Assembly (NCBI GenBank): GCA_003167555.1
Contig: PMSN01000014.1
Location: forward strand, 1 to 64,000
Origin: Spartobacteria bacterium
Lineage (GTDB): Bacteria; Verrucomicrobiota; Verrucomicrobiia; Chthoniobacterales; UBA10450
Direction of reading: 5' to 3'
DNA: 64,000 nucleotides
Position numbers and translations under genes: made by a program
In this document: positions 1 to 64,000 of the stretch, in pieces
Layout: the number at the start of each line of letters is the position of its first letter
Numbering within the stretch: the stretch's first letter is position 1
Notes under the pieces: model-generated
The model's database searches: none
What the model was told of the DNA's origin: nothing
Seen by the model: the letters and a program-made list of their open reading frames with translations, nothing else

Positions 1-150
1 GCACTTAGTTTGTGAATTCGCGCGATGTAACGGTACGACCATGGTCCCCGGACCCAGATGCAGTGGGGTGTCACGCCTAAGTGCGAGACGGCATCGGGAC
101 ATTTTAGTCTGCGATCGCAAAAGCGTTCCCTCCACTCGAGAGGGCAACGC

Positions 151-1569
151 ATGATGACTTCAGGCGAAGTCATCAGCGGCTATTACGATCCTTGGCTCGT
201 AGCGCTGTCCGTTTTGATTGGTGTGATAGGCGGGTATTGCACCATTGAACTGGCGGAACGAGTAACTGCATCCCGCAAACGAGCTCGATTGTATTGGTGG
301 ATCGGCGGCTCCATCGCGATGGCTATCGGCACCTGGTCGATGCATTACACCGGCATGCTGGCTTTGCGTTTACCGATTCCAGTTCTGTACGATTGGCCGA
401 CCTCTTTTTTGTCTTACCTGGCCAGTCTTTCCGCTTCGCTAATGGGGCTGTTTGTCGTGAGCCGGCGGACGATGGGTTTCGGGCGGGCGTTTGCGGCCAG
501 TATTCTCGTTGGTGGAGGCATTGCGGCTTTGCATTACACGGCGATGACGTCGATGCGCCTGAAGGCAATGCATCACTACTCGTCGCCGATGGTGACTCTT
601 TCCGTGCTCGCCGCCGTCGCATTTTCGCTCTTGTCGCTCTGGTTAATGTTTTTGTTTCGAGAAGACACCATCCGTTATACGTGGCGCAAGTTCGGAAGCG
701 CGCTTCTCCTGGGCGGCGCAATCTCTGTCATGCACTACACCGGGATGGCTGCCGTCACTTTCACGTCCTCCGATCTGTTGCCGGACCTGTCCCATGCTGT
801 CTCGATCTCTAACCTCGCTGTTGCCGGCATCGGCGCCGACAACGTGATGCTCGTCGTCGTGGTGCTGCTAACCGCCCTGGCAGATAGACTGCAAGAGCAG
901 ACGGTTCTGCTCCGCAGGTTTTCTCAGCAGCTGGTGGAGGCGCAGGAACTCGAACGCCGTCACCTCGCCCGTGAATTGCACGACGAAATCGGGCAGGCCT
1001 TGACCGCGGCGAAAATTAATCTGCAGTCCGTTATGGACGTAGTGGGCGCCCCAATCGGGGCGCGACTGCGGGAAACGGTGGCGATCCTGGATCAGCTGCT
1101 CGGGCAGGTGCGGCAGATATCGCTCGATCTGCGTCCGTCGATGTTGGACGATTTGGGACTGGTCCCCGCGCTTCGCTCGTTGCTTGGCGAACAGGGACGC
1201 CGCGCTTCGGTTGAGGTCGAGTTTTCCGCGGAGAATATTCCGGAGACCCTTGATCCGGAAATTCAGACAGCTTGTTTTCGCATTGCGCAGGAAGCGATCA
1301 CGAATGTGGTCCGCCATGCTGGTGCGAAAAATTTGACGGTGGAATTGCGGCGCGCCGGTGACGCCTTGTTTCTGGTGGTGCAGGACGATGGGATCGGATT
1401 CGATGCCGCCAAAGTCGAGGAGCGCGGCGAAACCAGTCTTGGCCTCATGGGCATCAAGGAGCGGGTCGCTCTGGCGGGAGGGCGGGCGCGAATCATTTCG
1501 TCTCCGGGCGAAGGAACAAGAGTCGAAGTTGGTTTACCTTTGCATTTTACCCACAATCCTCGCCGGTGA
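151..1569 (+). CDS. MHYT-domain membrane sensor histidine kinase (NarX/DesK-like)
   Basis: Sensor kinase of a two-component pair, about 472 residues. The N-terminal half is a seven-helix MHYT sensor with three signature motifs visible (SMHYTGM, ALHYTAM, VMHYTGM); this family is thought to bind copper and sense oxygen, CO or NO. It is followed by a HisKA_3 dimerisation/phosphoacceptor helix (ERRHLARELHDEIGQAL, with H before DE) and a HATPase domain (N-box NVVRHA, G1 DDGIGFD, GLMGIKERV). I chose ATG 151 because it has an AGAGG Shine-Dalgarno-like sequence just upstream and begins right before the first membrane helix; an in-frame ATG at 58 would add 31 non-conserved residues. It lies 19 bp before a NarL-type regulator, its obvious partner. 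The ligand is inferred from the family only. Confidence 0.9.
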   Translation: MMTSGEVISGYYDPWLVALSVLIGVIGGYCTIELAERVTASRKRARLYWWIGGSIAMAIGTWSMHYTGMLALRLPIPVLYDWPTSFLSYLASLSASLMGLFVVSRRTMGFGRAFAASILVGGGIAALHYTAMTSMRLKAMHHYSSPMVTLSVLAAVAFSLLSLWLMFLFREDTIRYTWRKFGSALLLGGAISVMHYTGMAAVTFTSSDLLPDLSHAVSISNLAVAGIGADNVMLVVVVLLTALADRLQEQTVLLRRFSQQLVEAQELERRHLARELHDEIGQALTAAKINLQSVMDVVGAPIGARLRETVAILDQLLGQVRQISLDLRPSMLDDLGLVPALRSLLGEQGRRASVEVEFSAENIPETLDPEIQTACFRIAQEAITNVVRHAGAKNLTVELRRAGDALFLVVQDDGIGFDAAKVEERGETSLGLMGIKERVALAGGRARIISSPGEGTRVEVGLPLHFTHNPRR

Positions 1570-1588
1570 TACTTGCAAGGTAATTACG

Positions 1589-2233
1589 ATGCGCATTTTG
1601 CTGGCAGACGATCATGCTCTGGTGCGAGCAGGCATTCGTTCGTTGCTCGAGAAAATTCCCGGAGTCGAAGTGGCGGGTGAAGCGAGCAACGGCCGGGAAG
1701 CGATCGAGTTGATTCGGGCGCAAAGGCCGGACCTGGTCTTGATGGACATCGCGATGAAAGAACTGGGCGGCCTCGAGGCGTTGCCGCGGATCACGAAAAA
1801 TTTTCCGAGCGTAAAGGTGATCATTCTTTCGGCGCATGCGAACGAGGAATATGTCATTCGCGCGCTGCGTAGCGGCGCCGCGGGCTATATGCTCAAGGAT
1901 GCGGCTACCCTCGAGCTCGAACTCGCCATCAACTCCGTCAGGCAAGGAAAGACCTATCTCAGTCCTTCTATTTCTCGGACGGTTATCGACAGCTATCTCG
2001 AACGAGTTGGCAGCCTGTCGAGCCCCATCGAACAACTCACCGCGCGCCAGCGCGAGATCCTGCAACTCATCGCGGAGGGAAAAAATACAAAGGAAATCGC
2101 CTACACGCTTGGGATCAGTGTGAAGACGGTGGAAGCGCATCGCCTCCAACTCATGGCACGTCTGGACATTCATGATGTGCCGGGCTTGGTGCGATACGCA
2201 ATTCGCTCGGGGCTGGTTTCGTCGGAGACCTAA
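1589..2233 (+). CDS. NarL/FixJ-family response regulator (REC + LuxR HTH)
   Basis: Cytoplasmic transcription regulator of 214 residues. The receiver begins at LLADDH (acidic pair), has the phospho-acceptor Asp in LVLMDIAM and the conserved Lys in YMLKDA. The C-terminal LuxR-type helix-turn-helix contains LTARQREILQLIAEG and TLGISVKTVEAH. The start at 1589 is preceded by GCAAGG about 9 bases upstream; a longer reading frame opens inside the kinase gene but would give an unrelated extension. It sits directly behind the MHYT kinase and is most simply its cognate output. Target genes cannot be read from the sequence. Confidence 0.92.
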   Translation: MRILLADDHALVRAGIRSLLEKIPGVEVAGEASNGREAIELIRAQRPDLVLMDIAMKELGGLEALPRITKNFPSVKVIILSAHANEEYVIRALRSGAAGYMLKDAATLELELAINSVRQGKTYLSPSISRTVIDSYLERVGSLSSPIEQLTARQREILQLIAEGKNTKEIAYTLGISVKTVEAHRLQLMARLDIHDVPGLVRYAIRSGLVSSET

Positions 2234-2310
2234 CAAGCCGCGCGGGGACCGTGGCGCGCGTCTACCCCCCATGATCGTTCGTAAGGGTTTTCCCTAGTCC
2301 TTCTAAGGTT

Positions 2311-2368
2311 CCTCCCAATTGCGGTCGTTAGTTACCAAGTGCCAATTGGGAGGATGACTCACTTGGTA
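2311..2368. promoter_or_regulatory. Two interleaved inverted repeats (possible pseudoknot or operator pair)
   Basis: In the 220-bp gap before the XRE-receiver gene, an 11-bp perfect inverted repeat (CCTCCCAATTG at 2311-2321 with its complement at 2343-2353) is interlocked with a 9-bp perfect repeat (TACCAAGTG at 2333-2341 with its complement at 2360-2368). As RNA the arms would be arranged as an H-type pseudoknot; as DNA they could be two overlapping dyads for a dimeric regulator such as the XRE protein encoded 86 bp downstream. Role is inference. Confidence 0.45.
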
Positions 2369-2453
2369 TGCTCCCGGGCCGGCGGCCCTTGTCGACGATC
2401 GTCTGCGTTACTCATCGTCTGTAGAAAGTTAAGGTAAACTATCCTACGTATTA

Positions 2454-3161
2454 ATGACGGCATCGGACATAAAGGCTCTTTTGGGCATTGCAATCAAAAC
2501 TGAACGGTTTGTTCTGGGGATCTCCCAAGAGGAGCTCGCCGAGCGCGCAGGTCTGCACCGCACGTACGTCTCCGATGTGGAACGCGGGGCCCGCAATCCA
2601 TCGATCGGGAGCGTCGAGAAGCTGGCGCGGGCTTTACAGATTTCCGTTTCGACGCTCTTCGGACAAGCGACCGGCGCCCACGCGTCAAAGCAGCTCGTGG
2701 AGATTCTGCTGGTGGAGGATAACCCGCTGGACGTTAGGTTAACGCAGCGCGCCTTCGAGAAAGCACAAATTACCAATCCTCTGCGCGTGGTGAGCGATGG
2801 AGCCGAGGCGCTCGATCTCCTTTTCGCGACCGGTTCATACGCTTATCGGAGCAAGGATGACCATCCCAAGGTTATCTTGCTCGATTTGAACCTGCCCAAG
2901 ATTAGCGGTCTCGAGGTGCTGCGACGGATCAAGGGTGACGCGCGCACACAACACATTCCCGTCATCATCCTTACCGTTTCGAATCGGGGTCGTGATATCA
3001 ACGAGTGCCGGCGGCTAGGTGCTGAGACCTATATCGTCAAGCCGGTGGGTTTTCAGAAATTTAGCGAGGTCACTCCTCGTTTGAGTCTTGCCTGGGTCCT
3101 GGTGAAGCCGAATGGGACCCTTTCGGCGCAACCTAGAGAGCGTATTTTCGATCGACCCTGA
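2454..3161 (+). CDS. XRE-type HTH fused to a response-regulator receiver domain
   Basis: A 235-residue fusion. Residues about 10-65 are a Cro/CI-type helix-turn-helix (ISQEELAERAGLHRTYVSDV, then NPSIGSVEKLARAL). Residues about 82-215 are a receiver of the Rcp1/CheY type with the acidic pair in LLVEDNP, phospho-Asp in ILLDLNLP and Lys in YIVKPVGF. A DNA-binding domain placed before rather than after the receiver, and of XRE rather than OmpR/NarL type, is unusual. No strong ribosome-binding site precedes ATG 2454 (an AAGG lies about 20 bases upstream). The upstream gap carries interleaved inverted repeats that could be its own operator. The cognate kinase is unknown; two hybrid kinases are nearby. 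Confidence 0.85.
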   Translation: MTASDIKALLGIAIKTERFVLGISQEELAERAGLHRTYVSDVERGARNPSIGSVEKLARALQISVSTLFGQATGAHASKQLVEILLVEDNPLDVRLTQRAFEKAQITNPLRVVSDGAEALDLLFATGSYAYRSKDDHPKVILLDLNLPKISGLEVLRRIKGDARTQHIPVIILTVSNRGRDINECRRLGAETYIVKPVGFQKFSEVTPRLSLAWVLVKPNGTLSAQPRERIFDRP

Positions 3162-3303
3162 CTTCCCCACGCGGTCACTGCAGGAGCCTCCAAACACGGT
3201 CGCGGCTGTCCCGCCTGAGGGCAAAGCGCGTTGGAATAGCGCAGCTAAGTATGCCCTGAGCACCTTGCAAAACAATTCGAACGCGAAAACCACCTCACCC
3301 CCC

Positions 3304-3732
3304 ATGACTGCATCAACAGACACAATCGCCAGGACGATCCTCGTCATCGGCAACATACCAACTAACCTCGACCTCGATGGCGCCACGCTCCAATCGTCTG
3401 GTTATAAGGTCCTCCTGGCTGAGAGTGTAAATAGCGCCATCGCGCTGACGGAAGAAACCCACCCAGACCTTGTGCTATCCGACCTTTACATGCGGCCGCT
3501 TGATGGATTCGATTTCCTAGAGATCGCAAAGAGAACTCCCGCGTTGCGAGGTGTCCCCATAGTCATCATTTCTTCGACTTGCACGCTGGAGCGCGAGCGG
3601 CGCCACTGCCTGGAGCACGGCGCGGCCCGCTTTCTTCGAAGGCCCATCCAACCGGAAGCGCTGCTCGCTGAGATTGCTGAGGCCTTAAGCACGAGCAGGA
3701 GAGGAACAGGCCATGAAAATACTAATTGTTGA
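3304..3732 (+). CDS. Degenerate receiver-domain protein
   Basis: A single receiver domain of about 142 residues. The fold is clear (LVLSDLYMRPLDGFDFL with the phospho-Asp position, then VPIVIISST), but the usual acidic pair after strand 1 is missing (LVIGNIPTN) and the usual Lys-Pro is Arg-Pro (FLRRPIQP). It may therefore be phosphorylated poorly or act as a phosphorylation-independent receiver. The start is uncertain: ATG 3304 lacks a clear ribosome-binding site, but earlier in-frame codons would overlap the XRE-receiver gene. It overlaps the next gene by 20 bp, so the two are translationally linked. Confidence 0.7.
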   Translation: MTASTDTIARTILVIGNIPTNLDLDGATLQSSGYKVLLAESVNSAIALTEETHPDLVLSDLYMRPLDGFDFLEIAKRTPALRGVPIVIISSTCTLERERRHCLEHGAARFLRRPIQPEALLAEIAEALSTSRRGTGHENTNC

Positions 3733-4678
3733 TGGCGACCCAAGCGGTCACATCGGGATCGCCGAGATACTAACCAAGAGGGGCTGCGACCTCCTGGAAG
3801 TTGACGGTAGTGAAGAGGCGCTAAGAATAGCGCATGAAGAGAAGCCGGCGATTGCCATCGTCGACATGCTTACTCCGAAATTGGACCGGGGCGATTTCGT
3901 TCGTCTGGTGCGCCGCGATCCCGCGATCGCGCGGATGCCGGTGATTTTTTACACGGATGGCTATCTGGAAATCGCCAGCGGCCTGGCGCGCGACGGAGAG
4001 AGTCTTCTCACACCGATGCTGCTGTGCGAAGAAGCAATTCGCGGCAAGGTGATCGCAGAACAGAGCGGTCCTGTTGTTTCGTCAAACGGGCAAAACGAAA
4101 GCGCGCGGAAGGGAGGCGAAAGCGTCCAGGAAACGTTTGTCTTCGCTTGCGCAGCCGGCGGCGAACGCGCTCCGATCAGACCTGGTGACCTCATCGCGGA
4201 AGTCGTCGACAACGCACGCAAGAAATTCCCTAAATCAATCGAAATCACCAGCGCCTATTCGGAGGATCTGTGGCTAATCGAAGGCGACCGTCCGCAACTT
4301 CATCGAGTTCTAAGCAACCTTTTTCGCAATGCCCTCGCGGCTATGCCCCAAGGTGGCTCGCTCCTGGTTTGGGCGCGCAATTTTATCGTCGATCAACATT
4401 ATGCCTCCATGACACTAGGGGCGAAACTTGGTCCATACGTCATGCTCCGCGTGAGCGACACCGGCCGCGGCACGCCCCGCCCCGTGATCGACAATATCTT
4501 TGGTCCTTTCCTGGATGGCAAACAAAGCGGGCCGGGGACCAGCCTTGGATTAATAAAAAGCCATGGCGGCTTCATGTCCGTTTACAGCGAAGTTGGCAAA
4601 GGAACGACCTTTCAAATCTTTCTTCCGGCAAAGGTAATTGAGGAGCGGGCTCGGAAGCCAAAGCAAATAAGCAAGTGA
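3713..4678 (+). CDS. Receiver plus HATPase protein lacking a HisKA domain
   Basis: A 321-residue protein with an N-terminal receiver-like domain (LIVDGDPSG; phospho-Asp position in AIVDMLTP; the conserved Lys is not found) and a C-terminal GHKL ATPase domain of about 150 residues. No H-box helix is present between them. The ATPase domain is clearly a relative of the one in the hybrid kinase that follows (shared DQHYASMT / DEHYASMT and VGKGTTF / VGRGTTF) but is altered: the N-box reads NLFRNALAAMP, the G1 box DTGRGTP, and the F-box region is shortened. It is probably a non-phosphorylating paralogue that modulates the neighbouring system; ATP binding may persist. Confidence 0.75.
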   Translation: MKILIVDGDPSGHIGIAEILTKRGCDLLEVDGSEEALRIAHEEKPAIAIVDMLTPKLDRGDFVRLVRRDPAIARMPVIFYTDGYLEIASGLARDGESLLTPMLLCEEAIRGKVIAEQSGPVVSSNGQNESARKGGESVQETFVFACAAGGERAPIRPGDLIAEVVDNARKKFPKSIEITSAYSEDLWLIEGDRPQLHRVLSNLFRNALAAMPQGGSLLVWARNFIVDQHYASMTLGAKLGPYVMLRVSDTGRGTPRPVIDNIFGPFLDGKQSGPGTSLGLIKSHGGFMSVYSEVGKGTTFQIFLPAKVIEERARKPKQISK

Positions 4679-4706
4679 ACGGCCAGGTATATGCTGGCTC
4701 TCTGTC

Positions 4707-7700
4707 ATGAAACGGGCGTTTCAGGCGGCACGAGTGATGAAAGGAAGCCGCGTCGCTAGCGATGGTCGGCCAACCCTTGGGCGAAGCAACAAGGTAAGCG
4801 CCATCATCGACATCACCGAGGGCAAGCGGCCGGAAGGTGAACTGAAAGCGTTGTTCAAGGAGGTCATCGACCTGAACGCGGCGCTGGACGAGCACGCAAT
4901 CGTAGCCATCACCGACCCGCAGGGAAAAATTACCTACGTCAACGACAAGTTCTGCGCCATCTCCAAGTATTCACGCGAAGAGTTACTGGGTCAGGATCAC
5001 CGCATCCTCAATTCAAGCTTTCATCCCAAGGAGTTCATCCGCGACCTTTGGACCACCATCACGCATGGCAAAGTTTGGAAAGGTGAAATCAAAAACAAAG
5101 CGAAGGACGGCTCGTTTTACTGGGTGGCCGCCACCATCGTTCCAATTCTCGACGAGCAAGGCAAACCACGTCAATACGTGGCCATCCGCACCGACATCAC
5201 CGAGTGCAAACGCACCGAGCATGCCTTGCGCGCAAATGAAGCCCACTTGCAAACGGTGGTGGAAAATCTCAACGAAGGTGTGGTCGTCTGCGATCTCCAC
5301 GGCGCATTGCAGCATTGGAACCGCGCCGCGTTGAAGATTCATGGATTTACGGATCTCGAGGACGGCCGCCGGCTCCTGACCGAGCTCGTGGACACTTTCG
5401 AGCTTTCGACCATGGACGGAACGCCGATTCCCGTAGAACAGTGGCCGCTCTCTCGCATTCTCCGCGGTCAAAACCTGCGCGATCTCGAGGTGCGCGTGCG
5501 GAATATCAAGGCGGATTGGCAGCGTGTTTTCAGTTACAGCGGCACGCTGGTTCATGACGCGGAAGATCAACCGGTGCTGGCAATCGTTACGATAAACGAC
5601 ATCACGGAGCGGAAAGAGGCGGAAGAGGCTTTACAACGCCAGGAGAAACAATACCGGGTCCTGTTCGAGACCTACCCGAGCCCCACCTGGGTTTACGATG
5701 CGGAGACACTCGCCTTTCTCGCAGTCAATGATGCAGCGGTGCAGCAATATGGTTATTCGCGAGAGGAACTCCTCACGATGACGATACGGGACATTCGTCA
5801 CTCAGGCGGTGTCCCGGCCTCGATCGAGCCCGGGACTGTCACATCGGACCACGCGGAAGTAACCGGTGTATGGCGCCATCGGAAAAAAGGTGGCGAAATC
5901 ATCCTGGCAGACATTCATGCCTCAGCAATCCAGTTTGAAGGTCGCCTGGCGCACCTGTCCATCGCCCTCGACGTCACGGAAAAGAAAAAGGCGGAGGACG
6001 CGATTCGTGAGAGCGAGGAGCGCATGCGCTCAGTCCTGGAATCGGCCCTGGACTGTGTCATTACCATGGACTATCAGGGCAGGGTTGTTGAATTCAATCC
6101 AGCCGCCGAAAAAACCTTCGGCTACAAACGCGACGAAGCGATTGGCCAGTTATTGGCCGATCTGATTATCCCGCCAGCGTCACGCGAGCGTCATCAGCGC
6201 GGTCTAGCGCATTACCTTTTCACGGGCGAAGCTCCTGTCCTCGGCACGCGCATCGAACTGACGGGAATGCGCAGTGATAAGTCGGAGTTTCCTTTGGAAC
6301 TCGCCCTCACTCGGATTGGTTCGCAAGAACCTCCGATGTTTACGGGTTTCATTCGAGACATCACCGAGCGAAAACAGGCGGAAGAGCGCCTGCGCGAGCA
6401 GGCAAAACTGCTGGATCTTGCGCAGGACGCAATCATGGTCCGCGATCTGGAAGATCGCGTCGAGTATTGGAATCATGGGGCGGAAAAGTTGTACGGCTGG
6501 GCTGCCGCGGAAGTTCAGGGCAAGCAAGCTGCCACCTTTCTGCACGAAGAGCCCCCCGCCATCGCCCTTGCGGCAAGACTGGCTGTAACAGAGAGCGGCA
6601 AGTGGTCCGGCGAGTGTAAGCATCGTCGCAAAGGCGGCGGCACTGTCACGGTCCGAAGTCGCTGGACCCTTGTCCGGGATGAGGTGGGCGCGCCCAAATC
6701 CATTCTGATCATCAATACCGACATCACCGAGCAGAGAAAGATCGAGGAACAGTTCCTTCAGGCCCAGCGACTGGAAAGCATCGGCACCCTGGCCAGTGGA
6801 GTGGCGCACGACCTGAACAATATTCTTGCTCCCATCCTGATGGGAGCGGCGGTGCTGCGCCGGACCGAGATGCCGGAGGCGGACGAGATGATTCTTTCCA
6901 CGATCGAAACTTGCGCCCAGCGTGGATCGGACATCGTTAAGCAAGTGCTGACCTTTGCGCGCGGAGCTGAGGGAGCGCGCCTGCTTCTGCAGCCCGCGCA
7001 CCTCATCAACGACATGGCCAAGATCGCCGAAGGAACGTTTCCGAAAACGATCACAGTGCGGACCGATTACCCGCAATCCTTGTGGCCGATCGAGGGCGAC
7101 CCGACGCAGCTCCATCAGATCCTGCTCAATCTCTCTGTCAATGCCCGTGACGCGATGCCCGCGGGCGGGACGCTTACCATTTCGGCCAGGAATTTCCCGG
7201 TGGACGAGCACTACGCGAGCATGACTCCCGGAGCCAAGGCGGGACCGCACGTCCTCTTCGAGGTCAAGGATACCGGGACGGGAATTCCGCGCGGCATCAT
7301 CGACCAGATTTTCGATCCGTTCTTTACGACCAAGGAACTTGGCCGTGGCACGGGATTGGGACTCTCGACGGTCATTGGGATCGCAAAGGGCCACGGCGGA
7401 TTTGTGACCGTCGAGAGCGAGGTCGGACGTGGCACGACCTTCAGGGTTTATCTACCCGCGATAATCGGAGCCATGGAAACGTTGAAGGAATGCGAACGGA
7501 CTCTTTTGCCACCGGCAAACGGAGAGTTGCTGCTGATCGTGGATGACGAGAAACCGATCCTCCAGGTAGCGCAGGCACTGCTGGAGAGTCACGGCTATCG
7601 AGTGTTAATCGCCGGCGACGCCACGGAAGCGCTGGCCATTTTTGCGGTGCGTAAAGACGAGATCAAGCTGGTGCTGACAGATTTGGCGATGCCTCTTATG

Positions 7701-7904
7701 GATGGCATTGCGCTCATTCGCACCCTGCAAAAAATGAAGCCCGAGGTGCGTATCATCGCTTCCACCGGACTGGGGGGCCGGGAGCAGCACGATCACGACC
7801 TTGCGGGCCTCCATGTCCGTGCCTGCCTCACCAAGCCTTACAACAAAGAGATGCTGCTGACGACTCTGCACGACGCTCTCAGCCCTCAGACGGACACACC
7901 ATGA
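4707..7904 (+). CDS. Multi-PAS hybrid histidine kinase (5 PAS, HisKA, HATPase, REC)
   Basis: A 1,065-residue soluble sensor kinase without predicted membrane helices. Five PAS/PAC modules run from about residue 55 to 680, each ending with a DITE(R/C)K-type linker. HisKA follows at about 690-755 (H-box GVAHDLNNILAP), HATPase at about 800-915 (N-box NLSVNARDAMP, G1 DTGTGIP, F-box FDPFFTT, G2 GTGLGLS), and a C-terminal receiver at about 935-1050 (IVDDEKP, LVLTDLAMP, LTKPYN). The H-box with DLNN is the type found in NtrB-like PAS kinases. The stop overlaps the start of the next regulator by 4 bp (ATGA), so kinase and regulator form an operon. The stimulus is unknown. Confidence 0.93.
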   Translation: MKRAFQAARVMKGSRVASDGRPTLGRSNKVSAIIDITEGKRPEGELKALFKEVIDLNAALDEHAIVAITDPQGKITYVNDKFCAISKYSREELLGQDHRILNSSFHPKEFIRDLWTTITHGKVWKGEIKNKAKDGSFYWVAATIVPILDEQGKPRQYVAIRTDITECKRTEHALRANEAHLQTVVENLNEGVVVCDLHGALQHWNRAALKIHGFTDLEDGRRLLTELVDTFELSTMDGTPIPVEQWPLSRILRGQNLRDLEVRVRNIKADWQRVFSYSGTLVHDAEDQPVLAIVTINDITERKEAEEALQRQEKQYRVLFETYPSPTWVYDAETLAFLAVNDAAVQQYGYSREELLTMTIRDIRHSGGVPASIEPGTVTSDHAEVTGVWRHRKKGGEIILADIHASAIQFEGRLAHLSIALDVTEKKKAEDAIRESEERMRSVLESALDCVITMDYQGRVVEFNPAAEKTFGYKRDEAIGQLLADLIIPPASRERHQRGLAHYLFTGEAPVLGTRIELTGMRSDKSEFPLELALTRIGSQEPPMFTGFIRDITERKQAEERLREQAKLLDLAQDAIMVRDLEDRVEYWNHGAEKLYGWAAAEVQGKQAATFLHEEPPAIALAARLAVTESGKWSGECKHRRKGGGTVTVRSRWTLVRDEVGAPKSILIINTDITEQRKIEEQFLQAQRLESIGTLASGVAHDLNNILAPILMGAAVLRRTEMPEADEMILSTIETCAQRGSDIVKQVLTFARGAEGARLLLQPAHLINDMAKIAEGTFPKTITVRTDYPQSLWPIEGDPTQLHQILLNLSVNARDAMPAGGTLTISARNFPVDEHYASMTPGAKAGPHVLFEVKDTGTGIPRGIIDQIFDPFFTTKELGRGTGLGLSTVIGIAKGHGGFVTVESEVGRGTTFRVYLPAIIGAMETLKECERTLLPPANGELLLIVDDEKPILQVAQALLESHGYRVLIAGDATEALAIFAVRKDEIKLVLTDLAMPLMDGIALIRTLQKMKPEVRIIASTGLGGREQHDHDLAGLHVRACLTKPYNKEMLLTTLHDALSPQTDTP

Positions 7905-8578
7905 CAACTACTACACCTCCAACGCTGCCCCTGCGCATTCTTATTGCCGACGACCACGATGTCATGCGCGAAGGGACGCGCGCCGTGATCGAGCGGCAAC
8001 CGGGCTGGGAAGTCTGCGGCATTGCCTGCACGGGACGCGAAGCAGTCGCGCAGGCTATTCAGCTCCAACCGGACATTGTCATCATGGACATGAGCATGCC
8101 CGACCTCAACGGCCTCGATGCCGCCGTCCAGATCAAACGACGCCTGCCGCGCACTGAGATTCTCATGTTCACGGCGCATGAAACGGATGAATTGATCCGC
8201 GAGGTCTTTGAGGTTGGAGTGAAAAGCTTCATCTTCAAATCCCAGGCGCACACTTACCTCATCGACGCGATCCAGTCGCTTGCCCAGCACAAGCCTTTTT
8301 TCACCAGCAAGGTTTCCGAGACCTTGTTTGCGGATATTCTCAATCGCTCCGCGCCGCATTCGAACGGATCCCGGACCGGGCAGCGACTGAGCGCGCGCGA
8401 ACGGGAAATCGTGCAGCTCTTATCCGAAGGCGGAAGTAACAAGGAGGTCGCTGACACACTTGGCATCAGCGTGCGAACGGCAGAGACCCATCGCGCGAGC
8501 ATCCTGCGGAAACTCGGCCTGGATTCCACCGCCAGCCTGGTCCGTTACGCCATTCGCAACAAGATCATAGAAGCATGA
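7901..8578 (+). CDS. NarL/FixJ-family response regulator
   Basis: A 225-residue transcription regulator: receiver with IADDHDVMR, phospho-Asp in VIMDMSMP and Lys in FIFKSQ, followed by a LuxR-type HTH (LSAREREIVQLLSEG, TLGISVRTAETH). Its ATG lies in the stop codon of the hybrid kinase (ATGA overlap) and its own stop overlaps the following receiver gene in the same way. Coupled translation of kinase, regulator and single receiver suggests one phosphorelay. Confidence 0.92.
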   Translation: MTTTTPPTLPLRILIADDHDVMREGTRAVIERQPGWEVCGIACTGREAVAQAIQLQPDIVIMDMSMPDLNGLDAAVQIKRRLPRTEILMFTAHETDELIREVFEVGVKSFIFKSQAHTYLIDAIQSLAQHKPFFTSKVSETLFADILNRSAPHSNGSRTGQRLSAREREIVQLLSEGGSNKEVADTLGISVRTAETHRASILRKLGLDSTASLVRYAIRNKIIEA

Positions 8579-8994
8579 CCGGTAACGCCGCAGCCAGCGC
8601 TGGTATCCTTCCCGCCGCACCTCCGCAAACTATTCTGATGATCGATGACGATCCGGCCATGCGCACGATCTTGGGTTTCTCGATTACCGCTCTTGGCTAC
8701 GTCGTCCTTGCCGCGGGTGACGGCGAAGCAGCGTTGCAAATTGCGCGTGACCATCCGGAGATCCGTCTGATCATGCTTGATGTGGTGATGTCCGGCTTAT
8801 CGGGAAGGGAACTGGCGGATCAATTGAAGATTCAACTGCCGGAGTCCGCCGTCTTGTTTTGTTCCGGTCATCCCGCGTCGATGATGTCGCACTACAACAT
8901 CGATCTCCAGCTCGAGCACTTCTTGCAGAAGCCCTGCCGTCCGCTGGATATCCGCCAGAAAATCGAAGAGTTACTTGCGACTGCGACTCGTTAG
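8575..8994 (+). CDS. Single-domain CheY-like receiver
   Basis: A 139-residue stand-alone receiver with MIDDDPAMR, phospho-Asp in IMLDVVMSG, and Lys in FLQKPCRP. No output domain follows. It is the third gene of the overlapping kinase-regulator-receiver operon and may serve as a phosphate shuttle or sink. The ATG overlaps the upstream TGA by 4 bp. Confidence 0.88.
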   Translation: MTGNAAASAGILPAAPPQTILMIDDDPAMRTILGFSITALGYVVLAAGDGEAALQIARDHPEIRLIMLDVVMSGLSGRELADQLKIQLPESAVLFCSGHPASMMSHYNIDLQLEHFLQKPCRPLDIRQKIEELLATATR

Positions 8995-9030
8995 GTCGTC
9001 GCATTGCGGGTTGGTTCTATCTCAAGGTCG

Positions 9031-9052
9031 GGGCGATTGACCCCAATCGCCC
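9031..9052. terminator. Hairpin between convergent genes
   Basis: A perfect 9-bp stem (GGGCGATTG, loop ACCC, CAATCGCCC) sits in the 108-bp gap between two convergent genes. There is no following T-run, so a bidirectional transcription barrier is plausible but unproven. Confidence 0.4.
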
Positions 9053-9102
9053 GGGCGGTTCCGGTGAACCCCCCCTGCCCTGCGAACCACACTGAGCGCG
9101 TC

Positions 9103-9753
9103 TTATTGCCCGGTGTTTTCCGCCCGCGCTTTCTCCATCTCCTTCTCGTAACACTCGGGACAAGCGCCATGGCTGAACCTGCTTCCGGTTTCCTTTTGAA
9201 TGTAGCTCTCGACCCGGTCCCAGTAATCGTGCTCGTCGCGCACCTTGTGGCAATAGCTGCAGATCGGGATCATCTCTTGCAGCTGCCGGATCTCAGCCGT
9301 GTACTTCAGGATCCTTTCCGCTACGCGCAGACGCATTCGGATCGCTTCGCGATCGAGGGGCTTGGTTAGGAAATCGTCGACGCCGGCAGCAGTCGCCAGA
9401 GCGTAGTTACTAGTGGAAGTGTGATTCGCGGTGAGAAGAATGAAGTAGGTGTAAGGAGTGTGGGCGCGCGTGCGGACTTTTTCGCAGAGCGCCAGGCCAT
9501 CCATCCCAGGCATCATCCAATCACTCACGATTAGCCGCACCGGTTCCTGATCGAATTTGTCCCACGCTTCCGCGCCGTCGCGGGCGAGCACCGTTTCGTA
9601 TCCGAACTTCGAGAGCGCGACCTGTAAAATCTTGGCGCTAACCGGATCATCCTCGGCCATGAGGATTCTGCTTCGCTTCGGCAATAAGACTGCCTGAAGG
9701 CGGCTTTGCAGCGCGGCGGATGGGCCGCTTGGTTTGTGGTTAGGTGTGGACAC
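9103..9753 (-). CDS. Response regulator with Cys-rich C-terminal tail
   Basis: A 216-residue protein starting at GTG. Residues about 28-150 form a receiver of the PleD-like type (LMAEDDPVSA, phospho-Asp in LIVSDWMMPGMDG, Lys in FLTKPLD). After a helical linker comes a compact motif, ICSYCHKVRDEHDYW followed by FSHGACPECYEK, that is, CxxC plus CxxC, as expected for a small zinc ribbon. The tail is also seen after PAS or receiver domains in other environmental bacteria, but its output function is not established. It lies 80 bp downstream of the giant hybrid kinase on the same strand and is likely co-transcribed with it. Confidence 0.85.
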   Translation of the reverse strand: MSTPNHKPSGPSAALQSRLQAVLLPKRSRILMAEDDPVSAKILQVALSKFGYETVLARDGAEAWDKFDQEPVRLIVSDWMMPGMDGLALCEKVRTRAHTPYTYFILLTANHTSTSNYALATAAGVDDFLTKPLDREAIRMRLRVAERILKYTAEIRQLQEMIPICSYCHKVRDEHDYWDRVESYIQKETGSRFSHGACPECYEKEMEKARAENTGQ

Positions 9754-9833
9754 GGTATTTGCTGGAGCGGGAGAAATCTCTTCGGCAACGAGGATTCGGT
9801 CTTTCGACGGCGTCCGCCGGCGGCTCGTGTGGA

Positions 9834-15293
<5,460 letters not shown>

Positions 15294-15620
15294 GTCTTGT
15301 TGGGTTGGCAATCGTTCCCTTTCAGTCTGATTTATCGAGCAACTCACGCACTCTGCTGGCGAGAGAGTCGCTGGCGTATAATGCAAACTGTAGCGCCGTT
15401 CATGCGCCCGGCTCTCGCGGTGACTGCGTGAATCCTTCTGCGGATACTACTGAGCGAAGGTCCCAAAGAACCTGCCGAAGCTCAATGGAGCATCGGTGGC
15501 GGGCGGTCGCGCGACTGCCCCGCGCTCGCTTTCATCACCGCGAACAAAGAAGTTTACCGACGAGCGAGATCTACCGCACGCGCCGGTTCGTTTGGAAGCG
15601 CCCGAGAGTTCGACGTTGAT
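15294..15620. other. Gene-poor stretch, no recognised gene
   Basis: About 330 bp upstream of the giant kinase gene. It should hold that gene's promoter on the - strand. I see no conserved protein, RNA or terminator with a T-run here. Confidence 0.4.
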
Positions 15621-15621
15621 G

Positions 15622-15678
15622 TCGGTCGTAGAATAGTGACGGCGGGAGGAACCGCGGAAGACGCAGACCTCGCGCCAT
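15622..15678 (-). pseudogene. 5' fragment of a GIY-YIG nuclease gene (duplicate)
   Basis: The first twenty or so codons of the intact GIY-YIG gene at 15743-15988 are repeated here: shared GCGGTTCCTCC core and, after a frameshift relative to the ATG, VCVFRGSSRRHYSTTDIN against VYILRGSSGRHYIGSTDDF. The rest of the gene is absent. It sits next to a partial tRNA copy in the same order as the intact pair, which shows that the unit tRNA plus GIY-YIG was duplicated and then decayed. Confidence 0.65.
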
Positions 15679-15686
15679 TCGAAAGC

Positions 15687-15745
15687 TGGGTTGGGCGGGA
15701 CTCGAACCAGCAACCAACCCCGAAGATTTTCGGGGCCGCTCTCTA
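15687..15745 (-). pseudogene. 3' part of a tRNA-Lys-like copy
   Basis: The T-arm and acceptor 3' strand match the intact tRNA-Lys almost exactly (GGTTCGAGTCCCGCCCAACCC). The anticodon arm instead reads GCCCC-GAAAATCTTC-GGGGT, a ten-base loop in which GAA and TTC pair, so no normal seven-base anticodon loop exists. The 5' acceptor strand and most of the D-arm are missing; the fragment begins at the stop codon of the GIY-YIG gene. Confidence 0.6.
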
Positions 15746-15988
15746 GCTGTGGCTTTGCAGGGTGAGAATCGCTAACTTGGGATTTTTCTTTTGCTTCAGC
15801 ACAAGCTCCAGCCGGCGAGCGGCAGCGTTGGAGCCGATTTCCTTTAGCGCGACGATCTTGAGTTCGCCCAGTCGGCGAGTGGTATGGTTGCTGCCGCGGC
15901 AGTGTTCTGCGAACCGCCGCTGAAAATCGTCCGTGGAGCCGATGTAATGCCGGCCGGAGGAACCGCGGAGGATGTAGACCCAGGCCAT
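15743..15988 (-). CDS. GIY-YIG nuclease superfamily protein (UPF0213-like)
   Basis: A complete small GIY-YIG domain of 81 residues: VYIL (GIY position), HYIGSTDDFQRRFAEH (YIG and the conserved Arg), then ALKEIGSNAAARRLEL with the late Glu region. Such stand-alone proteins are common; their cellular role is not settled. Here it follows tRNA-Lys by 10 bp and may be read through from the tRNA promoter. Its stop codon TAG forms part of the adjoining tRNA-like remnant, which marks a duplication junction. Confidence 0.85.
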   Translation of the reverse strand: MAWVYILRGSSGRHYIGSTDDFQRRFAEHCRGSNHTTRRLGELKIVALKEIGSNAAARRLELVLKQKKNPKLAILTLQSHS

Positions 15989-15998
15989 ATCGATAAAT

Positions 15999-16070
15999 TG
16001 GGTTGGGCGGGACTCGAACCCGCAACCAACGCCTTAAAAGGGCGCTGCTCTACCATTGAGCTACCAACCC
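15999..16070 (-). tRNA. tRNA-Lys (anticodon TTT)
   Basis: Full cloverleaf on the - strand: acceptor GGGTTGG pairing with CCAACCC, D-arm GCTC/GAGC, anticodon stem GCGCC/GGCGT with loop CTTTTAA, T-arm GCGGG/CCCGC with TTCGAGT loop, discriminator A. CCA is not encoded. Confidence 0.95.
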
Positions 16071-16106
16071 GGTCGCAATTTGTTTTACCCGGCGAATCTC
16101 TCGTTG

Positions 16107-16158
16107 GCAACCAACCCCGAAAGCATTCGGGGCTGCTCTACCATTGAGCTACCAACCC
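16107..16158 (-). pseudogene. 5' part of a tRNA-Lys-like copy
   Basis: Starts with the same acceptor strand and D-arm as tRNA-Lys, then an anticodon arm GCCCC-GAATGCTTTC-GGGGT with a ten-base loop, then TTGGTTGC, after which similarity stops before the T-arm. It lies upstream of the intact tRNA. The same altered arm type occurs in the other remnant at 15687-15745. Confidence 0.6.
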
Positions 16159-16207
16159 CGCGCCGGGAGTCACGTTTCTAATCCAGTTCGAACGTGCCTG
16201 CAAGAAT

Positions 16208-16269
16208 TGTAGCGGCGCTCTCTGAGCGCCGGATCCAGAAAACGTCGGCGGCCAGAGACCGCCGCTACA
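16208..16269. repeat. GTAG-bounded palindromic element (REP-like), family A
   Basis: TGTAGCGGCG and CGCCGCTACA bound the element; inside are two hairpins, CGGCGCTC-TCT-GAGCGCCG and CGGCGG-CCAGAGA-CCGCCG. Bounding GTAG/CTAC is a hallmark of REP sequences mobilised by RAYT-type transposases. The right end supplies the TAG stop of the HAD gene. Confidence 0.6.
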
Positions 16270-16924
16270 GGAGCGCTAACAAATCGCGCAGTGAATTTTG
16301 CGGGCGCTCGAGGCGGAACACGGACAAACCCGCCGCTTCCGCGCCCTGCCAATCGCGCGCCGGATCGTCACCGACGTGCAAGGTCTCGTTAGGCGTGACC
16401 CCGCCCAACTTCAGTGCTCGCTCGTAAATCAGCGGGTCGGGTTTGTCGGCGCCGAGTTCGCTCGAGAGAAAAATGTGGGAGAAAAATTGGGTGACGCCCA
16501 GCTGCTCGAGGATCATGCGCAAACGACCGTCGAAGTTGGAAACAACGGCGAGATCGTAACCTGCCCGCAATTGTTCGAGCACTTCAATCACCTCAGGATA
16601 AAGCTCCCACACGCCCGCTTCGGCAAAATGCGAGTAGGCCACCTCGAAGAAGGCGTCGCGATCCAACTCACTGGCGCCGGGCGCCACTTCGTTGATCACG
16701 CGATCAACCAGCTCGCGCCACCACCCTTTGTCATCATCTTCACGCGGCCCCTCGATCGTCGGGCGCACCGGCATTTGTTTCCACGAATCCGCAAAAGCGC
16801 GATCCAGCGCGGCCGCGTCAAGAACCAGTCCGACGCGCCGGCCGGCGAGCGCATAATGATATCCTACGCTTTTGGATAGGTGAATGAGCGTGCCGGCTGC
16901 GTCGAAAAAGATCGCTTTAATCAC
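16265..16924 (-). CDS. HAD-IA family hydrolase
   Basis: About 219 residues from GTG 16924 (a TTG at 17002 would add 26 residues of low-complexity basic sequence and cross into the divergent sigma gene). HAD motifs: I, AIFFDAAGTLI (DxxGT, the variant with Ala before Gly found in HDHD3-like members, so the second Asp is shifted or absent); II, VVSNFD; III, GADKPDPLIYE; IV, HVGDDPARDWQGA. A helical cap lies between motifs I and II. Likely a phosphatase or phosphoglycolate-phosphatase-like enzyme of unknown substrate. Its stop codon lies in a REP-like repeat. Confidence 0.85.
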   Translation of the reverse strand: MIKAIFFDAAGTLIHLSKSVGYHYALAGRRVGLVLDAAALDRAFADSWKQMPVRPTIEGPREDDDKGWWRELVDRVINEVAPGASELDRDAFFEVAYSHFAEAGVWELYPEVIEVLEQLRAGYDLAVVSNFDGRLRMILEQLGVTQFFSHIFLSSELGADKPDPLIYERALKLGGVTPNETLHVGDDPARDWQGAEAAGLSVFRLERPQNSLRDLLALL

Positions 16925-16995
16925 GGTGGGTTTGTTTTTGTTGTAACCGCCGATCAATGCCCGGCGTCTGAGCCGTGTGTGGCGGATGCTCTGCG

Positions 16996-17586
16996 ATGTC
17001 AAGCGAGGGATATGATGAAGCGGCCTGTCTGCGCCGGGCCCGCGCGCGCGATGAAAGTGCCTGCCGCGAATTGGTCGAGCAGCTCTATCCAGCCGTCATC
17101 CGAATCGTGCGCGCGCACCTGCCACGCCGGGACGCGGAAGAGGACCTCGCCCAGGAGATTTTCGTGAAAATGTTTTCGCGCCTCGATCAATACCGGGAAA
17201 AAGTTCCGCTCGAGCACTGGGTCTCGCGCATCGCGGTGACGACTTGTTACGACCGGTTGCGCGCGCAACAACGCTGTCCGGAGCTGCGTCGGGCCGATCT
17301 TTCCGAGGAGGAATCGGAGCGGCTCGATCGCGTCACCGCCGAGACCGCCGATGCGACGGACGCGGATGCATTCGCCGCGCGAGAACTTGTGGAGCGTCTG
17401 CTGGAGCGATTAGCTCCGAGCGACCGGCTGGTCATCACGCTGCTCGATTTGGAGCAGCGTTCGGTGGCGGAAATTCGCCAGCTCACCGGCTGGAACAGTT
17501 CGCTCATCAGAGTGCGCGCTTTCCGCGCCCGGAAAAAATTGCGAAAAGAGTGGGAACGTATGGAACTACGGGAGAGAGAATCGTGA
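16996..17586 (+). CDS. ECF-subfamily RNA polymerase sigma factor
   Basis: About 196 residues. Region 2 is seen as EEDLAQEIFVKMFSRLDQYRE and region 4 as LERLAPSDRLVITLLDLEQ then SVAEIRQLTGWNSSLIRVR. The linker is acidic. It opens a three-gene overlapping operon (next start GTGA overlap) with two small membrane-anchored proteins, the usual arrangement for an ECF sigma with its anti-sigma or sensor. ATG 16996 chosen as the start; no strong ribosome-binding site is visible. Confidence 0.9.
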   Translation: MSSEGYDEAACLRRARARDESACRELVEQLYPAVIRIVRAHLPRRDAEEDLAQEIFVKMFSRLDQYREKVPLEHWVSRIAVTTCYDRLRAQQRCPELRRADLSEEESERLDRVTAETADATDADAFAARELVERLLERLAPSDRLVITLLDLEQRSVAEIRQLTGWNSSLIRVRAFRARKKLRKEWERMELRERES

Positions 17587-17861
17587 ACGCCGACGAAATG
17601 GAAAAATTGATGCGGCTGGCGAGGCAGGCGCACCGCGCGGCTTCCGAGGAAGCGCCGCCGTTCTTCGCGGAGCGAGTCACGGCGCGGTGGTTGAGCGCCG
17701 CCCGTGAACGCGAGCGATCGCCCTGGGAAATATTTGCTCTGCGCGGCGCCGCGCTTTCCGCCGCGGTTGTGTTGCTGGCGCTCGCGCTCAATGCCTCGCT
17801 GCCCGGCAACAACGACGAAGGCGATCCCGATTTCACCGCGGAAGTTTTCTCACTGCCATGA
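17583..17861 (+). CDS. Small single-pass membrane protein, putative anti-sigma factor
   Basis: About 92 residues with one membrane helix in its C-terminal half (ALSAAVVLLALALNASL). GTG 17583 overlaps the sigma stop (GTGA) and has GGGAG about 8 bases upstream; ATG 17598 is an alternative. The cytoplasmic part (MRLARQAHRAASEEAPPFF) has no recognised zinc-finger motif. Position between an ECF sigma and a periplasmic Spy/CpxP-like protein suggests an anti-sigma role; this is inference from context. Confidence 0.7.
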   Translation: MNADEMEKLMRLARQAHRAASEEAPPFFAERVTARWLSAARERERSPWEIFALRGAALSAAVVLLALALNASLPGNNDEGDPDFTAEVFSLP

Positions 17862-18259
17862 ACTCGATCGCGCGTTGGAAAATCGTCGTTTCCCTCGTCG
17901 TCATTTTTCTGGCCGGCTCGATCACCGGCGCATTGTTCACGATCGCGATCGCGAAACACGAAGTCCGGCGGCAGAGCGATCCGACGCAGTGGTTTCAATT
18001 GACGATGCAGCGCTGGAAAACGCGGCTGCGTCTCACGCCCGCCCAGGAAGAAAAACTGAAGCCGATCGTGCAGGAGACGGTCGAGGAATTGCGCACGTTG
18101 CGCGCGAGCGATCTGCGTCAGACGGACGAAATTCTCGCCCGAGCCAGGACGCGCATCGAGCCTGAGTTGACTCCGGAGCAACGCATCCGCCTCCAAAAAA
18201 TGCAGGAGGCGCGCAAGCGTCGCCTCCAAGAGTGGCTAAACATTCCGGCGGCGCGGTGA
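17858..18259 (+). CDS. Membrane-anchored Spy/CpxP-like heavy-metal/envelope-stress protein
   Basis: A 133-residue protein with an N-terminal membrane anchor (IVVSLVVIFLAGSITGALF) and an outward-facing all-helical region containing two LTPxQ-type motifs (RLTPAQEEKLKPI, ELTPEQRIRLQ) typical of Spy/CpxP/ZraP proteins, which act as periplasmic chaperones or metal-responsive modulators. The ATG overlaps the previous stop (ATGA). It could report envelope or metal stress to the sigma/anti-sigma pair. Confidence 0.75.
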   Translation: MNSIARWKIVVSLVVIFLAGSITGALFTIAIAKHEVRRQSDPTQWFQLTMQRWKTRLRLTPAQEEKLKPIVQETVEELRTLRASDLRQTDEILARARTRIEPELTPEQRIRLQKMQEARKRRLQEWLNIPAAR

Positions 18260-18301
18260 TTTCGCTTTTCGAATTCGCGCCGGCGTATTATCACCTCGGC
18301 G

Positions 18302-18988
18302 ATGTTTCTGGAGCGGCTCTCGAGAATGAAGGCAATCGACGAACTTCTCGCCGATCCGAAGTGGACGCAGTCGCGCGGCGAGGAAATCGCCAACAGCATC
18401 AGCCACGGGCTTGGCCTGACTGCGGCGCTCGTCGCGGCGCCGTTTCTCATCGTCGCCGCTTCAGCGCACGAGGACCGCGCGTTTCTCGTCGGCACCGCCA
18501 TCTTCGTCGCCACGATGCTCTTGCTCTATCTCGGCTCCACGCTTTATCACGCCTGGCCGCAAACGGCGCTCAAGTGCGTTCTCCGCGTGATCGATCACTC
18601 CGCCATCTTTCTTCTCATCGCAGGCACGTATTCGCCTTTCACGTTGGGCCCGCTCCGCGGAATCTGGGGCTGGACTATTTTTGCCGTCGTCTGGGCTCTC
18701 GCCCTCGTCGGTGTGCTGAGCAAACTCATCGGCGGCGTCCGGCGTCCGAAACTTGCGATCCCGCTTTATCTCGGAATGGGCTGGCTCATTCTCATCGCGA
18801 TCCGCCCACTCGCGGCGGTGGTCCCATTTGCGAGCGTCGCCTGGCTTGTCGCCGGCGGCATCGCCTACACGAGCGGCCTGATTTTTTTCGCGAACGAACG
18901 TGTCCGTTACAATCACTTCGTCTGGCATCTCTTTGTCCTCGCCGGGACGCTCTGCCATTTCTGCGCCGTCTTTTCTTACGCGGCCTGA
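18302..18988 (+). CDS. Hemolysin III / PAQR-type membrane protein
   Basis: A seven-helix membrane protein of 228 residues (ATG 18326 would give 220). Family motifs: EEIANSISHG, GSTLYHAW, DHSAIFLLIAGTYSPF and HFVWHLFVLAGTLCHF, supplying the conserved Ser, His and Asp that bind zinc in the PAQR/CREST superfamily. Function in bacteria is uncertain: hemolysin-like or membrane-homeostasis roles (TrhA) are described for relatives. It stands alone between the sigma operon and the AsnC-like gene. Confidence 0.88.
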   Translation: MFLERLSRMKAIDELLADPKWTQSRGEEIANSISHGLGLTAALVAAPFLIVAASAHEDRAFLVGTAIFVATMLLLYLGSTLYHAWPQTALKCVLRVIDHSAIFLLIAGTYSPFTLGPLRGIWGWTIFAVVWALALVGVLSKLIGGVRRPKLAIPLYLGMGWLILIAIRPLAAVVPFASVAWLVAGGIAYTSGLIFFANERVRYNHFVWHLFVLAGTLCHFCAVFSYAA

Positions 18989-18994
18989 GATCGT

Positions 18995-19019
18995 TGTAGC
19001 CACGGCCCTGTGGGCCGTG
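18995..19019. repeat. GTAG-led hairpin (REP-like half element), family B
   Basis: TGTAGC followed by the perfect hairpin CACGGCCC-TGT-GGGCCGTG. Only the left half is present, without a matching CTAC end. It may also slow transcription after the hemolysin III gene. Confidence 0.45.
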
Positions 19020-19037
19020 TTTGATATTTGGGTGCGG

Positions 19038-20144
19038 ATGCTACCCGTCGAACACAACGATCCAACCAACGCGAAAATCCTCGCGATTTCAGAGGACAAG
19101 ATCGAGGGCTTCGTCCGCGAGCCGTTCGAGGAAATCGCACGGCGTTCCGGTGTTCCGGTAGCGACAGTGATGGAGCGGATCGCGGCCATGTTGCGAGCGG
19201 GAACTGTTCGGCGCGTGCGGCAAACGTTGCTCGCCACCAATCTTGCGGACGGCGCGCTCGTCGCCTGGAAAGTCGCGCCGGAAAAAATCGAAGCCGCTTT
19301 CGATTACATGTCGCAGTGCGATCCCTTCTCTGGCCACGTCGTGCTGCGCTCGACCGATTCCGTCACGCCGGGCTCGGAGTACAAACTTTGGACGACGCTG
19401 AAAGTGCCGCGCGGATTTGCGCTCCAGCATCATGGCGAATTGCTCGCCGGAAAAGTGGGGGCCGATCATTTCCGGCTCATGCCCGCGAAAGGAATTTTCA
19501 CTCTGGGAGTGGGGCACGTCCGCCGCAAAACAATCGAGCCGGGAAGCAAGGCGGACAACCCGGCCACGATGGCGCCGGTGCATGCGGCGGAATTAAGCGA
19601 GCTGGAGTGGAAAGTGTTGCTCGCCTTGAAGCGCGAGTTCGCGCCGGACGAGATTGCGCCGTCGCCCTGGTTGGGGCGCGCCGCCGAGGCGGGTCTGGCT
19701 CCGGATGAATATTTCCGAATCGCGGAATCGCTCAACTCGCGAAAAGTCATCGGACGCTTCTCGACTTTTCTCGAGCACGTGAAGCCTTCCGCGGGCGGCG
19801 TGCGTGTCACGCGTTTCAACGCGCTTTTCCACTGGGCCGTGCCGGCTGGGCGTGAACTCGAGGCCGGCGGCGAAGTGGGGCGGCATCACATTCTCACTCA
19901 TTGTTATTGGCGCGAAGCCGGCCCGGAATTCCGGAACGTCAACATCATGGCGGTGGCGCACGGGACCGACAAAACATTGATGCTCGCGCACAAGGAGGCG
20001 ATCGATCGGCATCTGGTCGCGTGCGGAATTCCCGTCGCCTACACGAATGTCTTCTGGGGCGGGCGAAGCGAAATCAAGCCATCGGAAATTTCTCCGGAAA
20101 TTTATCGGAACTGGTTGCGCGAGATGGAAGCGACCGCGGGGTGA
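19038..20144 (+). CDS. Two-unit AsnC/siroheme-decarboxylase-like protein
   Basis: A 368-residue protein with two Lrp/AsnC-like units. Unit 1 has a winged HTH (PFEEIARRSGVPVATVMERI, then LRAGTVRRV) and an alpha/beta domain; unit 2 repeats this (LSELEWKVLLALKREF ... GRFSTFLE) and ends with ILTHCYWRE and NIMAVAHG. This resembles the fused NirDL or AhbA/AhbB siroheme decarboxylases, which use an AsnC fold enzymatically and carry a conserved HCYxR segment. A transcriptional regulator is the alternative reading. Its stop overlaps the trpD start (GTGA), so the two are co-translated. No other heme-d1 or alternative-heme genes are in the window. Confidence 0.6.
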   Translation: MLPVEHNDPTNAKILAISEDKIEGFVREPFEEIARRSGVPVATVMERIAAMLRAGTVRRVRQTLLATNLADGALVAWKVAPEKIEAAFDYMSQCDPFSGHVVLRSTDSVTPGSEYKLWTTLKVPRGFALQHHGELLAGKVGADHFRLMPAKGIFTLGVGHVRRKTIEPGSKADNPATMAPVHAAELSELEWKVLLALKREFAPDEIAPSPWLGRAAEAGLAPDEYFRIAESLNSRKVIGRFSTFLEHVKPSAGGVRVTRFNALFHWAVPAGRELEAGGEVGRHHILTHCYWREAGPEFRNVNIMAVAHGTDKTLMLAHKEAIDRHLVACGIPVAYTNVFWGGRSEIKPSEISPEIYRNWLREMEATAG

Positions 20145-21190
20145 AACCGCTCATCGAGAAACTCCGTGGCGGAGTCGACCTGAACACTGGCGACGTCAGT
20201 CTCGCGGTCTCGATGCTTTTTTCCGACGCAACGGATGATTCCGCCAAGGCGGAGTTTCTCACCGCTCTCCACCGCAAAGGCGAAACCGCGGAGGAGATCG
20301 TGGCTTTCGTCCAGCAATTGATCGATCGCGCAATCGATCCGTTGATCGATCCACAAAAATTACCGGGACCGATGATCGACGTATGTGGGACGGGCGGCGC
20401 CGGGCTCGATCTTTTTAATGTCTCCACTACGATCATGTTTGTGCTCGCCGCGGGCGGCGCGGCCGTGGTGAAACATGGCAATCGCAGTGTCACCTCGCGG
20501 TGCGGAAGCGCGGATGTGCTCGAAGCGCTCGGCGTTCCGATCGATTTGCCGCCGGCGCGGCTGAAGGAGTGCGCGGAACAGCTCGGGCTCTGCTTCATTT
20601 TCGCGCGGCAATATCATCCGGCTTTCGGCGCGATCGCGGAGATGCGGAAGCGGCTCGCTCGCGAAAACACGCGCACGATTTTCAATCTGCTGGGGCCTTT
20701 GCTCAATCCCGCGCGTCCGGCGCGGCAACTCATCGGCGTTTACTCGCCACGCCTAACGAATGTCTTTGCCGACGTGCTCCGTCGTCTCGGGCGCGAGCGC
20801 GCGTGGGTCGTGCATGGCTCCACGGAAGAAGGCCACGGCATGGACGACATCTCGACGAGCGGCGTTACCACCCTGGCCGAACTGTTGAACGGGAAAGTCA
20901 TCTCGGGCGTGATTGATGCCCGCTGGCTGAAAATTCCTTCGAGCGAATTGGCCGAGTTGGCAGGTGGCGACCCGGCGGAAAACGCCGTGCACATCGAAGG
21001 AATCTTATCTGGGGAAACCAAAGGAGCGAAACGCGATCTCACAATCGTGAACGCCGCGGGCGGATTTGTCGTAGCCGGGCTTGCTCGCGATATGAGTGAA
21101 GGAATCGAGATGGCGCGCACGCAAATCGATAGCGGTCGGGCCCTGGAGAAATTGCGCAGCTTGCAACAGTTCCGTCCGGTTGCGACGTAG
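20141..21190 (+). CDS. trpD: Anthranilate phosphoribosyltransferase
   Basis: Second step of tryptophan synthesis: anthranilate plus PRPP to phosphoribosyl-anthranilate. About 349 residues from a GTG that overlaps the upstream stop. The PRPP site is DVCGTGGAGLDLFNVST and the anthranilate/PRPP loop is KHGNRSVTSRCGSADVLEALG; ENTRTIFNLLGPLLNP is also present. Glycine-rich CGTGG is followed by Ala-Gly rather than the more usual Asp-Gly. No other trp genes are nearby, so it belongs to a split pathway. Confidence 0.93.
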   Translation: MKPLIEKLRGGVDLNTGDVSLAVSMLFSDATDDSAKAEFLTALHRKGETAEEIVAFVQQLIDRAIDPLIDPQKLPGPMIDVCGTGGAGLDLFNVSTTIMFVLAAGGAAVVKHGNRSVTSRCGSADVLEALGVPIDLPPARLKECAEQLGLCFIFARQYHPAFGAIAEMRKRLARENTRTIFNLLGPLLNPARPARQLIGVYSPRLTNVFADVLRRLGRERAWVVHGSTEEGHGMDDISTSGVTTLAELLNGKVISGVIDARWLKIPSSELAELAGGDPAENAVHIEGILSGETKGAKRDLTIVNAAGGFVVAGLARDMSEGIEMARTQIDSGRALEKLRSLQQFRPVAT

Positions 21191-21202
21191 AGAGGCGCGT
21201 CG

Positions 21203-21805
21203 CTAGACTGCGTTTGCCAAATTCTTGAGCAGCGCGATCGCCAGCTTTCCGCGCGCGATTGACTTGCCGGTTGCCAGCGCGAGCGATCCCGCGCTCGCCC
21301 GCAGCTCTTCCGGAAAATCGTCGAGTGTCTGGTTCACGTTCACCCCGATGCCGGCCACGGCGACGTAGCTTCCATCGCTGGCGGTGCGGCCTTCCACGAG
21401 GATGCCGGCAATTTTTCGGCCGGCCACATAGATGTCGTTAGGCGGCTTAATGGAGGCGGCGCAGCCGATCTCTTTCTTGATGGTCGCGGCGACGACACTT
21501 GAAATCAGCGACGTTAATCGGGGTGATTCGCTCAAGGTGATCGCTGGTCGCAACAGAACCGAGAACCACAAACCTTTGCCCGCGGCCGATTCCCAGCGCC
21601 GGCCATATTGACCACGCCCCGCTGTCTGCCGTTCGGCGAAAATCGTAAATCCCGCCGCAGCGCCGCGCTCCGCAGCTGCCCAGGCGAGATCGTTCGTCGA
21701 GCCGGCTTCGTCGACCACCACGATTTCCTTTTCGATGCCGTTTGCTCGCAAGGCCGCGCGCAACTCGTCGGCGACGAGGCGATCGCCGCCGTCAGTTTCC
21801 GACAT
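21203..21805 (-). CDS. birA: Biotin--[acetyl-CoA-carboxylase] ligase, group I
   Basis: A 200-residue catalytic core without the N-terminal DNA-binding domain of E. coli BirA and with a very short C-terminal part. Biotin/ATP motif ERQTAGRGQYGRRW is intact, followed by GLWFSVLLRP. The lysine motif reads KPPNDIYVAGRKIAGILVE, with Pro in place of the usual Trp of KWPND. It attaches biotin to carboxyl-carrier proteins. The start overlaps the end of nadC by 14 bp, giving a guaD-nadC-birA operon. Confidence 0.9.
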   Translation of the reverse strand: MSETDGGDRLVADELRAALRANGIEKEIVVVDEAGSTNDLAWAAAERGAAAGFTIFAERQTAGRGQYGRRWESAAGKGLWFSVLLRPAITLSESPRLTSLISSVVAATIKKEIGCAASIKPPNDIYVAGRKIAGILVEGRTASDGSYVAVAGIGVNVNQTLDDFPEELRASAGSLALATGKSIARGKLAIALLKNLANAV

Positions 21806-22643
21806 GCGTCAATTCCAAAGACATGTCGATCGCCCGCGCGGAATGAGTCAGCGCGCCGACCGAAATGTAATCAACGCCCGTGGCCGCGATCTGGCGGACA
21901 TTTTTCAACGTCACGCCGCCGCTCGCCTCAAACTTCACCTTCTTTTTCTTGCCAAAGGCGACGGCTTCACGCATCTCGGAAGGTTTCATATTATCGAGCA
22001 GGATCACGTCGATGCCGTCGATCTCGAGGAACGAACGCACCTGCTCGAGACGATCCGCTTCCACTTCAATCCGAATCGCCGGTCGTTCCTGGCGCAGCCG
22101 CTGGATCGCGCTCGCGAATCCGGAGAAACCACTGCCCGCGCTCAAGTGGTTGTCTTTCACCAAGACCATATCGTTCAGATTGAATCGGTGGTTCGCGCCG
22201 CCTCCCGCGACGACGGCCGCTTTCTCCAGAGCGCGCAAACCCGGCGTGGTCTTGCGCGTGTCGAGAATTTTTGCGCGCGATCGGCCAGCGGCGTCGACAA
22301 ATTGCCGGGTCAACGTGGCGATGCCGCTGAGGCGTTGGAGAAAATTCAACGCGACCCGCTCCGCGGTGAGAATCGAGCCGGCCGCGCCGCGCACTTCCAG
22401 GATGGTTTCGCCGCCGAGCAGTGCGGCTCCATCCGGCTGGAGCACTTCGACGTTCAATTTCGGATTCACTCGCCGAAAAACTTCCGCCGCGGTTTGGCCG
22501 CCGGCCACGATCGCTCGCTCGCGCGCGATGATGCGGCCGAGCGCGTGCAATCCGTTTGGAACGAAAAACTCCGTTGTGATGTCACCAGCGCCGACATCTT
22601 CTCTCAGGGCGATTGCGATGGGATCAGCGGTTTGTTCTTTCAT
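21792..22643 (-). CDS. nadC: Nicotinate-nucleotide pyrophosphorylase (carboxylating)
   Basis: Converts quinolinate and PRPP to nicotinate mononucleotide in NAD synthesis. About 283 residues. Family segments: REDVGAGDITTE, ERVALNFLQRLSGIATLT, ILDTRKTTPGLR, NHRFNLNDMVLVKDNHL, IEVEAD, ILLDNM and EASGGV. ATG 22643 is the proper start, overlapping the guaD stop (ATGA); a longer frame to 22994 only reads guaD sequence backwards in frame. Confidence 0.95.
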   Translation of the reverse strand: MKEQTADPIAIALREDVGAGDITTEFFVPNGLHALGRIIARERAIVAGGQTAAEVFRRVNPKLNVEVLQPDGAALLGGETILEVRGAAGSILTAERVALNFLQRLSGIATLTRQFVDAAGRSRAKILDTRKTTPGLRALEKAAVVAGGGANHRFNLNDMVLVKDNHLSAGSGFSGFASAIQRLRQERPAIRIEVEADRLEQVRSFLEIDGIDVILLDNMKPSEMREAVAFGKKKKVKFEASGGVTLKNVRQIAATGVDYISVGALTHSARAIDMSLELTHVGN

Positions 22644-23977
22644 TGGCACGGAGCGGCCTCGGATGCCCGATAAACGCATTTGCCCCGGACGTAGGTTTCG
22701 AGATTCGCATGCGGACCCGCACGGTAAATGCAAAGCGCGACAATATCTTCCGTGGATAAATCGTCGAAACGCCGTCCCTGTTTTCCGTAGGGGAGAACGG
22801 CCGTGAGATCCACCACGGTCAGGTCCGCTTCCTTGCCGGCATCGAGCGAGCCAATGACGGCGGACTTTCCGAGCGCGCGCGCGCCGCCACTCGTGGCGAG
22901 ATAAAATGCCTCGCTTGGGCGCAGCCGTTGCAGGGCCGGCTCGGACATGCTTCGCACCTTCTGCACGTCGAGAGCGGCGCGCATCACCTGCCACATATTG
23001 AGCTCGGGCCCAGCCCCGACATCGGAGCCGAGACCGATCGCGAGTCCGGCTTTCAAGAGTTGATCGAGTTTAAACAAGCCGCTGCCGAGAAAAAGATTCG
23101 AGGTGGGACAATGCGCAATGTTCGATTGCGCGGCGGCGATGGCGTCGATCTCTCGCGCGCTCAGATGAATGCAATGGCCGAGCATCGTCTTCGGCGTCAA
23201 CAAACCGTACTTCTCGTAGACATCGGTGTAATCGCGCGCCGACATGTGGAGGTGGTGCACCTTTTCAATTTCCTCGCGGTTCTCGGCCAAATGCGTCTGG
23301 AGATACGCGCCGAATCGCTGCGCCAGTTCGCCGGCGCTCCGCATTAATTTCTCCGAGCAGGTCACCGCGAAGCGCGGGCTGAACGCATACTCGAGCCGGC
23401 CGTTGTCAGCGCCGTGCCACTTCCGGCAAAGCCGCTCGCTTTCGATCAGCGAAACGGACAGAATTTTTTTTGGTTGAAGCTGGCCGTAGGAGCCGAGGTC
23501 CATCATCATCTTGCCCAGAATTACGCGCAGTCCGCTTCGCTCGGCGGCTTCGAACCCGATCTCGCAACTGTCCTCGTAGATGGCCGCGTAAAGCATTGCG
23601 GTCGTCGTTCCGTTGCGGGCCAGCTCGTGAAAAAAGAGCGGGCATTCCTCCCGCGCTTTTGGCCCGGTGAATTCGCGCTCGACCGGGAAAATATTTTCGC
23701 GCAGCCAGGGAAGGAGTTGGCTTTCGCCGCGGGCCACGGCGGAATACTGGGGGAGGTGCGCGTGGCAATCGATCAGGCCGGGGAAAATCGCGACGGCGCC
23801 GCGATCGATCCAATGAATGGGCTCGGCACGCTGGCGTTTGCGAAGATCATCGTAATCGCCGATTTCCGCGATCTTGCCATCCGCCACGATGAGGGCGCCG
23901 TCGCGGCGGCTGCGAAGCGATCCGTAGTCCGGCGCGTCGATCAAGAACCCGCGGAGACCAAACGGGTTGGGTTGCAT
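22640..23977 (-). CDS. guaD: Guanine deaminase (amidohydrolase family)
   Basis: A 445-residue metal-dependent amidohydrolase. Zinc ligands and catalytic residues are visible: FPGLIDCHAHLPQY, QTHLAENREE, TMLGHCIHLS and GSDVGAG. It deaminates guanine to xanthine. Overlaps nadC by 4 bp. A terminator-like hairpin with a T-run lies in its leader at 24013-24080, which could end upstream exonuclease transcription or act as an attenuator for this operon. Closely related chlorohydrolase-type deaminases are the main alternative. Confidence 0.88.
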   Translation of the reverse strand: MQPNPFGLRGFLIDAPDYGSLRSRRDGALIVADGKIAEIGDYDDLRKRQRAEPIHWIDRGAVAIFPGLIDCHAHLPQYSAVARGESQLLPWLRENIFPVEREFTGPKAREECPLFFHELARNGTTTAMLYAAIYEDSCEIGFEAAERSGLRVILGKMMMDLGSYGQLQPKKILSVSLIESERLCRKWHGADNGRLEYAFSPRFAVTCSEKLMRSAGELAQRFGAYLQTHLAENREEIEKVHHLHMSARDYTDVYEKYGLLTPKTMLGHCIHLSAREIDAIAAAQSNIAHCPTSNLFLGSGLFKLDQLLKAGLAIGLGSDVGAGPELNMWQVMRAALDVQKVRSMSEPALQRLRPSEAFYLATSGGARALGKSAVIGSLDAGKEADLTVVDLTAVLPYGKQGRRFDDLSTEDIVALCIYRAGPHANLETYVRGKCVYRASEAAPCQ

Positions 23978-24012
23978 ACGAGGTGACTAGCAAAAATTCG
24001 CGGCCTCGTCGG

Positions 24013-24080
24013 CAAAAAAAAGGATTCGGGCAGCACACGCGGAGAAACAACAAATACGAAAACGTGCAACCGCCCGAATC
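24013..24080 (-). terminator. Rho-independent terminator or leader attenuator upstream of guaD
   Basis: On the - strand a 9-bp perfect stem (GATTCGGGC with GCCCGAATC, an inner CGTGC-type pairing in the loop) is followed by C and eight T residues. It is placed after the exonuclease gene and 36 bp before the guaD start, in the reading direction of both. Confidence 0.6.
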
Positions 24081-24133
24081 GCCTTAACCTGTTTGATTTG
24101 ACAGCGGGGCAGGGCCGCCGTTCGAAGTTTTTC

Positions 24134-24190
24134 TGGGAAAGCGCGAGATTTTTCCAAGGAGCGGCGGTCCCCAGACTGCCGGCTTTCCCA
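24134..24190. repeat. Compound palindromic element next to a REP copy
   Basis: Outer arms TGGGAAAGC (24134-24142) and GCTTTCCCA (24182-24190) enclose an imperfect inner hairpin CGGCGGTC-CCCA-GACTGCCG. It abuts the family C repeat exactly, so the two form a composite. Confidence 0.5.
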
Positions 24191-24270
24191 TGGTAGGGCG
24201 AGACTCTGTCGAGCCGGGCCTCGGCGGCTGACATCATTCCGTTCGGCTCGACGGAGTCTCGCCCTACCAT
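24190..24270. repeat. GTAG-bounded palindromic element (REP-like), family C, copy 1
   Basis: 81 bp with terminal arms of about 26 bp, ATGGTAGGGCGAGACTC ... and its complement, differing at one position (CTCTGTCGAGCC against CTCCGTCGAGCC). The right end touches the stop codon of the exonuclease gene. A diverged second copy is at 25243-25319. Confidence 0.65.
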
Positions 24271-25184
24271 CAGAGGAGAAGTTCCGTCTGTCGCACCGTC
24301 CCTACCTTGGCCGCTTCGTCGCGCACCTCCTGGAGCAAGGATTTGAATTCGCACTTCTCCAGCGCGGCGATGAGCGCGGGGTAATCGGGCTTTATGCGCA
24401 GATCGTCGATCGGCACGGGCAAGTTCGTGTCGCAATCCAGTTCCACCATCTTGCGGTTTTGCTGGATCTGCTCCCGGCCCGCTAACAATTTCTCGCGGGT
24501 CCGCGCGCTCTTCACGCGCTCGATGTTGGCGAAAAGGGATTCGAGTCCGCCGTGTTCGCGCAAAAGCGCCGCGGCGGTTTTACGGCCGAGGCCTGCGCTG
24601 GGAATGTTATCCACGGCATCGCCCGAAAGCGCGAGAACGTCTCCAATCAACGCGGGCGGCACACCCCATTTCGTCGTCACCTCCGGCTCGCCCAAGAGTG
24701 CGAACGCGTCTTTCGGCGAGAGCAGGTCGGCCTTGGCCGTGGTGTAAACCTTCACGCCCGGACCCACCAATTGGTAGAGGTCCTTGTCGTTCGTCGCGAG
24801 GACCACGTCGATATTCCGTTTACACGCGGCGAGCGCGTAGCAGCCCATGAGATCGTCCGCCTCGGTGTTAGGCAGAGAAATGTTTTTGAAACCGAGCAGC
24901 GTGGTGAGTTCCTCCTGGATGAAATCGAGTTGCGGCACCATCGGCGGCGGCATTTCTTTTCGCGTTTCCTTGTAAGCCGGTTGCAGTGTCATGCGTTTCT
25001 CCGGCAGGCCTTCGTCCCAGAAAACGGCGCCTAACTCCGGCTGCAAATGTTTGATCATGAGCCGGAGAGTTTTCGTGAATCCGAAGATCGCGTTCGTCGG
25101 TTCGCCCCGCGAATTCGACAGGTTCTGGATCGCGAAAAAAGAGCGGTAAACGTAGTAATGTCCGTCGACGAGCAGAAGCTTCAC
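24270..25184 (-). CDS. Stand-alone 5'-3' exonuclease (PolA N-terminal domain type)
   Basis: A 304-residue FEN-like nuclease. Acidic metal-binding motifs: LLLVDGHYYVYRSFFA, AVFWDE, LPNTEADDLMG, VVLATNDKDLYQLV and LALSGDAVDNIPSAGLGRKTAA (helix-hairpin-helix DNA binding). Length and lack of polymerase domain match stand-alone relatives used in primer removal or repair. Whether a full polA exists elsewhere cannot be seen. Its stop codon lies at the edge of a REP-like repeat. Confidence 0.9.
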   Translation of the reverse strand: MKLLLVDGHYYVYRSFFAIQNLSNSRGEPTNAIFGFTKTLRLMIKHLQPELGAVFWDEGLPEKRMTLQPAYKETRKEMPPPMVPQLDFIQEELTTLLGFKNISLPNTEADDLMGCYALAACKRNIDVVLATNDKDLYQLVGPGVKVYTTAKADLLSPKDAFALLGEPEVTTKWGVPPALIGDVLALSGDAVDNIPSAGLGRKTAAALLREHGGLESLFANIERVKSARTREKLLAGREQIQQNRKMVELDCDTNLPVPIDDLRIKPDYPALIAALEKCEFKSLLQEVRDEAAKVGTVRQTELLL

Positions 25185-25242
25185 GCGAGGAACGTAGCGG
25201 AATCGGCTGAGATCATCATGGTTTTTCGTCGCGATTTGCTTT

Positions 25243-25319
25243 GGTATGGCGGGACTCTGTCGAGCCTCCGGCTTGGGTCGCGACGTAGCGGTTTGGCTCG
25301 ACGGAGTCTCGCCGTATCA
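25243..25319. repeat. REP-like palindromic element, family C, copy 2 (diverged)
   Basis: Left arm GGGACTCTGTCGAGCC and right arm GGCTCGACGGAGTCTCGCC match copy 1 at 24190-24270, but the tips have changed (GTATGG/CCGTATC instead of GTAGGG/CCCTAC). The loop is different. It fills the gap between the exonuclease and the GYF-domain gene. Confidence 0.6.
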
Positions 25320-25364
25320 GCCGAAGCTGTGGCGATTCGCGCGATTCGCGACTAAAGAAGCAAG

Positions 25365-26480
25365 ATGTCAGACGAATGGTTTGTCCGCGTGCAGGGGAAG
25401 GAATACGGCCCGGTCAGCACAGACACGTTGCGCGAATGGAAAGGCGAGGGGCGCCTGATTCGCGAGAACGAACTTCGCCGCGCGGACGAAGAGCGCTGGA
25501 TCGCAGCCGGACAGTTCCCAGAAATTTTCGATGAGGTGGAACCGCCGCCGGCGCCGCCAGAGCCAACCTCGCGCGCCAGAACGTGGCGGGAAATTTTCGG
25601 CGCGACCTTTTGGATTTATCGCCAGGGCTTTGCGCGCTTCATGGTTTTCGGATTGCTCAGCGCCCTACCGCTCTTCGTGCTGCAATGGACGTTGCCGAAA
25701 CTCCCGTTCCCGGATTTTTTCTCGGAAACTCCGGCGGCGATTCCAGCGCAGACCTTGCCGCCCATATCGGTCTTCATGCTTCTTTTGTTCCTGGCGATGT
25801 TGCCGGTTTCCATCGCGGGGATGCAGTTCGTAGCCGACGACCTGTTGCGCGGGACCACGCGTTCTTTCGCCGCGCAATTCTCCGCCGCGCTCGCTCGCTG
25901 GAGCGGCATGCTCGGTGCCGGCCTGCTGGTTTACGGCAGCTACTTTTTTTGGATCTTCGCGCCCTTCGCTGCCATGCTCGCGGTGATTGGCGGCGGGATT
26001 TCAGCCCTGAGCTTGCTGCTTTATCTCCTGATCGGCGCCTTCATGGTCTACATGATTGGGCGTCTCTTCGTTAATTTTTTGTTCTGGGAACAGGTCATCG
26101 CGCTGAGCCCGCATCGCGGTCTGATGGCGTTGCGTGAAAGCAAGGAACTCGCCCGCAGCGTGCGCCACGGACCTCGGCTGGATCGCCCGCTTTATCGCGG
26201 CGTGATCATCGCGTCGGTCTGGCTTCTCCTTCTTATCGTGCTGATGCTCAGTGTGCAGCTCCCCTTCACGCTCATGCGTTTCGCCGGTGTCAGCAATCCC
26301 GACGAAGCGATGGCGCTCATGCAGACTCTGTCGCAAGCGAAGACGCCCGACACGCTCATGATCGTGACCGATGTTGCCTCCGCGATCGTGAATCTCCTGT
26401 TGCGCCCGTTGCTGGCCGCTTCCTTCGTCGTGCTTTATTACGACGCGCGGGCGCGCGCCGGTCGAACTGGCGATCAATAG
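25365..26480 (+). CDS. GYF_2-domain multi-pass membrane protein
   Basis: A 371-residue protein. Residues about 4-52 are a GYF_2 (DUF4339) domain: WFVRVQGKEYGPVSTDTLREW followed by IRENELRRADEERWIAA. After a proline-rich linker come five or six membrane helices (for example VFMLLLFLAMLPVSIAGMQF and GVIIASVWLLLLIVLMLSV). GYF_2 is a probable peptide-binding module often fused to membrane domains of unknown role. A purine-rich AAGAAGCAAG precedes the ATG. Confidence 0.85.
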   Translation: MSDEWFVRVQGKEYGPVSTDTLREWKGEGRLIRENELRRADEERWIAAGQFPEIFDEVEPPPAPPEPTSRARTWREIFGATFWIYRQGFARFMVFGLLSALPLFVLQWTLPKLPFPDFFSETPAAIPAQTLPPISVFMLLLFLAMLPVSIAGMQFVADDLLRGTTRSFAAQFSAALARWSGMLGAGLLVYGSYFFWIFAPFAAMLAVIGGGISALSLLLYLLIGAFMVYMIGRLFVNFLFWEQVIALSPHRGLMALRESKELARSVRHGPRLDRPLYRGVIIASVWLLLLIVLMLSVQLPFTLMRFAGVSNPDEAMALMQTLSQAKTPDTLMIVTDVASAIVNLLLRPLLAASFVVLYYDARARAGRTGDQ

Positions 26481-26481
26481 A

Positions 26482-28026
26482 TCAACTCAGCGCCACGTAC
26501 GGCAGCAACCCGTGCCGCCCTCCTTCGCGGCCGAAGCCGCTCTCCTTGTAGCCGCCGAAGGGACTCGTCGGGTCGAATTTATTGTAGGTGTTCGCCCAGA
26601 CAACGCCCGCGCGCAGTTTGCTCACGATCTTGAAAATCTTGCTGCCTTTGTCGGTCCAGACGCCGGCGCTCAAGCCGTAGGGCGTGTTGTTCGCGCGCTC
26701 GATCGCTTCCTCCGGCGTGCGGAAAGTCATCACGCTCAGGACCGGTCCGAAGATTTCTTCCTGCGCGATCCGATGCGAGGCGGTGACGCCGGTGAAAAAA
26801 CTCGGCGGATACCAATAGCCTTTCGCCGGCAGCTTCGCGCTCGATTGCACCAGTTCGGCGCCCTGCTGCAACCCGCTGTCGACCAGCTCGCAAATCTTGT
26901 CGAGCTGCATCCGCGAATTGATCGCGCCGATGTCGGTGTTCTTGTCGAGCGGATTACCCACGCGCAACGTTGCGATGCGATCGCGCAGCTTGCGGATGAC
27001 CGCACGGAACACGCCCTCCTGCACGAGCAGCCGCGAGCCCGCGCAACAGACGTGGCCCTGGTTGAAATAAATTCCTGAGATAATTCCTTCCACCGCCTGA
27101 TCGATCGGCGCGTCTTCGAAAATGATGTTGGCCGCTTTGCCGCCGAGCTCGAGCGTGAGCCTCTTGTTGGTCCCGGCCACGGCTTGCGTGAGAAGTTTTC
27201 CGACCGAAGTCGAGCCGGTGAACGCGATCTTGTTTATGTCCGAATGGTCGACGAGCGCTTTGCCGGTCTCGCCGGCGCCGGTGACGATGTTCACGACTCC
27301 ATCCGGCAGTTCCGCTTCCTGGAAAATCTGGGCGAGATGCATCGCGGTGATGCTGGTGGTTTCCGCGGGCTTGAGCACGCAGGTGTTCCCGCAGGCGAGA
27401 GCAGGCGCGAGCTTCCACGCCGCCATCAAGAGCGGGAAATTCCAGGGGATGATTTGCCCGGCGACGCCGAGAGGCCGCGCGGTCCGTCCCGGAAATGCGT
27501 ACTCGAGTTTGTCCGCCCAACCGGCGTAGTAAAAAAAGTGCGCCGCGACCAGCGGCAGATCGATGTCGCGGCTTTCCTTGATGGTCTTGCCGCCGTCCAT
27601 CGTCTCGAGCACGGCCAGTTCGCGGGATTTCTCCTGGATCAAGCGCGCGATCCGATAAAGGAATTTGCCGCGCTCGCGTCCGGGCATTTTGCTCCAGACA
27701 TTCTTGTAAGCGCGGCGCGCCGATTTCACCGCGAGATCGATGTCGCGCGCGTCCGCCTCCGCGATCTCGGCGAGTTTTTCCTCGGTGGCCGGATTGATCG
27801 ACGCGAAATATTTCCCCGAACGCGGCGCGACGAATTTCCCGCCGATGAACAACTGATAGCGCGGCTGGAGCTTGATGTAATCGTGCGCTTCCGGCGCGGG
27901 CGCATAACTCCATTTCTCGCCGAAATCCAAATGACGCGCGCGGAGCGGAACAGCGACGCGCCCATTGAGCGTCTTCTCCTGATCAAGGACAACGATGGCG
28001 GATCGGCGGAGATTTTTTCGCGGCAT
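26482..28026 (-). CDS. Aldehyde dehydrogenase family protein
   Basis: About 514 residues. Oxidises an aldehyde with NAD(P)+. Key segments: GQIIPWNFPLLMAAWK, KPAETTS, FTGSTSVGKLL, LELGGKAANIIF (general-base Glu), NQGHVCCAGSRLL (catalytic Cys), EEIFGPVLSV and FGGYKESGFGREGG. ATG 28026 chosen; an open frame continues to 28473 but that part reads antisense to the next gene. The first 35 residues are poorly conserved in the family, so a slightly later start is possible. Substrate unknown. Confidence 0.9.
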   Translation of the reverse strand: MPRKNLRRSAIVVLDQEKTLNGRVAVPLRARHLDFGEKWSYAPAPEAHDYIKLQPRYQLFIGGKFVAPRSGKYFASINPATEEKLAEIAEADARDIDLAVKSARRAYKNVWSKMPGRERGKFLYRIARLIQEKSRELAVLETMDGGKTIKESRDIDLPLVAAHFFYYAGWADKLEYAFPGRTARPLGVAGQIIPWNFPLLMAAWKLAPALACGNTCVLKPAETTSITAMHLAQIFQEAELPDGVVNIVTGAGETGKALVDHSDINKIAFTGSTSVGKLLTQAVAGTNKRLTLELGGKAANIIFEDAPIDQAVEGIISGIYFNQGHVCCAGSRLLVQEGVFRAVIRKLRDRIATLRVGNPLDKNTDIGAINSRMQLDKICELVDSGLQQGAELVQSSAKLPAKGYWYPPSFFTGVTASHRIAQEEIFGPVLSVMTFRTPEEAIERANNTPYGLSAGVWTDKGSKIFKIVSKLRAGVVWANTYNKFDPTSPFGGYKESGFGREGGRHGLLPYVALS

Positions 28027-28180
28027 GGCAGGCGTGGAGACAATCACGTTCTGCCACTCTTGGATGAATCTGGCAACGCCGGAACTGAATGGGAGCGCCG
28101 GCAATTGGGTGAATTTCCTTGTCGCCACGTTTTTGCCGGCTCCATAATCCGGCCGTAACCAGCTGATCCCCGCGCCCCAC

Positions 28181-29740
28181 ATGGCTGACGAAGAAAAGCG
28201 CAAGCTTGAGATTCCTTGGGCCACGTTGCTGCCCATCGTGGCGGCGCTTGCCGGCGTGATCGCGCAGTACAAACCGCTCGTGAGCGCACGTCCGCCAGCG
28301 CCCAGCGCGATAACCGATGAGCAGATCGCCGACCAGGATGTGGATGCACGTTTATGGCAGGACCCGCTCGGCGTCGTCCAGAAAGCTAAAGCTGCGCTCG
28401 ACGATCCACCGGCGAAAGATGTTTCCGTCGATCGTGCGCAACGGCATTCGATTTCATCTCTCGCCGCACACATCGGAGAAGCCGCCGCGAAGGCGGAGGG
28501 CCACGTGCTCCTCCTGGCTGTGATGCTGGATTCCGGACCCTATCTGGAGCAAGCCGAATCCCGTCTTCGAGCCCGCCAGGCGGTTTTGGAAGGTTTGAGC
28601 GAGAACAACTTTATTCCGGTCGATGGGGAGCACATCGGATTTGTCTTTGAAAAGAAGTGGCCTCTTTTGGCAAAGCAGATTTCTGCGGATAGTCCGGCCC
28701 GCGACGCTTCGCTCTTGTTCGCGTGGGAGCAATGCAGTCGCGCCGGCGATTCCAAGAAAGCACCGAATGGGACGGGCGCGGAGAATGATTTTGAGCAGGT
28801 CTTTGTTCTCTGGCTTCCGGCGGCCAGGCTCAATCCGAATCCGTTGGGAAATTTCGCGTCCCTGATTACGGAACTCGCTCCGCAGCTTGAGGCGAGGATG
28901 ATCGGACCTGCTAATTCGACTGGGTTGCAGGCTATGATCCGTGAAATCAAGGCGTGGAAGCAGGAGAAGATTCACAAATTCGCATATGGGAATGCGCTCG
29001 ATAAAGTTTCGATTTTTTCGGCCCGCGCCACGGCTTCTGATGATTGGCTGCTAGGTTATCCGTTGCCGGAGGGGCGTTCGCTCGAAGACGAGATCGAAGA
29101 AGGTGTGTCGCAGAATGGCTGGGGCAATCTTCAGTTTTATCGGACCATCCTGACAGACGACGAAGTCCTGGGAGCTTTGGTCGAGGAACTCTCGCTGCGT
29201 GATGTTCACGTGGGACCATGGCGGAACTGGCGCAAGAAATGGATGCAGGGCGATCACATTGTGATCTTGAGTGAATGGGACAGTGCCTATGGTCGGGCTC
29301 TCGCCCAAACCTTTCAAACTGAAGCGGAGAAGTCGCAGTTGCCGGAGGCACCGAAGGATCTGGAACGGCACATTCACGCTTACCGCTACATGCGCGGCAT
29401 CGATGGCCGGCTGCCGGGAGATTCCACCAAGGATGGCGCGCATGATGATTCCGCAAAGAATCAAAACACGTCTTCAACCGCGCCCATCGAGGCGACTGAA
29501 GGGTTGAACCAATCAGATTTTTTGCGACGGCTGGGGCAACGTCTTAAGGAACAAGAACGCGACTGGCAGCAAAAGGATGAGGGCGGTGTTCGCGCCATCG
29601 GAATTCTCGGCTCCGACATCTACGACAAACTCATGATTCTGCGTGCGCTCCGGCCGCTTTCCCGAACGCGGTTTTCTTCACAAATAATTACGACGCTCAT
29701 TTTGAACGGCGGGACGATTGGGACGACGTCCACAATCTGA
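28181..29740 (+). CDS. Large uncharacterised membrane protein, N-terminal part (frameshifted)
   Basis: I do not recognise a named domain. It opens with one membrane helix (WATLLPIVAALAGVIAQY) and then a long soluble region; near its end is GGVRAIGILGSDIYDKLMILRALRPL. Beyond that point the natural continuation (FPNAVFFTNNYDAHF) lies in the next frame from about 29659, and the present frame only adds about 27 spurious residues before stopping. One missing base in the CTTTCCC run near 29657-29663 explains this. The repaired protein would be about 1,023 residues and continue through 31251. Divergent from the aldehyde dehydrogenase gene. Confidence 0.7.
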   Translation: MADEEKRKLEIPWATLLPIVAALAGVIAQYKPLVSARPPAPSAITDEQIADQDVDARLWQDPLGVVQKAKAALDDPPAKDVSVDRAQRHSISSLAAHIGEAAAKAEGHVLLLAVMLDSGPYLEQAESRLRARQAVLEGLSENNFIPVDGEHIGFVFEKKWPLLAKQISADSPARDASLLFAWEQCSRAGDSKKAPNGTGAENDFEQVFVLWLPAARLNPNPLGNFASLITELAPQLEARMIGPANSTGLQAMIREIKAWKQEKIHKFAYGNALDKVSIFSARATASDDWLLGYPLPEGRSLEDEIEEGVSQNGWGNLQFYRTILTDDEVLGALVEELSLRDVHVGPWRNWRKKWMQGDHIVILSEWDSAYGRALAQTFQTEAEKSQLPEAPKDLERHIHAYRYMRGIDGRLPGDSTKDGAHDDSAKNQNTSSTAPIEATEGLNQSDFLRRLGQRLKEQERDWQQKDEGGVRAIGILGSDIYDKLMILRALRPLSRTRFSSQIITTLILNGGTIGTTSTI

Positions 29741-31251
29741 TCATTGCCTCGCCCTTCGGCGGGACACTTTCACTGGAGAGACAGAAGGTCCTTGCGCCCT
29801 TCCGCGACAGCAACCAAACGTCGATGTACGCGGGCACGCTCCGAGCCTTGGGTGAGATCACGGACATAAATGAGATCGTGCGACAGCCCCACATCTTGGA
29901 GATCGGGCGCAAAGGTGCGCATGAATTGATCAAAGTGGCGGACCCTGCCTCCACACTTTTGCCAAACACTGTCGAGGCGAACGGGTTCAGCGCCTGGCTC
30001 CGTGGCCCGGGTGTGCGTTGTGGTCTGGCCACGGCGGGGATCGCGCTTCTTCTCATGGCCGGTTGGATCATCCTGAGCGTGGTCGATCGCAGGCTGGCCG
30101 GCGGCGGCGGCGTGCGGGATAAATTGAAACGCGCCTGCGCCAGCACTCCGATCTGGCTGATGATCGGCCTGCCGATCATTCTGTTTTCGGTCGCCACGTT
30201 CGCGGTTTCGGGCGACGCGGCGCTGGAACCACTGACGTTCTTCTCCGGGATCAGCATTTGGCCGAGCGAGATGCTTCGCCTGATCGCGTTGCTGCTCGCG
30301 ATCCATTTCATGATCAAGGCCCGGATCGATCTGGACACGAATGAAAAAGAATTAACCCGGCGCTTTGGTCTGGCGGAGCTGCCCATCGAGAAGTGGCGCT
30401 GGCGAAAAATGCGCATCGGCCTTCGGCGCTGGCACAAGGAGTACCCGGACTGGATGAAACCGGATGCTCAGTTCACCGCGAAGGAAGCCTGGACCGCTTA
30501 CCTGCGGCGCAATCAATTTTGGCCGCGGCTGATTCGCGTCGGCGTTCTCCTGGCGATTTACGCGGTTTTTTCCTACGGCGTTTTCGCGCTTTTCCAGACA
30601 CCGGTGGCGCCGGCCCGGGGCGACGCCGCGGTTCGCGCCGATTTTTGGATTCTGATTCCGGCGGTGATTGGGATGATGCTTCTCACATTCTACGTCGTCG
30701 ATGCGATCCGGTTGAACAGCAATTTCATTCGGATCGTCACCGGCGGGGTGAGGCAGTGGGAGCCGGAAATTTCCGAGAGCCGCGGTCGGATTCCGCCGCT
30801 GGAGAAAGAGGATCTGGCGCGCTATTACGATATCGCCTTTGTCGCGGAGCGGACGGAGGTGGTGGCGCCACTGATCTGGTATCCGCTCATTGTCCTGGCG
30901 GTGATGGTGCTGGCCCGCTCCGCCTATTTCGATAATTGGACGTGGCCTTTCAGTTTGATTCTTATTTTCACTCTCAACGCCCTCTGGGCCTTTGGCGCTG
31001 CTGCTTTGCTCCGTCGCGCGGCGGAACAACTGCGCGCAGCCGCGATCAGCAGTCTGGAAGTGCTGCGGGCGGCGAGCTACAAGAGTCCGGAGCGGCAGGT
31101 AACGTTCGCGGAATTGATCGGCGAAATTCGCGGACTCAGGAAGGGCGCGTTCGCTCCCTTGAGCGAGCAACCATTTGTGCGCTCCGTCATTCTCCCCTCG
31201 GGCGGTCTCGGTCTGCTCGCCGTCGCCCAGCGCTTGCTCGATGTTTTTTAG
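29659..31251 (+). CDS. Same large membrane protein, C-terminal part
   Basis: Continuation in another frame: FPNAVFFTNNYDAHF, HNLIIASPFGGTL, then about six or seven membrane helices (GLATAGIALLLMAGWIILSV, LMIGLPIILFSVATFAV, PLIWYPLIVLAVMVLA and others) with a cytoplasmic basic region between. The segment LGSDxYDKL...ALRxxFPxAxFFT..DA, formed only across the frameshift, is a recurring pattern in large hypothetical proteins of environmental bacteria. An internal ATG at 29824 could start a separate product but would cut the soluble domain. Function unknown. Confidence 0.65.
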   Translation, partial: FPNAVFFTNNYDAHFERRDDWDDVHNLIIASPFGGTLSLERQKVLAPFRDSNQTSMYAGTLRALGEITDINEIVRQPHILEIGRKGAHELIKVADPASTLLPNTVEANGFSAWLRGPGVRCGLATAGIALLLMAGWIILSVVDRRLAGGGGVRDKLKRACASTPIWLMIGLPIILFSVATFAVSGDAALEPLTFFSGISIWPSEMLRLIALLLAIHFMIKARIDLDTNEKELTRRFGLAELPIEKWRWRKMRIGLRRWHKEYPDWMKPDAQFTAKEAWTAYLRRNQFWPRLIRVGVLLAIYAVFSYGVFALFQTPVAPARGDAAVRADFWILIPAVIGMMLLTFYVVDAIRLNSNFIRIVTGGVRQWEPEISESRGRIPPLEKEDLARYYDIAFVAERTEVVAPLIWYPLIVLAVMVLARSAYFDNWTWPFSLILIFTLNALWAFGAAALLRRAAEQLRAAAISSLEVLRAASYKSPERQVTFAELIGEIRGLRKGAFAPLSEQPFVRSVILPSGGLGLLAVAQRLLDVF

Positions 31252-31263
31252 CCGCGCCTTGGC

Positions 31264-32196
31264 TTACGGCAGCGAAAAATAATCGCTGCCTTGATAATTG
31301 CCGTCCATCGCCTTGGCGATCTGCATCAGGACGTCGTTCGCCAGCGTGCTCGCGCCGAACCGAAACAGATCGGGCGTCAGCCAGTCGTCGCCGAGGGTTT
31401 CCTTCAACATCACGAGATAGGCCAGCGCTTGCTTCGCCGTGCGGATGCCGCCGGCCGGTTTCATTCCGATGCGCAGACCGGTTTCGGAAAAGTGATCGCG
31501 AATCGCTTCCAGCATCACCAGCGTCACGGGCATCGTCGCCGCCGGACTCACTTTTCCCGTGGACGTCTTGATGAAATCCGCGCCGGCGCGCATCGCGATT
31601 TCGCTCGCGATTCGGACATTGTCGTAGGTTTGGATCTCGCCGGTTTCCAGAATCACTTTCAAATGCGCGGCGCCGCACGCTTCCTTCGTCGAGGAAATCT
31701 CATCGAAGACGCGGTCGTGATCGCCGGCCAGAAAGGCGCCGCGATCGATCACCATGTCGATCTCGTCCGCGCCATCGCGCGCCGCGCCGCGCACTTCCTG
31801 GAGCTTCAGCCGCAGCGGCATCTGTCCCGCCGGGAACGCCGTCGCCACCGATGCGACTTTGACGCCGGAGTTGCCGAGAAATTTTTTCGCGACGCGCACG
31901 AAGTTGGGATAAACGCAGACCGCTGCGCACGGAGGCACGCCGTAGCGCGGGTCGGCCGGCTGCATCGCCTTGCGGCAGACGAACGCGACTTTTCCCGGCG
32001 TGTCGCGCCCCTCGAGCGTCGTCAGGTCCATCATCGACATCGCGAGCTTGAGGCCGGCGACTTTTGCCGAAGTCTTGATGCTGCGTTTCTCGAACGCGGC
32101 GGCGCGTTCCTCGACCATAATTCGGTCGATGGTCGGGATTTGCCCGGACGACGGAGACCTGCCGTTGCGGTTTTTCGAAAGGGCGAGAGTATTCAT
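31264..32196 (-). CDS. deoC: Deoxyribose-phosphate aldolase
   Basis: Cleaves 2-deoxyribose 5-phosphate to glyceraldehyde 3-phosphate and acetaldehyde. A 310-residue class I aldolase with a longer N-terminus than E. coli DeoC. Landmarks: TTLEGRDTPGKV, AAVCVYPNFV, GADEIDMVIDRG, HLKVILETG (proton-relay Lys), DFIKTSTGK (Schiff-base Lys) and MKPAGGIRTAKQAL. It is convergent with the preceding membrane-protein gene, and its 3' end contains a hairpin. Confidence 0.95.
   Translation of the reverse strand: MNTLALSKNRNGRSPSSGQIPTIDRIMVEERAAAFEKRSIKTSAKVAGLKLAMSMMDLTTLEGRDTPGKVAFVCRKAMQPADPRYGVPPCAAVCVYPNFVRVAKKFLGNSGVKVASVATAFPAGQMPLRLKLQEVRGAARDGADEIDMVIDRGAFLAGDHDRVFDEISSTKEACGAAHLKVILETGEIQTYDNVRIASEIAMRAGADFIKTSTGKVSPAATMPVTLVMLEAIRDHFSETGLRIGMKPAGGIRTAKQALAYLVMLKETLGDDWLTPDLFRFGASTLANDVLMQIAKAMDGNYQGSDYFSLP
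31268..31290. terminator. Hairpin at the deoC 3' end, between convergent genes
   Basis: Perfect 8-bp stem GGCAGCGA/TCGCTGCC with a 7-base A-rich loop, inside the last codons of deoC and 17 bp past the stop of the convergent gene. No T-run; a bidirectional pause is possible. Confidence 0.35.
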
Positions 32197-32264
32197 GTGA
32201 GTAACCGCGGGGGCGAAGGGATAACAAATCGCCCCGGCCAGCTCAATCGCAAACCGGAACCGTC

Positions 32265-32960
32265 TTGAAAACTCTCGGCATCATAGGTGGGATCGGACCG
32301 GAATCGACGATCGATTACTACCACTCGATCATCCAGGTTTTCCGGACGCGGAAGCCTGAGGCCGGTTATCCTCCGCTCCTCATCAACAGCATCAATCTGG
32401 ACAAGCTGCGCGCCTTCGTCGAAGCCGGCGATTTCCGGGCGCTCGTCGAATACTTGCTGGAAGAGCTGTGGAAACTTCAGCGGGCGGGTGTCGATTTCGC
32501 CCTCGTGGCGGCGAACACGCCACACCTTGTCTTCGACGATTTGCAACGCGCGTCTCCGCTTCCGCTGCTCAGCATCGTGGAAGCAACTCGCGACGCAGCC
32601 CGGGCGCGCGGAATGAAGAGACTGGCGCTCTTCGGCACGCGCTTCACAATGCAAGCGCGGTTCTATCCGGATGTTTTTTCCCGGGACGGAATTGACGTGG
32701 TCGCGCCGAACCTGCCGGATCAGGATTACATCCACGACAAATACATGAATGAACTGATTAACGGCGTTTTCCTGCCCGAAACACGCGCCGGTTTGCTCGC
32801 CGTTGTCGGGAGGTTGAAAGAGACATCCGGCATCGATGGCGTGATTCTGGGAGGAACGGAACTTCCGCTCATCCTGCGAGAGAGCGCCTGCGAAGGAATT
32901 CCGTTTCTAAACACGACGAAGATCCATGTCGAAGCGGCCGTGGACCGCATGTCGTCCTGA
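32265..32960 (+). CDS. Aspartate/glutamate racemase family protein with changed catalytic Cys
   Basis: A 231-residue Asp/Glu racemase fold starting at TTG with GGAAC upstream. IIGGIGPESTIDYY is the family opening. The first catalytic loop reads VAANTPHLVFD and the second LGGTELPLIL, where active racemases usually have CNT (or ANT with Thr) and GCTE. The second-site Cys is therefore Gly. It may be a racemase with altered specificity, a decarboxylase/isomerase relative, or inactive. Stands alone, divergent from deoC. Confidence 0.8.
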   Translation: MKTLGIIGGIGPESTIDYYHSIIQVFRTRKPEAGYPPLLINSINLDKLRAFVEAGDFRALVEYLLEELWKLQRAGVDFALVAANTPHLVFDDLQRASPLPLLSIVEATRDAARARGMKRLALFGTRFTMQARFYPDVFSRDGIDVVAPNLPDQDYIHDKYMNELINGVFLPETRAGLLAVVGRLKETSGIDGVILGGTELPLILRESACEGIPFLNTTKIHVEAAVDRMSS

Positions 32961-32975
32961 GCCGTGTGGCGGCTC

Positions 32976-33633
32976 TCAGCTTGATGCCTGGCGTGAGGGG
33001 TCTTGCGGATCCGTGCTCCATTCCGCGCGCGTGGCGGAAATCAGCGGCGCCAATTGGATGAAGCTCCGGATCAAATACGCCAAATACAGCAGGAGGGTGA
33101 CGCCCTGGCAGGCGACCAGGATGAGGTGGCCGTTCTGGCGCAGGAAATAATCCGGCCGGGCGTGGATGGCGAAAGCGCAACCCGCGTTGAAAAGAAAAAT
33201 CGCCGGAATAACGAACATGATGTTGAGCCGTTGATCGCGCCCGACCATCCCATAGAGCCGGTTGCCGGCCGGCCCGGCGCTGTCTTTCATCCGCAGCTCG
33301 ATGATGCGCAGATCGTAAAAAAACAGCGCCCAGACGATGACGGCGTAAAGCGCCGTCAGGACAAACCACATGAAGGGATCGCCCAATCGCGTGAACGCGA
33401 GCGCAGGCGAGATAGAAAAAATTGTGCACGAACTCGATCGGCCATCGGATCAGAGTCAGCGTGTGGATGAGCGAGCGCGACCAGAAGAGCAGGATGATGA
33501 GGAGCCCGGTGCCGACATACGGCCAAGCGCCGGATTGGCCGCTGGAGAGGACCAGCCGCGCGTTATCGACCAGGAAGTAGAGCGCGACGCCTTGAATGAT
33601 GCTGCAAAGCGTCAACTCGATCTCGACGACCAT
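32976..33633 (-). pseudogene. Membrane protein gene broken by a frameshift
   Basis: Two frames join to give about 218 residues with six or so hydrophobic helices. The upstream frame (VVEIELTLCSIIQGVALYFL ... FVHNFFYLACA) loses hydrophobic character after about 33400, while the other frame takes up smoothly with AFTRLGDPFMWFVLTALYAV. One extra base, or a two-base loss, near 33400 explains it. No domain name recognised. Either an assembly error or a recent mutation. Confidence 0.55.
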
Positions 33634-33769
33634 CGAGTCGAGTTCTCGTCGGCTGCCACCAGGCGAAGTCACGACGCGAGTCGTAATCCGTCTGCGGGCC
33701 GAATGTCAACTGTCGCGCGTGGCGCGAAACCAAACGCGCCGACAGAACGGCGCGGCTCCGGCGCGGAAA

Positions 33770-33979
33770 TTACCGCGCGAGGACGACGTCTTTTTTTGTC
33801 CAGGCGTGGACTTGCTGACAATGCGGGCAAGTCAGCTTGTGATTCTTGAGCGGCGTGTCCGCGTAGAGATCTTCGTCGATCGTTAGGCCTGTCGCCGTCA
33901 GTTTGGCGGTGGCGGGGCATCGGACAAGTATACGTTTGATCATTGGAGTTTTTTTCTCGTTTGCCGCTGTGGTGGTCAT
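33770..33979 (-). CDS. Small Cys-motif protein following infA
   Basis: 69 residues (57 if ATG 33943 is used). RILVRCPATAKLTATGLTID followed by KLTCPHCQQVHAWTKKD suggests a single zinc-binding knuckle made of RCP and CPHC. Short proteins of this pattern are widespread in soil bacteria without known function. It starts 10 bp after the infA stop, so the two are probably co-transcribed. Confidence 0.6.
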   Translation of the reverse strand: MTTTAANEKKTPMIKRILVRCPATAKLTATGLTIDEDLYADTPLKNHKLTCPHCQQVHAWTKKDVVLAR

Positions 33980-33989
33980 AAAGATTGGG

Positions 33990-34208
33990 TTAGCCGAGCC
34001 GGTAAACGATTCGTGCTTTGTCGATGTCGTAAGGCGACATCTGTAGTTTTACTCGATCGCCCGTGGTTAGGCGAATAAAACGTTTGCGCATTTTTCCCGA
34101 GATATGCGCGAGGACGAGGTGGTCGTTAGCGAGCTGGACACGAAACATCGTGCCCGCGAGGACGGAAATGATTTTTCCCTCGAGTTCGATTGCTTTTTTG
34201 GAATCCAT
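33990..34208 (-). CDS. infA: Translation initiation factor IF-1
   Basis: 72-residue S1-type OB-fold protein: IELEGKIISVLAGTMFRVQL, then VLAHISGKMRKRFIRLTTGDRV and MSPYDIDKARIVYR, all diagnostic. Binds the 30S A-site during initiation. No clear Shine-Dalgarno is seen; a strong hairpin lies 12 bp upstream in the leader. Downstream of an RRM gene on the same strand. Confidence 0.96.
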   Translation of the reverse strand: MDSKKAIELEGKIISVLAGTMFRVQLANDHLVLAHISGKMRKRFIRLTTGDRVKLQMSPYDIDKARIVYRLG

Positions 34209-34220
34209 GGAGAGTTGCAG

Positions 34221-34248
34221 AACCGGCGCCCTTGGAAGAGCGCCGGTT
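34221..34248 (-). promoter_or_regulatory. Leader hairpin between the RRM gene and infA
   Basis: Perfect 9-bp stem AACCGGCGC/GCGCCGGTT with a 10-base loop, between the RRM stop and the infA start. No T-run follows. It could cap the RRM transcript, pause polymerase, or serve as a cold-responsive leader structure; only the hairpin itself is observed. Confidence 0.45.
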
Positions 34249-34268
34249 CGCAGATCAAAAGCGCTGGA

Positions 34269-34547
34269 TTAGTTCCGCGCTCCGGAGAATTGACGCGGGC
34301 GGTCTTCGCGAGCACGCGCTTCGTTGACGGTGAGAGTGCGTCCTTGCACTTCCTTGCCGTTGAGGGCGGCGACGGCCGCGTTGGCTTCCGTCGTGTCGGC
34401 CATGGAGACGAACGCAAAGCCGCGCGAGCGGCCGGTGGTGCGGTCCATCATCAGGGCAACGTCGGTGACTTTGCCGTGTTTTTCGAAAAGATCCTGGAGA
34501 TCGTTTTCAGTGGTCTCAAAAGAGAGATTACCTACGTACAGTTTCAT
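34269..34547 (-). CDS. RRM-type RNA-binding protein
   Basis: 92 residues, single RNA-recognition motif: RNP2 [12 protein letters not shown]1 RGFAFVSM, plus a short basic tail ([10 protein letters not shown]). ATG 34547 opens directly at the RRM strand 1; an upstream codon would add 20 residues with no conservation. Bacterial RRM proteins of this type are often cold-induced RNA chaperones. Lies before infA on the same strand. Confidence 0.92.
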
Positions 34548-34730
34548 TGTGATTTTTTGGAGCAATACCTGCCAGCTACAGAGCCGTTCCCGAGAATCGG
34601 GTTTCAAATCACCACTGAGGAAAACTCAACTGACGATCTACCACGCAACGAACAAAACAGAACTTAATCCAATAGGCGGACACTTTCGTCTGCTTCGCCG
34701 GAAACGCAACCGATACTTCCCGAGCGAATT

Positions 34731-34964
34731 CCATCGAGTTTTTATGCCTTCGTTTGCCGGGCGATTGGACCGGCCTGGCCGGAAAAGTCGCCGACACCTT
34801 TTATGAGGTGATCGGCATGAACCAGCGTCTGGCGCGGGAGCTGAACGGGATCGGGCAGGCGGTCGGCAAGGAAGGGAGGAATTCGCAGCGGGCATCGCTC
34901 GGAGATGTCTCGGACGAGCGAAATGGCTCGCGTCATCGGCCTGATTCGCCTCGCGCGCGCCTAA
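34731..34964 (+). pseudogene. Fragment of a multi-HAMP sensor histidine kinase
   Basis: In the 550-bp stretch between the RRM gene and the next operon, one frame reads LRLPGDWTGLAGKVADTF ... VGKEGRNSQRASLGDVS, the linker sequence of long HAMP-array hybrid kinases. It then jumps, in another frame, to TSEMARVIGLIRL, which in intact proteins follows some 25 residues later. So it is a short relic with an internal deletion and frameshift. The rest of this stretch (34548-34730 and 34965-35098) shows no gene. Confidence 0.6.
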
Positions 34965-35098
34965 CCGGCCGGCGTTGGCGATTGCTTTCCGGGCGATTTG
35001 CCGCAACCATAACTCCGGTTTCATGGAGCGATTCGAAGGAAAACAAATTTGCGCGCAAGCCGGACCAGACTGACTCGTTCTATCAAGACCGGTTTTTC

Positions 35099-35776
35099 AT
35101 GGCTAAGTCGTTCTATCTTCTCATCGCGGTGGCAACTGCTTTCGGCCTCTATGACTCACGGGCGGCCGATGAAGAGAAGCCTCATGGCCGGGTTTGCATT
35201 TCCGTGGTCGACGGCCCATCGGGAAAAGAGGAAGCGTTCAAGGCGTCCACGACCTACAGACCGGGCACAACGGTGCGCGCACATGTCGATGCGAGTAACA
35301 AATGCACGGTCCTCATTGCCGCGCTGACGAAGGACGGCAAGCTCGCCAACGGTTGGCGGCCGCAACTATCCGATGTGCCGGAGGAATTCGAAGACATTGA
35401 GCTGCCGAAAGCGCCCGTAACTTGGGATTGGGCAGCGGCCAGTGCGCCTTTCGATCTTTACGTCTTGTTCCTGCCTTCCAGTTCGAAAGAAGTCGAGGAA
35501 GCAAAGAAGCTAGTCGCAGCGATGCAGGCGCCGAAAATGGATGAGCGTCTCCTGGCCATGCAGACCAACAAACTGCGTGAGCTGATCGGCCGCATCACGA
35601 GCGAGAAGGAGAAAGTGAATCAGGCGCCAATGACCGATCCGGAAGTCGGCGGCGTTTTTCGCGGAGCAGGCGACGCGGCCTTTCCCTGGCGCCAGTTCGC
35701 GCAAAGCATCAATTTCGGTGACGATCGGCCGGGCGTCCTGGTTCTTTCCAGCGCAGGCGCAAAGAATTCTCCGTGA
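35099..35776 (+). CDS. Secreted protein of unknown function (possible DUF4384-like)
   Basis: 225 residues with an N-terminal signal peptide (KSFYLLIAVATAFGLYDSRA). The mature part begins with GRVCISVVDGPSGKEEAF and TYRPGTTVRAHVDASNKCTV, a beta-rich pattern reminiscent of DUF4384, then a helical region. ATG 35099 is chosen because it begins the signal peptide; the open frame upstream belongs to the kinase relic. Its stop overlaps the CHASE2-cyclase start (GTGATG), so the two are coupled. Probably acts at or outside the inner membrane with the CHASE2 sensor. Confidence 0.7.
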   Translation: MAKSFYLLIAVATAFGLYDSRAADEEKPHGRVCISVVDGPSGKEEAFKASTTYRPGTTVRAHVDASNKCTVLIAALTKDGKLANGWRPQLSDVPEEFEDIELPKAPVTWDWAAASAPFDLYVLFLPSSSKEVEEAKKLVAAMQAPKMDERLLAMQTNKLRELIGRITSEKEKVNQAPMTDPEVGGVFRGAGDAAFPWRQFAQSINFGDDRPGVLVLSSAGAKNSP

Positions 35777-37881
35777 TGGCCGGCAACTCGGTCCGGGCTA
35801 ACCCGACTGGCGAACAAGTCTGGTTGCGATCTCCGTGGCCGTTGCTTCTCACGCTCTGCGGCCTGGCCGCCATCTGCGTGCTGGCTTTTGGAAGTCCGCT
35901 CGAGCCGCTCGAGATGCGCTGGTTCGGCCAGGTCTTGCGCTGGCGCTATGAGCGAGGCCTGGCTCCTCCGGTCGACCCGACCATTGTTCATGTCGACATC
36001 ACGCGGACAGACATGGAGAAGCTACCGACCCTCGAGCTCGAGTATCAAAACGCGGCCAATATCATCCGACAAACTACCGAGCTAGGCGCTCGCGTCGTGG
36101 CGTTCGATATTGTTTTCACGCGCGGCAATCAAAGCATGGCCGAGCCAATCCTGAAAGAGGTCGAGCGGACTAAGAGCGAAAATCGGAGTGTTATTTTCGC
36201 GGAAGCGCTTCTGCCTTCCGCGGAGGATGGGAAAGAAGAACGCATTCGCTCCTTTCCGTTTCGAGAGCGCCTGCCATCGGCCGGCTTGATTCATGTAAAG
36301 GCTGACGGTGATGGAGTTCTGCGGCGTTACGACTATGTCCATATCAGCTCGGAGAAATTCGAGCCTTCGTTGGCACTGGCCAGCTATCTTGCCTGGCGGG
36401 ACGTGGCTTGGGACACGGGTGTTACTTTTCCGCGGCAAGGAATCTTGCGTTGGGAGGAGATATCGAGCGATTTCACTACGATCGAGCCGCGCGAGCTGAA
36501 GCTTGATCCAGTTCTCCTGAACTATCGCAGTCCCTGGTCGGGATCAGGACCCGCGGCCTTCCGGCATTATAGTGTGGCGCAGCTTACCTCCCTCTATGAC
36601 GCGAGCCGGAAGAACAACGCACAGCCATTGACCAATGCAGTCGTGTTCGTGGCGTATTCCGGAGCCGGGCTGGGGGACACTGGCACGACTTCGCTGGCGG
36701 CGAACCAGCCTCGTGTGCTCCTGCATTCCACCGCGCTGAACGACCTGATGCAGCGCAACTGGATTCGCCGAAGCCCGCGCTGGGTCGACACACTGGCGAT
36801 CTGCGGCGTCGTGCTACTAGGAGCTATCGCAACGTTTCTGCGCGGGACATTACCCTTATTGCTCTTCTGGATCGCCGGTCTGGTGCTGGCTGGCGTTCTG
36901 AGTTGCCTGTCCATTGTGAAGGCAGGATGGGTGCCGGGTTTGGTAAACGCGAGCGTAGTCTGGAGCCTTGTGACCTTCGTAGAATTAGGCAGACGCCAGA
37001 GCTACGAGTTCATGCAGCGGCTCAAGCTTCGCTCGACCATGAGCCTCTATTTTTCCCCGCACATCATGGAGCATGTGTTGAAGAATCCCGGCTCGATGGA
37101 ACCGCAGGAAGCCGAGATCACTGTGCTCCTGACCGACCTGCGAAATTCGACATCGATCGCTGAGTCGGTCGGACCTGATGGAATGTTTCAGCTCCTTAAC
37201 CACGTCTTCGAAGCCCAAACCAAAGCAATTCTGGCTGAGGATGGCAGCATGGAGCATTTCCTCGGCGACCAATTCATGAGCTACTGGGGCGCGCCCGACG
37301 CGCAACCGGATGCGGCCGATCGCGCGTTCCGCGCTGCGCTAGGCCTCATCGCCGGGATGGAAGAGCTCCGCCCGAAACTGGACCCGAAGGTAAAAGCACT
37401 TTTCGGTTACGGCGTTGCGCTCCACAGCGGAATGGCTCTCATCGGCAACAAAGGATCGGCGCAACGTTTGGATTACGGCCTTGTAGGAGACTTGATCAAT
37501 TCCGCGGCCCGAGTGGAATCGCTCACGAAACATTATGGCGTGTTATTCCTCATCACGCGTGAAGCATTTGCAAAGCTATCCCAGCCGCCGATTACGCGCT
37601 TGATTGACAAGGTGGTGGTCAAAGGCAAGACACTGCCGCTTGAATTGCTCGAAGTAAGGCATCCTTTCGGCCCGCCTAACTTCGAGGAGATCGCGGAGCG
37701 ATACAACGTGGCTTTTAGCGATTACGAAGCGGGAGACTTTGTCGCGGCGGAACAAAAGTTCGGCGCTCTCCGGGATGAGGAGAAGGATGCGCCCAGCGCG
37801 CTCATGGCTGATAGGTGTAGAGAATTGATTGCTGATCCGCCCAAGGATTGGAAGGGAATTTATGAACTCCGAACGAAGTAG
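35773..37881 (+). CDS. CHASE2-domain class III adenylate/guanylate cyclase
   Basis: 702 residues. A membrane helix (22-40), an extracytoplasmic CHASE2 sensor (about 55-330; VDPTIVHVDITRTDMEKL, GARVVAFDIVFT), three membrane helices (about 339-403) and a cytoplasmic class III cyclase domain (about 440-640). Metal-binding Asp455 (LLTDLRNST) and Asp499 (FLGDQFMSYWG) are both present, with GIGLHxG-like GVALHSGMALIGNKGS and GDLINSAARVE, so it should be active. It makes cAMP or cGMP in response to an outside signal. Second gene of the + strand operon, 33 bp before the TPR-CHAT gene. Confidence 0.92.
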   Translation: MMAGNSVRANPTGEQVWLRSPWPLLLTLCGLAAICVLAFGSPLEPLEMRWFGQVLRWRYERGLAPPVDPTIVHVDITRTDMEKLPTLELEYQNAANIIRQTTELGARVVAFDIVFTRGNQSMAEPILKEVERTKSENRSVIFAEALLPSAEDGKEERIRSFPFRERLPSAGLIHVKADGDGVLRRYDYVHISSEKFEPSLALASYLAWRDVAWDTGVTFPRQGILRWEEISSDFTTIEPRELKLDPVLLNYRSPWSGSGPAAFRHYSVAQLTSLYDASRKNNAQPLTNAVVFVAYSGAGLGDTGTTSLAANQPRVLLHSTALNDLMQRNWIRRSPRWVDTLAICGVVLLGAIATFLRGTLPLLLFWIAGLVLAGVLSCLSIVKAGWVPGLVNASVVWSLVTFVELGRRQSYEFMQRLKLRSTMSLYFSPHIMEHVLKNPGSMEPQEAEITVLLTDLRNSTSIAESVGPDGMFQLLNHVFEAQTKAILAEDGSMEHFLGDQFMSYWGAPDAQPDAADRAFRAALGLIAGMEELRPKLDPKVKALFGYGVALHSGMALIGNKGSAQRLDYGLVGDLINSAARVESLTKHYGVLFLITREAFAKLSQPPITRLIDKVVVKGKTLPLELLEVRHPFGPPNFEEIAERYNVAFSDYEAGDFVAAEQKFGALRDEEKDAPSALMADRCRELIADPPKDWKGIYELRTK

Positions 37882-37914
37882 CGGGTTGGATGGTCAAACA
37901 GAGGTGCAATTGTC

Positions 37915-40900
37915 ATGAAGGACAACGTCTTCACCATCACCATGAGGGTATTGATGGCTTCTGCCTTGGCTTTGTTCGCCGTAAGCCTTCCCTCCGGCGC
38001 TTGGGGCGAAGAGACGAAACCCGCGACGACTGCAACGCTTAAACCCGACCGTGCCCAACTTGAAGCGCAGTTCGCCAAGGCGAATGCCGATCGCACGGCG
38101 GCGAAGGAGAAGACTAAGGAGCGCGCCGACGCTGCCCGGAGCGCGATGCAGATCGCGTCGGATATAGCCTGGATGGCTTTCGATGCCGGGAAATTCGAGG
38201 AAGCTGCGAACTGGTTCGCCAAGAGCGCGGAACTTAAGGAGGACAGCCATGTCAACGCGCGTGGTTACTGGGAAGAAGATATTCGCATCCACGTCGCCGA
38301 GACAGAAGCGAAATTTGATCGCCAGATCAAGGACGCTCAAGCCAAGTTACCGACCGCGGAGGAATCCAAGAAGGCAACGCTCCGTCTGCTCATCGATACC
38401 TTGGAGAAGAACCGTCATACGACTCGCTACAACGACATCTCAATGCTGGAGAATGTGGCGCGGGAAAACAACGATACCGCCAGACTCCTCAAGTATGCGG
38501 AACAAGAGCTCGAGATCCGCCGCCTGGAGCTGGTTTACCTGGAGAAATCGAGCGCACCCAAGAAGGAAGCGGATTTGAAGAAGGTGCAGATCGCCACGTC
38601 GATGGAACGGGTGGCGGGCGCACAGGCAGACCTCGCCATGTTCGACCAGGCGGAGAAGAATTACCTCGAAGCGCTGGGGATCCGCCGCGCCCTACCCGAG
38701 GACCTGGCGGAACGGAAGCTGGAGGATGCCTTGAGCGCCCTCGGGCGAATGTACGTCCATAACGTCGGGGACCTTGTTAAGGCGCGCGACTACTACCAAC
38801 AGGCTCTGGCCGTTACTGAGGCCAGCGCCGCGTTGCGGCAGAAGGCGTTGGGCGAAGATTACTGGACGGCGGAACAGAAGGCGCAGATGTCGAAGGAGGA
38901 TCTGGCCAAGCACGAGGAAAGCCTCGCCCAGAATCGAGACATGACAGTAGCGCTCGATGCCCTCACGCAGGCGACGGTTCTGGCAAATCTCGGTGGTATT
39001 ATCGAAGAAGCGGGTGACTTGAAGAGCGCGCTCTCTTACTACGAGCGAGCGCTCAAGCTCGGCGATGCACTTCCACCGGGCGGGTACATCCATATCTTCG
39101 ACCTTTTCCGGGCCCGAATACGTGCGCGCGTCCTGGGCGATATCGCCTACCTTCATGCGGAGAGCGGCGAAGTGGATTTGGCGCTGAAAGAATTGAGCGA
39201 AGTGATTGCGATCAAGCGCAGCATTGGTGATGACGAGTGGACGGCACAATCGCTCCTCCAGGCCGCGGACCTTTCGCATAACAAAGGAGACACAGAGGCT
39301 GCCAGGCACAGCGTCGAACAAGCGCGCCAAATCTTCGCCGCGGCCCACAAACTAAATAGCGTGGTTTCCGCCACTGGCTTCCTGGCTGTGATCGCGCGAG
39401 ATGAGGGCAAACTGGACGAGGCCGCGCGTTTCGCGGAAGAGGCACTCGTGCTCGCACGCAAGACGGGCAACCTCGGAGCTATTTCCAGTTCGGCGCGAGC
39501 CTTTGCCTCGATCCGTGTGAAGCAAAACAAGCTCGCTGAAGCTAAGACGTTGATTGAAGAAGCGAAGGCGGCCGATGCAAAAACGAACTCTGTCGGCGAT
39601 CGTATCAGCACTCTCGGAATCGCCGGCGAGATTCTGGAAGCACAGGGGGACAACGCAAAGGCACTGGAGGCTTATCAGGAAGCGGTGAAGCTGGTCGAAA
39701 GCGTGCGCTCGACCGCCGCATCGGAAGCAGCGTTTGCCGACGTGAAGCGGAACTATCGCCCGTACGAACGCATCGTGCGGATCTTGATCAAGCTGAATCG
39801 ACCGGAGGACGCGTTTGATTACCTCAATCGCGCGAAGTCGAAGAAGCTCCAGGATTCGCTCCGCCTTTCCAGCATGAAGAGTGAAGACAAGGGCGTTCAG
39901 ACATTGCTGGAAAAGGCTAGTGGCGAAGAGAACAAGCTAAAGGCGGCGACCGCACAACGCGAGAGCGAGCAAGCCAAGCCGAAGGATCAGCAGGACAAAG
40001 CGAAGATCGAGAGTCTTAGCCGGGTAGTAGCTACTACTCAGGCAGAATGTTTTCGGCTCAACGAGCAGATCAAGGCCTCTAATCCGCACTGGGAAAAATT
40101 CATGACCCTCAATCCGGAGTCGCTCAAGAAGGCGCAAAAGCGCATTCCGCCAGAAGTGATGCTCATCCAATACGCGCCACTGGGCGAGGAGCTTTATGTC
40201 TTTCTCGTTACCAGGACGAGCATGAAGATCCTCATCGCGCCCGGCAAGCCGGCTGATCTCTTTAAGAAAATCCTCGCGGTCCGAAAGCAGATTACAACGG
40301 GTGAAACAGAAGGGCCGTTGACCAAGAACCTGACAGGACTCTACGATACGCTCATCGCGCCGGTTGAAGCCGACATTGCCCCTGTCAAGGTGATCGCTTT
40401 CATCCCGAACGGGCTCCTTTACTACCTTCCGATGCAGGCGCTGGCGAAGAAGAATGCCAGCGGCGAGATAAGATACCTTATCGAGGACAAACAGATCGTT
40501 TACTTAACCGCCGCTGACGTAATGAATGCGGTGCAGCCACCCGACGAGGAGAAGGCGCGCGACGGCATGCTGGCATTTGGCAATCCGACCGGGGCAAATC
40601 TGCCCTCGGCCGAGGAGGAAGTGAAAGGCATCGCCCAAGTCTTTCCGTCGACGGAAGTCTTATTTGGGCCGGATGTGACAAAGAAAGCGCTGGGAGCTGA
40701 GGAAAAGCTCAGCAAACGGATAGTTCACTTTGCTACCCACGGCATTCTCAATGCCTCGGCGCCGCTGGAGAGCTACATCCAATTAGCCGCTTCTGACTCT
40801 CCTGATTTGTCGCATCTTACCTTGGGGGAGATAGGGGGCCTTCCCTTTAACAAAGTGGACCTGGTTACGTTGTCGGCCTGCGAGACGGCAGTAGGAAACA

Positions 40901-41157
40901 AGGAACCTGATGGCGGCGAGGTCACTACTTTGGCCCATGCCTTTTCGAGCGCGGGAGCGACGACCGTCTTGGCGAGCTTGTGGAGCGTAGGCGACGAGAG
41001 CACCAAGGAGTTCATGGTGGAGTTTTACCGTCAGCTTGCATCCGGTGCGTCGAAAGCCGCGGCACTGCAAAGCGCCCAGATCAAGCTGCTGAAGAGCGCC
41101 AAGTTTTCGCGTCCACTTTATTGGGCGCCTTTTGTTCTCATGGGTGACTGGCGCTAG
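37915..41157 (+). CDS. Exported TPR-CHAT caspase-like protease
   Basis: 1,080 residues. A signal peptide (VLMASALALFAVSLPSGAWG) is followed by about 600 residues of TPR-like helical repeats, a coiled coil around 660-720, and a C-terminal CHAT domain. The caspase-type dyad is intact: His942 in VHFATHG and Cys989 in LSACETA, with LASLWSVGDEST and PLYWAPFVLMGDW. CHAT proteases are the effectors of several bacterial regulated-death pathways; here export suggests an envelope location. Follows the CHASE2 cyclase in the same operon. Confidence 0.92.
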   Translation: MKDNVFTITMRVLMASALALFAVSLPSGAWGEETKPATTATLKPDRAQLEAQFAKANADRTAAKEKTKERADAARSAMQIASDIAWMAFDAGKFEEAANWFAKSAELKEDSHVNARGYWEEDIRIHVAETEAKFDRQIKDAQAKLPTAEESKKATLRLLIDTLEKNRHTTRYNDISMLENVARENNDTARLLKYAEQELEIRRLELVYLEKSSAPKKEADLKKVQIATSMERVAGAQADLAMFDQAEKNYLEALGIRRALPEDLAERKLEDALSALGRMYVHNVGDLVKARDYYQQALAVTEASAALRQKALGEDYWTAEQKAQMSKEDLAKHEESLAQNRDMTVALDALTQATVLANLGGIIEEAGDLKSALSYYERALKLGDALPPGGYIHIFDLFRARIRARVLGDIAYLHAESGEVDLALKELSEVIAIKRSIGDDEWTAQSLLQAADLSHNKGDTEAARHSVEQARQIFAAAHKLNSVVSATGFLAVIARDEGKLDEAARFAEEALVLARKTGNLGAISSSARAFASIRVKQNKLAEAKTLIEEAKAADAKTNSVGDRISTLGIAGEILEAQGDNAKALEAYQEAVKLVESVRSTAASEAAFADVKRNYRPYERIVRILIKLNRPEDAFDYLNRAKSKKLQDSLRLSSMKSEDKGVQTLLEKASGEENKLKAATAQRESEQAKPKDQQDKAKIESLSRVVATTQAECFRLNEQIKASNPHWEKFMTLNPESLKKAQKRIPPEVMLIQYAPLGEELYVFLVTRTSMKILIAPGKPADLFKKILAVRKQITTGETEGPLTKNLTGLYDTLIAPVEADIAPVKVIAFIPNGLLYYLPMQALAKKNASGEIRYLIEDKQIVYLTAADVMNAVQPPDEEKARDGMLAFGNPTGANLPSAEEEVKGIAQVFPSTEVLFGPDVTKKALGAEEKLSKRIVHFATHGILNASAPLESYIQLAASDSPDLSHLTLGEIGGLPFNKVDLVTLSACETAVGNKEPDGGEVTTLAHAFSSAGATTVLASLWSVGDESTKEFMVEFYRQLASGASKAAALQSAQIKLLKSAKFSRPLYWAPFVLMGDWR

Positions 41158-41243
41158 GCGGGCGCCATTGCGGTTGTTGAGCTATCGTAGCGCTTGTCAA
41201 AGTGCACACGAATTGATAGGCGGTTACGCGCAGTGTCAATCGT

Positions 41244-43169
41244 ATGACCCACGCCAGCGAATTAGAAAAGGAAGCCAGCCAGGAACCATCGCCGGATAGA
41301 ACCGCGCGGGACTTGCCCTCCGGCTACAGGTATTGGGCATTCATCAGCTACAGCCATCGCGATGAGCAATCGGCGAAATGGCTGCACGAGGGAATCGAGA
41401 CCTATCGAATCCCGCGTGCGCTGGTGGGCAAGCCATTGCAGGGCGGTTCGACGCCCCGTCGAATGTTCCCGCTCTTTCGGGACCGCGACGAGTTACCAGG
41501 CGCCGCGGAGTTGGGAGCGCAGATTCGCCAGGCCCTCGAACAATCGCTTTACCTCATCGTCATCTGCTCTCCGCGAGCCGCTGTTTCCCCGTGGGTGAGC
41601 CAGGAGGTGCAGGCTTTCAAGGCGCTGGGAAGGGAAGATCGTGTCCTCTGTCTGATCATCGATGGCGAACCCAATGCCGATCTAAGTCTCGGAGAACTGG
41701 AATGCTTTCCTCTCGCTGTGCGCTTCAAGGTGAACGCAGCGGGAGAGCTCAAGAGCGAACCGACCGAGCCGATCGCGGCCGATGCGCGCACGGGAAAGGA
41801 CGGCAAGGCGAACGCGAGACTCAAACTTCTCGCTGGCATGCTGCGAGTAGGCTTTGACCAACTGCACCAGCGTGAGCGCCAGCGTGCCTTGCGCCGGCGC
41901 CTTCGCTTGTCGCTTGCGAGCCTGGCCTTGGGGATATTGATGTTGGCCGGATACATGGCGCTGGCAGATCTGGGAGTGGGCGTTCCGGGCGGCGAACGTA
42001 TTCGGAGAATATTCGATGGCTTCGATTCGTCCTTCTTTCGCCCCATCGCGAACGATGCGACCATCCGTCGCGCGGCACGCGACACGCGCTATGCTACCTC
42101 CGCCGTTTTGCTCGATGTCTGGCGAAAAGGTAATCGGTTTGTCTTTGAGAGCCCAAGTCGACGAGGCCACCCGCAAACTCTCCAGGTATGGAATGTCTCT
42201 CAGGCCCTCAGTGGTTTATTACGCTCACCCGATCTGACACCGGAACAATTGCACGGACTTATCACAGAACTCAACGTGACCTTCGCTCCGGACCTCCTGA
42301 TTGAAGCCGGTGAAAAGAAATACGGGTTCCTCTCCACTAGCGGCCTTTACACTCAGGCCGAAGCTACACTGTGGAATGTCACCGCCATCTCGATGGCATT
42401 AGGCCGCCCGGGACTGGTCGGAGGTGAAGAACGCAAGCGATTGGAGCAACGGCTGGTCGAGGTGCAGAGCCATCTTGCACTCTACTGGGATCCCGTGACT
42501 GGAGGATGGAACACCTACCCCAACCAACTTACGCCTGCCTATCACGAGACTTATACTGCTGCGCTGGCGTTGCTGACCCTTCTGGAGGTGCGCGAGGCCA
42601 ACCTCCCATGGGTAGGTGACATTGTTCTTCGGGACCGGATGCTCAATAGGACAGCGGAGTGGCTTATCAGCCAGTGGAATCCCGCGGGTGATTCCCCTGG
42701 CTGGCGCGGCGCGGTCGATGATGAGGCGCCTGTTTCCGATGGCCTCACAATTCAAATTTATAGTGAACTGCTTCGTGCCGAGGCTGAATGTGGCCTGGTC
42801 ATCCCGGCGCCGATACTCGATGCCATTCCACGCCATTTGCTGCGCCTGATCGGTCGTTCCCTAGACTCTGCGCCGAGCGTGGGCCGGTTTAGCCGTGCCT
42901 TCATCAATCACGAAGGCCAGTCATTCGACATCAATCCGTCAGTTAATTGTCTCTGGCACCCGTGGGCGATCTACTCGGTTCGGTGCTGGCTAAACCGTCT
43001 AGATACTCATCCGGGGTCCCGCGAGCAACGAACACAAATGCGGCGGGTTTTCAGCTACCTGATCGTCAACCTTGGGGTCGAACTTAAAGCAAAGATCGAC
43101 CACGACTCGGTCCCATCATTCATGGCGGCCGAAACGATGTACGCCTATTCCAGGATTTCGTTTCCGTGA
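41244..43169 (+). CDS. TIR domain - membrane helix - large C-terminal domain protein
   Basis: 641 residues. A TIR-like domain at about 28-165 (WAFISYSHRDEQSAKWLHE, FRDRDELPG, LIVICSPRAAVSPWVSQEVQ; the Glu in WVSQEVQ is the candidate NADase residue). A basic stretch and one membrane helix (about 228-250, SLALGILMLAGYMALA) follow. The outer 390 residues are helical with spaced TAALALLTLLE-like repeats, resembling alpha/alpha-toroid proteins, but I cannot name the family. Last gene of the + strand operon, 86 bp after TPR-CHAT and converging on the - strand conflict genes. The topology puts TIR in the cytoplasm and the C-terminal domain outside. Confidence 0.8.
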   Translation: MTHASELEKEASQEPSPDRTARDLPSGYRYWAFISYSHRDEQSAKWLHEGIETYRIPRALVGKPLQGGSTPRRMFPLFRDRDELPGAAELGAQIRQALEQSLYLIVICSPRAAVSPWVSQEVQAFKALGREDRVLCLIIDGEPNADLSLGELECFPLAVRFKVNAAGELKSEPTEPIAADARTGKDGKANARLKLLAGMLRVGFDQLHQRERQRALRRRLRLSLASLALGILMLAGYMALADLGVGVPGGERIRRIFDGFDSSFFRPIANDATIRRAARDTRYATSAVLLDVWRKGNRFVFESPSRRGHPQTLQVWNVSQALSGLLRSPDLTPEQLHGLITELNVTFAPDLLIEAGEKKYGFLSTSGLYTQAEATLWNVTAISMALGRPGLVGGEERKRLEQRLVEVQSHLALYWDPVTGGWNTYPNQLTPAYHETYTAALALLTLLEVREANLPWVGDIVLRDRMLNRTAEWLISQWNPAGDSPGWRGAVDDEAPVSDGLTIQIYSELLRAEAECGLVIPAPILDAIPRHLLRLIGRSLDSAPSVGRFSRAFINHEGQSFDINPSVNCLWHPWAIYSVRCWLNRLDTHPGSREQRTQMRRVFSYLIVNLGVELKAKIDHDSVPSFMAAETMYAYSRISFP

Positions 43170-43354
43170 GAATCTTGTCGGTGGATTTGGGTCTCGACTT
43201 CGATGCGATCTTGTCCCAAAACGGTGTTGGTGAAAACCGTTCTTCTTCTTGCGGCAGTCTTAGCTTCGAGCTATGACATGGACCTTCCGCAATCACCAGG
43301 CGGCGTGGTGTCTGGTAACACGAAATAACTCACGAAACTGTGCAAACATTGTAA

Positions 43355-43814
43355 ATGAATCCAGCAATGCAGCCTGGGCTTATCGCGGGAGTAGCTGCGA
43401 TAGGAGGATCGGTGGTTGGGGCACTGGCGTCGCTGGGGACGACGTTTATCAATCAGCGGCTCCAAGCGTGCCGCGAGCGCTTAACCAAAGACCTGGCGAA
43501 TCGTGAGGAACTCTACGGAGGCTTTATCGAGGAGATCATCCCGTTATTCGTCGATTCCATCAACTGTACGACAATAGATCCGTCGAAACTCTTGAATCTT
43601 TACTCGATGGTGGCGCGCATTCGTTTGATTTCGAGCGACGAACGTATTGCATGGCGCCGAAAAAGTGGTGGCCGACCTGATAAAATCTTACCGGCAACCT
43701 GTCCGAGACATGAGCGAGATCATTTATCACGTTAGCCACGATGCCCTGGATCCAATGCGTGAATTTACCCAGGCATGTCGCCAGGAACGGAGCGTGATCC
43801 TACGACAGTTATAA
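43355..43814 (+). pseudogene. Small membrane-anchored protein gene with a frameshift
   Basis: N-terminal anchor (LIAGVAAIGGSVVGALASLG) followed by a charged helical part (NREELYGGFIEEIIPL, LLNLYSMVARIRLISSDERIA). The frame then runs off into unlike sequence, whereas another frame from about 43658 continues as EKVVADLIKSYRQPVRDMSE up to a TAA at 43812-43814. One extra base near 43657 explains this. Intact relatives of about 150 residues are common in soil bacteria; function unknown. Confidence 0.6.
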
Positions 43815-43822
43815 CCGATGCC

Positions 43823-44740
43823 CTACGGTCTGGACACCGGTCGAGTAGGAGTGCGGACAGGCTCAGCGCCCAGGCCGCCACCAACGCCCAGGTAAATGCT
43901 GGGGGGATTGTCGTCACCACTTTGCACGATGGCTGCGGTAAGGCCGAAGCGCTTTCCTCGCCATTGGACGCCTGCTGCCCAGGGAGTAAATTCGTCCTTC
44001 CTTTTCGCGAACTGCGTGACCTCTCCTATCAGGTAAAAATTATGTGGCAGCTGGACCTCGACGCCGCCGTAGAACCGGTTCGTGTTTCTATCTGGCGCCT
44101 GGAGCCACGATTCACGAAATCCTCCCTGGAAGGTCACTGTTTTTAAACATCCTTTCTCATCTATCGGCACGGTCTTTGAGACAGCGAGATAAACGTTCGA
44201 AGAATCGAAGTTGTCCGTTCCCATCTTGGAGTAAGCGCCCAGGCTTATTTCCGGCCACCATTCGCGATCGCGGACTAACCGGATCCTGGCCATCGGTCCG
44301 CCCGTGCCATAAGAACCTTCCGGAACTTCGCCACCGCTGGTCCTGAAGTTAAACATGTTGGCAACGAAACCTAGCTCCAGCCAGTCGCGCACGCCGTAGC
44401 TGAAATACATCGCGTGTCCGAGGATGTCCGTGTCCTGGTTGGTAAGAACGAGGCAGTAGCCAAAACCGAATGTGCCTTGTGCCAGGGTGGCGGAAGTCGG
44501 GTTGAGAAACATGCCCGATGGGCCTTCCAGGGTAATCATTCCGCGCGATTCCCGCGCCGCAACTGGAACTTCCACGATGGGTCCTTCCTTGGAATCAGAA
44601 AGGACGTCCGAACCGGCCAGACTCGCGCTTGCGATGAGCGCGACGATCAATGCGGTTGCAAAGCCAGACTTGATCAAGCCGAGTCGCGGCGGGGCACCGC
44701 GTCGGTTGATCGGAAGAGGCGTCAAGCGAAATGAAAGCAT
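43823..44740 (-). CDS. Putative outer-membrane beta-barrel protein (YjbH-like start)
   Basis: 305 residues with a long N-terminal region ending in a signal peptide (ATALIVALIASASLAGS). The mature protein opens with LEGPSGMFLNPTSATLAQGT, a pattern seen in YjbH/exopolysaccharide-type barrels, and then shows alternating amphipathic strands (FGFGYCLVL, MYFSYGVRDWLELGFVANMF, FYGGVEVQLPHNFYLIGEV). It lies 94 bp after the patatin gene on the same strand, so it may be the last gene of that operon or independent. Role unknown. Confidence 0.7.
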   Translation of the reverse strand: MLSFRLTPLPINRRGAPPRLGLIKSGFATALIVALIASASLAGSDVLSDSKEGPIVEVPVAARESRGMITLEGPSGMFLNPTSATLAQGTFGFGYCLVLTNQDTDILGHAMYFSYGVRDWLELGFVANMFNFRTSGGEVPEGSYGTGGPMARIRLVRDREWWPEISLGAYSKMGTDNFDSSNVYLAVSKTVPIDEKGCLKTVTFQGGFRESWLQAPDRNTNRFYGGVEVQLPHNFYLIGEVTQFAKRKDEFTPWAAGVQWRGKRFGLTAAIVQSGDDNPPSIYLGVGGGLGAEPVRTPTRPVSRP

Positions 44741-44834
44741 CCCGCTATCTTGAGGACGGAGAGATGAGAGTCAATCGTAATCCTTCACGGGCATCTGATC
44801 TTCCCAGGCCGCTGAGCGATGTCCTGTTCTACCG

Positions 44835-45914
44835 CTACTGCAAGTGCTCCGCTCGCACGTGCTCTTCAGCGTAACGCGCGCCTAGTTCACGAAGGTAGGG
44901 GATGAGCTCGAGGTTGTCGAGCGTGATGCCGCTCTTACTCGTTCGTTTGGCTGAACTCAATTCATCCTGGGTGAAGAGATGATCGTAACGGACATAACTG
45001 AATTGCTTCCGATCCACATCGGCTGGCTCTCCGTGCAAATCTCCCAGTTCGGAATCGATAGGAGCGCCTTCTTTGCAGTAGCCGATCGTTCTGCACATGA
45101 TGTCTTGTTGCAAGCTGATCGAATCCATTAGCGCCATGGGGACAGAGCGCGCGGTGAAGAGCAGGTTCATCTGCTCACCTCGCAGCAGGCCGGCGCCCGT
45201 CCGCTCGCGTCCAGTGCCGATGGAAACGAGAAGCATGTTGTTGACGCCAGTGGCCCAGTTGAGCTTGTAGCAAGGCAACGTGGCCATGGAAAATAACAGG
45301 AACGCGGGGTTGTTATAGGGCGTGATGGCACCGTCGACAAAGACCTGCCGGATGCCACCCAGCACGATTGTCTCGGGCGGAAAGTAAACCGGCGCGGCGG
45401 TGCTGGCCCGGACGAGCTGCCAAAGGGGAAGGTGCAAGTTACAATTCGCTCGAGCAAGATCGTTGAATTTTGCCGCCGGATTATTCGAGACGGGCCACGG
45501 CGAGCCGGTCGTGTGATTGCGCATGACAAGAGTAAGGAGGGTGCGCAACTTCTTGGTGCTAAGTAACGCGGGGACCTTGCCTTCGCCATCTTCGGAGAAG
45601 ACGACCTTGAACATGTTTGTGATCGCCTCCGCCTCGAACTTGTTCCAGAAGCGCCGGTAGAGAGGCGCCGGGCGAAAGATTTCGACGGCGCGGGTAGTAT
45701 AAAGCTCCTGCACCTCGGCCACAGTCATGCCCCAGGAAAGACAAGTCGCGATGATCGCGCCGGTGCTGGTACCGGCGATATAATCGAAGTAATCGGCGAG
45801 AACGAGATCCGGCTGGCTGCGTTGCTGACGCAAGTGCGCTTCGATTCGCGCAAGGATTTCGAGCGAGAATACTCCGCGAATTCCTCCCCCATCGAGCGCA
45901 AGCAGTCTCTTCAT
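44835..45914 (-). CDS. Patatin-like phospholipase (CapV-type architecture)
   Basis: 359 residues, patatin fold from the first residue. Oxyanion loop GGGIRG (9-14), nucleophile Ser50 in GTSTG, and Asp194 in VDGA complete the dyad, so it should be an active lipid acyl hydrolase. No signal peptide: cytoplasmic, acting on the inner membrane. The length and order resemble CBASS effector CapV and other defence patatins. It is 13 bp behind the SLOG-4TM gene, the last of four tightly packed genes. No CD-NTase is present, so a different trigger is expected. Confidence 0.9.
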   Translation of the reverse strand: MKRLLALDGGGIRGVFSLEILARIEAHLRQQRSQPDLVLADYFDYIAGTSTGAIIATCLSWGMTVAEVQELYTTRAVEIFRPAPLYRRFWNKFEAEAITNMFKVVFSEDGEGKVPALLSTKKLRTLLTLVMRNHTTGSPWPVSNNPAAKFNDLARANCNLHLPLWQLVRASTAAPVYFPPETIVLGGIRQVFVDGAITPYNNPAFLLFSMATLPCYKLNWATGVNNMLLVSIGTGRERTGAGLLRGEQMNLLFTARSVPMALMDSISLQQDIMCRTIGYCKEGAPIDSELGDLHGEPADVDRKQFSYVRYDHLFTQDELSSAKRTSKSGITLDNLELIPYLRELGARYAEEHVRAEHLQ

Positions 45915-45927
45915 CGTTCTCGTCCGT

Positions 45928-47409
45928 TTATTGGAATCGCGGGTTCCGGAAAAGCACAAACCATTCGAGAAATTCCTGCGCGAAAAGTTTCTCCGCCTTT
46001 TCCACCGCGTTCTGCAAGGTCACAATGTTTTCGGATTGCACAATTTGATTCCGTGCCGCGGTCAGTCGTTTTGTCATTTCGTGGGAGCGCGCCAGTTGCC
46101 GATGCAAGTCGAAGATTGAGATTAACGACAAGGCACAGCCGGCGGCAAGTGGTAATGCAAACGGCAGAAAGGAGGCGACAACTCGACCTAGCTCAGGATT
46201 GAAGCGATTTACTCCAACCGTCGCGACGAAGATGCCTCGCGTGATTGCCAGCCCGGAGAAGAGCCAGAACGCCGGTGTGAGAATCAAAAGCATTCTGCGC
46301 AGCGCCCGGCTCCGTTTGCTGAAATAATTTATCTGCGAATCGATTCGGGTCCGCAGATAATGTTCCTTCCAGGCGAGCAAATCGCTTGCCTGCGGCGGGG
46401 GCGAACTCGAGCGCAGGACACGTAAAGATTTGGCCAGCCGCGCGAAGCCTTGCAGCTCCCGAAACCAGAAGGGCGCCACTACGACCGGCAGATCCCAAGT
46501 AGCCAACACGGAGCGGCACATCTCCGCACCCACTCGGCAGCGCATCCACGTGTGATGCGCGTCCTTGCGTTTCACGTAGGCGATCGCCAGGGTCGCCAAG
46601 GCGACCAGCAGGAAGATGAGCAAGTCGAGCAGACCCGAATTCAAGCCCAGGCCAATCGCGGCGGCGGTCAGGGCGACAGCGACGGTATTCATGAGCAGCG
46701 ACGCGGCGACCCATCGCCGAAAATTAGGAGCGATCCGCGTCGCCACGGCATCTACCTTTTGGAAGAAGCGCTCGATATGTTGCTTTGGACTCTCGCCATC
46801 CATCGAAGGCGCTTGTTTACTCCTTAAGTGATTCAGGAAGCTAAACTCCGGATCCATGAACGTGTCGTCGCGAAACGATTCGCGCTCCACCTTGAGCTGG
46901 TCGGGGTGAATCAGGATGATTGGCTTATTCTGCATTCGCGCATACGCCACGACTTCCGCTGTTCCGCCAAGGCCGCGCGCCGGCTCGCCATCCCACACCG
47001 TCATCAAAACATCGGCCTCGTCCACGGTGCGCAGCCCGCAGCGGAGATAAGCCGCGGGCCGATCGTCTGAGGTGCCAGAGATCTCAACGTCCATGGCCCG
47101 GCTTAACAACTCAGTGACGTGCGACCATTGGCTCTCGCTAAAGTCATTTCGGAATTCAGCGGGCGAAAACGGGAGCGCCGCCACCCACGGTATCTTCAGC
47201 GACTGGCAAGCTTCGGCAAAAAGAGTGTCGGCTCCGATCGCGGCCGAGGCATATCCGACGATCTCGCCCGGCACTTCCCTGCGCAGCACTTCGAGTTCTT
47301 CGCGAATGACTCTGCCCACAGCTACAGGGTTCTTCAAATCTCTATGACCGGTGAAGGCAACTACCCAAAACGGCGACAGCTGGGCGTCATCGCCGTTCGA
47401 GTGTTTCAT
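45928..47409 (-). CDS. SLOG/LOG-like domain fused to a four-helix membrane domain (SLATT/DUF4231-like)
   Basis: 493 residues. Residues 14-170 form a Rossmann-like SLOG domain: FTGHRDLKNP, ASAAIGADTLFAEAC, WDGEPARGLGGTAEVVAYA and PIILIHPD. SLOG domains bind nucleotide-derived ligands, for example cyclic ADP-ribose products in Thoeris. Four membrane helices follow in two pairs (about 233-254, 260-278, 372-395, 410-432) separated by a helical region with WMRCRVGAEMCRS, similar to SLATT/DUF4231 proteins proposed to form pores. Starts inside the stop of the nSTAND gene (ATGA overlap). Best reading: a ligand-gated membrane effector; this is inferred from domain order. Confidence 0.75.
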   Translation of the reverse strand: MKHSNGDDAQLSPFWVVAFTGHRDLKNPVAVGRVIREELEVLRREVPGEIVGYASAAIGADTLFAEACQSLKIPWVAALPFSPAEFRNDFSESQWSHVTELLSRAMDVEISGTSDDRPAAYLRCGLRTVDEADVLMTVWDGEPARGLGGTAEVVAYARMQNKPIILIHPDQLKVERESFRDDTFMDPEFSFLNHLRSKQAPSMDGESPKQHIERFFQKVDAVATRIAPNFRRWVAASLLMNTVAVALTAAAIGLGLNSGLLDLLIFLLVALATLAIAYVKRKDAHHTWMRCRVGAEMCRSVLATWDLPVVVAPFWFRELQGFARLAKSLRVLRSSSPPPQASDLLAWKEHYLRTRIDSQINYFSKRSRALRRMLLILTPAFWLFSGLAITRGIFVATVGVNRFNPELGRVVASFLPFALPLAAGCALSLISIFDLHRQLARSHEMTKRLTAARNQIVQSENIVTLQNAVEKAEKLFAQEFLEWFVLFRNPRFQ

Positions 47410-50021
47410 AGCTGGCCGCGCAGGTCTGGTTTGTTGTGTTCGCGCGCCTTACCGATTGCATCATCCAGCAAAACCAGCACTGGATCGATCTGAGCGTTGT
47501 AAAGTCCGGAGCGCCGAATCAACTCGGCGTCGCGCTTTACCGTCTCAAGGGAGCCGGCAGCTCCTTCCTGCGCCAGGAATTGAATCATCTCCTGTAGCTG
47601 CGGTAAAGCGCTCGATTCATTGCGAAGGGTAGCCAGCAGCGGCGAATAGGTCCGGCGCGAAAGCGAATCGCTGCCCCACGAAAGCCTGGATGCTTCTTCC
47701 CAAAGCTTGGAAGCTTCTTTCGAGTTACCCTGAAGGGCCCGCCCGATGCCCAGGCGAAAAGCCGAAAAGGCGTAAGGATCCTTTTCGTATGCTTCTTCCA
47801 AGTGTCGAACAGCTTCTCCGAGAAGGGCTGGGTCCGGCAGCTTTTCCTTTTCCAGAAGCATGTAAGCGAGATTCATGTGGGTGAGAGAATCGAGCCGCTT
47901 CATGTTTGAGCCGACGAGACTTTTGAAGAACTCAATCGCCCGAGGATCGTTGCGGTCCTGCATGTAGATCGCGGTCGCGAGCCGAAAGCGCGCGATGACT
48001 GCACCCGGGTTAGCTCCAATGGCGCGGTCAAATTCCTGCATGGCGAGTCCGTAGTGACCCAGGCTCAGGTAAACTGTTCCTAACCCAGCGTGCGCGCCAT
48101 AGCTGGGTGTGTTTCGTTGCCGGGCGGCCTCCAGCGCTTTTACATATTGGTCCATGGCCAGATGAAACCGGCCCTGTTCGAGTTGAATGTTGCCGTAACC
48201 TATGTGCGGGTCCGGCGATTCCGGATCGGTCGCCTCGGCCTGTTTATAAAGCGCTTCGGCCTTGGGAAAATCCGGGTCCGCTCCGAGGGCGTAAACGTCC
48301 CCAAGGCCAACATAAGCCTGGGCTAGCTTGGCCTGGCCTGCGTAATGTTGGGCGGCCGTCGCATTTTTCATCTTTTCGATTTCGACTGCCTTGTCGTAGG
48401 CCTTGATCGCGTCCGATAGGATAGGTGTGTTTCGTGCATCGCCTGCGCCATAAGCCTGGCGGACAAGGACGTCTCCTATCCCAAACCAGGCTTCCGCTTC
48501 GGAAGGCTTGAGTTGCGCTGCCTCTTTGAACTTCTCCAACGCCGGCTGATACTCTCCTGCTTCAAGCATGAAGTTACCTATATCGACCAGCTCGCGAAAC
48601 TTGATTTCCTGTCGGGTGCGATAGGCATAAGTCACCAAGGCCGTGCAACCGAGGAGCAACACCGCCACAACCGTCAGCGCAATTCTTCGCTGCCGGCGCA
48701 GCCGTTGCTGTTGGCGGCGAGCGAGGCGCGCGTTTGCCTCGCGCTCGCGACGGTTAACACGACTAGCCGAAGCTACCGCGGTGAGAACATCGTGAGTTAG
48801 CTCCACTCGCCGAACGCCGCCTCTTTCCTCCACGACAAGAAGGCGTCGTTCTACCAGGTCGAGAATCGCATTCGAGGCGGCGTCGCTCGGCAAACCGCCG
48901 CGAACAAGCTCCGCTTCCGCAGTGTCGAGAGTAACAGCCTGGCGAAAGCCGGACTCGGATAGCAGCCGGTCTTCGACAAACTCGCGCACTGCGGCGGGAT
49001 GATTCGCGAAGGTATCGAAATAGAACTTTTCGAGAATGTGCCCGCTACATCCTTCGAGTTGCTCAGCGGTGATTGTTTCTTCGCCGGCCGCGAGACGCTG
49101 GGCGTTTAGCTCGGCGCACATAAGACTGAGGAGGGGCGGCACGGCATCGATTTCACTGAGTGGCACGTCGGAGCGGACTCCCGCGATAAAACGCACGATA
49201 GCAGCCGCGATTTCTCCGGAGACAATCGGTGGCTTATCGAGACGCAGACTGCCAGGCTCCGTCACGGCTTGCACCGCCTGGACGCCGCTCAAAGGACGCA
49301 GCTCCATTCTGTTATCCATCAAGGCGGGGAGTTGCCAGCGCCACCGTTCCAAGAGGTGAAGAAAATCCTCGCGCAATGATAGCAGCACCTTTGCCGGATG
49401 AGCATGATAGTCGACCCTCTCGGCCAGCTGATCGTTGCTTTCAATTTCGGCGCGGACCTGCGACGGCATCCGATTTTCGACAATCGCCGCCAGAGTCTCA
49501 CGAAAATCTTCAGCCATTTGCCGGCGCGCTTCGCCGAGTGTGAAAATCTCCTCGAACTGATCGAAAATGAAGACCGGGCGAACTACTGGCGCGCCATCCT
49601 CATTGATGAATCCGAACTCCGCGTCGTGGAGAAGCAACCAAAGGCTCGTCGCTCCGGCGCACGCTGCGGAGAGATCGTCGCGTCCGGCGAGTTGCAGCTC
49701 CGCGCGGAGGGCTTCGACCATTTGCTGGCCGGGCGATGCCGCGTCCTCTTCGTAACGCAAACGAATCCGCACCGGGAGAAGGCCGGACGCGCGCAGTTTG
49801 GGAATAAGGCCAGCCTGAATAAGGGACGTTTTCCCCAGGCCCGATTGCCCGAACAAAACCGTGAGCGGCTTGTGCAGCACGCGCTCGAAAAAATCTTGAA
49901 GCTCTGCGTTTCGGCCGAAGAAATAACCTTGCGTCTCCTCGGTGAAGGAGCGCAGACCCAGCCACGGTGACTCCGGATCCGCGCCGAACACACGGGCCGT
50001 GATCCTATCGGCCGAGCTCAT
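47406..50021 (-). CDS. nSTAND-type NTPase with membrane helix and TPR repeats
   Basis: 871 residues. The N-terminal segment SPWLGLRSFTEETQGYFFGR is the typical opening of nSTAND1 ATPases; Walker A is GQSGLGKT (58-65) and Walker B VFIFDQFEEIF (Asp154). A winged-helix-like region with ELTHDVLTAV leads to a basic stretch, one membrane helix (about 445-465) and TPR repeats filling the rest. STAND proteins are signal-sensing switches that oligomerise on NTP binding; the TPRs would be the sensor or scaffold. It overlaps the SIR2-TIR gene upstream and the SLOG gene downstream by 4 bp each, so the three are made together. Confidence 0.92.
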   Translation of the reverse strand: MSSADRITARVFGADPESPWLGLRSFTEETQGYFFGRNAELQDFFERVLHKPLTVLFGQSGLGKTSLIQAGLIPKLRASGLLPVRIRLRYEEDAASPGQQMVEALRAELQLAGRDDLSAACAGATSLWLLLHDAEFGFINEDGAPVVRPVFIFDQFEEIFTLGEARRQMAEDFRETLAAIVENRMPSQVRAEIESNDQLAERVDYHAHPAKVLLSLREDFLHLLERWRWQLPALMDNRMELRPLSGVQAVQAVTEPGSLRLDKPPIVSGEIAAAIVRFIAGVRSDVPLSEIDAVPPLLSLMCAELNAQRLAAGEETITAEQLEGCSGHILEKFYFDTFANHPAAVREFVEDRLLSESGFRQAVTLDTAEAELVRGGLPSDAASNAILDLVERRLLVVEERGGVRRVELTHDVLTAVASASRVNRREREANARLARRQQQRLRRQRRIALTVVAVLLLGCTALVTYAYRTRQEIKFRELVDIGNFMLEAGEYQPALEKFKEAAQLKPSEAEAWFGIGDVLVRQAYGAGDARNTPILSDAIKAYDKAVEIEKMKNATAAQHYAGQAKLAQAYVGLGDVYALGADPDFPKAEALYKQAEATDPESPDPHIGYGNIQLEQGRFHLAMDQYVKALEAARQRNTPSYGAHAGLGTVYLSLGHYGLAMQEFDRAIGANPGAVIARFRLATAIYMQDRNDPRAIEFFKSLVGSNMKRLDSLTHMNLAYMLLEKEKLPDPALLGEAVRHLEEAYEKDPYAFSAFRLGIGRALQGNSKEASKLWEEASRLSWGSDSLSRRTYSPLLATLRNESSALPQLQEMIQFLAQEGAAGSLETVKRDAELIRRSGLYNAQIDPVLVLLDDAIGKAREHNKPDLRGQL

Positions 50022-51385
50022 TGGTCCAGAGCGGACAGCCGCTTTTGCTGCAACGCGTGCAGATACTTTCCAAAGTCTTCGGTGACTTCGCCGCTTGCCA
50101 GGCGAGTAGCTTGGACGCGTCGAAAAGTGCGGGGCTCCCGCTGGGTGGAGAGAGGCGAATCATCGATCACGACTGGAATGTAATACTCTTCGCCTTCGGA
50201 AAACATGGCCTGCCGTTCCGAAGCCCAATTGCGTTCCTGATGAAAATAGCCGGACGGCGCGCCTTCCGTTGTGCGAGAAATCACGGAGAGAAACAGAGAA
50301 CACCGGCCCTTCACTTCATCTTGCAAATGATTATGCCAGTTTCCACCTGGTTTGAGTCGGTCGCGGTCATACCACACCGTACAGCCGTGCCGCTCCAAGC
50401 CCGCCTTTAATCTCCGCGCCGCATCCTCATCTTCCCGGGCATAGCTCAGGAAGATCGCACCCTTCGGCATCTCCAGCTCGGGCGGGAGCACGAACTCGCT
50501 CGGCGTGCCTTCCGCCGGTGGATGCTTTTCGCGCCAACGACTGGCCAGTTCCGCGACGAACTCCGCCGGATCGGCCGCGACCACCTGGATGTTTCGGCTT
50601 ACTCCGCCGAAAAAGAGCACCATGCTTTCGGGGACAGTTCCGGCTGATCCTACCGCCAAGACTTCCGTGTTGGACCTGGATTCGGAAAGACGCGACTGCT
50701 TGGTGATGCGCAGGAAGAAACGGACCAGCCAGTCCGAGAAGTTCAAGCCGAGAATAAGCAAGCCATGTTCCTTGAGATCGCGCGCCAGTTTCTCCATCCC
50801 TGGCAGGTGTTGGTGGAGTGCGCAGACAAATTCGAGTGCATCTTCCTCCCACACCACATACTCCGGGCTCGGCGAAACACAGCCCAGAAGATGGTAGACG
50901 GTGGCGCGGCTCAGCTCGATTTTGCGCGCGGGAAGATCCTTGTCCGCGGCTTCAGGGAAAAAAGAAAGCCGCTGGGTGAGAGCTTGTCCGCCATAGCGTT
51001 CCGCGTTGAGCGCGTTTTCGAGTAATGGATCAAAGGTCGTCGTTAAGAAGAGATTAAAGGCGGAGATCGAAGCCAGCTCACGCAAAGTCGTGCCGGGTGT
51101 CGGGCATTCGTCGCGAAGCACGCGGTGCAGTCGAGTGTAAATTACATTCCGCGCGCCACCGTTAAGGAGGTGACGGCAGACAACGTCGTTGAGCGTCGGG
51201 TTTTCGGAAAGTTGGCCGGGAGGCACTTGAAGTTTTTCGGCCAGGCGTTTTGCCAGCCATTGGTAAAGATTGCTGTCATCATCGCCAAAGGTGACGATCG
51301 ATTCACCGATCACGGGGATAACCTTCCCCTCTTCGATGAAAATCAGAAGGTCTTCCCAGAAATCGGAATCGGTCGGTATAGCCAC
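50018..51385 (-). CDS. SIR2-like and TIR domain fusion protein
   Basis: 455 residues. Residues 1-270 are a SIR2_2-like Rossmann domain: VIPVIGESIV (nucleotide loop), FLTTTFDPLLENAL, VYHLLGCVSPSPEYVVWEED and LLILGLNFSDWLVRFFL. Two positions that are Asn and His in active SIR2 NADases (TTNYD, LHG) appear as Thr and Leu here, though a nearby His165 remains. Residues 308-440 are a TIR domain (GAIFLSYAREDEDAA, GCTVWYDRDRLKPGGNW, YFHQERNWASER with candidate catalytic Glu384 or Glu390). The fusion pairs two NAD-acting folds. First gene of the four-gene cassette; a 130-bp gap before it may contain its promoter. Confidence 0.88.
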   Translation of the reverse strand: MAIPTDSDFWEDLLIFIEEGKVIPVIGESIVTFGDDDSNLYQWLAKRLAEKLQVPPGQLSENPTLNDVVCRHLLNGGARNVIYTRLHRVLRDECPTPGTTLRELASISAFNLFLTTTFDPLLENALNAERYGGQALTQRLSFFPEAADKDLPARKIELSRATVYHLLGCVSPSPEYVVWEEDALEFVCALHQHLPGMEKLARDLKEHGLLILGLNFSDWLVRFFLRITKQSRLSESRSNTEVLAVGSAGTVPESMVLFFGGVSRNIQVVAADPAEFVAELASRWREKHPPAEGTPSEFVLPPELEMPKGAIFLSYAREDEDAARRLKAGLERHGCTVWYDRDRLKPGGNWHNHLQDEVKGRCSLFLSVISRTTEGAPSGYFHQERNWASERQAMFSEGEEYYIPVVIDDSPLSTQREPRTFRRVQATRLASGEVTEDFGKYLHALQQKRLSALDQ

Positions 51386-51515
51386 AGAAGATCAGGTTGC
51401 GCCCTAGACTCTGTCGGCAACTGCGACAAAGCGCAAACCTCGATCGAACGAATGAAGATGGCGTTCGTGAATGCGGCGGCATTCCGGCCTGAACCGCTCG
51501 AAGTGAAGGTCGAGC

Positions 51516-51806
51516 CTAGTGGGCGGAGAGGAACCTGATCAGGAACAGGATCGTGATTCCCAGAAGCGCTGTTCCTGCGTAACCGATGACGAGACCAACG
51601 ACGGCCACGCATTTTCCCAATGATCCGCTCGTGTTCTTTCTTACTTCCACCAGGGCCATGTGCCCGCAGATGATTGAGGGCACGGAAGTAAGTCCGAAGG
51701 TCAGCAGCGAAAAGATGCCCAGCGTAAAGGTCCAGATGGGAAGAGCAGATAGCTCCTCCTCGGGCGACTCAAACGCTCCGGGCATTGCGGCTGAAGATTC
51801 CATCAT
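51516..51806 (-). CDS. DUF4190-type small membrane protein
   Basis: About 96 residues from the double Met at 51806. Two membrane helices flank SIICGHMALVEVRKNTSGSLG, the typical DUF4190 pattern in which a GHxAL.ri motif sits between helices. Function unknown; such proteins are common accessory membrane proteins. The codon at 51869 would overlap the preceding gene by 19 bp. Confidence 0.75.
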   Translation of the reverse strand: MMESSAAMPGAFESPEEELSALPIWTFTLGIFSLLTFGLTSVPSIICGHMALVEVRKNTSGSLGKCVAVVGLVIGYAGTALLGITILFLIRFLSAH

Positions 51807-51850
51807 AGTGGGACTATGACGGATAACAGCAAAGCCTTTGCAACCGATTG

Positions 51851-53050
51851 TTAGTGGTCGTGATGACAATCGCCATTCTCACATTCGTGCTCGTGCTCGT
51901 GGTCGTGCTCGCAGTGATCGTCGTGGTGGTGATGATGGGTCGACCAGGATGGAAACGGATCCGGGAACTCGGCCCAGCCGTGTTCGCCGGCGGTCATCTC
52001 CGAGTCATTCAACAAGCAGGCATCAAGCTCTGCGGTAAGTTTCCCTGCATCGAGGTTGATTCCCATGAAAGCAATTGCCTGGCGGCGGTCGCCGAAAGGT
52101 TCCCGCCATTCCTTTCTCGTGCGCTGGGGCATCTCGGATTGGCGGGCATGCTCGTCACGAGCGGCCCACCATTCTCCGGCGGTCGCATAATGAGATTCCG
52201 AACCCGCCAGGTTAAGGCCGCCGACCAAGTCCATTCGTGTCGCGAGCCAAAAGAAACCTTTTACGCGGAAGACACCAGGGAAACCGCCTTGCAGCAAATT
52301 CCAAAACCTCTCCGGATGGAATGGCTTTCGGGCACGATAGGCGAACGCCGTTACGTTATCCTGTCGACTTGGGCTAGCTTGCTCCGAGTCGATTAGCTTT
52401 CGCCATCCTGCGCCATCCAAAGCCGCGGCGAAATCAAAGGAGGCGCCGGCGTCGAGCAACTTCTTCGGCGTCTCCTGGGAGAGCTGCGAGACTTGGGCGC
52501 GCGGATTGAGTGTGAGTGCGATTGCCCGGGCTAGCGTGAAACTTGGATCATCGCTCCTGCCGTCGAGCACCACATTGTCGACAAACTCAAGTTGCTCGGC
52601 GATGAGGCAGGGAGAATCAACACTATCGACCTCACGCCTTTGGACGAGGGCCTCGAGCAGAGTAGCCGGTTCGATAGCTAGCACAGTCGAAGTAAGGTGG
52701 GCAACGTCGGTCAAACGGATGGCAGCGTTTTCCTGCGGCACAAAGAGCGAAGCAAATGCGAACGCGGGCGTCTCAGGATCGCACTCGATGAAAAGATGAT
52801 CGACTCCGCCTTGATTACTAATTGCGATGATCTGTTCTACTATTTGCGCGGGGTCGGGCAGATGTCCCTCGTGTGACGATGATAGCTGCTGGACGATGAA
52901 TCTGTTTCTCTCAGTTTTTGCGCTGGTCAACAACCCCAGCCGGCGCTTCGTCTCAGTCGCTCCGACCTTTTGTAACAACGCAGACACAGAAGGCCCGGAC
53001 ACAATCGATACGGACAACAACCGCGAACCCACCGCCCGGGAGCTGCTCAT
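51851..53050 (-). CDS. COG0523/CobW-family pseudo-GTPase with His-rich tail
   Basis: 399 residues built like a G3E metallochaperone (CobW/ZNG1 type) but without its GTP site. The usual GxxGxGKTT is replaced by VSGPSVSALLQKV and NKxD by DGRSD, while LFIECDPETPAFA and CLIAEQLEFVDNVVL keep the family scaffold. The CobW_C domain is well preserved (FAYRARKPFHPERFW, FPGVFRVKGFFWLATR, WREPFGDRRQAIAFMGINLD). The last 30 residues are almost all His, Asp, Glu and Cys, a metal-binding tail. Likely binds zinc or another metal without GTP-driven transfer. AGGAAC precedes the ATG; 17 bp behind the subtilisin gene. Confidence 0.82.
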   Translation of the reverse strand: MSSSRAVGSRLLSVSIVSGPSVSALLQKVGATETKRRLGLLTSAKTERNRFIVQQLSSSHEGHLPDPAQIVEQIIAISNQGGVDHLFIECDPETPAFAFASLFVPQENAAIRLTDVAHLTSTVLAIEPATLLEALVQRREVDSVDSPCLIAEQLEFVDNVVLDGRSDDPSFTLARAIALTLNPRAQVSQLSQETPKKLLDAGASFDFAAALDGAGWRKLIDSEQASPSRQDNVTAFAYRARKPFHPERFWNLLQGGFPGVFRVKGFFWLATRMDLVGGLNLAGSESHYATAGEWWAARDEHARQSEMPQRTRKEWREPFGDRRQAIAFMGINLDAGKLTAELDACLLNDSEMTAGEHGWAEFPDPFPSWSTHHHHHDDHCEHDHEHEHECENGDCHHDH

Positions 53051-53067
53051 CGAGTATTAGTTCCTAA

Positions 53068-53922
53068 CTAGCTGGAGGGTGGGGGACGGCCCACCCGGGC
53101 GACAGGAGCAGCGGGGGAAGTAATATTCGGCGCCGTGAGATCGCTCCGCCACGGAAGGGCCAGGCGATGCAGGATGGATTTTGCCTCCAAGGGGGCGAGC
53201 CCTGGCATTTCCGAGATGAGTCGCGCGAGTAGCGCGCTCATGATAGGCGCGGCAAAGCTGCTACCCGTGACTTCCTTAGTGGAGTGGTGGTTCCACGGGA
53301 GAGTTACGTCTACGCCACGTGCGGCAAACTCAACAAGGTGCCCCGGCTTGTAGAAGAAGGTATGGTCTTCATCGAGGCGCGTCATATTGACGGTCACCAC
53401 GCTGGGGAAGTATCCCGGCCATTCCGGCGTGGTGAAGTCATAATTATTGCAGGCGGAAACAAGGTGGATGCCTTTGAGATAAGCTTCGTCGATCCACTCC
53501 TTGTATTGAAAGATATGCTCGGCCAGTCCGCAGCCAAAGCTACAGTTAAGGATATGATAATTTTTGTCGATTGCCTGCCGGACACCTTCGCGAATGATCA
53601 CGGTGCGAGAGCCCAGGTTTTCACCGAGCACGCGAAAACTGCCTAACTCGGCATCCGGCGCGATCCGCCGAATCACTCCGGCCACCGCCGTGGCATGACC
53701 ATAGATATCGGTGCCATCGCCAGGTCTTACCTCAATCTGCACGCCGGCGTCCACGACATGCAGATCGTCCAGCAGCTTGATGCCTGCCAAGGCCGGGTGA
53801 TCGATCTCTATTCCAGAATCGATCACGGCGATGCGCACGCCTTTGCCCGTTCCCTTTTCCAACGCGCGACGGGCTTCGTCCAGCCGGAAAGGACTCGAGT
53901 TATTGCCTAGCGTCGGTTCCAT
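53068..53922 (-). CDS. Cytoplasmic subtilisin-like serine protease (S8)
   Basis: 284 residues, complete triad: Asp35 (AVIDSGIEIDHP), His76 (IYGHATAVAGVI) and Ser222 (GSSFAAPIMSAL), with Asn159/160 near SACNNYDF as oxyanion residue. No signal peptide or long propeptide, so it probably acts in the cytoplasm or is exported by an unusual route. Starts inside the end of the GAF gene (16-bp overlap), so protease and GAF protein are made together. The C-terminus is proline- and alanine-rich. Subtilases without signal peptides occur in peptide-maturation and conflict loci; the substrate is unknown. Confidence 0.9.
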   Translation of the reverse strand: MEPTLGNNSSPFRLDEARRALEKGTGKGVRIAVIDSGIEIDHPALAGIKLLDDLHVVDAGVQIEVRPGDGTDIYGHATAVAGVIRRIAPDAELGSFRVLGENLGSRTVIIREGVRQAIDKNYHILNCSFGCGLAEHIFQYKEWIDEAYLKGIHLVSACNNYDFTTPEWPGYFPSVVTVNMTRLDEDHTFFYKPGHLVEFAARGVDVTLPWNHHSTKEVTGSSFAAPIMSALLARLISEMPGLAPLEAKSILHRLALPWRSDLTAPNITSPAAPVARVGRPPPSS

Positions 53923-54533
53923 CCTACGGCAGTTCCGAGCATGCGATAGTCGATCAGGTCTCTGATTACAGCCGAAATCGTTTGAATGGCATTGAGCTCA
54001 TGCGGCCCAAACCCCGCTGGAGTCGTCCCCGTGGCGGCAGCTTCTCCATCGTGCACCATCACGTCCAGCAATTGCACACAGGAAATAACTCCGCGCACCT
54101 GATTAAGAAAATAAAACGGCACAGCGATCATGGCATAAGTGGTCTTGTGCAGCTTCTTGTCGAGCGTCGCGCTGTGCTTCGCGTTCTTGTAGACCTGGTT
54201 TTCGACGAAGGCATTCTCGCTCGCCACCACGAGGCTGACGATGCCTTTGCCAAGCGGCTGTTTGAATCCAACGATGCTGTCGGTGTTAGGACCGCTGTTA
54301 TACGCCACCACCAGATGCTTCTTCTCTTCATCCAGCAGCCAGATGCTTCCTTCATCGGCTGCGATGCGGTCAAAGGTTTCCTTCAACAGCTTTCTCGGCA
54401 TTTCGTCACAGATGCTGAGGAAATTCGAGGGTGTGACGGCCTCGCCGAGTTTGGCGAGATGCTCCTGGAGCGCGGGTCGCAGCGGGACGAAGCGTGGCTC
54501 GGGGAGGAAGTTGGCGCGAGTGGTCGTTTTCAT
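53907..54533 (-). CDS. GAF-domain protein
   Basis: 208 residues from ATG 54533, which overlaps the preceding stop (ATGA). A single GAF fold at about 45-195: ADEGSIWLLDEEKKHLVV, GKGIVSLVVASENAFVENQ, YAMIAVPFYFLNQVRGVISC. GAF domains bind cyclic nucleotides or other small ligands; no output domain is attached. It lies between the anti-sigma-like gene and the subtilisin gene and could be the ligand sensor of this operon, perhaps for the cyclic nucleotide made by the CHASE2 cyclase; that link is speculative. Confidence 0.82.
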   Translation of the reverse strand: MKTTTRANFLPEPRFVPLRPALQEHLAKLGEAVTPSNFLSICDEMPRKLLKETFDRIAADEGSIWLLDEEKKHLVVAYNSGPNTDSIVGFKQPLGKGIVSLVVASENAFVENQVYKNAKHSATLDKKLHKTTYAMIAVPFYFLNQVRGVISCVQLLDVMVHDGEAAATGTTPAGFGPHELNAIQTISAVIRDLIDYRMLGTAVGWNRR

Positions 54534-54763
54534 TCCTGTGGTTGTCTCAGAGCCAAGGTCTCCCGGGCCAGGGCCGGGAGCAAGTAGGGTTGCTCTTGCA
54601 GCATCTTCTTCACCTGAGCGCGTTCTTCTTCCGTGCAACTTCCGGCAGCGAACTTCACCAGCTTTTCCCGGAATTCGGGCGAGACCGTGGCGGCCGCGCG
54701 ACCGGCCACTTCGGGCCGATCGCTTTCGAGGAACTCCAGGAGAATTTGGAAATCATCCTTCAC
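54530..54763 (-). CDS. Small anti-sigma-like acidic protein
   Basis: 77 residues. The segment EKLVKFAAGSCTEEERAQVKKMLQEQP resembles the N-terminal part of anti-sigma factors of the FecR/RsgI-linked kind, but there is no zinc-finger CxxC or membrane helix. Placed between an ECF sigma gene and the GAF gene, with a 4-bp overlap to the latter. Anti-sigma role is a context-based guess. Confidence 0.6.
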   Translation of the reverse strand: MKDDFQILLEFLESDRPEVAGRAAATVSPEFREKLVKFAAGSCTEEERAQVKKMLQEQPYLLPALARETLALRQPQE

Positions 54764-54806
54764 GGCAAAAAGATTTTGGTGGGCGGATTGGAAGCCGCTG
54801 TTATGT

Positions 54807-54840
54807 AAAAAAAGGTGTTCATCATTTTAATGAGCCCACC
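54807..54840 (-). terminator. Hairpin with T-run between the sigma gene and the GAF operon
   Basis: On the - strand: GGTG, TCATT/AATGA inner stem, CACC, then seven T residues. It follows the sigma gene by about 100 bp and precedes the small anti-sigma-like gene by 44 bp, so it may terminate the sigma transcript or attenuate the downstream operon. Confidence 0.5.
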
Positions 54841-54942
54841 GACGGACGGGGAGCGATACGATGCATCGCCGTCGCCCGGTATAACAGCTCTCTCTTTTTT
54901 TAGACTCATCAAGCGGCGAACTTTGCGAATTATCTTCGCGCA

Positions 54943-55629
54943 TCAAAAAAGCATATCGGTCGACCCGGCACAAAGCTCGACGAAATCTTCCCACCGCAGC
55001 TCGAGCCACGGATCGACCCGTTTCAGCTCCGATAAAATGTTGCGGGCAATGTTCTCGCGCGTGACATCGAGGGCGCGGCTGACTTTCGATTCGTGCCAGC
55101 CCCACATCCGCGCGATTTCCCGCTGGGTCAATTGATGGAGATGGACCAGCTTCAAGATCAAAATCGATTCGGCATCGCCCTTCGCAAACGCCTGCCGAGT
55201 CGCTTCCCGCAGCAAGAGGACAAGCTGCTTTTCGCTCGGAGCGGACGCCGGCTCGGGTCCGGGTCGTTGATCGAAAAAATCCTCGTTCGATTCGGTGGAG
55301 ACCGGAACCTCGACGCGGAAAGTCTGCCTTCGCTTCAGGTCGACGAGGCGGTGCGTGGCGACGGTGAGCAGCCACGATTCGAGCGCGCAGCGTCCCTGAA
55401 ACTTCGTCAGAAGAGTCTGGCGATTTGGACGCGCGGCGAAACAATCCGTCCACAAATCGGCGGTCAAATCCTCGGCTTCGGTTTCACTCGCGCCGCGCGC
55501 GCGGAGAACGCCGACGATTTTGCCATGATAACGGCTGCGCAATTCGGCGGCAGCGCTGTCGTTCCCCGCCAGCACGCGTTGCGCAAAGGCGAGATCCTGC
55601 TCGTGACTCGATTTGGCGGTTGCCGGCAT
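54943..55629 (-). CDS. ECF-like RNA polymerase sigma factor
   Basis: 228 residues. Region 2: LRARGASETEAEDLTADLW and WLLTVATHRLVDLKRRQ; region 4: ILILKLVHLHQLTQREIARM followed by GWHESKVSRALD. This branch, with a long acidic insert between regions and WGWHESKVSR, is known from Planctomycetes, Verrucomicrobiota and cyanobacteria, often beside signalling genes. It heads the - strand gene train that ends in the conflict cassette and may control it. ATG 55629 is the most likely start. Confidence 0.85.
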   Translation of the reverse strand: MPATAKSSHEQDLAFAQRVLAGNDSAAAELRSRYHGKIVGVLRARGASETEAEDLTADLWTDCFAARPNRQTLLTKFQGRCALESWLLTVATHRLVDLKRRQTFRVEVPVSTESNEDFFDQRPGPEPASAPSEKQLVLLLREATRQAFAKGDAESILILKLVHLHQLTQREIARMWGWHESKVSRALDVTRENIARNILSELKRVDPWLELRWEDFVELCAGSTDMLF

Positions 55630-55738
55630 CAGAGCATTGAAGATGAAGTTCTCCGTCTGGGTCGTCAATAGTTTTAGGCGCGGGCAAATCCTTGGGAACG
55701 GCCGCTTGCACCGTGGTTTGATGCGCAGAAGTTGCGGC

Positions 55739-56314
55739 ATGTCCATCACGTTGAATCGCGAAGACGCCTGGAAGCTTCTCACCACTTACACGACGAGCGA
55801 CAGTTTGCTCAAGCACGCGATGGCCGTGGAGGCATCAGTCGCCGGCTACGCGCGCAAGTTTGGCGAAGACGAGCAAGCGTGGGGTGTCGTGGCGCTCCTG
55901 CACGATTTCGATTATGAGCGCTGGCCGACGCCGGAAGATCATCCCTTCCGCGGTTGCGAGATCTTGCGCGAGCAAGGATATCCCGAGTGGGTCACGCGCG
56001 CGATTCTCTCCCACGCCGATTACAGCGGCGTCGCCCGGATCAGCCTCTTGGAGAAAACGCTCTGGGCGTGCGACGAACTCTCCGGCTTTATTGTCGCCGC
56101 TTCACTCGTTAGGCCGACGAAGAGCATCCTCGATCTCGAGCCGAAATCGGTCCTGAAAAGGATGAAAGACAAGGCGTTCGCGCGGGCGGTTAAGCGCGAG
56201 GACCTGCGTCAGGGCGCGGAGGAACTCGGTCTGCCGCTGGAGGAACATATCGGCAACGTTATTTCATTCATGCGCGAGCGGGCCGATGCTCTCGGGTTGC
56301 GCGGAACATTGTGA
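55739..56314 (+). CDS. HD-domain phosphohydrolase family protein
   Basis: 191 residues with a compact HD domain: LLKHAMAVEASVAGYA (first His), VVALLHDFDYERWP (HD) and ILSHADYSG (later His), then ACDELSGFIVA (Asp). This matches small HDIG-like hydrolases acting on nucleotides or phosphate esters. Starts at ATG 55739, 109 bp from the divergent sigma gene. Substrate unknown; no operon partner on its strand. Confidence 0.85.
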   Translation: MSITLNREDAWKLLTTYTTSDSLLKHAMAVEASVAGYARKFGEDEQAWGVVALLHDFDYERWPTPEDHPFRGCEILREQGYPEWVTRAILSHADYSGVARISLLEKTLWACDELSGFIVAASLVRPTKSILDLEPKSVLKRMKDKAFARAVKREDLRQGAEELGLPLEEHIGNVISFMRERADALGLRGTL

Positions 56315-56352
56315 GATCAGCGGATCGCGCGTGGCTGATGTAGTGCGCAAGA

Positions 56353-56784
56353 TCAAAGATCGAGACCCATCGGAAATGCGCCTGGGATTTCTTCCCAGCC
56401 ATTGCGGAGCCAGAACGAGCGTCCCAAGTCGTTTTCTCCGGCCACAAGGATGATCGCTCGTTTCACGCCGGTGCCACGCAGCTTTGTGACGCATTCGTCG
56501 AGCAGACGATTGCCAATTCTCTGCCCGCGATGTGTGAGCGCGACCGCCAGATGATAGATCCATGCGCGCCGGCCATCGTGACCGCAGAGGACCGCGCCAA
56601 CGATTTTACCGTTCTCTTCCGCGACGCGACTAAGACCCGGATTGCGGAGAAGGTAAGTGCGGATGTCTTCTTTGGCGTCGCCTTCGGCTACTTCTACTCC
56701 TTCCACCGCCTTCCAAAGCGCCGTGGCCCCATCGTAATCGTCGATGGTAAACTCTCTGGTGGTGATCGAAGCCACGTCGTTCAA
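56353..56784 (-). CDS. GNAT family N-acetyltransferase
   Basis: About 143 residues. GNAT fold: ITTREFTIDDYDGATALW, GKIVGAVLCGHDGRRAWIYH, LAVALTHRGQRIGNRLLDE (acetyl-CoA loop with RGQRIGN) and AGENDLGRSFWLRNGWEEI. Similar to RimI-like or YpeA-type proteins. TTG 56784 has AAGG 10 bases upstream; GTG 56775 is an alternative. The open frame further upstream only reads across tRNA-Arg. Substrate unknown. Confidence 0.88.
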   Translation of the reverse strand: MNDVASITTREFTIDDYDGATALWKAVEGVEVAEGDAKEDIRTYLLRNPGLSRVAEENGKIVGAVLCGHDGRRAWIYHLAVALTHRGQRIGNRLLDECVTKLRGTGVKRAIILVAGENDLGRSFWLRNGWEEIPGAFPMGLDL

Positions 56785-56826
56785 TTTCGAGAAACCTTTT
56801 CCGCCCCGCGGTTCACGCCGGCACGA

Positions 56827-56900
56827 CGTGCCTGGAGGGATTCGAACCCCCAACCTGCTGATCCGAAGTCAGCTGCTCTATCCAGTTGAGCTACAGACAC
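56827..56900 (-). tRNA. tRNA-Arg (anticodon TCG)
   Basis: Cloverleaf on the - strand: acceptor GTGTCTG/CAGGCAC, D-arm with GCTC/GAGC, anticodon stem GCTGA/TCAGC with loop CTTCGGA, T-arm GGGGG/CCCTC around TTCGAAT, discriminator G. CCA not encoded. It borders the conflict island by about 1.2 kb, though no integrase is seen. Confidence 0.95.
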
Positions 56901-57043
56901 AGTTTGTTGCCCCCGCCAAGTTTCACGGAACTGCCGCGGCAGTGCAACCCTGTTCGGAGATGAATCAGCGCACACGAACAAATTCTTTCGCTCATCCGCG
57001 GTCAAGCGCTCGCATTTCTGTCCTCCACGGTTTACGTTCGGCG

Positions 57044-58546
57044 ATGTCATTGGCGATGGTCACGAGATCGGCGTTAAGAATTTACTGGCTGGCGCTGGTT
57101 GCGTTCTTTGGGGTGAGCCCGCTGCGGGCGTATGTTCTTGAAATGGACAACAACGGTCACGCAATTTCGTGGACGCGCGATCGCACTGTGGTCATGCAGT
57201 TGTCCCTCGGCGGTCCGCAGCAGTTGACTGATGGGTTTACCTCCTTCAATCAGTCGGCGCTGGATGCGTTGAACGTTTGGAATCCATATCTCGCTCACGT
57301 GCGGTTCGCCGGAGTGCTTAACTCACCGGTCGTCCCGAATGGGAACGACGAAGAAATGTCCGTGTTATTTTCCTCGACCATTTTCGGCCAGACCTTTGGC
57401 TCCAGCACCCTGGCTGTCAGTCTCTTGAGCTATCGCGACGCCACTATCAACGGGATGACCCAAACGTTCATGGAGGAAACCGACACGCTTTTCAATACCA
57501 TGTACGACTGGGATTCGTATCGCGGCCCTTTGCGCGCCGCGATGGATTTCCACCGGGTGGCGATCCATGAGTTCGGTCATACTCTTGGCCTGGATCATCC
57601 CGACACGCACGGGCAGCACGTGACTGCCATCATGAACTCAACCATAAGTAACATCGACACGGTCCAGGCGGATGATATCGCGGGCGTGCAGTCGATTTAC
57701 TCGACGGGCCCAGCCTATCAAACTTCAGTCAATGGGCCCGTCCTGCGGAATATTTCCACGCGCGGCTTCATCGGGACGGGAGATAATGTTCTTATAGGCG
57801 GCTTTATCATCCAGGGCTCGCAACCGGCGACAGTCATCGTGCGTGGCATTGGCTTTTCTCTTAGCTCGTTGGGAATCACGAACGCGATTGTGGATACAGT
57901 CGTTACGGTATTTGACTCCAGCGGACGACAAGTCGCGACCAACGATGATTGGTTTACGAGCGCCGACGGACCAACAATCGCGAGCTACGGGCTCGATCCG
58001 GCAGATAGCATTGAGTCCGCATTAATCCTTACGCTTAACCCAGGGTCTTACACGGCAGTAGTGCAAGGATACTCGGATTCCTCTACCCCTGCGGCAACGG
58101 GGGTAGGCTTGTTTGAGCTATTCGATCTGCACCCAAATACAACGGCTGGGCGCGCCGGTAACGTCTCTACCCGCGGTCAGGTAGGAACCGGCGGGAGCGT
58201 ATTGATCGGCGGCTTTATTATTGGAGGAAACCAACCTAAGCAAGTTATCGTGCGTGCCATGGGCCCGTCGCTGGCCAACTCTGGCGTGGCTAACTCGCTT
58301 TCCGATCCGACGCTGGAGTTGCATGATGGCAACGGCAATACAGTGCAATCGAATAACGATTGGCAGCAGCAGAATCCGGATGCTGCAATGATCGCGAGTC
58401 TCGGCTTCGCGCCATCTGATCCGCGGGAATCGGCGCTGTTGGCCACGCTTAGTCCTGGCAGTTACACTGCTGTCGTCCAAGGCGTGAACGGCGCTACCGG
58501 GGTAGGCTTGGTGGAGGTCTATGATCTAAGCTCGCCGCCTCCGTAA
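57044..58546 (+). CDS. Secreted matrixin-like metalloprotease with C-terminal repeats
   Basis: About 500 residues from ATG 57044. Signal peptide (LRIYWLALVAFFGVSPLRAY), then an M10-like protease domain with HEFGHTLGLDHP (zinc site) and the following AIMNSTIS Met-turn. The C-terminal third has two copies of a roughly 110-residue beta-rich repeat: NISTRGFIGTGDNVLIGGFI and NVSTRGQVGTGGSVLIGGFI, each ending in GSYTAVVQG. These repeats are common in verrucomicrobial surface proteins. The protein probably acts outside the cell or on its surface. Stands alone downstream of tRNA-Arg. Confidence 0.88.
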   Translation: MSLAMVTRSALRIYWLALVAFFGVSPLRAYVLEMDNNGHAISWTRDRTVVMQLSLGGPQQLTDGFTSFNQSALDALNVWNPYLAHVRFAGVLNSPVVPNGNDEEMSVLFSSTIFGQTFGSSTLAVSLLSYRDATINGMTQTFMEETDTLFNTMYDWDSYRGPLRAAMDFHRVAIHEFGHTLGLDHPDTHGQHVTAIMNSTISNIDTVQADDIAGVQSIYSTGPAYQTSVNGPVLRNISTRGFIGTGDNVLIGGFIIQGSQPATVIVRGIGFSLSSLGITNAIVDTVVTVFDSSGRQVATNDDWFTSADGPTIASYGLDPADSIESALILTLNPGSYTAVVQGYSDSSTPAATGVGLFELFDLHPNTTAGRAGNVSTRGQVGTGGSVLIGGFIIGGNQPKQVIVRAMGPSLANSGVANSLSDPTLELHDGNGNTVQSNNDWQQQNPDAAMIASLGFAPSDPRESALLATLSPGSYTAVVQGVNGATGVGLVEVYDLSSPPP

Positions 58547-58590
58547 GCAGGAAGGACGATGGCAATGTCCGGCCTTACATGCCACTGCGT

Positions 58591-59055
58591 TCACGGAGCT
58601 TCGGTCGTAATGGTCGATTCTCCCGCACTTTGCCGCAACGCTTGCTCGAGCGCGTGCCAGGCAAGCGTCGCGCACTTCACGCGCTGTGGAAATTTCCGCA
58701 CCCCGCGCATGAGCCGCAGGTCGCCCAGCAGATAGGCCGGCTCCGTCGGGCCGCCAGTGACGAGATCGTGAAAGACGCGCGCCATTTCCAGGGCTTCGGC
58801 GCGACTCTTCCCTTTCAACTTCATCGTCATCATGGAAGCCGAAGCCTGGCTGATCGCGCAGCCGTGCCCGGTGAACTTGATCTCCTCCAACCCGCCGTCC
58901 TCGCGGAATTTCACAGCGAGATGAATCTCATCGCCGCACGCGGGATTGTCGCCATGCACGCGCACGGCGGCGTCGGGAAGCTCCCCGAAATTCCGCGGAC
59001 GCCGCGAATGATCGAGAATGACTTCCTGATAAAGCTCTTCGAGTTCCGAGCTCAT
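58591..59055 (-). CDS. sufU: Iron-sulfur cluster assembly protein SufU
   Basis: 154 residues. Cys positions of the SufU/IscU family: NPACGDEIHL, GHGCAISQASASMM and RVKCATLAWHAL, with the inserted loop typical of SufU. Acts as sulfur acceptor or scaffold for the cysteine desulfurase. Its ATG overlaps the sufS stop by 4 bp. Confidence 0.94.
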   Translation of the reverse strand: MSSELEELYQEVILDHSRRPRNFGELPDAAVRVHGDNPACGDEIHLAVKFREDGGLEEIKFTGHGCAISQASASMMTMKLKGKSRAEALEMARVFHDLVTGGPTEPAYLLGDLRLMRGVRKFPQRVKCATLAWHALEQALRQSAGESTITTEAP

Positions 59056-60296
59056 GAAAAGAAACGCGCGGCGTCGCGCAGGATTTCAATCATGCGGTCG
59101 ATCTCGGCGATCGTGTTGTAGAAATAAAAACTCGCGCGCGTCGTGCCGGGCAAACCGAACTTCCGCATGAGCGGTTGATTGCAATGGTGCCCGCCGCGCA
59201 GCGCCAGGCCTTGTTGGTCCGCGAAGGTTGTCAGGTCGTGCGGGTGCGCCGCTTCCATCACGAAACCAACCAGCGCGCCGCGCTTCTCCGTCGGCCCGAG
59301 GATGCGCATACCGGGCACTTCAGCGAGGCGGTCGATCGCGTGCGCGGTGAGCATCGCATCGTGGGCAAAAATCTCGGCGCGCCCGATTCGCTCGATGTAA
59401 TCAATCGCGGCCGCGAGCCCGATCGCCCCCGCAATATTGGGAGTGCCGGCCTCGAATCGGTGCGGCGCTTTTTTGAATGTGCTTTTCTCCAGCGATACGC
59501 TCACGATCATTTCGCCGCCGCCATGCCAGGCGGGAATGGAATCAAGAATCTCGGCGCGGCCATAAAGCGCGCCAATGCCGGTGGGCGCGCACATTTTGTG
59601 GCCGGAGAAGACGAGAAAATCACAACCCATCTCCTGCACATCGATCGGGAGATGTCCCGCGCTTTGGGCGGCGTCAACGAGCGTGAGCGCTCCTGCCGCG
59701 CGCGCTTTTGCGCAGAGCTCGGCGACAGGATTGATCGTGCCTAACGAGTTTGAAACGTGGGTGAACGCGAAGAGTTTCACCTCGCTCGTGAGCAACGCAG
59801 GCAACTCCTCGAGCGCGAGCGTGCCGTCTTCGCGCACTGGCACGAACCGGAGCCGCGCCCCCGTGCGTTCCGCGATGAGCTGCCACGGGACGAGATTGCT
59901 GTGATGCTCCATCTCCGTGAGCAGAATCACATCGCCGGCCCGCAGAACTTTTCCGCCCCAGGCTTGCGCAATCAGATTGATCCCTTCCGTCGTGCCACGG
60001 GTGAAAACAATCTCATCTGCGCTGGCGGCGCCGAGATAGTCGGCCACGCGCTGACGCGATTTCTCGTAGGCCTCGGTCGCCCGCGAACTCAGCTCGTGCA
60101 GGCCGCGATGGACATTCGCGTTGTCGTGTTCGTAATAATGCCGCAGCGCATCGATCACCGCCCGCGGCTTCTGCGAGGTGGCCGCGCTGTCGAAATAAAT
60201 CAGCGGCTTGCCCTGGACGCGTTCGCGGAGAATCGGAAAATCCTCCCGGATGGTTTTCCAATCGACGCTGGTCGCGGCAGGCGCGGTCGCATTCAT
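59052..60296 (-). CDS. sufS: Cysteine desulfurase SufS
   Basis: 414 residues, PLP-dependent, releases sulfur from cysteine. Landmarks: YFDSAATSQKP, NVHRGLHELSSRAT, MEHHSNLVPWQ, VDAAQSAGH, SGHKMCAPTGIGALYG (PLP lysine) and LRGGHHCNQP (catalytic Cys). Overlaps sufU, forming the SufS-SufU pair. No sufBCD genes are in the window. Confidence 0.95.
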   Translation of the reverse strand: MNATAPAATSVDWKTIREDFPILRERVQGKPLIYFDSAATSQKPRAVIDALRHYYEHDNANVHRGLHELSSRATEAYEKSRQRVADYLGAASADEIVFTRGTTEGINLIAQAWGGKVLRAGDVILLTEMEHHSNLVPWQLIAERTGARLRFVPVREDGTLALEELPALLTSEVKLFAFTHVSNSLGTINPVAELCAKARAAGALTLVDAAQSAGHLPIDVQEMGCDFLVFSGHKMCAPTGIGALYGRAEILDSIPAWHGGGEMIVSVSLEKSTFKKAPHRFEAGTPNIAGAIGLAAAIDYIERIGRAEIFAHDAMLTAHAIDRLAEVPGMRILGPTEKRGALVGFVMEAAHPHDLTTFADQQGLALRGGHHCNQPLMRKFGLPGTTRASFYFYNTIAEIDRMIEILRDAARFFS

Positions 60297-60382
60297 TCCC
60301 GCAATATCGCAGCTTTCTCTGAGTGGACTAAGGGCTTTTGCGATTCGCTCGCGCGTGCACCGGTTTGGATGTAGCGGACTTT

Positions 60383-61366
60383 ATGCAGGCCATGGTGCTG
60401 AGAGCCGCGGGACAGCCTCTCGTTCGGAGCGAAGTGCCGACTCCGCGTCCGGGTGCGGGAGAAGCGCTCGTGCGCGTGGCGGCTTGTGCAGTTTGCCGCA
60501 CCGATCTCCACGTCGTCGATGGTGAGCTGCCGGATCCGAAGTTGCCGCTGATTCCGGGACACGAAGTCGTCGGTCGGATCGAAGAACTCGGTGAAGGCGT
60601 CGACGGTTTCCGGATCGGCGAGCGCGTCGGCATTCCGTGGCTCGGCTGGACTTGCGGCGAATGTAATTTCTGCCGCTCCGACCGCGAGAATCTCTGCCGG
60701 CGCGCGCGCTTCACGGGCTACACAATCGAGGGCGGCTATGGCGGTTATATCGCAGCCGATGCGCGTTTCTGTTTTCGAATCCCGGACAGCTACGATGATG
60801 TGAGCGCGGCGCCGTTGCTCTGCGCGGGATTGATCGGTTACCGCTCGCTGCGAATGGCAGGCGAGGGGAAGCGACTCGGCCTTTACGGTTTTGGCGCTGC
60901 GGCGCACATCGTCGCTCAGATCGCGCGGCATGAAGGCCGGAACATTTTCGCCTTTACGCGCCCAGGCGATGCGGAAGCGCAGAGGTTCGCGCGCCGTCTC
61001 GGCGTCACTTGGGCCGGCGGATCGGATGAAGCCGCGCCGGAGAAACTCGACGCGGCCATTATCTTCGCGCCGATCGGCGCCCTGGTGCCGGCGGCGTTGC
61101 GGGCGGTCGATCGTGGCGGCATCGTCGTGTGCGGCGGAATTCACATGAGCGACATCCCGCAGTTTCCTTATCGCGACCTCTGGCACGAACGGAAGATTTG
61201 CTCGGTGGCGAATCTGACTCGCCGCGACGGTGAAGAATTCATGGAACTCGCGCGCCGGGTTCCGATTCGCATTGAGACGCGAACATTTGCACTCGACCAA
61301 GCGAACGGCGCGCTGGAGGCGTTGCGCGCTGGAAAGCTAACGGGCGCGGCGGTCCTCGTTCCTTGA
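60383..61366 (+). CDS. Zinc-dependent alcohol dehydrogenase family protein
   Basis: About 327 residues from ATG 60383. Catalytic zinc site CAVCRTDLH and GHEVVGRI; structural zinc loop with four Cys (CGECNFCRSDRENLC); nucleotide-binding GLYGFGAAAH. This matches the AdhP-like or dihydrolipoyl-type medium-chain dehydrogenases; the altered dinucleotide loop (GFGAAA rather than GxGxxG) is a known variant of that branch. Substrate unknown. A TPR gene follows 4 bp later. Confidence 0.9.
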   Translation: MQAMVLRAAGQPLVRSEVPTPRPGAGEALVRVAACAVCRTDLHVVDGELPDPKLPLIPGHEVVGRIEELGEGVDGFRIGERVGIPWLGWTCGECNFCRSDRENLCRRARFTGYTIEGGYGGYIAADARFCFRIPDSYDDVSAAPLLCAGLIGYRSLRMAGEGKRLGLYGFGAAAHIVAQIARHEGRNIFAFTRPGDAEAQRFARRLGVTWAGGSDEAAPEKLDAAIIFAPIGALVPAALRAVDRGGIVVCGGIHMSDIPQFPYRDLWHERKICSVANLTRRDGEEFMELARRVPIRIETRTFALDQANGALEALRAGKLTGAAVLVP

Positions 61367-61370
61367 CCAG

Positions 61371-62018
61371 ATGATCATGCCCGGTTACAAAACGCGTTCC
61401 TCATTGAGCCGATCTCGAAAATCACTGCACCCGAAAAGTTCACCGTCGCGAATGCCGATGGTGCTCGTGGGACTGGTCTCGTTCGCGCTCGGCGCGGGCG
61501 TGATATGGATCGTGAAACCGGAACCGCGTTCGCCGGAGACGCAAAACGGCGCGACCACAACCTTCACACCGCCAGCCGACGCGCCGCCGGATGTTTCTCA
61601 TCTCGCGCCACCGGACGCGGCTTTGACGCTCGCGAACTGGAACTACGATCGGCAGAACTGGTCGCATGCCATCGAACATTACCAGGAAGCGATCGTGCTG
61701 GGCCGCGATAATCCCGATGTGCGGACCGATCTCGGCAACTGTTTTCGTTTTCTGGGGCAGACACAGAAAGCGCTCGAGCAATACGAGACGGCCCAAAAGC
61801 AAAACCCGCAGCACGAGAACAGTCTCTACAACCAGGCGGGATTGTTCAGCGAAGTGTTGCACGACAACGAGCGGGCCAAAGCGATCACGCGGGAATTCAT
61901 CGCGCGCTTTCCGCAAAGTCCGCGGGCCGAACCGGCGAAAAAACTGCTGAGCGAGCTCGAGGCCGGACCTAAGGACGACAAACAGCGCATTCTCGACTGG
62001 CTTAACACCAGGCGCTGA
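61371..62018 (+). CDS. Membrane-anchored TPR protein
   Basis: About 215 residues. N-terminal basic region and one membrane helix (MVLVGLVSFALGAGVIWIV), a proline-rich linker, and three TPR units (WSHAIEHYQEAIVLG, TQKALEQYETAQKQN, DNERAKAITREFIARF). Likely a scaffold on the outer face of the inner membrane. Co-transcribed with the dehydrogenase by position; no functional link known. Confidence 0.8.
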   Translation: MIMPGYKTRSSLSRSRKSLHPKSSPSRMPMVLVGLVSFALGAGVIWIVKPEPRSPETQNGATTTFTPPADAPPDVSHLAPPDAALTLANWNYDRQNWSHAIEHYQEAIVLGRDNPDVRTDLGNCFRFLGQTQKALEQYETAQKQNPQHENSLYNQAGLFSEVLHDNERAKAITREFIARFPQSPRAEPAKKLLSELEAGPKDDKQRILDWLNTRR

Positions 62019-62024
62019 TGGCTC

Positions 62025-63104
62025 TCAAAAGCGGACGGCGAATCCGCCGCGAAGACGGTAATCGGGCACGGCTTGAAGCGCGGTGTTATCGATCATGACG
62101 GGCAGTTCCGCTCCGATCTCAACGCTGATTTTCTTGTAGGCGGCTACGATTTTCGGACCGAGAAAAACGGAGGTAACGCCGGTGTCCTCCGCGGGCTGAC
62201 CGCGGAAGCGATCAACGTCTTTGTGTTCGCCCGAGACGACGAATTGCAGGCCGAAGATCGCGTCGCGCCGGCGAATGAAGTAACAACCGGGACCACCGCT
62301 CCAGGCCAGGTCGTTCGCGAAATTGTATTGGTGCGATCCGTCGCCGCGCAGGGTGAATTGCAGGTCGCCCTGGAAGAAAAAATTCTTGTAACGCAGCGAG
62401 GTTTGGCCGCCGAAAATCCCATCGTAGGAGCCGGTGCCGAGCGTGAGGTCGTGCCCGTGAATTCCGCTTACGGGCGCGCCGGGAACATCAACTTCGTTGA
62501 ATTCCTCCAGGAGCCGGCGGCTGTCGCCGGTCGGGAGTTTTATTCCGGCGAGGAGCAGTGCGGAAATTGTGAAATCGGGCTCGCGAATTTCCATGTGCAG
62601 GGATTTTGGATCGTCGCCCGTTACCGCGCGGCTTCCGCCCAACTCCTTGCGAAAGACGACCAGCTTCGCGAGCAGCGAGATGTCACCGGGACCCGCTTCG
62701 GTGCCGCGGTCGATGGCAAAGCCTTCCGGCCGCGCGAAGGAGCGATAGATGAGTGGGGCGTTCAGTTGGAGAGCGAAGCGGCTGTTGAAGCTGTAGCCGG
62801 CCACGAGTTGTGTGATGGAACTGTCGAGGTATTGGCCGGTGGGGTTCTGAACTTCGCGTCCATCGAGTTGGAGTGTGCCGAAGTGCGTGAACTGTTCCGC
62901 GACCGCGCCATATAACCCAGTCATCCCTGAGCGGTGGCCGGACGAAGCCACGGCGGCGGGCTGGCCGAAGACGATGTCGGCATCGCGCTGAGGTAATGTT
63001 TCGAGCTGCGGCGTGTAGCAACCGCAAAGATCGCACGCTGCGCATGCAAGCGCGCCGGCTCCAGAGAGAGCAGCGAGACAGACGAACACGCGCAACGACT
63101 TCAT
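62025..63104 (-). CDS. Putative outer-membrane beta-barrel protein with Cys-rich N-terminus
   Basis: 359 residues. Signal peptide followed by CAACDLCGCYTP, then a region rich in alternating hydrophobic strands (TQLVAGYSFNSRFALQLNAP, SLLAKLVVFRKE, TISALLLAGIKLPTGDS, AIFGLQFVVSGEHKD) ending in an aromatic C-terminal residue (GGFAVRF), as expected for a barrel recognised by BamA. Similar to transporter or MetA-pathway-type OM proteins; ligand unknown. The Cys cluster could bind a metal or lipid. Confidence 0.75.
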   Translation of the reverse strand: MKSLRVFVCLAALSGAGALACAACDLCGCYTPQLETLPQRDADIVFGQPAAVASSGHRSGMTGLYGAVAEQFTHFGTLQLDGREVQNPTGQYLDSSITQLVAGYSFNSRFALQLNAPLIYRSFARPEGFAIDRGTEAGPGDISLLAKLVVFRKELGGSRAVTGDDPKSLHMEIREPDFTISALLLAGIKLPTGDSRRLLEEFNEVDVPGAPVSGIHGHDLTLGTGSYDGIFGGQTSLRYKNFFFQGDLQFTLRGDGSHQYNFANDLAWSGGPGCYFIRRRDAIFGLQFVVSGEHKDVDRFRGQPAEDTGVTSVFLGPKIVAAYKKISVEIGAELPVMIDNTALQAVPDYRLRGGFAVRF

Positions 63105-63214
63105 GGATGGGCCGCAAGATGACGCAGTGATGAGGATGGTGCCATTGGGAAAATCTCGTTCGCGCGAGTTTGCAAGTCGCGCAGAATTCAGCGAAAGAGT
63201 CGAACGGGAAAAAC

Positions 63215-63700
63215 ATGGTCACAAACGATCTTGTCAGCTACCTCAACGATCATCTGGCCGGCTCTGTCGGCGCACTCGAGCTGCTCGATCGGCTGGTCAA
63301 GACCTATGAAGGAAAGCCGCTCGAGCGCTTTTTTAAGGATTTGCGCGGCGATATTCAGGAAGATCAGAAAAAGCTCGAGGAGTTGATTCACAAACTGGGC
63401 GAAGAAGAAAGCGCCGTCCGCAACGCTGGCGCGTGGATCCTGGAGAAGCTTTCGCGCGCGAAGATTCGGCTGAGCGAATCGGAAGAAGGCGACATGGGTC
63501 TCTTCCTGGCCCTGGAGGCGCTCGCCCTGGGCATCACGGGCAAGCGTGCGCTCTGGCGCGCGTTGGCGTCCGTGTCGGAAATGGTCCCGTCCCTGGCCCG
63601 TTTGAATTACGCGGAACTCGAGACGCGCGCGACGGAACAAGCCGGCCGCGTCGAGGCGAAGCGGATCGAGTTTGCGCGAACGGTTTTCGCAACAAAGTAG
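63215..63700 (+). CDS. Uncharacterised helical protein
   Basis: 161 residues, all-helical, acidic N-terminal half with DLVSYLNDHLAGSVGALELL and LRGDIQEDQKKLEELIHKLG. It looks like a ferritin-like or four-helix bundle, but the Glu/His iron ligands cannot be assigned with confidence. Related short proteins occur in Acidobacteria and Verrucomicrobiota. ATG 63215 opens the conserved part. No partner gene. Confidence 0.65.
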   Translation: MVTNDLVSYLNDHLAGSVGALELLDRLVKTYEGKPLERFFKDLRGDIQEDQKKLEELIHKLGEEESAVRNAGAWILEKLSRAKIRLSESEEGDMGLFLALEALALGITGKRALWRALASVSEMVPSLARLNYAELETRATEQAGRVEAKRIEFARTVFATK

Positions 63701-63785
63701 TGCGGCTCGAGGGCCATTTTATGAACCGGGCGCGCCGACTTATTTTATGCTTGAGTGAAAATTGTAGGGGGCTCACCCTAAGCGC

Positions 63786-64000
63786 GTGAGTGCCACTTGC
63801 GCGCCGGAAATTCAGAATGCCCTGACGCATTTCGCTACGACGCGATGGAGTTTAATTCGGCAGGGACACACTCCCGGCGAACAGAACGGCGTAAACGGTG
63901 ATCTGGCCAGGCTCTGCCAGATTTATTGGCGCCCCATCTTCACCTTCATCTATCGAAGGGGTTACTCGGCGCCGGACGCGCAGGACCTAACGCAGGAATT
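63786..64000 (+). CDS. ECF sigma factor, N-terminal part (runs off the window)
   Basis: GTG 63786 starts MSATCAPEIQNALTHFATTR and continues with LARLCQIYWRPIFTFIYRRG and APDAQDLTQEF, the first part of sigma region 2. The pattern FATTRWSLI ... YWRPIFTFIYRRGYSAPDA is typical of planctomycete/verrucomicrobial ECF sigma factors. The reading frame is open to the window edge, so the rest is missing here. Confidence 0.8.
   Translation, partial: MSATCAPEIQNALTHFATTRWSLIRQGHTPGEQNGVNGDLARLCQIYWRPIFTFIYRRGYSAPDAQDLTQE

Follow-up and report, generated by a model that had tools for sequence, protein, structure and literature searches.

Characterised bacterial TIR immune proteins, as described in the open-licence literature we searched, act on signals inside the cell. 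An outside domain connected by one membrane helix to a cytoplasmic TIR is the layout of animal Toll-like receptors, and CHASE2 and other swappable extracytoplasmic sensors are known to join varied outputs, including class III cyclases. DUF4062 (Swarozyc) has recently been reported to act in antiphage defence as a TIR-like NADase (PMC13174449). Here we describe a protein from a soil bacterium of the Chthoniobacterales (Verrucomicrobiota) that combines a TIR domain with a membrane helix and a large helical ring. Its gene lies in the window, i.e. the 64,000 nucleotide stretch of contig PMSN01000014.1, from a 4.2 Mb genome assembly, analysed throughout this work. Our search of the open-licence literature with few terms returned no description of a TIR-transmembrane-toroid protein.

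Profiles of the bacterial TIR NADases of the ThsB-like/TIR_2 type match the TIR domain of the window protein, and the Glu of the WxxxE motif is conserved. In contrast to the ThsB-like enzymes, the window protein is predicted to be membrane-anchored and carries a large external toroid, and no adjacent ThsA partner of the SIR2-SLOG type was found. A canonical Thoeris system was rejected, as the nearest SIR2 gene encodes a SIR2-TIR protein 6.8 kb off on the other strand and PADLOC matches to ThsA and ThsB were weak. With Toll-like receptors the protein has its predicted topology in common, but the order is reversed, the TIR being N-terminal and a C-terminal helical toroid replacing the N-terminal leucine-rich-repeat ectodomain; the protein is thus no member of that family, and there is no sign of common descent of the architecture. 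Compared with CHASE2-type sensors the toroid has an unrelated fold, is not in Pfam and is much rarer. DUF4062 is a separate family, and the window protein bears a regular TIR. A related toroid protein (L048) begins with a DUF4062-like stretch (E 0.0017, below cut-off), and a DUF4062-TPR gene occupies the slot of the TIR-toroid gene in one sister genome (G003). As a type, the protein belongs with known bacterial TIR proteins and modular membrane receptors; what it adds is an uncatalogued sensor-type domain.

The TIR domain and predicted membrane topology

The gene and the features of its product are listed below.

41244-43169, plus strand: protein of 641 aa with TIR, membrane helix and external toroid (open reading frame, ATG start)
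41331-41738, plus strand: TIR domain, residues about 30-165 (TIR_2 E=1.5e-10; invariant blocks in alignment A1)
41592-41606, plus strand: WVSQE motif, W117 to E121, with the putative catalytic Glu (alignment of homologues)
41907-41963, plus strand: single predicted transmembrane helix, residues 222-240, positive-inside (hydropathy 2.02)
42042-43166, plus strand: external (alpha/alpha)6 toroid as modelled, residues about 267-641, ~375 aa (AlphaFold model, VIA-align Z 27.5, alignment A3)

As the full-length homologues in alignment A1 (n=4) are 40-42% identical across the whole protein, 41244-43169 is no chance open reading frame. A first-pass annotation, made from the sequence, had described an N-terminal TIR-like domain with a WVSQEVQ glutamate, and both were borne out. 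Residues 33-155 are matched by the Pfam profiles TIR_2 (42 bits at a curated cut-off of 28) and ThsB_TIR (E=3.5e-7; 31 bits at a cut-off of 21.2), while NCBIfam gave no match on the whole protein. The blocks FISYSH, FRDR, CS..A and WVxxE are invariant in A1. The glutamate in question is E121 (codon 41604-41606), which all four full-length homologues share and which is also present in the other TIR segments compared; the loss of the TIR active site across homologues, which the annotation had named as evidence against its own reading, was therefore not seen. The position of W117 is taken by Tyr in the toroid homologue L035 and in a WD40-type paralogue (G000 C23) from the window's own genome, in which two paralogues carry the same TIR module fused to WD40 repeats. 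A weak phmmer match (E=0.044) furthermore aligns WVSQE with the WxxxE region of the flax L6 TIR, whose structure is solved. By profile and conserved WxxxE Glu the TIR domain is of the NAD-cleaving type, its catalysis being putative.

The one membrane helix of the earlier annotation corresponds to a single hydrophobic segment flanked by seven K/R among the 15 residues on its N-terminal side and by three on the other, on account of which an N-in/C-out orientation is predicted. From this charge bias around one helix, the TIR would be cytoplasmic and the C-terminal domain would lie outside. A single helix predicted to be N-in/C-out precedes the outside domain in TIR and nSTAND members alike.

Fold of the external domain and comparison with enzymes

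The C-terminal 390 residues match no profile in Pfam or NCBIfam, and searches of PDB sequences with the external domain returned antibody noise or nothing, none of it a credible match, in line with the first-pass annotation, which had left this part unnamed. The same annotation had read a helical outer domain with toroid-like repeats and had proposed structure prediction with a fold search as a check. A domain-only AlphaFold model, built with the 11-sequence alignment A3, reached a pLDDT of 85.6 and a pTM of 0.90 and displays twelve helices alternating between outer and inner positions, so that the external domain, as modelled, is an (alpha/alpha)6 toroid; a model lacking the toroid did not result. 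The best match in VIA-align was cellobiose 2-epimerase 5zig (Z 27.5, rmsd 3.1, 320 residues), squalene-hopene cyclases scored a Z of about 25 (8pak 25.3) and GH76 mannanases 22-23, and Z values over many (alpha/alpha)6 proteins ran from 21 to 27. In Foldseek it was again this group of folds that matched, with E near 1e-3. The full-length AlphaFold model was poor (pLDDT 64.6), and its Foldseek matches to transcobalamin and complement are superseded by the domain-only model.

In (alpha/alpha)6 barrels the inner helices have the binding site at their N-terminal ends. These ends carry many of the conserved residues of the external domain, namely W316/Q320, W377, Y437, G500/T502/Q504, W571/W574 and E630 (protein numbering), and their mean conservation is 2.72 bits versus 2.23 bits overall, a difference matched by 4 of 391 circular label shifts. 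At this conserved end of the ring lie E381, which is invariant among the 11 sequences, and positions 124 and 250, which are mostly acidic (model numbering); D215 is nearly invariant.

Sugar epimerases, glycoside hydrolases and terpene cyclases being the nearest folds, the toroid might instead work in the periplasm as an active enzyme on carbohydrates or lipids, anchored by the TIR part, with the TIR only scaffolding or reporting. These acidic residues would suit such an enzyme, and a transpeptidase/class D beta-lactamase-like gene located 8 bp after the TIR-toroid gene of L005 hints at envelope chemistry. The family signatures, however, argue against it. While the external domain, as modelled, has the (alpha/alpha)6 barrel of the AGE/cellobiose 2-epimerases, no His column corresponding to their catalytic histidines is conserved in the 11 sequences (the best, on an outer helix, reaches 7/11), and the GlcNAc_2-epim profile matches a single one of the 11 members, at E 0.011. 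The DxDD motif of class II terpene/squalene-hopene cyclases is missing in nine sequences and present only in L038 and L039. Membership in the AGE epimerases and in the terpene cyclases was rejected on these grounds. The external domain has the fold in common with both; it is about 10-15% identical to these enzymes, has neither a conserved His nor a conserved DxDD, and is membrane-tethered to signalling domains. As the swapping among three different cytoplasmic outputs described below also suits a sensor better, we regard an active periplasmic enzyme as quite unlikely.

Output partners of the external domain and a candidate receptor

A single-sequence scan of the genome contigs gave no relatives of the external domain, which were recovered only by subsequent profile scans, from 10 genomes of Verrucomicrobiota and a further MAG (L044). 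The latter is titled 'Bordetella parapertussis isolate TH-11nov19-107', a species title that may be wrong, and it is the only positive among the 369 genomes of its class. No relatives were found in plasmids, phages or viral contigs, the last scanned with the full-length profile. Six of the external domains are partnered N-terminally by a TIR (the window protein, L004, L005, L023, L035 and L044) and three by a class III cyclase (L038, L039 and L040), for which Guanylate_cyc matches at 5.8e-7 in L040 and at 0.005, below cut-off, in L038, while L039 was assigned as a close relative of L038. One more (L036/L048) combines nSTAND1 (2.1e-83) with the preceding DUF4062-like stretch mentioned above, and the distant toroid protein of L041 (L041:1474-3690) has three hydrophobic segments after an unnamed N-terminal domain. 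The external domain is joined to each output type via a membrane segment. A tree of the 11 outside domains separates the TIR-linked from the cyclase-linked group with 90/95 support and is otherwise mostly unresolved, which makes the number of output exchanges uncertain.

An outside domain that stays fixed beyond the membrane helix while its inner partner varies is the usual mark of a sensor. The pairing of one outside domain with TIR, cyclase and DUF4062-like/nSTAND1 outputs across genomes therefore supports a modular sensor-type domain, whose ligand control of the output is putative. This exchange independently backs the sensing domain proposed by the first-pass annotation together with a cytoplasmic TIR, a proposal also supported by topology, fold and TIR motif. 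The output-swapped external domain is new here and uncatalogued.

Our favoured reading, which we consider probable with some reserve, is that the protein spans the inner membrane once and serves as a receptor whose TIR NADase in the cytoplasm is switched by a ligand from outside, both ligand and activity being putative. It starts from the observed domain order, the positive-inside helix, the toroid model, the conservation of E121 and the exchange of outputs. The two WD40-linked paralogues of the TIR module in the window's genome, and the SIR2-TIR and nSTAND1 genes that come directly after the TIR-toroid gene in L044, also speak for it. The C-terminal toroid would bind its ligand outside the cytoplasm at the conserved ring end, and binding or ligand-driven clustering would alter TIR assembly through the membrane helix, signalling in this direction being presumed as well. 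The TIR might then cleave NAD+, yielding ADP-ribose or a cyclic ADP-ribose signal, or recruit partners, and could act in a conflict or stress response with the neighbouring CHASE2-cyclase, CHAT, SIR2-TIR, nSTAND, SLATT and patatin genes. The receptor reading is weakened by a fold that is best known from enzymes, by E381 and the acids at 124 and 250 at the conserved end, by the Tyr in place of W117 in one toroid homologue and by the rarity of the domain (10 Verrucomicrobiota genomes). If it is true, a ring domain that controls a TIR from outside and also feeds cyclases and STAND NTPases would give bacteria a receptor layout functionally parallel to animal Toll receptors. With a new sensor-type domain defined, the ligand can be sought directly, and the conserved ring end makes the ligand question testable.

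Genomic neighbourhood of the TIR-toroid gene

The genes surrounding the TIR-toroid gene in the window are as follows.

35099-35776, plus strand: small protein whose N-terminus has a hydrophobic, signal-like segment (start codon uncertain); opens the triad (65-72% identity, next to the cyclase, in six sister genomes)
35773-37881, plus strand: CHASE2-class III nucleotide cyclase, overlapping the preceding gene (CHASE2 3.9e-30, Guanylate_cyc 7.7e-11; orthologues 73-79%)
37915-41157, plus strand: TPR-CHAT protein, signal-like at its N-terminus, with a His/Cys dyad recognised by eye as HG and SAC (CHAT 2e-68; orthologues 67-77%)
43823-44740, minus strand: predicted outer-membrane-type protein (weak YjbH, 8.9e-5), kept beside nSTAND in G003 and G007
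44835-45959, minus strand: patatin-like phospholipase, CBASS-effector-like (Pfam 1.4e-23; NF041079 1.6e-30, below cut-off)
45928-47409, minus strand: SLATT protein of the membrane effector type, its N-terminal part SLOG-like by eye (SLATT_1 2.6e-6; NF033634 above cut-off)
47406-50021, minus strand: nSTAND1 NTPase with TPR (nSTAND1 1e-32)
50018-51385, minus strand: SIR2_2-TIR protein (TIR_2 2.8e-17, SIR2_2 1e-10; 39% to the L044 protein)
51851-53050, minus strand: CobW_C protein (CobW_C 1.8e-20)
53068-53922, minus strand: subtilase (Peptidase_S8 8.8e-24)

The triad of small protein, CHASE2-cyclase and TPR-CHAT (35099-41157) is conserved in the genus, six sister genomes having it with identities of 65-79%, and in most of them the CobW_C/subtilase pair (51851-53922) lies beyond it, near CHAT. 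The stretch between them (41158-51850) varies: here it holds the TIR-toroid gene on the plus strand and the YjbH-like, patatin, SLATT, nSTAND1-TPR and SIR2-TIR genes on the minus strand, in G003 a DUF4062-TPR gene, and in G007 a TPR-S-cyclase and another gene. In G007 the triad has the nSTAND1, SIR2-TIR and YjbH-like genes next to it; in G003 these three and the patatin gene are located elsewhere. Location in this variable stretch after CHASE2-cyclase/CHAT, where sisters carry DUF4062-TPR or TPR-S-cyclase, supports the receptor reading.

L044 has a SIR2-TIR gene (39% identical to that of the window) no more than about 100 bp after its TIR-toroid gene, with nSTAND1 (40%) next in line, so that TIR-toroid meets SIR2-TIR/nSTAND1 in two distant settings. 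Near the toroid genes of L004, L005, L023 and L035, by contrast, we found no homologues of the window's defence-type neighbours and no CHAT or CHASE2-cyclase orthologues, which weakens the receptor reading. From these mixed contexts, the tie of the TIR-toroid gene to its surroundings is only suggestive. It is quite possible that the gene is stand-alone cargo, inserted by chance beside CHASE2-cyclase/CHAT and with no functional tie to the genes around it; the protein itself could still be a receptor. Sister genomes have CHASE2-cyclase/CHAT without a toroid gene, toroid genes elsewhere occur without CHASE2-cyclase/CHAT, and a stem resembling a terminator is located close to the end of CHAT, though such matches are at shuffled expectation; on the other hand, the same slot is repeatedly filled by conflict-type genes in the sisters, and the SIR2-TIR and nSTAND1 genes recur beside the toroid gene in the distant L044.

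The CHAT gene ends 86 bp upstream of the TIR-toroid gene, and the signal-like N-terminus of its product would fit a docking partner. The protein might be an adaptor or scaffold whose TIR lacks NADase activity, its toroid serving as a protein docking platform, e.g. for the TPR-CHAT protein. Complement thioester domains are toroids that bind proteins, and such protein-binding toroids are among the structural matches. Yet E121 is kept in all homologues compared, and the four loci without nearby CHAT or CHASE2-cyclase orthologues do not fit a CHAT platform, so that we judge a mere adaptor distinctly improbable.

Returning to the receptor reading, a bolder and rather unlikely form of it is a bacterial Toll-like receptor, whose toroid would sense an envelope- or invader-derived glycan or lipid and whose TIR NADase signal would activate SIR2-TIR, SLATT or patatin, while in relatives the same sensor would drive a cyclase or STAND NTPase.

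Further observations concern the wider gene context. SIR2-TIR and nSTAND1 (with TPR or WD40 tail) form a conserved adjacent pair in seven other loci (L044, L063, L065-L069), and the L044 contig also bears a caspase-FGE gene. At L028:8488-11167 a TIR-toroid gene is likewise followed 8 bp on by a gene for a secreted transpeptidase/class D beta-lactamase-like protein, with STFK, YGN and KTG motifs by eye. Within the window, the product of 56744-58546 is of the matrixin type, and its C-terminal region (about 334-596) is met again close to other loci of the genus (L027, L063, L065 and L086).

Follow-up and report, generated by a model that had tools for sequence, protein, structure and literature searches.

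A constant SIR2-like–TIR and nSTAND1 gene pair with exchangeable SLOG-SLATT and patatin candidate effectors in a verrucomicrobial cassette

The four-gene cassette of a Spartobacteria bacterium (contig PMSN01000014.1) described here is organized around a constant core of two genes, which encode a SIR2-like–TIR protein and an nSTAND1 NTPase, and SLOG-SLATT and patatin proteins are exchangeable candidate membrane effectors around that core. Taking the evidence together, we assign a probability of roughly 0.4 to the complete chain of events proposed below, in which envelope-triggered TIR signalling would act through membrane effectors in a cell-suicide or growth-arrest immune cassette.

Within the window, by which we mean the whole 64,000-nucleotide stretch analysed, all four genes lie on the minus strand. 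The first encodes the 455-residue SIR2-like and TIR protein (50018-51385, GTG start; identified by Pfam, a fold model and a residue census) and is followed by the genes for the 871-residue nSTAND1 NTPase-TM-TPR protein (47406-50021; Pfam, a hydropathy scan for transmembrane helices and pairing counts), a 493-residue protein composed of a SLOG domain and two SLATT units (45928-47409; Pfam, NCBIfam, a predicted model, a fold search and hydropathy) and a 359-residue patatin-like phospholipase (44835-45914; Pfam, motifs and an NCBIfam score below the cut-off), for which we took the ATG-start gene, whereas the ORF as listed extends upstream to a TTG (45959). Overlaps of 4 bp join the first gene to the second at 50018-50021 (SIR2-TIR/nSTAND1) and the second to the third at 47406-47409 (nSTAND1/SLOG-SLATT), and 13 bp (45915-45927) separate the SLOG-SLATT and patatin genes, so that the ORF coordinates bear out the compact arrangement reported in an earlier note on this DNA. 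The domain identities proposed there (SIR2-TIR, nSTAND-TPR, SLOG with a four-helix membrane domain, and patatin) are upheld by Pfam, NCBIfam and PADLOC together with the SLOG fold: SIR2_2, TIR_2, nSTAND1, SLATT_1 and Patatin all match, and SLOG is recognized by fold only, as no Pfam SLOG model matches the 45928-47409 protein. Three features come in addition to that description, namely a transmembrane helix in the STAND protein, an apparently lost active site in SIR2 and a co-directional gene (43823-44740) behind the patatin gene. The numbers of promoter-like sites (2 observed, 2.3 in shuffles) and terminator-like sites (13 observed, 9.4 ± 3.4 in shuffles) were also recorded, and a PHROGs search returned weak matches only, with function unknown or GTP-binding labels. 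The minus strand at 51516-54638, on the upstream side of the cassette, carries genes for DUF4190, CobW_C, subtilase (S8) and GAF proteins; those for subtilase and GAF overlap.

The SIR2-TIR protein matches the Pfam families TIR_2 (2.8e-17) and SIR2_2 (1e-10). In the window protein, hhalign places T117 and L167 at the positions of the SIR2 Asn and His, which we presume to be catalytic from the DSR2 N133A/H171A mutant (as given in the accessible part of PMC10973363) and from our own motif matching. Both residues are missing from the SIR2-TIR homologues (0/31 for Asn and 0/31 for His), compared with 25/29 and 25/29 in other SIR2_2 proteins (control loci L196-L224, 22 of which, scored first, gave 20/22 each for Asn and His). 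The underlying profile-profile alignment set 30 family members against 22 other Verrucomicrobiota SIR2_2 proteins, with a probability of 98.4%; across these 30 members the Asn of the TTNYD motif is replaced by T, G, A or S and the His of HG by L, F, M or V, and the Paraburkholderia copy agrees with them in having T and F. The four control exceptions (L202, L203, L204 and L206) are related SIR2_2 proteins that share one motif, with W and I/L instead of the canonical Asn/His. Since D119, G168, G27 and G213 are invariant (30/30), the SIR2 fold appears to have been kept, and the SIR2 half of a model of moderate quality (pLDDT 69.5) matches SPARSA, KomBC, ThsA and Avs5 with Z scores of 16-19. Because Asn and His are both absent, this half is unlikely to be an NADase; as judged from its residues, the active site has probably been lost and the domain is apparently dead. 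We therefore rejected a functioning SIR2 NADase, and on the same residues the earlier proposal of a rearranged Thoeris is not supported if a working SIR2 is meant.

The TIR half is apparently active. Its Glu (E384) is retained in all 31 homologues and aligns with a Glu of the SPARTA chain 8j8h_B (E 1.4e-6), which counts as residue 77 through a 34-residue offset; both this offset and the identity of 8j8h_B with the published protein are our own inference. E77A is described as the catalytic mutant of TIR-APAZ in the accessible part of PMC10474274. Sequence searches of the PDB gave matches for TIR and none for SIR2 or SLOG. TIR domains can also be adaptors, and as the SIR2 half already appears inactive, the TIR half could be imagined as a scaffold and no enzyme, with a STAND oligomer activating the effectors by protein contact (direct recruitment of patatin and SLATT is conceivable) and SLOG reading some other nucleotide; the Glu kept in every homologue argues against such an arrangement, which we consider quite improbable.

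The SIR2-TIR and nSTAND1 pair is the constant core of the cassette: every one of the 35 scored SIR2-TIR homologues is followed directly downstream, on the same strand and across a gap no larger than about 460 bp, by an nSTAND1 gene. These comprise a first set of 25 (24 assigned by rule and L069 settled by tblastn; the nSTAND match of L181 is short and weak), L191-L194 (where the gaps reach about 460 bp), L126, L130, L134, L136, a plasmid of Paraburkholderia caribensis (L225) on which the two genes overlap by 4 bp, and the window itself. Five duplicate contigs (L029, L032, L036, L042 and L043) were removed before counting, and two loci were left out of the pair counts: L195, in which the match stops before the TIR and the nSTAND gene lies about 5 kb away on the opposite strand, and L180, in which the 117 N-terminal residues of SIR2 run directly into an nSTAND stretch, as a fused or decayed copy. 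The genome of the window, a 4.2-Mb assembly in which the window is contig C3, holds a second pair on another contig (C25, L169).

The nSTAND1 protein of the window (Pfam 1e-32, 114.7 bits against a cut-off of 27.1, plus TPRs; Walker A GQSGLGKT) has a single transmembrane helix by hydropathy, at residues 447-465, and the helix lies 372-455 residues past Walker A in the window protein and 28 of 29 homologues (L166 has the segment with a Walker A unmatched by the pattern; L181 has neither). In 23 of the 29 proteins that carry the helix, the 12 residues before it contain more lysine and arginine than those after it, the other six being ties, and this excess suggests a cytoplasmic NTPase and periplasmic repeats. 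The repeats themselves differ between partners, being TPR in the window, L163 and L169, WD40 in L076 and WD40 plus FGE in L194, and none were recognized in L164, L171 and L225. A membrane-spanning STAND as something special to this cassette was rejected, as the helix is general in nSTAND1 (present in all six scorable loci of eight unrelated controls; L230 and L234 contained no ORF that could be scored). The helix bears on the mechanism even though it is common in nSTAND1, and nSTAND1 is likely the sensor. Behind the SIR2-TIR/nSTAND(WD40-FGE) pair of L194 lies a third gene (L194:6686-9025) with a RyR domain, a TPR-S and a cyclase-like domain, whose product weakly matches the SLOG of the window.

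The third protein is a candidate ligand-gated membrane effector. Its SLOG domain occupies about residues 13-185, and the two SLATT units provide four hydrophobic helices. SLATT_1 is above the cut-off in Pfam (2.6e-6, 27.9 bits against 26.3) and NCBIfam (44.5 bits against 41), and the SLATT_3 half is under it (Pfam 1.6e-4, 22.4 bits against 26.3). The predicted SLOG model (pLDDT 86.3) matches YpsA (2nx2) with a Z score of 19.2 over 152 residues at 2.2 Å, with ShosA (Z 15.0), DprA (14.8) and LOG also close, and on this model the domain belongs to the SLOG superfamily, with a Rossmannoid fold of the YpsA/DprA/LOG type. The SLOG of ThsA and the N-terminal region of TRPM2 match further down (Z about 8); the long TRPM alignments (rmsd 15-34 Å) are meaningless, the comparable portion being SLOG only.

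A profile scan started from an alignment retrieved 41 named SLOG-SLATT loci (a single-protein query retrieved none), 39 of them titled as Verrucomicrobiota or groups within it and two, L050 and L061, as other phyla (one Steroidobacteraceae, one Proteobacteria). A TIR gene lies within 2 kb of 28 of the 50 distinct SLOG-SLATT loci. TIR or patatin occurs within 10 kb of 36 loci and neither within 10 kb of the other 14; the TIR counts use BLAST at E < 1e-9 and miss L050 (among the 14), where a TIR is found by Pfam. Given a background of 71 TIR hits across about 81 Mb (16 genomes), a TIR would fall by chance in a 5.5-kb neighbourhood in about 0.5% of cases. The genes of L060, L062, L068 and L072 look solitary, as BLAST of the fetched stretch returned neither TIR nor patatin. 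In Opitutae-type loci (L086, L051, L192 and L193) TIR genes, some of them TIR-TPR, stand in tandem arrays; in L086, seven lie within 10 kb of SLOG-SLATT.

The co-occurrence of all four genes, on which the earlier note had made its proposal depend, stands in part: the exact order was seen only in the window across 387 genomes of the phylum, 213 of the order and the 41 named loci, and elsewhere the genes are mostly apart, but the same genes recur, permuted, in a congener. The view of a conflict-type cassette is supported, and its genes are linked in this second species too. In the congener (G508, locus L110) the order is SLOG-patatin-SIR2TIR-nSTAND followed by the outer-membrane-like gene, with identities to the window of 51, 73, 87, 82 and 76%, respectively. 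The SLOG protein has 177 residues there and no SLATT remnant was found in the 19.5-kb stretch. An 8xMP octameric membrane protein gene (L110:11160-11696) adjoins this cassette on the opposite strand, and is possibly a replacement membrane effector for the SLATT-less SLOG. Another genome, G511 (L163), has SIR2-TIR (37% identity), nSTAND (52%) and the outer-membrane-like gene (70%); patatin is missing there, and the sole SLOG match, a weak one (E 3.2e-4), lies about 7 kb off. SIR2-TIR was matched in only 7 of the 387 sampled phylum genomes, the match in G083 lacking the TIR part, and a plasmid search yielded one SIR2-TIR record and four partial SLOG hits.

Nearly as probable as the single chain is the rival reading that the window holds two distinct systems that merely adjoin, a SIR2-TIR/nSTAND pair whose TIR kills by depleting NAD and an independent SLOG/patatin module, with no signal passing between them. 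From the SIR2-TIR searches, a SLOG match exceeding 100 bits accompanies three of 22 SIR2-TIR/nSTAND loci (the window, which is included in the count, L110 and L051 of G060), so that a strong SLOG match is lacking in the stretches fetched for the other 19; one of these, L194, has a weak one, and the remaining joint loci came from the SLOG search. Of the order's 12 strong patatin loci outside the window, 11 have no SLOG, nSTAND or SIR2-TIR partner, some on short contigs, and L110 is the only one with partners. Patatin also stands beside seven of the 50 SLOG-SLATT loci with no SIR2-TIR (L037-L041, L080 and L083); in L038 and L039 these patatin-SLOG pairs adjoin DUF4062-like nSTAND1 genes, and nSTAND1 is present in L040 too, which is an independent link of nSTAND1 with the effector pair. 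Against separate systems, the first three genes of the window overlap, the modules are still adjacent in the congener despite the changed order, SLOG-SLATT lies within 2.6 kb of SIR2-TIR in the pair in nine of 50 loci even though so few genomes carry SIR2-TIR at all, and in L076 only about 13 bp separate the two genes on one strand. The weaker linkage seen from the SIR2-TIR and patatin sides identifies the pair as the constant core and SLOG-SLATT and patatin as optional, and the SLOG (3/22) and patatin (11/12) counts led us to lower the reading as one signalling chain from about 0.45 to 0.4 and to raise our estimate for two systems slightly.

The gene at 43823-44740 (minus strand) is a probable fifth member of the cassette. 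Its 305-residue product has a hydrophobic, signal-like segment at the N-terminus and a weak YjbH match below the cut-off, and we call it outer-membrane-like. It was matched in three of 213 genomes of the order, all of one genus (3/8 of its genomes), and in each it lies directly downstream of the cassette, with gaps of 56 bp in G508, 16 bp in G511 and 94 bp in the window. None of eight neighbouring window genes tested was found beside the G508 cassette, so simple synteny does not account for the co-location in that genome; other neighbours are, however, common to the window and G511, and some of the linkage may for that reason reflect position. One such group is the trio at 34754-41157 (plus strand) of an unknown protein, a CHASE2-cyclase and a CHAT-TPR gene, which also lies behind the outer-membrane-like gene of G511. 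Between this trio and the cassette, a second TIR gene (41244-43169, plus strand) encodes a TIR_2/ThsB_TIR domain, a hydrophobic segment near residues 222-247 and about 400 C-terminal residues that have no Pfam match; its homologues occur near SLOG-SLATT in L077, L081, L073 and L173.

An outer-membrane-like gene behind the cassette, adjoined in G511 by CHASE2-cyclase and CHAT-TPR genes, might instead indicate an envelope-stress or developmental regulator with no part in immunity. The patchy distribution, the exchange of modules and the lethal-type effector domains make this improbable, as does the alignment between the window genome (G000) and G511, in which the neighbouring outer-membrane-like gene is far better conserved than SIR2-TIR (70% against 37%), and this difference fits fast change or replacement of SIR2-TIR.

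As the earlier note had supposed, the set is assigned to no named system by PADLOC (2023) and NCBIfam, which give partial domain matches only. Thoeris has TIR, SIR2 and SLOG folds in common with the cassette, and the SIR2 half resembles ThsA (8btp; Z 17.2, 254 residues, 4.3 Å), but ThsA holds SIR2 and SLOG in one protein, whereas here they are on separate ORFs, the TIR is fused to a SIR2 that has apparently lost its active site, SLOG is fused to SLATT, and a STAND gene and a patatin are extra. We rejected membership of Thoeris for lack of the SIR2-SLOG fusion and of the SIR2 Asn/His. Avs5 (AVAST type 5) likewise couples a SIR2-type domain to a STAND NTPase (fold match of the SIR2 half to 9jap; Z 16.3, 257 residues, 5.1 Å), but in one polypeptide, while the cassette has separate genes, as do all 35 scored homologues, and differs further in its apparently dead SIR2, the added TIR and an nSTAND1-type STAND with a transmembrane helix; membership was rejected on the separation of SIR2 and STAND. 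The patatin (Pfam 1.2e-23; motifs GGGIRG and GTSTGA) resembles the phospholipases of CBASS with a CapV effector (PADLOC 1.4e-38), yet falls below the NCBIfam CBASS_lipase equivalog cut-off (106.6 against 200 bits), and no CD-NTase (SMODS) gene was found among the 20 window proteins scanned with Pfam, so CBASS was rejected as well.

The accessible parts of the Burroughs/Aravind work on conflict systems (PMC7159879, PMC9503650) describe SLATT as a predicted nucleotide-responsive pore that adjoins TIR genes, and that of PMC8195603 mentions TIR effectors and the nSTAND1 clade. Because the SLATT pore and the TIR-SLATT neighbourhoods are thus already published predictions, the cassette is best read as a variant of known TIR/STAND/SLOG-SLATT conflict systems rather than a new kind. 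In contrast to the predicted TIR/SLATT and SLOG-SLATT systems as outlined in those parts, it combines SIR2-TIR with nSTAND, SLOG-2×SLATT with patatin, and an outer-membrane-like gene. Titles and abstract openings in the literature searched (Burroughs 2015 and 2020 and preprints lie outside this coverage) contained no description of a SIR2-TIR/nSTAND pair.

In the single signalling chain that we favour, nSTAND1-TM-TPR would be an inner-membrane sensor, its NTPase in the cytoplasm and its TPR repeats probably in the periplasm. A trigger detected at the envelope, perhaps a phage, would switch or oligomerize the STAND protein and so activate its constant partner SIR2-TIR, in which the SIR2-like half may serve as an oligomerization or nucleotide-binding scaffold while the TIR half consumes NAD to yield ADP-ribose or a cyclic derivative. 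SLOG would bind this product and open the fused four-helix SLATT membrane domain, and the patatin would degrade membrane lipid on the same or a parallel signal, the presumed outcome being death or arrest of the cell. A more far-reaching version, which we regard as unlikely, would be a trans-envelope receptor: the STAND protein would use its TPRs and the dedicated outer-membrane-like protein to read an event in the periplasm or at the outer membrane and would drive the TIR on its dead SIR2 scaffold, and the product would open the SLOG-gated four-helix channel, a minimal bacterial analogue of the ADP-ribose-gated TRPM2.

The analysis defines a conserved two-gene core, in which an apparently inactive SIR2 is fused to an apparently active TIR and accompanied by a membrane-spanning STAND. 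If the proposed chain is true, the question becomes why every scored copy retains a dead SIR2, and a STAND sensor placed across the inner membrane could act early in infection.
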